Assembly: GCA_015232165.1 (NCBI GenBank)
Contig: JADGAE010000028.1
Location: forward strand, 1-12,365
Length of the DNA stretch: 12,365 bases
Source of the DNA: Nitrospirota bacterium
Lineage (GTDB): Bacteria; Nitrospirota; Thermodesulfovibrionia; Thermodesulfovibrionales; Magnetobacteriaceae
Direction: 5' to 3'
A program made the translations under genes and the position numbers. This document shows, piece after piece, positions 1 through 12,365 of the stretch. The notes beneath the pieces were generated by a model. The model had not been told where the DNA came from. It did no database searches and worked only from the letters and a program-made list of their open reading frames with translations. The stretch's first letter is position 1. Every line of letters begins with the position of its first letter.

Positions 1-26
1 ATGTTGTCGCTAATAAGAACCCTCAT
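1..26 (-). CDS. serA: 5' end of a probable 3-phosphoglycerate dehydrogenase gene, cut by the window edge
   Basis: Only the first eight codons and part of the ninth are inside the window. They read M-R-V-L-I-S-D-N followed by AT (Ile or Met). A strong Shine-Dalgarno GGAGG lies at 37-41, ten bases before the ATG at 24-26. The opening M-(K/R)-V-L-I-S-D is how many D-3-phosphoglycerate dehydrogenases (SerA) begin. That enzyme oxidises 3-phosphoglycerate to 3-phosphohydroxypyruvate, the first step of serine synthesis. The gene upstream on the same strand is a class V aminotransferase, the kind of enzyme that could carry out the next step, and this supports the call. Nothing of the catalytic part is visible, so another protein with a similar beta-strand start remains possible. 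Confidence 0.5.
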
Positions 27-98
27 TGGGTAAATACCTCCATAAACTTTTTTTTGTATCTTCTTTATATTGCATGGTAGCTATGCTTTTACACATAC

Positions 99-174
99 TG
101 GATTCCTGGTCAAGCCAGGAATGACACTCTTGTAAAACGGCTGTAATTGTCATTCCTGCGAAAGCAGGAATCCA
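99..174. repeat. inverted pair of REP-like palindromes
   Basis: Two copies of a roughly 27-base unit face each other. Copy one (99-126) begins TGGATTCCTGG and ends CCAGGAATGACA. Copy two (148-174) is its imperfect reverse complement. Each copy folds on itself: 103-121 gives a 7-bp stem (TTCCTGG/CCAGGAA) with a 5-base loop, and 152-171 gives an 8-bp perfect stem (ATTCCTGC/GCAGGAAT) closed by a GAAA tetraloop. The pair fills most of the gap between the aminotransferase stop and the probable serA start. Units of this look are widely dispersed in bacterial genomes, comparable to REP/BIME elements. No oligo-T tract follows on the minus strand, so a Rho-independent terminator role is not obvious, although the hairpins could stabilise the 3' end of the aminotransferase mRNA. 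Confidence 0.75.
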
Positions 175-237
175 TGTCTTTAAATCATGAAGTTAAATTA
201 CCATGCTTTTTTAATAGGATACCTTTTTTTCTTAACG

Positions 238-1374
238 CTATAATAAGATTTCCTCACAGGCGGCGACCCCTTTGCCGAGACTCACCGGATGCCCTAACGT
301 CTTTAGGGTCATCTCAAGAGCGGAGATGGCGACAATGACGTCGAATCTGTCGGCATACCCAAGGTGTGCAATCCTGAAGACCTTTCCCTTTACCTGGTCC
401 TGTCCCCCGGCGATGGTGACGCCGTAGCGGGTCCTGAGCACCTTGTATATCTCCTGACCGTCAACCCCTGATGGGGCCTCTATAGCCGTGACCGAGTTGC
501 TGGGGAGTTCCCTGGCAAACAGGTTCAGTCCCAGGGCCTTGACCCCCTCCCGTGTGGCATGGGCAAGTCTGGTGTGGCGCGCAAAGACGTTTGCCAACCC
601 CTCCTGCTCCAACAACTTGATCGCCTCGTTAAGGCCGATAATCAGCGTAACGGCTGACGTGAAGTTTGTCTGGTTCTCCTGGAGCTTCTTGCGTTCTGCC
701 TTGAGGTTGAAGTAGAATCTCTCGAGCTTTGAGGACTCGGCCTTTTTCCAGGCCTTCTCCGATACGCTGACAAAGGATAGTCCCGGTGGAAGCATAAGCC
801 CCTTCTGCGACCCCCCAACCATAATGTCTATCCCCCACTCATCCGTCCTGATGTCATGGGCAACCAGGGCGCTGATGGCATCAACTATCAGGATGGTGTC
901 ATCGTACCTGCCGACGATCTTTGCCAGGGCCTCGATATCGTGGTTTACGCCGGTGGATGTCTCCGTCGCCTGGACGAATACGCCCTTGACGTTGCCTTCC
1001 TTTTTGAGGAGTTCTTCAACAGCATAAGGCTCGACGCTGTATCCCCAATCGACCTTTATCTCCTTGACGTCCAGGCCGTAGCCCTTGCATATCTTCGTCC
1101 AACGCTCACCGAACTTCCCCCCGTCGATGACAACGACCTTGTCGTTCTTGTTGAAGAAGTTATTTACGGAGGCTACCATGCCACCCGTACCGGTGCTGCA
1201 TAGGATAAGCACGTCGTTTTGTGTCTGAAACAGCCGTTTAAGGCCGTTCTTTGCCGCCTCCAGTACCGGTATAAAGTCTGGGGCGCGGTGGTGTATCATA
1301 GGCATTGCCATGGCCAAAAGGGCCTCCGGTGGCACCGGTGTTGGCCCTGGAGCCAATAAATACTTCTTAAACAT
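238..1374 (-). CDS. class V PLP-dependent aminotransferase (alanine/serine-glyoxylate or phosphoserine aminotransferase type)
   Basis: This 378-residue protein belongs to the class V aminotransferases of fold type I, in the group annotated as alanine-glyoxylate, serine-glyoxylate or serine-pyruvate aminotransferase (also 'soluble hydrogenase 42 kDa subunit'). The N-terminal L-L-x-P-G-P-T-P motif is at 6-13. The phosphate-binding T-G-T-G-G loop is at 61-65, the pyridine-nitrogen aspartate is D165 in VDAISAL, and the Schiff-base lysine is K191 in GGSQKGLMLPPG. Length is normal for the family. A longer frame begins at a TTG at 1389, but that codon overlaps the Shine-Dalgarno. GGAGG six bases before the ATG at 1374 fixes the start there. 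The gene precedes a probable serA, so it may act as the phosphohydroxypyruvate aminotransferase that feeds serine synthesis, as some family members do. Substrate cannot be read from sequence alone. Confidence 0.9.
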   Translation of the reverse strand: MFKKYLLAPGPTPVPPEALLAMAMPMIHHRAPDFIPVLEAAKNGLKRLFQTQNDVLILCSTGTGGMVASVNNFFNKNDKVVVIDGGKFGERWTKICKGYGLDVKEIKVDWGYSVEPYAVEELLKKEGNVKGVFVQATETSTGVNHDIEALAKIVGRYDDTILIVDAISALVAHDIRTDEWGIDIMVGGSQKGLMLPPGLSFVSVSEKAWKKAESSKLERFYFNLKAERKKLQENQTNFTSAVTLIIGLNEAIKLLEQEGLANVFARHTRLAHATREGVKALGLNLFARELPSNSVTAIEAPSGVDGQEIYKVLRTRYGVTIAGGQDQVKGKVFRIAHLGYADRFDVIVAISALEMTLKTLGHPVSLGKGVAACEEILL

Positions 1375-1403
1375 ATCGTTCCTCCACAATTGTAATACTG
1401 CTC

Positions 1404-1432
1404 TTGCTATTAATCATCACGATTATTATAAT
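1404..1432 (+). promoter_or_regulatory. sigma70-type promoter for the yacL-ispD-ispF unit
   Basis: TTGCTA at 1404-1409 and a perfect TATAAT at 1427-1432 are separated by 17 bases. Transcription would start near 1439 and leave a leader of about 120 nt before the yacL-like start. The match is good in the -10 and moderate (4 of 6) in the -35. Confidence 0.6.
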
Positions 1433-1454
1433 AAAAATCTAATAAAAGTTTCAT
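1425..1454 (-). promoter_or_regulatory. candidate divergent promoter for the aminotransferase gene
   Basis: Read on the minus strand, ATGAAA (1454-1449) and TATAAT (1430-1425) are 18 bases apart, about 50 bases upstream of the ATG at 1374. It overlaps the plus-strand promoter, so the two units could compete for polymerase. The -35 matches consensus at only four of six bases and the region is AT-rich, so chance is possible. Confidence 0.4.
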
Positions 1455-1466
1455 GCTTAAATATAA

Positions 1467-1521
1467 GCCTGTGTAAATGTCAGGCATGTTGGAGAATAAA
1501 TAAGGGGGCAATATTGCCCCC
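1467..1521 (+). promoter_or_regulatory. two hairpins in the yacL leader
   Basis: The predicted leader holds GCCTG/CAGGC (1467-1471 with 1481-1485, 9-base loop). It also holds a perfect 18-base palindrome, GGGGGCAATATTGCCCCC, at 1504-1521. Neither is followed by an oligo-T tract on the plus strand, so they do not look like simple terminators. They could be a protein-binding operator or leader RNA structure. No riboswitch class is recognisable. Confidence 0.4.
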
Positions 1522-1558
1522 GTAGCTACTTTATATAAGGAGAAAGGGTGTATAGGCA

Positions 1559-2533
1559 ATGGTAGTGTTTTTTAGATTAATGATTGTCCTGATTTTTGGG
1601 CTGATTGGCTTTATGCTTGGACAAGGGTATAGTTTTAAGCTCGAGGGGGCTGCGGCTGGGGTTTTACTGGGATTAATGGTTTCGGCGGCGGAGTTTTTTC
1701 TTAGGAGGTTTCGGTTAGGGAGGGTAGTTGGTGGGATGGTGGGTCTGTTTCTGGGCATTATACTTGCCAGGCTGATCATATATCCGATAGAGAGGCTGAT
1801 TGGGGATATTAACAGGATCACCTTTGTACTTGAGGCATTGATTGGTTATACGGGATTATTGATAGGTCTTACCAAGGGCGAGGGGTTGACCTTTGCCAGT
1901 TTCATGAGGTTATTCAGGGGGCAAAATATCGAGGAAAACGTCAAAATCCTCGACACAAGTTCCATTATTGACGGCAGGATTGCGGACGTGTGTGAAACAG
2001 GCTTTCTGGAGGGGACATTTATCGTTCCTCAGTTTATTTTGCAGGAATTGCAGCACATAGCGGACTCCTCCGACTCGATGAAACGCAGTCGGGGTCGAAG
2101 GGGTCTGGACGTCCTGCACAGGATGCAGAAATTTTCAAGCATAAACGTCCGGATCGTCGATGAGGAGTTCCAGAAGATTCGGGAGGTGGATTCAAAGCTC
2201 GTGGCACTGGCAAAGATGATGAACGCAAAGATCATCACCAACGACTTCAACCTCAACAAGGTGGCCCAGCTTCAGGACGTCCCCGTGCTCAACATCAACG
2301 AGTTGGCCAATGCCCTCAAGCCGGTTGTGCTGCCGGGGGAGATGATGAAGGTCTTCATTATCAAGGAGGGCAAGGAGTCCAATCAGGGTGTTGCCTACAC
2401 CGATGACGGGACAATGGTCGTGGTGGAAAACGCCAGAAAGCTCATCGGCAAAAATGTAGACGTAGTAGTCACCAGCGTGTTGCAGACCACCGCAGGCAGG
2501 ATGATATTCTCCAAGTCCAGCAGCGACTACTAA
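1559..2533 (+). CDS. YacL-type membrane protein with PIN and TRAM domains
   Basis: The 324-residue protein resembles Bacillus YacL. Hydrophobic segments cover about residues 3-21, 31-48, 55-74 and 87-104. A PIN nuclease-like domain follows at about 127-250 and a TRAM beta-barrel at about 258-318. The PIN acidic set is present: D132 in LDTSSIIDGR, E163 in LQEL, D211 in VDSKLVALA and D229 in TNDFNL. PIN domains of this kind are metal-dependent ribonucleases, and TRAM domains usually bind RNA. The natural substrate of YacL proteins is not established to my knowledge. The ATG at 1559 is chosen because an in-frame TAG lies two codons upstream. The AAGGAG at 1537-1542 is somewhat far away, and AAAGGG at 1543-1548 is an alternative ribosome site. 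The order yacL-ispD-ispF is also found in Bacillus, which supports the assignment. Confidence 0.88.
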   Translation: MVVFFRLMIVLIFGLIGFMLGQGYSFKLEGAAAGVLLGLMVSAAEFFLRRFRLGRVVGGMVGLFLGIILARLIIYPIERLIGDINRITFVLEALIGYTGLLIGLTKGEGLTFASFMRLFRGQNIEENVKILDTSSIIDGRIADVCETGFLEGTFIVPQFILQELQHIADSSDSMKRSRGRRGLDVLHRMQKFSSINVRIVDEEFQKIREVDSKLVALAKMMNAKIITNDFNLNKVAQLQDVPVLNINELANALKPVVLPGEMMKVFIIKEGKESNQGVAYTDDGTMVVVENARKLIGKNVDVVVTSVLQTTAGRMIFSKSSSDY

Positions 2534-2542
2534 GATAAAGGT

Positions 2543-2586
2543 AAAAGAGAGGGTGGGGGGGCTCCCCGCCCCTTCCTTTCTCTTGG
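2543..2586. repeat. GC-rich imperfect hairpin between yacL and ispD
   Basis: Purine-rich AAGAGAGGGTGGGG and pyrimidine-rich CCCCGCCCC...TCTCTT face each other around GGGGCTCCCC, ten bases after the yacL stop. The stem is imperfect and no T tract follows, so termination should be partial at most. Its polypurine/polypyrimidine style resembles the repeats at 3815-3896 and 4551-4650, but I cannot align it convincingly with them. Confidence 0.4.
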
Positions 2587-2634
2587 CTCGTATATATTAT
2601 TATGGCCATTGTAGTTGATAAGCAGACGGATAAA

Positions 2635-3351
2635 ATGACAATAGCAATAGTGCCATCGGCAGGTTTTGGTAGGAGATTCGGTTCCGGACGCAACAAGGTA
2701 TTTTATCCCTTGCTGGGGGTCCCGGTACTTGCCAGGACATTGCAGAGGCTCCAGGCGTGTCGGCAGATAGACGAGATTATCCCCGTCGTCCAGGATTGTG
2801 ACACCGAGGACACGCGTGCGCTCATAGAGAGGTTTGCGATAACGAAGGTCAAGCGTCTGGCCCCCGGTGGGGAGCGGCGTCAGGACTCCGTCTATAGTGC
2901 CCTGGGACTTATTGGTGGGGAGCCTGCGGGGGCTGCGGCAGTGGCGCTCATCCACGACGCCGCACGTCCCCTGATTTCGGATGCGCTACTGAGGGATTGC
3001 ATTGCCGGCCTCAGTGGGGCTGATGGCTTGGCCTGTGACGGGCTTGTATGTGCCGTGGCAGTCAAGGACACCGTCAAGGAGGTTGTCGATGGCTACGTGG
3101 TAAAGACCCTCAAACGGGATAGCCTCATGGCCGTGCAGACCCCACAGGTCTTTCTCTGTGGCACCATACTTGAAGCGTACAGGCGAGCGGCGGCGGATGG
3201 CCTGACCTTTACCGATGACACCTCGGCAGTTGAACACTACGGCGGCAGGATTAAGATCATCGCCGGTGAGTATAGCAACATCAAGATAACCACGAGGGAT
3301 GACCTCGCCTACGCACAATGGATACTCTCCCAACAGACGACATCAGAGTAG
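2635..3351 (+). CDS. ispD: 2-C-methyl-D-erythritol 4-phosphate cytidylyltransferase
   Basis: IspD couples CTP with 2-C-methyl-D-erythritol 4-phosphate to make CDP-ME in the non-mevalonate isoprenoid pathway in the cytoplasm. From the start chosen here the protein has 238 residues, normal for the family. The CTP-binding loop is at 8-21 (S-A-G-F-G-R-R-F-G...N-K, with R13/R14 and K21). Further signatures are GGERRQDSV at 78-86, HDAARPL at 107-113, KDTVK at 144-148, QTPQVF at 168-173 and TDD at 193-195. The frame also opens at an ATG at 2602, adding eleven residues, but IspD proteins normally begin two or three residues before the A-I-(I/V)-P strand, so 2635 fits better. Neither start has a strong ribosome site. 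The 3' end overlaps ispF. Confidence 0.93.
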   Translation: MTIAIVPSAGFGRRFGSGRNKVFYPLLGVPVLARTLQRLQACRQIDEIIPVVQDCDTEDTRALIERFAITKVKRLAPGGERRQDSVYSALGLIGGEPAGAAAVALIHDAARPLISDALLRDCIAGLSGADGLACDGLVCAVAVKDTVKEVVDGYVVKTLKRDSLMAVQTPQVFLCGTILEAYRRAAADGLTFTDDTSAVEHYGGRIKIIAGEYSNIKITTRDDLAYAQWILSQQTTSE

Positions 3352-3815
3352 GGCTGGGTTACGACTCACACCGTCTGGTTCAGGGCAGGCGGCTCATCCT
3401 CGGCGGCGTTGAACTGACCTTTGACAGGGGGCTGGCCGGTCACTCCGATGCCGACGTCCTGTGTCACAGTATCATCGACGCCATTATCGGGGCAGCGGGG
3501 CTTGGCGATATCGGGCGGATGTTCCCCGATACCGACGCCACCTACAAGGACGCATGCAGCCTCGACATGCTCAGACTTGTCATCGACAAGGTCAGGCAAG
3601 AGGGGTTTGTTGTCACCTGGCTCGATTGCATTGTAATCATGGAGCGTCCCAAACTTGCCCCCTACATCGGGCAGCTCAAGCAATCCCTTGCGTTAACGGG
3701 CATCCCCTGCAGCCTCATCAACATAAAGGCCAAGACCAACGAAGGTATGGGGTTTATCGGGCGAGGCGAGGGCGTTGCCTCTTTGGCCACCTGTACGCTC
3801 AGGAGGGTCAGGTGA
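3318..3815 (+). CDS. ispF: 2-C-methyl-D-erythritol 2,4-cyclodiphosphate synthase
   Basis: IspF cyclises CDP-ME 2-phosphate to MEcPP with release of CMP, two steps after IspD, and works as a zinc-containing trimer. The 165-residue protein shows the zinc ligands D16 and H18 in GYDSHR and H50 in SDADVLCH. The conserved GLGDIGRMFPDTD lies at 61-73 and KTNEGMGFIGRGEG at 139-152. The ATG at 3318 lies inside ispD, a 34-nt overlap, and is the only reasonable start upstream of the first beta strand. No clear Shine-Dalgarno precedes it, so translation is probably coupled to ispD. The genes are separate, unlike the fused IspDF of some bacteria. A GC-rich palindromic repeat begins at its stop codon. Confidence 0.95.
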   Translation: MDTLPTDDIRVGLGYDSHRLVQGRRLILGGVELTFDRGLAGHSDADVLCHSIIDAIIGAAGLGDIGRMFPDTDATYKDACSLDMLRLVIDKVRQEGFVVTWLDCIVIMERPKLAPYIGQLKQSLALTGIPCSLINIKAKTNEGMGFIGRGEGVASLATCTLRRVR

Positions 3816-3896
3816 AAGGGGCAGCTCCGCTCGCATAGCGACGTTACCGCGCCCCCTTCAACCCCCCGCAAGGGGACCAGTCCCCTTGACCCCATT
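3815..3896. repeat. dispersed palindromic repeat, copy A
   Basis: This roughly 80-base repeat starts at the ispF stop codon and resembles the stretch at 4563-4650. It has two parts. The first is a hairpin-forming section (AAGGGG near 3817 pairs with CCCCTT near 3853-3858), with GGCAGCTCCGC shared by both copies. The second is a 28-base section at 3868-3895 identical to 4622-4649, containing the perfect palindrome CAAGGGGACCAGTCCCCTTG (3869-3888; 9-bp stem, 2-base loop). It is not followed by a plus-strand T tract. Repeats of this style occur in multiple copies in some Nitrospirota genomes, as far as I recall. Confidence 0.8.
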
Positions 3897-3934
3897 AAAG
3901 TGCCGTGAATTTTGTAGTTAATCCAATCGAAATT

Positions 3935-3943
3935 TGCTATAAA
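3935..3943 (+). promoter_or_regulatory. extended -10 promoter for the YgiT-type gene
   Basis: TGCTATAAA at 3935-3943 fits an extended -10 element (TGn plus TATAAT-like). A poorly matching TTGTAG lies 20 bases upstream. The start point would be near 3950, leaving a leader of about ten bases with AGGA (3954-3957) just before the ATG. Confidence 0.45.
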
Positions 3944-3960
3944 ATAGTGTATCAGGAAAA

Positions 3961-4209
3961 ATGAAAGTTTGTAATTTTTGCGGGGACAATAGTTTTATAG
4001 AAAAACGTGTGCAATACATATATAAGCACGATGATCGATTTCTTATCGTAAACAGTGTGCCATGTCAAGAGTGCGGGTTTTGTGGGGAACAATATTTTGA
4101 GGCCGCCGTATTAAAAAAAATTGAAAAAGATTTTCATGACATATATTTTCATGGCAGGGCAGTCGAACAAGAAATAAAGGTGCCTGTTGAAGAATTTGTT
4201 GAGACTTAG
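3961..4209 (+). CDS. YgiT-type zinc finger protein (MqsA N-terminal-like)
   Basis: The 82-residue protein has C4/C7 (CNFC) and C35/C38 (CQEC) followed by GFCGEQYFE, the two-CxxC zinc-binding module of the MqsA/YgiT family. An extra cysteine sits at C41. It ends soon after a short helix and has no C-terminal helix-turn-helix, unlike full-length MqsA antitoxins. Stand-alone YgiT-type proteins usually lie directly after a small DUF4258 toxin gene. Here the upstream 145 bases hold only a dispersed repeat and a promoter-like site, and a tRNA gene on the opposite strand follows, so it appears to be an orphan. The role as antitoxin or metal-binding regulator is inferred from family only. Confidence 0.8.
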   Translation: MKVCNFCGDNSFIEKRVQYIYKHDDRFLIVNSVPCQECGFCGEQYFEAAVLKKIEKDFHDIYFHGRAVEQEIKVPVEEFVET

Positions 4210-4228
4210 AAAAGAAGAGGATTTTGAA

Positions 4229-4301
4229 AGGCGGCGGCCGGATTCGAACCGGCGCATAAAGGTTTTGCAGACCTCCCCCTTAGCCACTTGGGTACGCCGC
4301 C
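4229..4301 (-). tRNA. tRNA-Cys (anticodon GCA)
   Basis: Read on the minus strand, the acceptor stem GGCGGCG (4301-4295) pairs with CGCCGCC (4236-4230). The anticodon arm is GAGGT-CTGCAAA-ACCTT with anticodon GCA. The T arm is GCCGG-TTCGAAT-CCGGC. The base after the acceptor stem (4229) is U, the discriminator typical of tRNA-Cys. CCA is not encoded. The gene stands alone between two convergent protein-coding units and has its own promoter. Confidence 0.96.
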
Positions 4302-4320
4302 ATATTTAACGTACGTAAGA

Positions 4321-4349
4321 AGTATAGCATATGCGGAGAGTTTTTTCAA
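4321..4349 (-). promoter_or_regulatory. promoter of the tRNA-Cys gene
   Basis: On the minus strand TTGAAA (4349-4344) and TATACT (4326-4321) are exactly 17 bases apart, with TGC directly before the -10 (extended -10). The predicted start is near 4314, about 13 bases upstream of the mature tRNA. This is the best promoter match in the window. Confidence 0.8.
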
Positions 4350-4365
4350 GGTCATTATTTTTCAG

Positions 4366-4521
4366 GGGTGCATAAAAAAGTGGTGGGCGCCTTGAGAAAA
4401 AAAAAGGGAGAAGGACTCTGTCCATTTGAGCCGCCCCGGGCACGAAGAAGTCCCATTGACCCCATAAAACTTAACCCTCTATCATCACAGAAATATTTAC
4501 AGTAACAAAATTTATGCACCC
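4366..4521. repeat. possible second, older miniature element
   Basis: GGGTGCATAAA (4366-4376) recurs as its exact reverse complement TTTATGCACCC (4511-4521), bounding 156 bases. The interior includes a purine tract and a decayed piece of the same palindromic repeat found at 3868-3895. I see no target duplication at its ends, and its right end touches the duplication of the neighbouring insertion. It could be an older decayed element or only a chance inverted repeat. Confidence 0.35.
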
Positions 4522-4528
4522 TACTTGA
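4519..4528. repeat. target-site duplication, left copy
   Basis: CCCTACTTGA here is repeated exactly at 4706-4715, directly flanking the two terminal inverted repeats of the element at 4529-4705. The right copy contains the TAG stop codon (4710-4708, minus strand) of the TPR gene. Confidence 0.8.
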
Positions 4529-4550
4529 CAGGGCAATCGCATTTGGCCGT

Positions 4551-4611
4551 AAGAAAAGAAAAAAGGAGGGCAGCTCCGCCCGCACGGCGGGTGTTGCCGC
4601 ACCCCCTCCTT
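4551..4611 (-). terminator. intrinsic terminator of the tubulin-like/caspase operon
   Basis: On the minus strand an 8-bp outer stem (AAGGAGGG at 4611-4604 with CCCTCCTT at 4570-4563) encloses a GC-rich inner stem (CCCGC/GCGGG near 4579-4591). It is followed by the U-rich tract TTTTCTTTTCTT (4562-4551). It lies about 100 bases after the TPR stop codon and inside the miniature insertion. Confidence 0.65.
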
Positions 4612-4650
4612 GACCTCCCCTGCAAGGGGACCAGTCCCCTTGACCCCATA
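4563..4650. repeat. dispersed palindromic repeat, copy B
   Basis: This stretch matches 3815-3896 along its length. It shares GGCAGCTCCGC at the left and an identical 28-base block at 4622-4649, with the palindrome CAAGGGGACCAGTCCCCTTG at 4623-4642. It lies inside the 177-bp insertion, whereas copy A shows no such terminal repeats around it. Confidence 0.8.
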
Positions 4651-4707
4651 ATAAGTACATGTTATCTCTCATCAATGCAGCAGAATTTAAAATGCGATTG
4701 CCCTGCC

Positions 4708-5613
4708 CTACTTGATAAAGACCTTGTGTTTTTCCAACACCGTCTTGAATTCCGGACTCTTTCTCAGATTTTTCAGCTCACTGTCCTTGCGTAAGAGATC
4801 ATACTCTTTAAATCCGTTTTCCAATGCCTTATCAAGGTTATCAAGTGCGAAGTCTATCTTGTTTTCCAACGAGTACAGGCAGGCAAGGTTATAATACACA
4901 CTGTAGCTAGTCGGTATAAGGTCAACAGCCATTTTGAGGTCTTCTTCGGCCTTGTTCATTTTCTTTAGCACCATATAGGCCGTTCCTCTGTGTTCGTATG
5001 CCTTGCCTATTTTGCTTTTGTCACCACGTGACTCGAGCTCTATTGCCTTTGTATATTCGTTAATTGCGTTATTCATGCTCTCCTCAAAGGCGGCCTTATC
5101 GTTGCTGCTATTCTTTGCAAGTGCAATCCAGCGGAAGCCTTCTTGAATATGCCTGGCTGCTTCTTGTTTCTTCGTCTCATTTACGCTATCACCAGAGGGA
5201 TTTGGAGCCGACGGAGATGACGATTGTGAAGGTGATGGCAATGTTGCTGAAGGTGACGAGGGTTTCACACACTTGTCTTTTTTTACCTCATTGATTAGTT
5301 TTTGTTTATCGTCTTCTGACATCTTTAAGGATGTTGCAATCTTGTCTGCTTCCTCACAGCTTATAGCTCCGTTTCCACAGCAATCGGTAGAGTCACAGCA
5401 CTTCGTAACGGCTGCCTTATACTTTTTCTTAGGCCCTTCGAGGAGCTTTAATGATACAACGACTAGCAGGATTATTAACAATACACCTACAATTGACCCA
5501 ATTATTATCAACTTAAGCTTTGAGTCAACAGGCTTGTTGTTTCCACATGCCTGACATGTATTCATATTATTTGAATTGCTAGTACCACAACTACATATCC
5601 AATTACTGCTCAT
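4708..5613 (-). CDS. membrane-anchored zinc-ribbon / EF-hand-like / TPR protein
   Basis: The 301-residue protein has a clear modular layout. W5-x-C7-x-C9-x10-C20-x2-C23 forms a small zinc finger of the RanBP2/zinc-ribbon kind. One transmembrane segment follows at about 34-57. A cysteine-rich part at 72-115 contains D77-C-C-G-N-G-A-I-S-C-E-E88, which fits the EF-hand spacing (Asp1, Asn5, Gly6, Ile8, Glu12) with cysteines at other positions. A Pro/Ser linker spans about 116-142. TPR-like helical repeats span about 175-270, and the tail D-x-E-L-x-x-L-R-x-S-P-E-F is common at the end of TPR proteins. The zinc finger and TPR part should lie on opposite membrane faces. The ATG overlaps the end of the tubulin-like gene by 11 nt, with GGGAGG six bases upstream, so translation is probably coupled. 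It may be an adaptor; the function is unknown. Confidence 0.82.
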   Translation of the reverse strand: MSSNWICSCGTSNSNNMNTCQACGNNKPVDSKLKLIIIGSIVGVLLIILLVVVSLKLLEGPKKKYKAAVTKCCDSTDCCGNGAISCEEADKIATSLKMSEDDKQKLINEVKKDKCVKPSSPSATLPSPSQSSSPSAPNPSGDSVNETKKQEAARHIQEGFRWIALAKNSSNDKAAFEESMNNAINEYTKAIELESRGDKSKIGKAYEHRGTAYMVLKKMNKAEEDLKMAVDLIPTSYSVYYNLACLYSLENKIDFALDNLDKALENGFKEYDLLRKDSELKNLRKSPEFKTVLEKHKVFIK

Positions 5614-8600
5614 TTTTTACCTCCCGTTCAATAGTTAATACCTCGTCGTCGGTCAACCCCAACTGCCTCTGCTTTCCTTTCAAGAAGGTTCTGTCATCCG
5701 GTATGAATATCCAGGAACATGACTTAAACGCCTCTTTGTACTGCTTGTATAGCTCTTCTTTATCGGGCTCTTTATCGACAATGTACAAGGCTTCTGTTAC
5801 CAATTTTTCGGACGTCTCAGGCCTAAGTCCATGACGATTGACTCCTTTGCTTATGAGTGCAGCCTTGTCTCTAACCCCTCTTTCGACTACCAATATCGAA
5901 AGTTCTTTTTTAAAGGCTGCCTCGTTGGGGGTAGTGTCCTCATCTTTAGGCGGGTTGACAGGATCGCCTATGTTTTCAGGTATGTTCTCAGGCACCTCAA
6001 GATTATGCTTCTGTCTGTACTCCTCGATAATGTCTAGCTGTCTCTTGAACTCGGGATTGGCCTCCATGTCATCGAGAGATTTCTTTAGATTATTAAGGTA
6101 TTCCTCAAGGCGTAGCCACAGTGCTTCCTTGTCTTTCTTTGTCTTTAGGGAGCCCGCTATTTTATCGACGAGCCTTACAAGTACCTCAAGCGGGGTCTCG
6201 TTGGCCGTGAGGTTGTCTATGTCTTTACTTACCTGTATAGCGATTAAGTGGGACTCAACGTCGGGCCAGTTTCTAGTAAGCTTGTCGAATGTTTTTTGTC
6301 TACTTCGCTCGTCGTGATATATCAGGTAGATATAGTCATAGCCCGAGACCGTATCAGGTCTCTGTACCAGAAAGTCAAATATCCTTCCCAACAGGACGTA
6401 GGACTCTGCCTGGCGTTTTATATCAGCCTTCCTGTCATCAGGAAAGATGTCCGGAAAGTCGATACTTACGTCGGTACTGCGGGGCTTTACGGACAGGTAG
6501 CTCTGTCTGTAGGCATCCAGTACGGTTATCTTATGCAGGGGGAAGGCCAGATACTCCGACGCAAATATGATCCTGTAGACATCTGACAGTCTGTTCATAT
6601 GGGAGAGATTGCCTCCCTGGGCGTAGTTCTTTATGGCGTAGATTTTTTCAATAAGCGCCTGCATGTTAGGATCGCTGTCGGGATTGGACGTCCCCAGCCA
6701 TTCGTGTATGACCCCTTCTCCCACGTCAGGGTCGGAGATTGAGATCATCGGTCTTGACATGAGAATGTAAGAGTTAAGGATGTTGGCCAACCCCTTTGAC
6801 GGGCTCATCAACAGTATGTTTGCTATGGAATATCGCCTGATCTCCGAACACTTGTCCTTACATTTATTCAGAAGGGTTATGATAAAGTCTTCCTGTTTTA
6901 GCTCGACAATATTTAATATCCTGGCCTCATCTATAACGGTGCCACTGCTGTCTTTTTTTGCAAAGTGACGGGTGATGTCATTCATTATGCTTACGGCGTA
7001 GACGGAGGGGTCTGAAACGATGGACCTTATCACCTCATATAGACTTACCCTGTTTAGCATCAGGTCGTTAAAGGACTTGTGGGTAAGAACTACGTCTTCG
7101 ATGTCCTGCTTTTTTTGTGAGAACCTGGTTGACAGGCTTGTTATATTGCCCTTGTATCTTGCAAGGCTCTTTCTAAGTATCTCAATTTCGTCCATCACCG
7201 AGCGCGTAACACTGCCGTCATCAAGGCGCAACCCCTTGGCGGTGTCCAGCATATCTATGATTACCCTGTAGGACTCGGCATACAGAGCGGCCTTGGTGTA
7301 ATCTTTGATGCAGTCATAGACCTTGTTTATCCAATCCAGGACGGCAAACCTTTCCCTCCCTATGGTCTCTCGCAGGACGGTGATTGAGGCCGAGTACTTA
7401 TCCTGCATGGCCGTCATATCATCCTGGAGCGACTTGTGCATCCTGTTAAGGGTGGGCAGTTGTTCACCTATATAGCCGGCGAGGTTATTTAAAAAGGCAT
7501 TTGCCATCAGATGCCCCTTGTACTGGTCCTCTACGGTTTTTAGGGTTAACTCCTTTAGTTGATTGATGACGCTGTTTAACTGAAGTATCCCTGTCATCTG
7601 TATTGCCCTGGTCAAGGCCCCCCAGAGTTTTGGGTCTGCGCTAAACTGAAGCATCCTCTTGTACTCGTTGAAGTGCATATCGATGTTGGCTATCTTATTG
7701 GTGTCTTTTTGTGCTATGGTTTCGTGCTTCTTTGTCTCGATAGCGAAGTTGGTCTCGTTTATTATGCTTTTCTTTTCGGGATTTAACAGCGTCTTAAGCA
7801 TATTTACTTTATCCAGTTTGGTTAGGATGTCGCTGTCAACCGGGGTTACTGCATCCTTAAATAGCCATTTTTCAAGGGTGGCAGAGGCCATTTCGTAGGC
7901 CATCATCTCCTCAACCTTGAAGACGGGAAACGACAGAGAGGATAGCCCAAAGGACAGAAACGACTTGGGCTTGACGGACTTCTCAAAAAAGGCCGAACTT
8001 GCCTTCTTGTCAACCCTCAACCCCCTCTTGGTATCGGAGATGTCACTGCCGAATTCCAAAAAGAGGTTAAAGGCAACGACTTCCTCCAATTCACCCCTTA
8101 CAAGAAAATAGCTTCCGGCATCCTGTGTTACGAGATAGCAGTTATCAACAGGGGGCTGTTTTTCATTGATTATCTTCTCTACACCCGGGTCGGGGTATGT
8201 GGAGTTGAAGACGGTATCAGACATGCAGTAGTATTGGAGTTCCTTTAGTGCGCTGTAACAGTTGGCCTTTTTTACGGAATTATCTCCGCCGATGATAAAG
8301 ATACCTGTCAATTTGGCACTTTCAAAGGCATGGCGGGTATTATAGCACAACTCAAGAAAGGAACCGCTTCCCGTTCCACCCATGAAGGAACACACAATGT
8401 ATATATTCAAGATGTGATCACAGGGTTGTTTCAATGTCTGAGAGGTCTTGGTTTTGTTGTCATGTTGCAACACCTTGTTAGCCACACCCACCAGGCTACT
8501 TCTGTACTCGTTTACGCTGTACGTGAAGGCCAGTTTGCCAAACGGTCTTATTCCTCCGGCACCCTCGGGGATGGAGCTTGCGTTTATGGCCAGACTTGGG

Positions 8601-8893
8601 TCCAGCCAGGTAGCGGCCTTTTTCTTTATTAATGCTGCATCGGCCTTGGTTATTCCTCCGGAGAGTTCTATTCGTTCGGCCGCGCTGAATTTCAGGTTGT
8701 AGCCGAGATACTCGGTAACGGCGTTTGAACCGGCATCGGGCACCAGGTTGGTGTGGGTATCCACGTGGAGGAAGCCGATGCTTGGCAACTGATCCAGGGA
8801 GCCAAACTCCTCGACGATCATCCTTCTTACGTTGAGGAGGACGCTCTTGCCCGCGCCCCCGATCCCTACGATAACTGACGGTGAAAACGACAT
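5603..8893 (-). CDS. large tubulin/FtsZ-like GTPase
   Basis: The 1096-residue protein belongs to the bacterial tubulin-like group (Pfam Tubulin_2; related to the FtsZ-like families described by Makarova and Koonin). The N-terminal nucleotide loop reads V-I-V-G-I-G-G-A-G-K-S (7-17). The family block GAGGIRPFGKLAF is at 111-123 and the tubulin signature GGTGSGSF at 172-179. The position expected for the catalytic T7 loop reads NCYSALKEL (about 211-219), without the NxDxxD of FtsZ. The remaining roughly 800 residues are mostly charged and helical, with coiled-coil-like stretches. The C-terminal 130 residues hold two similar helical units, the last ending LGLTDDEVLTIEREV. No signal peptide or membrane segment is seen, so it should be cytoplasmic. 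Its ATG follows the upstream stop by one base. GTP-driven assembly and a membrane-linked role are inferred. Confidence 0.88.
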   Translation of the reverse strand: MSFSPSVIVGIGGAGKSVLLNVRRMIVEEFGSLDQLPSIGFLHVDTHTNLVPDAGSNAVTEYLGYNLKFSAAERIELSGGITKADAALIKKKAATWLDPSLAINASSIPEGAGGIRPFGKLAFTYSVNEYRSSLVGVANKVLQHDNKTKTSQTLKQPCDHILNIYIVCSFMGGTGSGSFLELCYNTRHAFESAKLTGIFIIGGDNSVKKANCYSALKELQYYCMSDTVFNSTYPDPGVEKIINEKQPPVDNCYLVTQDAGSYFLVRGELEEVVAFNLFLEFGSDISDTKRGLRVDKKASSAFFEKSVKPKSFLSFGLSSLSFPVFKVEEMMAYEMASATLEKWLFKDAVTPVDSDILTKLDKVNMLKTLLNPEKKSIINETNFAIETKKHETIAQKDTNKIANIDMHFNEYKRMLQFSADPKLWGALTRAIQMTGILQLNSVINQLKELTLKTVEDQYKGHLMANAFLNNLAGYIGEQLPTLNRMHKSLQDDMTAMQDKYSASITVLRETIGRERFAVLDWINKVYDCIKDYTKAALYAESYRVIIDMLDTAKGLRLDDGSVTRSVMDEIEILRKSLARYKGNITSLSTRFSQKKQDIEDVVLTHKSFNDLMLNRVSLYEVIRSIVSDPSVYAVSIMNDITRHFAKKDSSGTVIDEARILNIVELKQEDFIITLLNKCKDKCSEIRRYSIANILLMSPSKGLANILNSYILMSRPMISISDPDVGEGVIHEWLGTSNPDSDPNMQALIEKIYAIKNYAQGGNLSHMNRLSDVYRIIFASEYLAFPLHKITVLDAYRQSYLSVKPRSTDVSIDFPDIFPDDRKADIKRQAESYVLLGRIFDFLVQRPDTVSGYDYIYLIYHDERSRQKTFDKLTRNWPDVESHLIAIQVSKDIDNLTANETPLEVLVRLVDKIAGSLKTKKDKEALWLRLEEYLNNLKKSLDDMEANPEFKRQLDIIEEYRQKHNLEVPENIPENIGDPVNPPKDEDTTPNEAAFKKELSILVVERGVRDKAALISKGVNRHGLRPETSEKLVTEALYIVDKEPDKEELYKQYKEAFKSCSWIFIPDDRTFLKGKQRQLGLTDDEVLTIEREVKNEQ

Positions 8894-8894
8894 C

Positions 8895-9227
8895 TTACAC
8901 CCCCCTTGGTCTTGTTACGATGAGATAGACCATGTCAAAGATGAGTGCCAAGACCAGGATAATCAGCGCAATTATGGTGCTGTAAAACCCCAACAGGTCC
9001 AATGATGCAATGACCCAGGCCAGCATAAGAGAGGCGCTTAAGAAGACAGCTCCGTACTTGGCATGTTCTATATGTGGGTTTATAAGGTGATAGATGAGCC
9101 TTGTAAAACCGAAATAGAGCAGCCCAAAGAACACACAAAAGGCTACCGCAATGATGTACTCGTTTGTGGTCAGTATTAACGGTGGGGAGGTCTCAACAAC
9201 GACCTCCCATAAAAAGGTTCTGAACAT
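8895..9227 (-). CDS. small three-helix membrane protein
   Basis: This 110-residue protein is not one I recognise. Hydrophobic segments at about 22-45, 58-78 and 82-104 predict three transmembrane helices with short loops and a basic C-terminal tail (R-P-R-G-V). GGAGG lies just upstream of the ATG and directly after the caspase stop codon, and its own stop is one base from the tubulin-like start. Such close packing suggests stoichiometric production and coupled translation. It could anchor the tubulin-like protein to the membrane or link it to envelope partners. This is inference from position only. Confidence 0.8.
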   Translation of the reverse strand: MFRTFLWEVVVETSPPLILTTNEYIIAVAFCVFFGLLYFGFTRLIYHLINPHIEHAKYGAVFLSASLMLAWVIASLDLLGFYSTIIALIILVLALIFDMVYLIVTRPRGV

Positions 9228-9239
9228 ATATGTCCTCCT

Positions 9240-10565
9240 TTATTTAGCTAACTTTATGTTCCAGTCTTTATTATCGGCCACAGCCTGTGGAATCTGCGAT
9301 TTACCTTTTTTTTCTTTAAATACCCTTTCGGTAACGATTGGTTTAGCGTAGCTAAAAGCATTGGCAACACTGCCTTTGTTTTGTTTCAAACCATTGATTA
9401 GGTAGTGAGTGAAATAACTGTTATCAACTGAAGCATCCTCCCATGATTGTTCGCCAGGGCCACTTGCACTTATCAATACCTTGCCCCAGCCGTTAGATGA
9501 GAAGCTGGTTGTTGGTTCTTCCAACACTATATCTTTTGCACCTAACATACTTGCTTTTTGTTCCTTACTCATACCATCGTTGTAGTCTTCAGCTCCCAGT
9601 GATTTTGCAGTCTCGGAATAAAAGCCGTTTATACCACTATAGGCACCACCACTGAAACAGGTATCAAGTATAGCAACAAACCTCTTGGCTTTCATTCCCT
9701 GTATAAAATCACCAAGATGCTTTTTGCCGGTTATAGCCGTCTTCCATATTTCTTCCCTTGGCTCAGGTACTGAATCATAGGCTATAACACTAATATTGCC
9801 ATCTTTATCAGAAGGAGAACCATGACTACTTATGTATAAAACCACGAGGTCGTCTTCTTGCGCCCTGTCTTTTATGTTAGCCAAGGCATTTGCTATATTA
9901 TCCCTTGTAGCATCCTCGTTTAACAGTATAGTTGTATTATTCTTGGAAAACCCACCCCTTGATGGATCAACAAGATAGCGATAAAAGTCACTTGCGTCCT
10001 TTTTGGCATAGTCAAGTTTTCTTATTCTGTATTTGAAATTTCCTATCCCTACGACGAGTGCATATCTGTTTTTGATTGGGCCTGGAGGACCGGCGCTCTT
10101 CTTTACGGTGGTTTTTTTGGCTGCCTCCAGCATCATCTCCGAGAGCTTCTTGCTCCAGCCTGGTACGGCGACATTTTCAGGGTCTACGGGGGAAACCCAC
10201 TTGACACCCACCGTCTGTTGAGCCAGAGAAAAGGCCACATCCACCTCGTCTTCGTTCAGATACGAACCCTTAAGCTGTATCCGTCCGAACCTGTCTATCT
10301 CCACATAGCCATCTCTGACGTTGTTCTTCTTAAACAAATCGTTGATCGCAGCTACGTGACGCCCTGTAATTGGCGAGGAAGGATTTGGGTTTACCTGTGC
10401 CGAGGTAGCTGCCAGACCTGGCGAGACCGGAGATGGAGGTGATACCTCCGGTTGGCCATAAGACTGCATCCCCACCCCTGAAACACTTTGCATCGGGATA
10501 CATTGCAGCAGTAAAAACGTAACCGAAATAAGGCAGGCAACTAACAACAAATAACTCTTTTTCAT
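9240..10565 (-). CDS. caspase-like (peptidase C14) protein with BON-like module and export signal
   Basis: The 441-residue protein has a basic N-terminus and a hydrophobic segment (5-21) ending at C22 in LLLQC. This looks like a lipoprotein signal, although Gln before the cysteine is unusual. A Pro/Ser-rich spacer spans about 36-66. A BON-like alpha/beta module follows at about 68-130 (G-R-I-Q-L-K-G-x-Y and a closing V-G-V-K-W-V). The caspase/p20-like domain starts at about 166 with YALVVGIGNFKY. The catalytic histidine is H248 in YISSHGS and the cysteine is C303 in ILDTCFSGG, so the dyad is intact. GEQSWED (371-377) fits the family's later substrate-pocket region. Export would place a cysteine peptidase in the periplasm or outer membrane. 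If the hydrophobic segment is instead a membrane anchor, the location is similar. AGGAGG lies nine bases before the ATG. Confidence 0.88.
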   Translation of the reverse strand: MKKSYLLLVACLISVTFLLLQCIPMQSVSGVGMQSYGQPEVSPPSPVSPGLAATSAQVNPNPSSPITGRHVAAINDLFKKNNVRDGYVEIDRFGRIQLKGSYLNEDEVDVAFSLAQQTVGVKWVSPVDPENVAVPGWSKKLSEMMLEAAKKTTVKKSAGPPGPIKNRYALVVGIGNFKYRIRKLDYAKKDASDFYRYLVDPSRGGFSKNNTTILLNEDATRDNIANALANIKDRAQEDDLVVLYISSHGSPSDKDGNISVIAYDSVPEPREEIWKTAITGKKHLGDFIQGMKAKRFVAILDTCFSGGAYSGINGFYSETAKSLGAEDYNDGMSKEQKASMLGAKDIVLEEPTTSFSSNGWGKVLISASGPGEQSWEDASVDNSYFTHYLINGLKQNKGSVANAFSYAKPIVTERVFKEKKGKSQIPQAVADNKDWNIKLAK

Positions 10566-10631
10566 AATAACATACCTCCTGATTTAAGCTGATGAGGGGA
10601 GCAAGGCTCCCCCCACCTTTTTGTATGTGCG
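10566..10631 (-). promoter_or_regulatory. intercistronic hairpin before the caspase gene
   Basis: This 66-base gap is the widest inside the operon. It holds a perfect 7-bp stem with a 3-base loop (GGGGAGC 10596-10602, GCTCCCC 10606-10612) and the caspase ribosome site AGGAGG (10580-10575). On the minus strand no T tract follows the stem, so it is more likely an mRNA-stability or partial-attenuation element than a full terminator. On the plus strand TTTTT does follow, but no plus-strand gene needs it. Confidence 0.5.
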
Positions 10632-11330
10632 TTAATTTTTAACGGTGACCTCAGCCTCGCGCCTGTCAGTCTGGCCCTTGTATGACACCTCGTAGATGAA
10701 CTTATATCGCCCCTCCGGCAGGTCCTTATGAATAGGAAATGGTCCTTCAACCTTTCTTGTCCCGGGGTCTATTGTCTTTTTTTGACTATATGGCTCTTTG
10801 TTAAGCTCATTAGCATTGCCGTCTTTATCGTAATATACAATAGAGAACGACTCCGTTACGCTCATGTCTTTTGCACCCGCTTCCATGACATAGTATGCAC
10901 CTGAGAGGGTAACTTCTTTTCCTGGCGGTACGGTAGAAGGTGAAATGTTGAACTTCTCCAGCTTTACCAAGGTGCCTTTCTTAGGGTCATAGTTGATTGA
11001 CTTTGCGGTTTCCTGGTAATTTGCCGCCTGCCTATTGGATACGTTAAAGTAATAGTTTATGCACTTACCCCATGCAAGGGCAAAGGCCACGGTGCCGCCT
11101 GCTATGGCACCCTTGACGGCGCCTCTTCCGCCTCCAGTCAATCCCCCTAATATGCCACCTGCAATGGCACCGCCCACCGTGTTGGCGATTATACACTCAT
11201 CCTTTGCCGCATTACGTTCTTCATCGGTCATGTCTTCAGGCCGCTTGGACGACATGGGGATACATGATGTAAATAAAAACGCCGTTATTACAAGCAGCGC
11301 GACCAAGTTATGTCTCTTGCTGATCTTCAT
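10632..11330 (-). CDS. glycine-zipper lipoprotein with C-terminal beta-rich domain
   Basis: The 232-residue protein starts with a basic n-region, a hydrophobic core and the lipobox L19-F-T-S-C23, so it is probably lipidated. Residues 52-80 form a glycine zipper (repeated GG at three- to four-residue spacing: TVGGAIAGGILGG, then GGGRGAVKGAIAGG), running into a hydrophobic stretch to about 88. Such segments insert in or pack against membranes. From about 120 the sequence turns beta-rich with alternating polar and hydrophobic residues and a terminal EVTVKN strand, and may be an immunoglobulin-like fold. The start of the mature form (C-I-P-M-S-S) resembles that of the caspase protein (C-I-P-M-Q-S). 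The start has AGGAGA upstream and is 19 nt from the previous gene. The family is not identified beyond glycine zipper. Confidence 0.8.
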   Translation of the reverse strand: MKISKRHNLVALLVITAFLFTSCIPMSSKRPEDMTDEERNAAKDECIIANTVGGAIAGGILGGLTGGGRGAVKGAIAGGTVAFALAWGKCINYYFNVSNRQAANYQETAKSINYDPKKGTLVKLEKFNISPSTVPPGKEVTLSGAYYVMEAGAKDMSVTESFSIVYYDKDGNANELNKEPYSQKKTIDPGTRKVEGPFPIHKDLPEGRYKFIYEVSYKGQTDRREAEVTVKN

Positions 11331-11349
11331 TGATTGTCTCTCCTTTTGT

Positions 11350-12129
11350 TTAACCTTTATGTCTGAGTTTTATCTGTACCACAAATGACTTCCCTGCATC
11401 TATGAGCGCAGATGGAATAACGCCATAGTTATTACCACTGTCGCTCTCCAATACGATATCCTTGCTGCCAGAACTCTCTAATCTGCAATTGTTAGGAGAG
11501 TAAACGCCATAGCTGGTGCCAATGGCATCCTCGGCAACAATATCTTTAGAACCGCTGGATACCATCAGCATGTGTGGCTTACAGTCAGGTCTTGCCTCAA
11601 CAGGTATACGGTCGGATGCACCGGATAACTCGAAGAATATTGACTCCGTACCCGGCGGATCGACAATGCGCATGGCCGTGCCTTTAGGTATCTCGATTGG
11701 AGTAAAAGGGCTTACAGGCCCGTTAAACAAGTAGTTGGTGTTACCCGTTGGTCCCACATTATACACAGCCAGATTGCCCGGCTTGTTTGACTGTGCAATT
11801 ATCTTTATCCTATCGCCTGTTCTAAACACACGCTTGTCTGAAACCGGCCGTGGAAAGCCGTCAGCAGATATGAGCATCACCGTATACTTGATCCCGATGT
11901 GCGGACCGTATGCAACGTTTACTACATTTCCCGGATCACGTCTTTCAACCCTTGTGGTTTCCGTAACTGTTGTCTTTTTTCTCTCTGTTGATATATTTAC
12001 TTTCGACCCCTCATTTTCAAACAGACCTTTAGCGCCACTGGGCTCGGCACTATAGACTCTTATGCTTCCTGCAAGGGCCAGCATTACTATCGCAACAACA
12101 CTAATCACCCTATAGAACCTGTTACTCAT
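11350..12129 (-). CDS. secreted DUF4384-like protein with internal duplication
   Basis: The 259-residue protein has a signal peptide (hydrophobic 8-21, likely cleavage after Y-S-A28). A DUF4384-like domain spans about 80-170: F-R-T-G-D-R-I-K-I-I-A-Q-S at 102-114, followed by G-N-L-A-V-Y-N and N-Y-L-F-N. Proteins with this domain often accompany caspase-family peptidases, which fits here. The C-terminal third contains two matching units, SSGSKDIVAEDAIGTSYGV (191-209) and SSGSKDIVLESDSGNNYGV (219-237), each preceded by a cysteine (C183, C215). The start is set by GGAGG six bases before the ATG. It is the first gene of the six-gene minus-strand set within the window. A periplasmic ligand-binding or partner-binding role is inferred. 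Confidence 0.78.
   Translation of the reverse strand: MSNRFYRVISVVAIVMLALAGSIRVYSAEPSGAKGLFENEGSKVNISTERKKTTVTETTRVERRDPGNVVNVAYGPHIGIKYTVMLISADGFPRPVSDKRVFRTGDRIKIIAQSNKPGNLAVYNVGPTGNTNYLFNGPVSPFTPIEIPKGTAMRIVDPPGTESIFFELSGASDRIPVEARPDCKPHMLMVSSGSKDIVAEDAIGTSYGVYSPNNCRLESSGSKDIVLESDSGNNYGVIPSALIDAGKSFVVQIKLRHKG
11419..11559 (-). repeat. internal duplication coding for two SSGSKDIV units
   Basis: Codons for residues 191-209 (11559-11503) and 219-237 (11475-11419) of the DUF4384-like protein encode near-identical peptides 28 residues apart. The DNA copies have diverged at many third positions, so the duplication is not recent and the peptide pattern appears to be under selection. Confidence 0.7.
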
Positions 12130-12330
12130 GTGTTACCTCCTTTTTATCTTGAACCTCTTGTTCGCACAAATCCTTCCGCTTTTTACGCTTACCTGGCTCT
12201 TTTTTTTTTAACGTCAAACCATTCTTTACAATGCCCTCCTTATGTTTTTATGGTAGTCCTGCACAAGTAGTGATGACTTTAAACTTACCACCCTCCCCTA
12301 ACCCCTAATGTTGTTGACTTAAGCATAAAG
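12130..12330. promoter_or_regulatory. upstream region of the six-gene operon
   Basis: No gene is supported. On the minus strand it holds a G-rich run (GGGGTTAGGGGAGGG near 12307-12292) and a second SD-like AAGGAGGG at 12240-12233 that serves no visible reading frame. It also has a run of nine A (near 12208-12200). A weak promoter candidate, TTCAAA-18 bases-TATGCT, lies further upstream near 12350-12321. None is strong, so the operon may also continue upstream of the window. Confidence 0.3.
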
Positions 12331-12332
12331 AT

Positions 12333-12365
12333 GTCTGAACCACGATTTGAAGGATTAAGGGATTA
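12333..12365. repeat. start of a possible dispersed degenerate repeat at the window edge
   Basis: GTCTGAACCACGATTTGAAG followed by GATTAAGGGATTA has a seven-to-eight-base rhythm of GATTxA units. It recalls a family of dispersed intergenic repeats seen in many bacteria that begin with TCTGAACCA. It is cut by the window end, so copy structure cannot be judged. Confidence 0.35.

Follow-up and report, generated by a model that had tools for sequence, protein, structure and literature searches.

Six genes on the minus strand of a Nitrospirota contig probably encode a transmembrane device built from two modules that are also found independently of each other. Comparison of the predicted proteins suggests that a fused protein crossing the inner membrane couples a tubulin-like protein inside the cell to a caspase-like protease on the outer side of that membrane. 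The analysed window corresponded to positions 1 to 12,365 of the forward strand of contig JADGAE010000028.1 (12,365 nucleotides; Nitrospirota bacterium, GCA_015232165.1), in which the six-gene unit spanned 4708..12129 and encoded, in order, a DUF4384-like protein, a glycine-zipper lipoprotein, a caspase, a three-helix membrane protein, a tubulin-like protein and a zinc-ribbon/TPR protein (Table 1). The three-helix and tubulin-like proteins belong to a putative membrane tubulin module (module B), the likely core of an FtsZ-like-1 membrane cytoskeleton, and the DUF4384-like, glycine-zipper and caspase proteins to a putative exported caspase cassette (module A). All six ORFs of the operon proposed in the initial annotation were recovered at identical positions, and recomputation of the intergenic gaps gave the same values (19, 66, 12, 1 and -11 nt). 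The stem-loop between the second and third genes was considered as an intrinsic terminator and rejected, as no T run was present in the sense direction.

Table 1. Features of the six-gene unit, with positions in the window.
Feature	Description	Position	Strand	Basis or remark
D4384 (gene 1)	Exported 259-aa protein with DUF4384-like domain	11350..12129	-	Pfam, hydrophobic N-terminus
GZIP (gene 2)	232-aa putative lipoprotein containing a glycine zipper and an additional C-terminal region	10632..11330	-	FTSC lipobox by eye
CASP (gene 3)	Exported caspase (Peptidase_C14) with N-terminal BON-like region	9240..10565	-	Pfam, alignment, metacaspase structures
TM3 (gene 4)	110-aa three-helix membrane protein, first of the tubulin module	8895..9227	-	In L013 and L044, homologues immediately precede TUB
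TUB (gene 5)	1096-aa Tubulin_2 / FtsZ-like-1 protein with GGTGSG loop	5603..8893	-	Pfam, alignment
ZnTPR (gene 6)	Zinc ribbon and TM helix (~1-110) joined to TPR region (~118-300)	4708..5613	-	
Stem-loop	GGGGAGC-CTT-GCTCCCC	10596..10612	-	Between GZIP and CASP; similar stem in L012

TUB matched the Pfam family Tubulin_2 (PF13809; 1.3e-54, 186.3 bits against a cut-off of 27), and all nine aligned sequences possessed a GTP loop of the GGGTG(S/T)G type in the form GGTG[ST]G, the window protein reading MGGTGSG with M in place of the initial G of the classical form. The AlphaFold model built from nine sequences was of low confidence (pLDDT 56.2, pTM 0.32), with residues ~324-840 mostly helical but at pLDDT values mostly below 60. 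Its best Foldseek matches were tubulin/FtsZ structures, none at E<=0.001, so that the fold search does no more than agree with the Pfam assignment. Searched against PDB sequences, the TUB profile gave three matches, none of them to the tubulin family, the strongest (3e-6) being to the chain THR6. Tubulin_2 proteins form the FtsZ-like 1 (FtsZl1) systems of Makarova and Koonin 2010 (PMC2875224), where a vWA-domain partner is found in the majority of operons, an OmpA-family partner in several genomes only, and a P-loop GTPase or Ser/Thr protein kinase may also be a partner. A central coiled coil and a helical C-terminal domain are further family features. The main text of that study uses none of the words caspase, peptidase, protease, zinc and TPR. 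That none of these partners is visible here, as initially annotated, held for the proteins scanned: no vWA protein was found among nine window proteins (E<=1; IspD and IspF left out of the Pfam scan) or ten proteins flanking the operon in related genomes (L010-L012; E<=0.001), no P-loop GTPase or Ser/Thr protein kinase partner in either set, and no OmpA-family partner among the nine window proteins. It did not hold for a divergent relative (L044), whose OmpA-domain partner marks the Magnetobacterium system as a variant of the FtsZ-like-1 family rather than something unrelated.

The caspase assignment was supported by a match to Peptidase_C14 (PF00656; 1.5e-18, 67.7 bits against a cut-off of 21.4), by metacaspase structures and by the invariance of H248, D301 and C303 in 20/20 aligned sequences; His248 and Cys303, assigned by position from the known motif, are taken here as the catalytic dyad. 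The export signal noted initially was again predicted, with the correction that CASP of the host genus is possibly a lipoprotein, its N-terminus carrying LLLQ|C rather than a canonical lipobox; most of the 16 homologues aligned from outside the genus showed, by eye, a signal peptide with no obvious lipobox. The N-terminal region bears a weak resemblance to BON domains: PF04972 had no Pfam match in the window protein and matched below cut-off in one of five homologues scanned (P0029; 0.0091), and a partial profile alignment to OsmY covered 33 columns. A single-sequence AlphaFold model of CASP was discarded (pLDDT 42.6).

Among the remaining proteins, D4384 had a hydrophobic N-terminus and matched DUF4384 under the cut-off (4.5e-5; 23.9 vs 27 bits), while its homologue in locus L100, from outside the genus, matched at 7.3e-11. 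The glycine zipper of GZIP was likewise weak in the window protein (0.033) and barely above cut-off in the L100 homologue (2.5e-5; 24.5 vs 24.2 bits). TM3 possessed three hydrophobic segments and, outside the genus, had no significant match beyond those in L013 and L044. ZnTPR matched TPR_1 (4.7e-12), and the zinc-ribbon/TPR membrane protein of the initial annotation is present, but its two halves have different relatives: residues 4-95 matched the protein that follows TUB in L013 (9e-10), whereas residues 118-300 matched the TPR lipoprotein of L100 (40% identity, 7e-39 with composition statistics off; 3.1e-38 by profile). The gene is a fusion, its zinc-ribbon/TM half akin to module B and its TPR half to module A, and this form was present in the four Magnetobacterium genomes and in three further proteins (P0131-P0133), one of them from M. 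bavaricum.

Gene-for-gene synteny of the six genes, D4384 included, extended to all three other genomes found of the host genus, Candidatus Magnetobacterium (L010, L011, L012), hence in 4/4 with the window. The -11 overlap between TUB and ZnTPR was identical in the four genomes and the first gap nearly so (19/19/19/18), at dS values of ~0.4-1.6 among them and dN/dS values against the window of 0.12-0.42 (six genes, three comparisons). None of five other window genes tested was present in the L010-L012 stretches. Among the flanks of these loci the sole close match was an IF-2B gene common to L010 and L011, other matches being weak (25-32%) in an ORF comparison, which was used in place of tblastx since the latter returned self-matches only among the matches listed. 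The remaining genes of the window do not appear to travel with the unit. Its distribution was patchy, with 4/245 genomes of the host phylum, one of these weakly. The L012 flank also held a histidine kinase, a type other than the kinase partner of FtsZ-like 1 systems.

Outside the genus, the two modules were found separately. The three loci holding full-length caspase matches in the 100 genomes searched (3/3) possessed D4384-GZIP-CASP-TPR (L100, L101) or D4384-GZIP-CASP (L102), with no match to TM3 or TUB in these stretches and none to PF13809 in genomes G057 and G058 (G205 was outside the searched set). The TPR proteins of L100 and L101 had, by eye, a lipobox-like N-terminus. A deltaproteobacterial genome encoded TM3-TUB-ZnR/TM (L013) on a contig starting 200 bases before TM3, and its two C14 matches were both on other contigs. 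In Magnetobacterium, module B was positioned between the caspase and the TPR of module A, making the operon a merger of the exported caspase cassette with the membrane tubulin module. This position, together with the two-part last gene, provides comparative evidence for a link across the inner membrane, and the earlier proposal that a cytoplasmic tubulin-like GTPase is linked to an envelope protease gains support from four-species synteny and gene fusion. The accompanying check on co-occurrence calls for a cautious reading: tubulin and caspase were together in the four genus genomes, with looser recurrences elsewhere, but the caspase also occurred without the tubulin. As the caspase family was far wider (499 proteins at E<=1e-3, compared with nine for TUB, the window's own included in each and ~8000 candidates scored per search) and was found without TUB, the association is lineage-specific.

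The looser recurrences suggest that the pairing is repeated outside this genus. In L044 (genome G408), one strand encoded an exported TPR protein, a lipoprotein, an exported CHAT protease, an OmpA-DUF4384 protein, TM3 and TUB. In two further genomes, a caspase that bears a TM segment or is exported followed Tubulin_2 on the same strand, as the third gene in G825 and as the sixth in G774. G774 also encoded a zinc-ribbon-TM protein with a peptidoglycan-binding domain as its outer part, so that adaptors of this kind vary in their outer domain. Of the other Tubulin_2 loci, a first set of 15 held no caspase (profile) and no other CHAT protease (single-sequence query), and a second set of 10 loci held two caspases (profile) and no CHAT protease. 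Of 36 genomes with any Tubulin_2-type match, 28 were used for the co-location count, those with weak, partial or short-form matches being left out (G014, G016, G018, G535, G620, G750, G755, G896). With the four Magnetobacterium genomes excluded and the three adjacent matches of G331 counted as one (24 genomes, 26 loci), C14 or CHAT genes were found near Tubulin_2 at 3/26 loci (0.7 expected, P 0.035), and C14 alone at 2 (0.225 expected, P 0.022). This enrichment is modest and post hoc (P ~0.02-0.04), as the 20-kb range was chosen with G774, G825 and G408 already known; distances were taken by eye. The counts are lower bounds, since two operon caspases detected by the protein search, those of G002 and G003, escaped the genome search with PF00656.

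In the proposed mechanism, TUB would bind GTP and assemble on the cytoplasmic side of the inner membrane, with TM3 and the zinc ribbon as its docking sites. The fused helix of ZnTPR would relay the state of TUB to the TPR region in the periplasm, which would hold the DUF4384, glycine-zipper and caspase proteins. Assembly or disassembly of TUB could then position or release the caspase, whose cleavage of envelope proteins would lead to envelope remodelling or to the death of a damaged cell. The natural fusion bridging an FtsZ-like-1 protein and an exported caspase makes this a concrete and testable partnership (contacts, membrane side, GTP gating of the protease); if it is true, a bacterial tubulin relative would control a caspase relative across a membrane. 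The arrangement suggests a cytoskeleton-to-envelope protease switch of an undescribed kind. More tentatively, and with the balance tipping against it, such switches could form a general class that has FtsZ-like-1 tubulins as its cytoplasmic half. An exported protease of clan CD (caspase or CHAT), gained independently in several lineages, would there be joined to GTP-driven assembly by a small three-TM protein and by a zinc-ribbon-TM adaptor whose outer domain is interchangeable (TPR here, peptidoglycan-binding in G774).

An ordinary FtsZ-like-1 membrane-remodelling system, with the caspase cassette as an accessory processing its own envelope partners, overlaps with the transmembrane device and does not exclude it; taken by itself, we consider it rather improbable. 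The core gene matches the family, L044 encodes an OmpA-DUF4384 protein, and vWA and OmpA proteins were the most frequent informative neighbours of further Tubulin_2 genes (8/89 and 4/89; 15 loci, best 25 of 85 families), but neither vWA nor GTPase partners turned up in the window or flanks scanned, and no paper on an experimental function of these proteins, described in 2010, was found for comparison in a search with most subscription journals outside it. Somewhat less probable is an operon of convenience, in which independent envelope modules are co-transcribed, the zinc-ribbon/TM half merely anchors the TPR, and GTPase and protease are uncoupled. Each module does occur without the other and the caspase family is widespread, but order and fusion were kept in 4/4 genomes despite the synonymous divergence given above, a CHAT-protease analogue adjoins TM3-TUB in L044, and the TPR proteins of L100 and L101 are already lipobox-like at their N-terminus, so that a new membrane anchor was not needed.

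Known defence effectors include caspases and CHAT proteases, and an anti-phage or abortive-infection system, in which TUB assembly senses infection and frees the caspase to kill the cell, would agree with the patchy distribution and with a generic caspase match in PADLOC (8.1e-12). We nevertheless regard it as unlikely: beyond that match, PADLOC gave one weak hit on the six operon proteins (0.0037) and no recognised system gene set, the flanks scanned by Pfam held no recognised defence gene, none of 23 pattern stretches in viral contigs was a relative, and CASP is predicted to be exported, unlike the defence caspases known to us so far, which are cytosolic. The viral contigs likewise gave no grounds for a virus or mobile element, and plasmid records held distant matches only (30 caspase, five TUB), none covering 80% of the query; both origins were rejected. 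A magnetosome or magnetic-chain system was proposed because the named hosts, such as Candidatus Magnetobacterium, are magnetotactic, and it is very improbable. The L013 host (YD0425bin50) is reported to carry magnetosome genes (PMC5955933), and it had a MamA match above cut-off. Among the matches listed, the best MamA match of G408, which has TM3-TUB, was a 683-aa frame (5.6e-32), comparable with the matches of G057 and G205 (~2e-31), and none of its frames of MamA size went beyond 3.9e-16. This weakens the link softly, as the model had matches in 13/14 control genomes and the Magnetobacterium genomes themselves were under the cut-off (7e-37 to 3e-42, among the matches listed). The flanks scanned held no recognised magnetosome gene, and the sampling of such genomes is biased towards magnetotactic cells.

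Compared with known systems, the transmembrane device shares with FtsZ-like 1 the tubulin family, membrane proteins as neighbours and, in the divergent relative L044, an OmpA partner; it differs in Magnetobacterium by the exported caspase cassette and the ZnR-TM-TPR fusion, with vWA, GTPase and kinase partners not found. The exported bacterial caspases (orthocaspase/metacaspase-like, with a BON-like N-terminus), for which we know of no experimental function, share 43-52% identity with CASP (outside the genus, best 120 of 499), the His/Cys dyad and, in the 3/3 loci examined, DUF4384 and glycine-zipper neighbours, among them GZIP homologues; those three loci are without the tubulin module, and the Magnetobacterium CASP has a longer, possibly lipidated N-terminus. 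The CHAT locus of G408, from the phylum of the L013 host, possesses TM3 and a same-clade TUB, the latter cut by the contig end, after an exported TPR protein, a lipoprotein, a clan CD protease and a DUF4384 protein, and differs by having CHAT in place of the caspase and OmpA fused to DUF4384.

The six minus-strand genes of the operon proposed in the initial annotation were borne out at their positions, separated by gaps of 19, 66, 12, 1 and -11 nt. Based on the Pfam, PADLOC and NCBIfam scans, genes 1-3 encoded a DUF4384-like protein, a glycine-zipper lipoprotein and a caspase (C14), and genes 5-6 a Tubulin_2 protein (TUB) and a TPR protein with a zinc-ribbon N-terminus (ZnTPR); the same scans gave no clear family for the product of gene 4, a 110-aa three-helix membrane protein (TM3). 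The window represented an entire contig (G000:C216) of an incomplete source genome (56.75%).

Close relatives among the genome contigs belonged to Ca. Magnetobacterium casense MYR-1, MYbinv3 and nDJH13bin1. Gene content and gene order of the operon were shared by all four genomes found of this genus, counting the window (the other three loci being L010, L011 and L012), with identities between 55% (ZnTPR) and 89% (TM3), dN/dS values against the window of 0.12-0.42, and an identical TUB/ZnTPR overlap of 11 nt. The aminotransferase, PIN-TRAM, IspD, IspF and MqsA-like genes of the window were unmatched in the stretches compared of these three loci, whose flanks shared a single close match, an IF-2B gene common to L010 and L011, the others being weak (25-32%). 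As the operon was conserved in the genus while the flanking genes differed, it constitutes a unit.

The caspase family was much wider than that of the tubulin-like protein, with 499 proteins at E ≤ 1e-3 (7998 candidates scored); among the 120 matches listed of these 499, names included Thermodesulfovibrionales, Syntrophorhabdaceae and Comamonadaceae. H248 and C303 were invariant in 20 of 20 aligned caspases, and the solved structures matched were metacaspases. Some match was found in 34 of 100 related genomes, and near-full-length matches outside the genus (47-56% identity) in three of them (G205, G057, G058). In all three, the DUF4384 and glycine-zipper genes immediately preceded the caspase gene, a 212-aa TPR lipoprotein immediately followed it in two, and no TM3 or TUB match was found in these cassette stretches.

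Searching with TUB (7994 candidates scored) retrieved six full-length-type relatives besides the window, two named Nitrospirae at 70-77% and four others at 33-34% (one named Desulfobacterales), in addition to two distant ones. By alignment, matches were present in 4 of 245 genomes of the host phylum (strong in the window's own genome, G001 and G002; weak in G008). For the deltaproteobacterial genome G060, which carries locus L013, they were present in 10 of 395 genomes of its phylum (strong in G060 and G408) and 14 of 291 of its order (full-length solely in G060).

In L013, a 205-aa zinc-ribbon/TM protein followed TM3 and TUB, and beyond it came a 266-aa protein, whose N-terminus looked signal-like by eye, and then a DUF4384 protein (3e-11). 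ZnTPR residues 4-95 matched this 205-aa protein (9e-10), and residues 118-300 matched the TPR lipoprotein of L100, one of the tubulin-free cassettes (40%; 7e-39 without composition statistics and 3.1e-38 by profile), its C-terminal ILEKHKVFI-type end included. In the last gene of the operon, the tubulin module's adaptor is therefore fused to the caspase cassette's TPR. A search with residues 1-118 of ZnTPR retrieved four proteins including the window's own (94 candidates), all TPR-bearing and one from M. bavaricum; it recovered neither L013 nor the copies of L010 and L012 and was thus not exhaustive. Hydropathy indicated a single helix (residues 35-53); as the zinc ribbon precedes it and a former lipoprotein domain follows, the simplest topology would place the ribbon inside and the TPR outside. 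As the caspase cassette is the more widespread, we infer that the tubulin module was placed into it.

Features of the window and of related loci, with their coordinates
Feature	Location	Strand	Description
Hairpin	window 10596-10612	-	GC-rich, between the glycine-zipper and caspase genes; similar one in L012; no T run on sense strand; possible mRNA processing or attenuation site
MqsA/YokU-like protein	window 3961-4209		orphan zinc protein, 82 aa, weak match under cut-offs; just downstream of operon
tRNA-Cys	window 4229-4301		just downstream of operon
Cys-rich stretch	ZnTPR residues about 71-86		KCCDSTDCCGNGAISC; shortly after membrane helix; Cys-rich in all four genus copies, no Cys in L013
L013 tubulin-like protein	540-4091		C-terminus with weak TerB match (0.0044)
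L046 (G008:C12)	6736-16409		993-aa Tubulin_2 protein adjoining AAA protein, FtsK/PD-(D/E)XK protein and Eco57I-type methylase; looks like a defence-type locus
L057 (G002:C24:36000-55900)	7579-17845		second Tubulin_2-like protein, 515 aa, accompanied by 1096-aa protein lacking Pfam match and by MotA/ExbB plus weak GldM-like protein
L047 (G014)			507/1113-aa pair resembling that of L057
L119/L128 (G774:C1)	about 1.935-1.955 Mb		Tubulin_2 locus with LysM solute-binding protein, membrane trypsin and exported caspase; two zinc-ribbon-TM proteins with peptidoglycan-binding-like outer parts (PG_binding_1 in the Pfam scan, SPOR-like as judged by eye)

Candidate tubulin-protease pairings were also found outside the genus. 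On a single strand, L044 (G408) encoded an exported TPR protein, a lipoprotein, an exported M48-like/CHAT protein (CHAT 7.5e-50), an OmpA-DUF4384 protein, a TM3 homologue (1.8e-18) and, truncated where the contig ends, a TUB of the same clade (6.5e-76), the export and lipobox calls being made by eye; judged from these matches, its products would fill the same roles as in Magnetobacterium, CHAT replacing the caspase. In G825, the third gene after Tubulin_2 encoded a caspase/FGE-sulfatase with a TM segment (C14 3e-23), with a weak DUF4384 protein (0.00081) between them. The sixth gene after Tubulin_2 in G774 encoded an exported caspase (C14 3.8e-17), and among the intervening genes were those of a trypsin-like membrane protease and of a zinc-ribbon-TM-peptidoglycan-binding protein. 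Both had vWA genes upstream (by Pfam in G825, by motif only in G774). At four further loci (L067, L124, L125, L127), a 113-131-aa protein with three hydrophobic segments immediately preceded TUB, so that TM3 may represent one version of a widely shared partner; no significant TM3 sequence match was found beyond the genus apart from L013 and L044.

The caspase profile found none in the first 15 other Tubulin_2 loci, which counts against recurrence, and two caspases in the next 10. Overall, C14 or CHAT lay within about 10 kb at 3 of 26 Tubulin_2 loci outside the genus (0.7 expected; P = 0.035), and C14 alone at two (0.225 expected; P = 0.022), a modest, post hoc enrichment. The competing explanations are non-exclusive, and the odds assigned to them overlap.

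The literature search, whose coverage excluded most subscription journals, found no paper linking bacterial tubulin-like proteins or Magnetobacterium with a caspase. Tubulin_2 proteins are treated as a divergent group in PMC9871819. The main text of Makarova and Koonin 2010 (PMC2875224) describes vWA, GTPase, kinase and OmpA partners for FtsZ-like 1, with no mention there of caspase, peptidase, protease, zinc or TPR. The proposal of a membrane-spanning tubulin-protease device made in the initial annotation is strengthened by the ZnTPR fusion, the cellular role of such a device being hypothetical, and is corrected as to its nature: the operon is a variant of the FtsZ-like-1 systems that has been combined with a caspase cassette which is common and separate from them.
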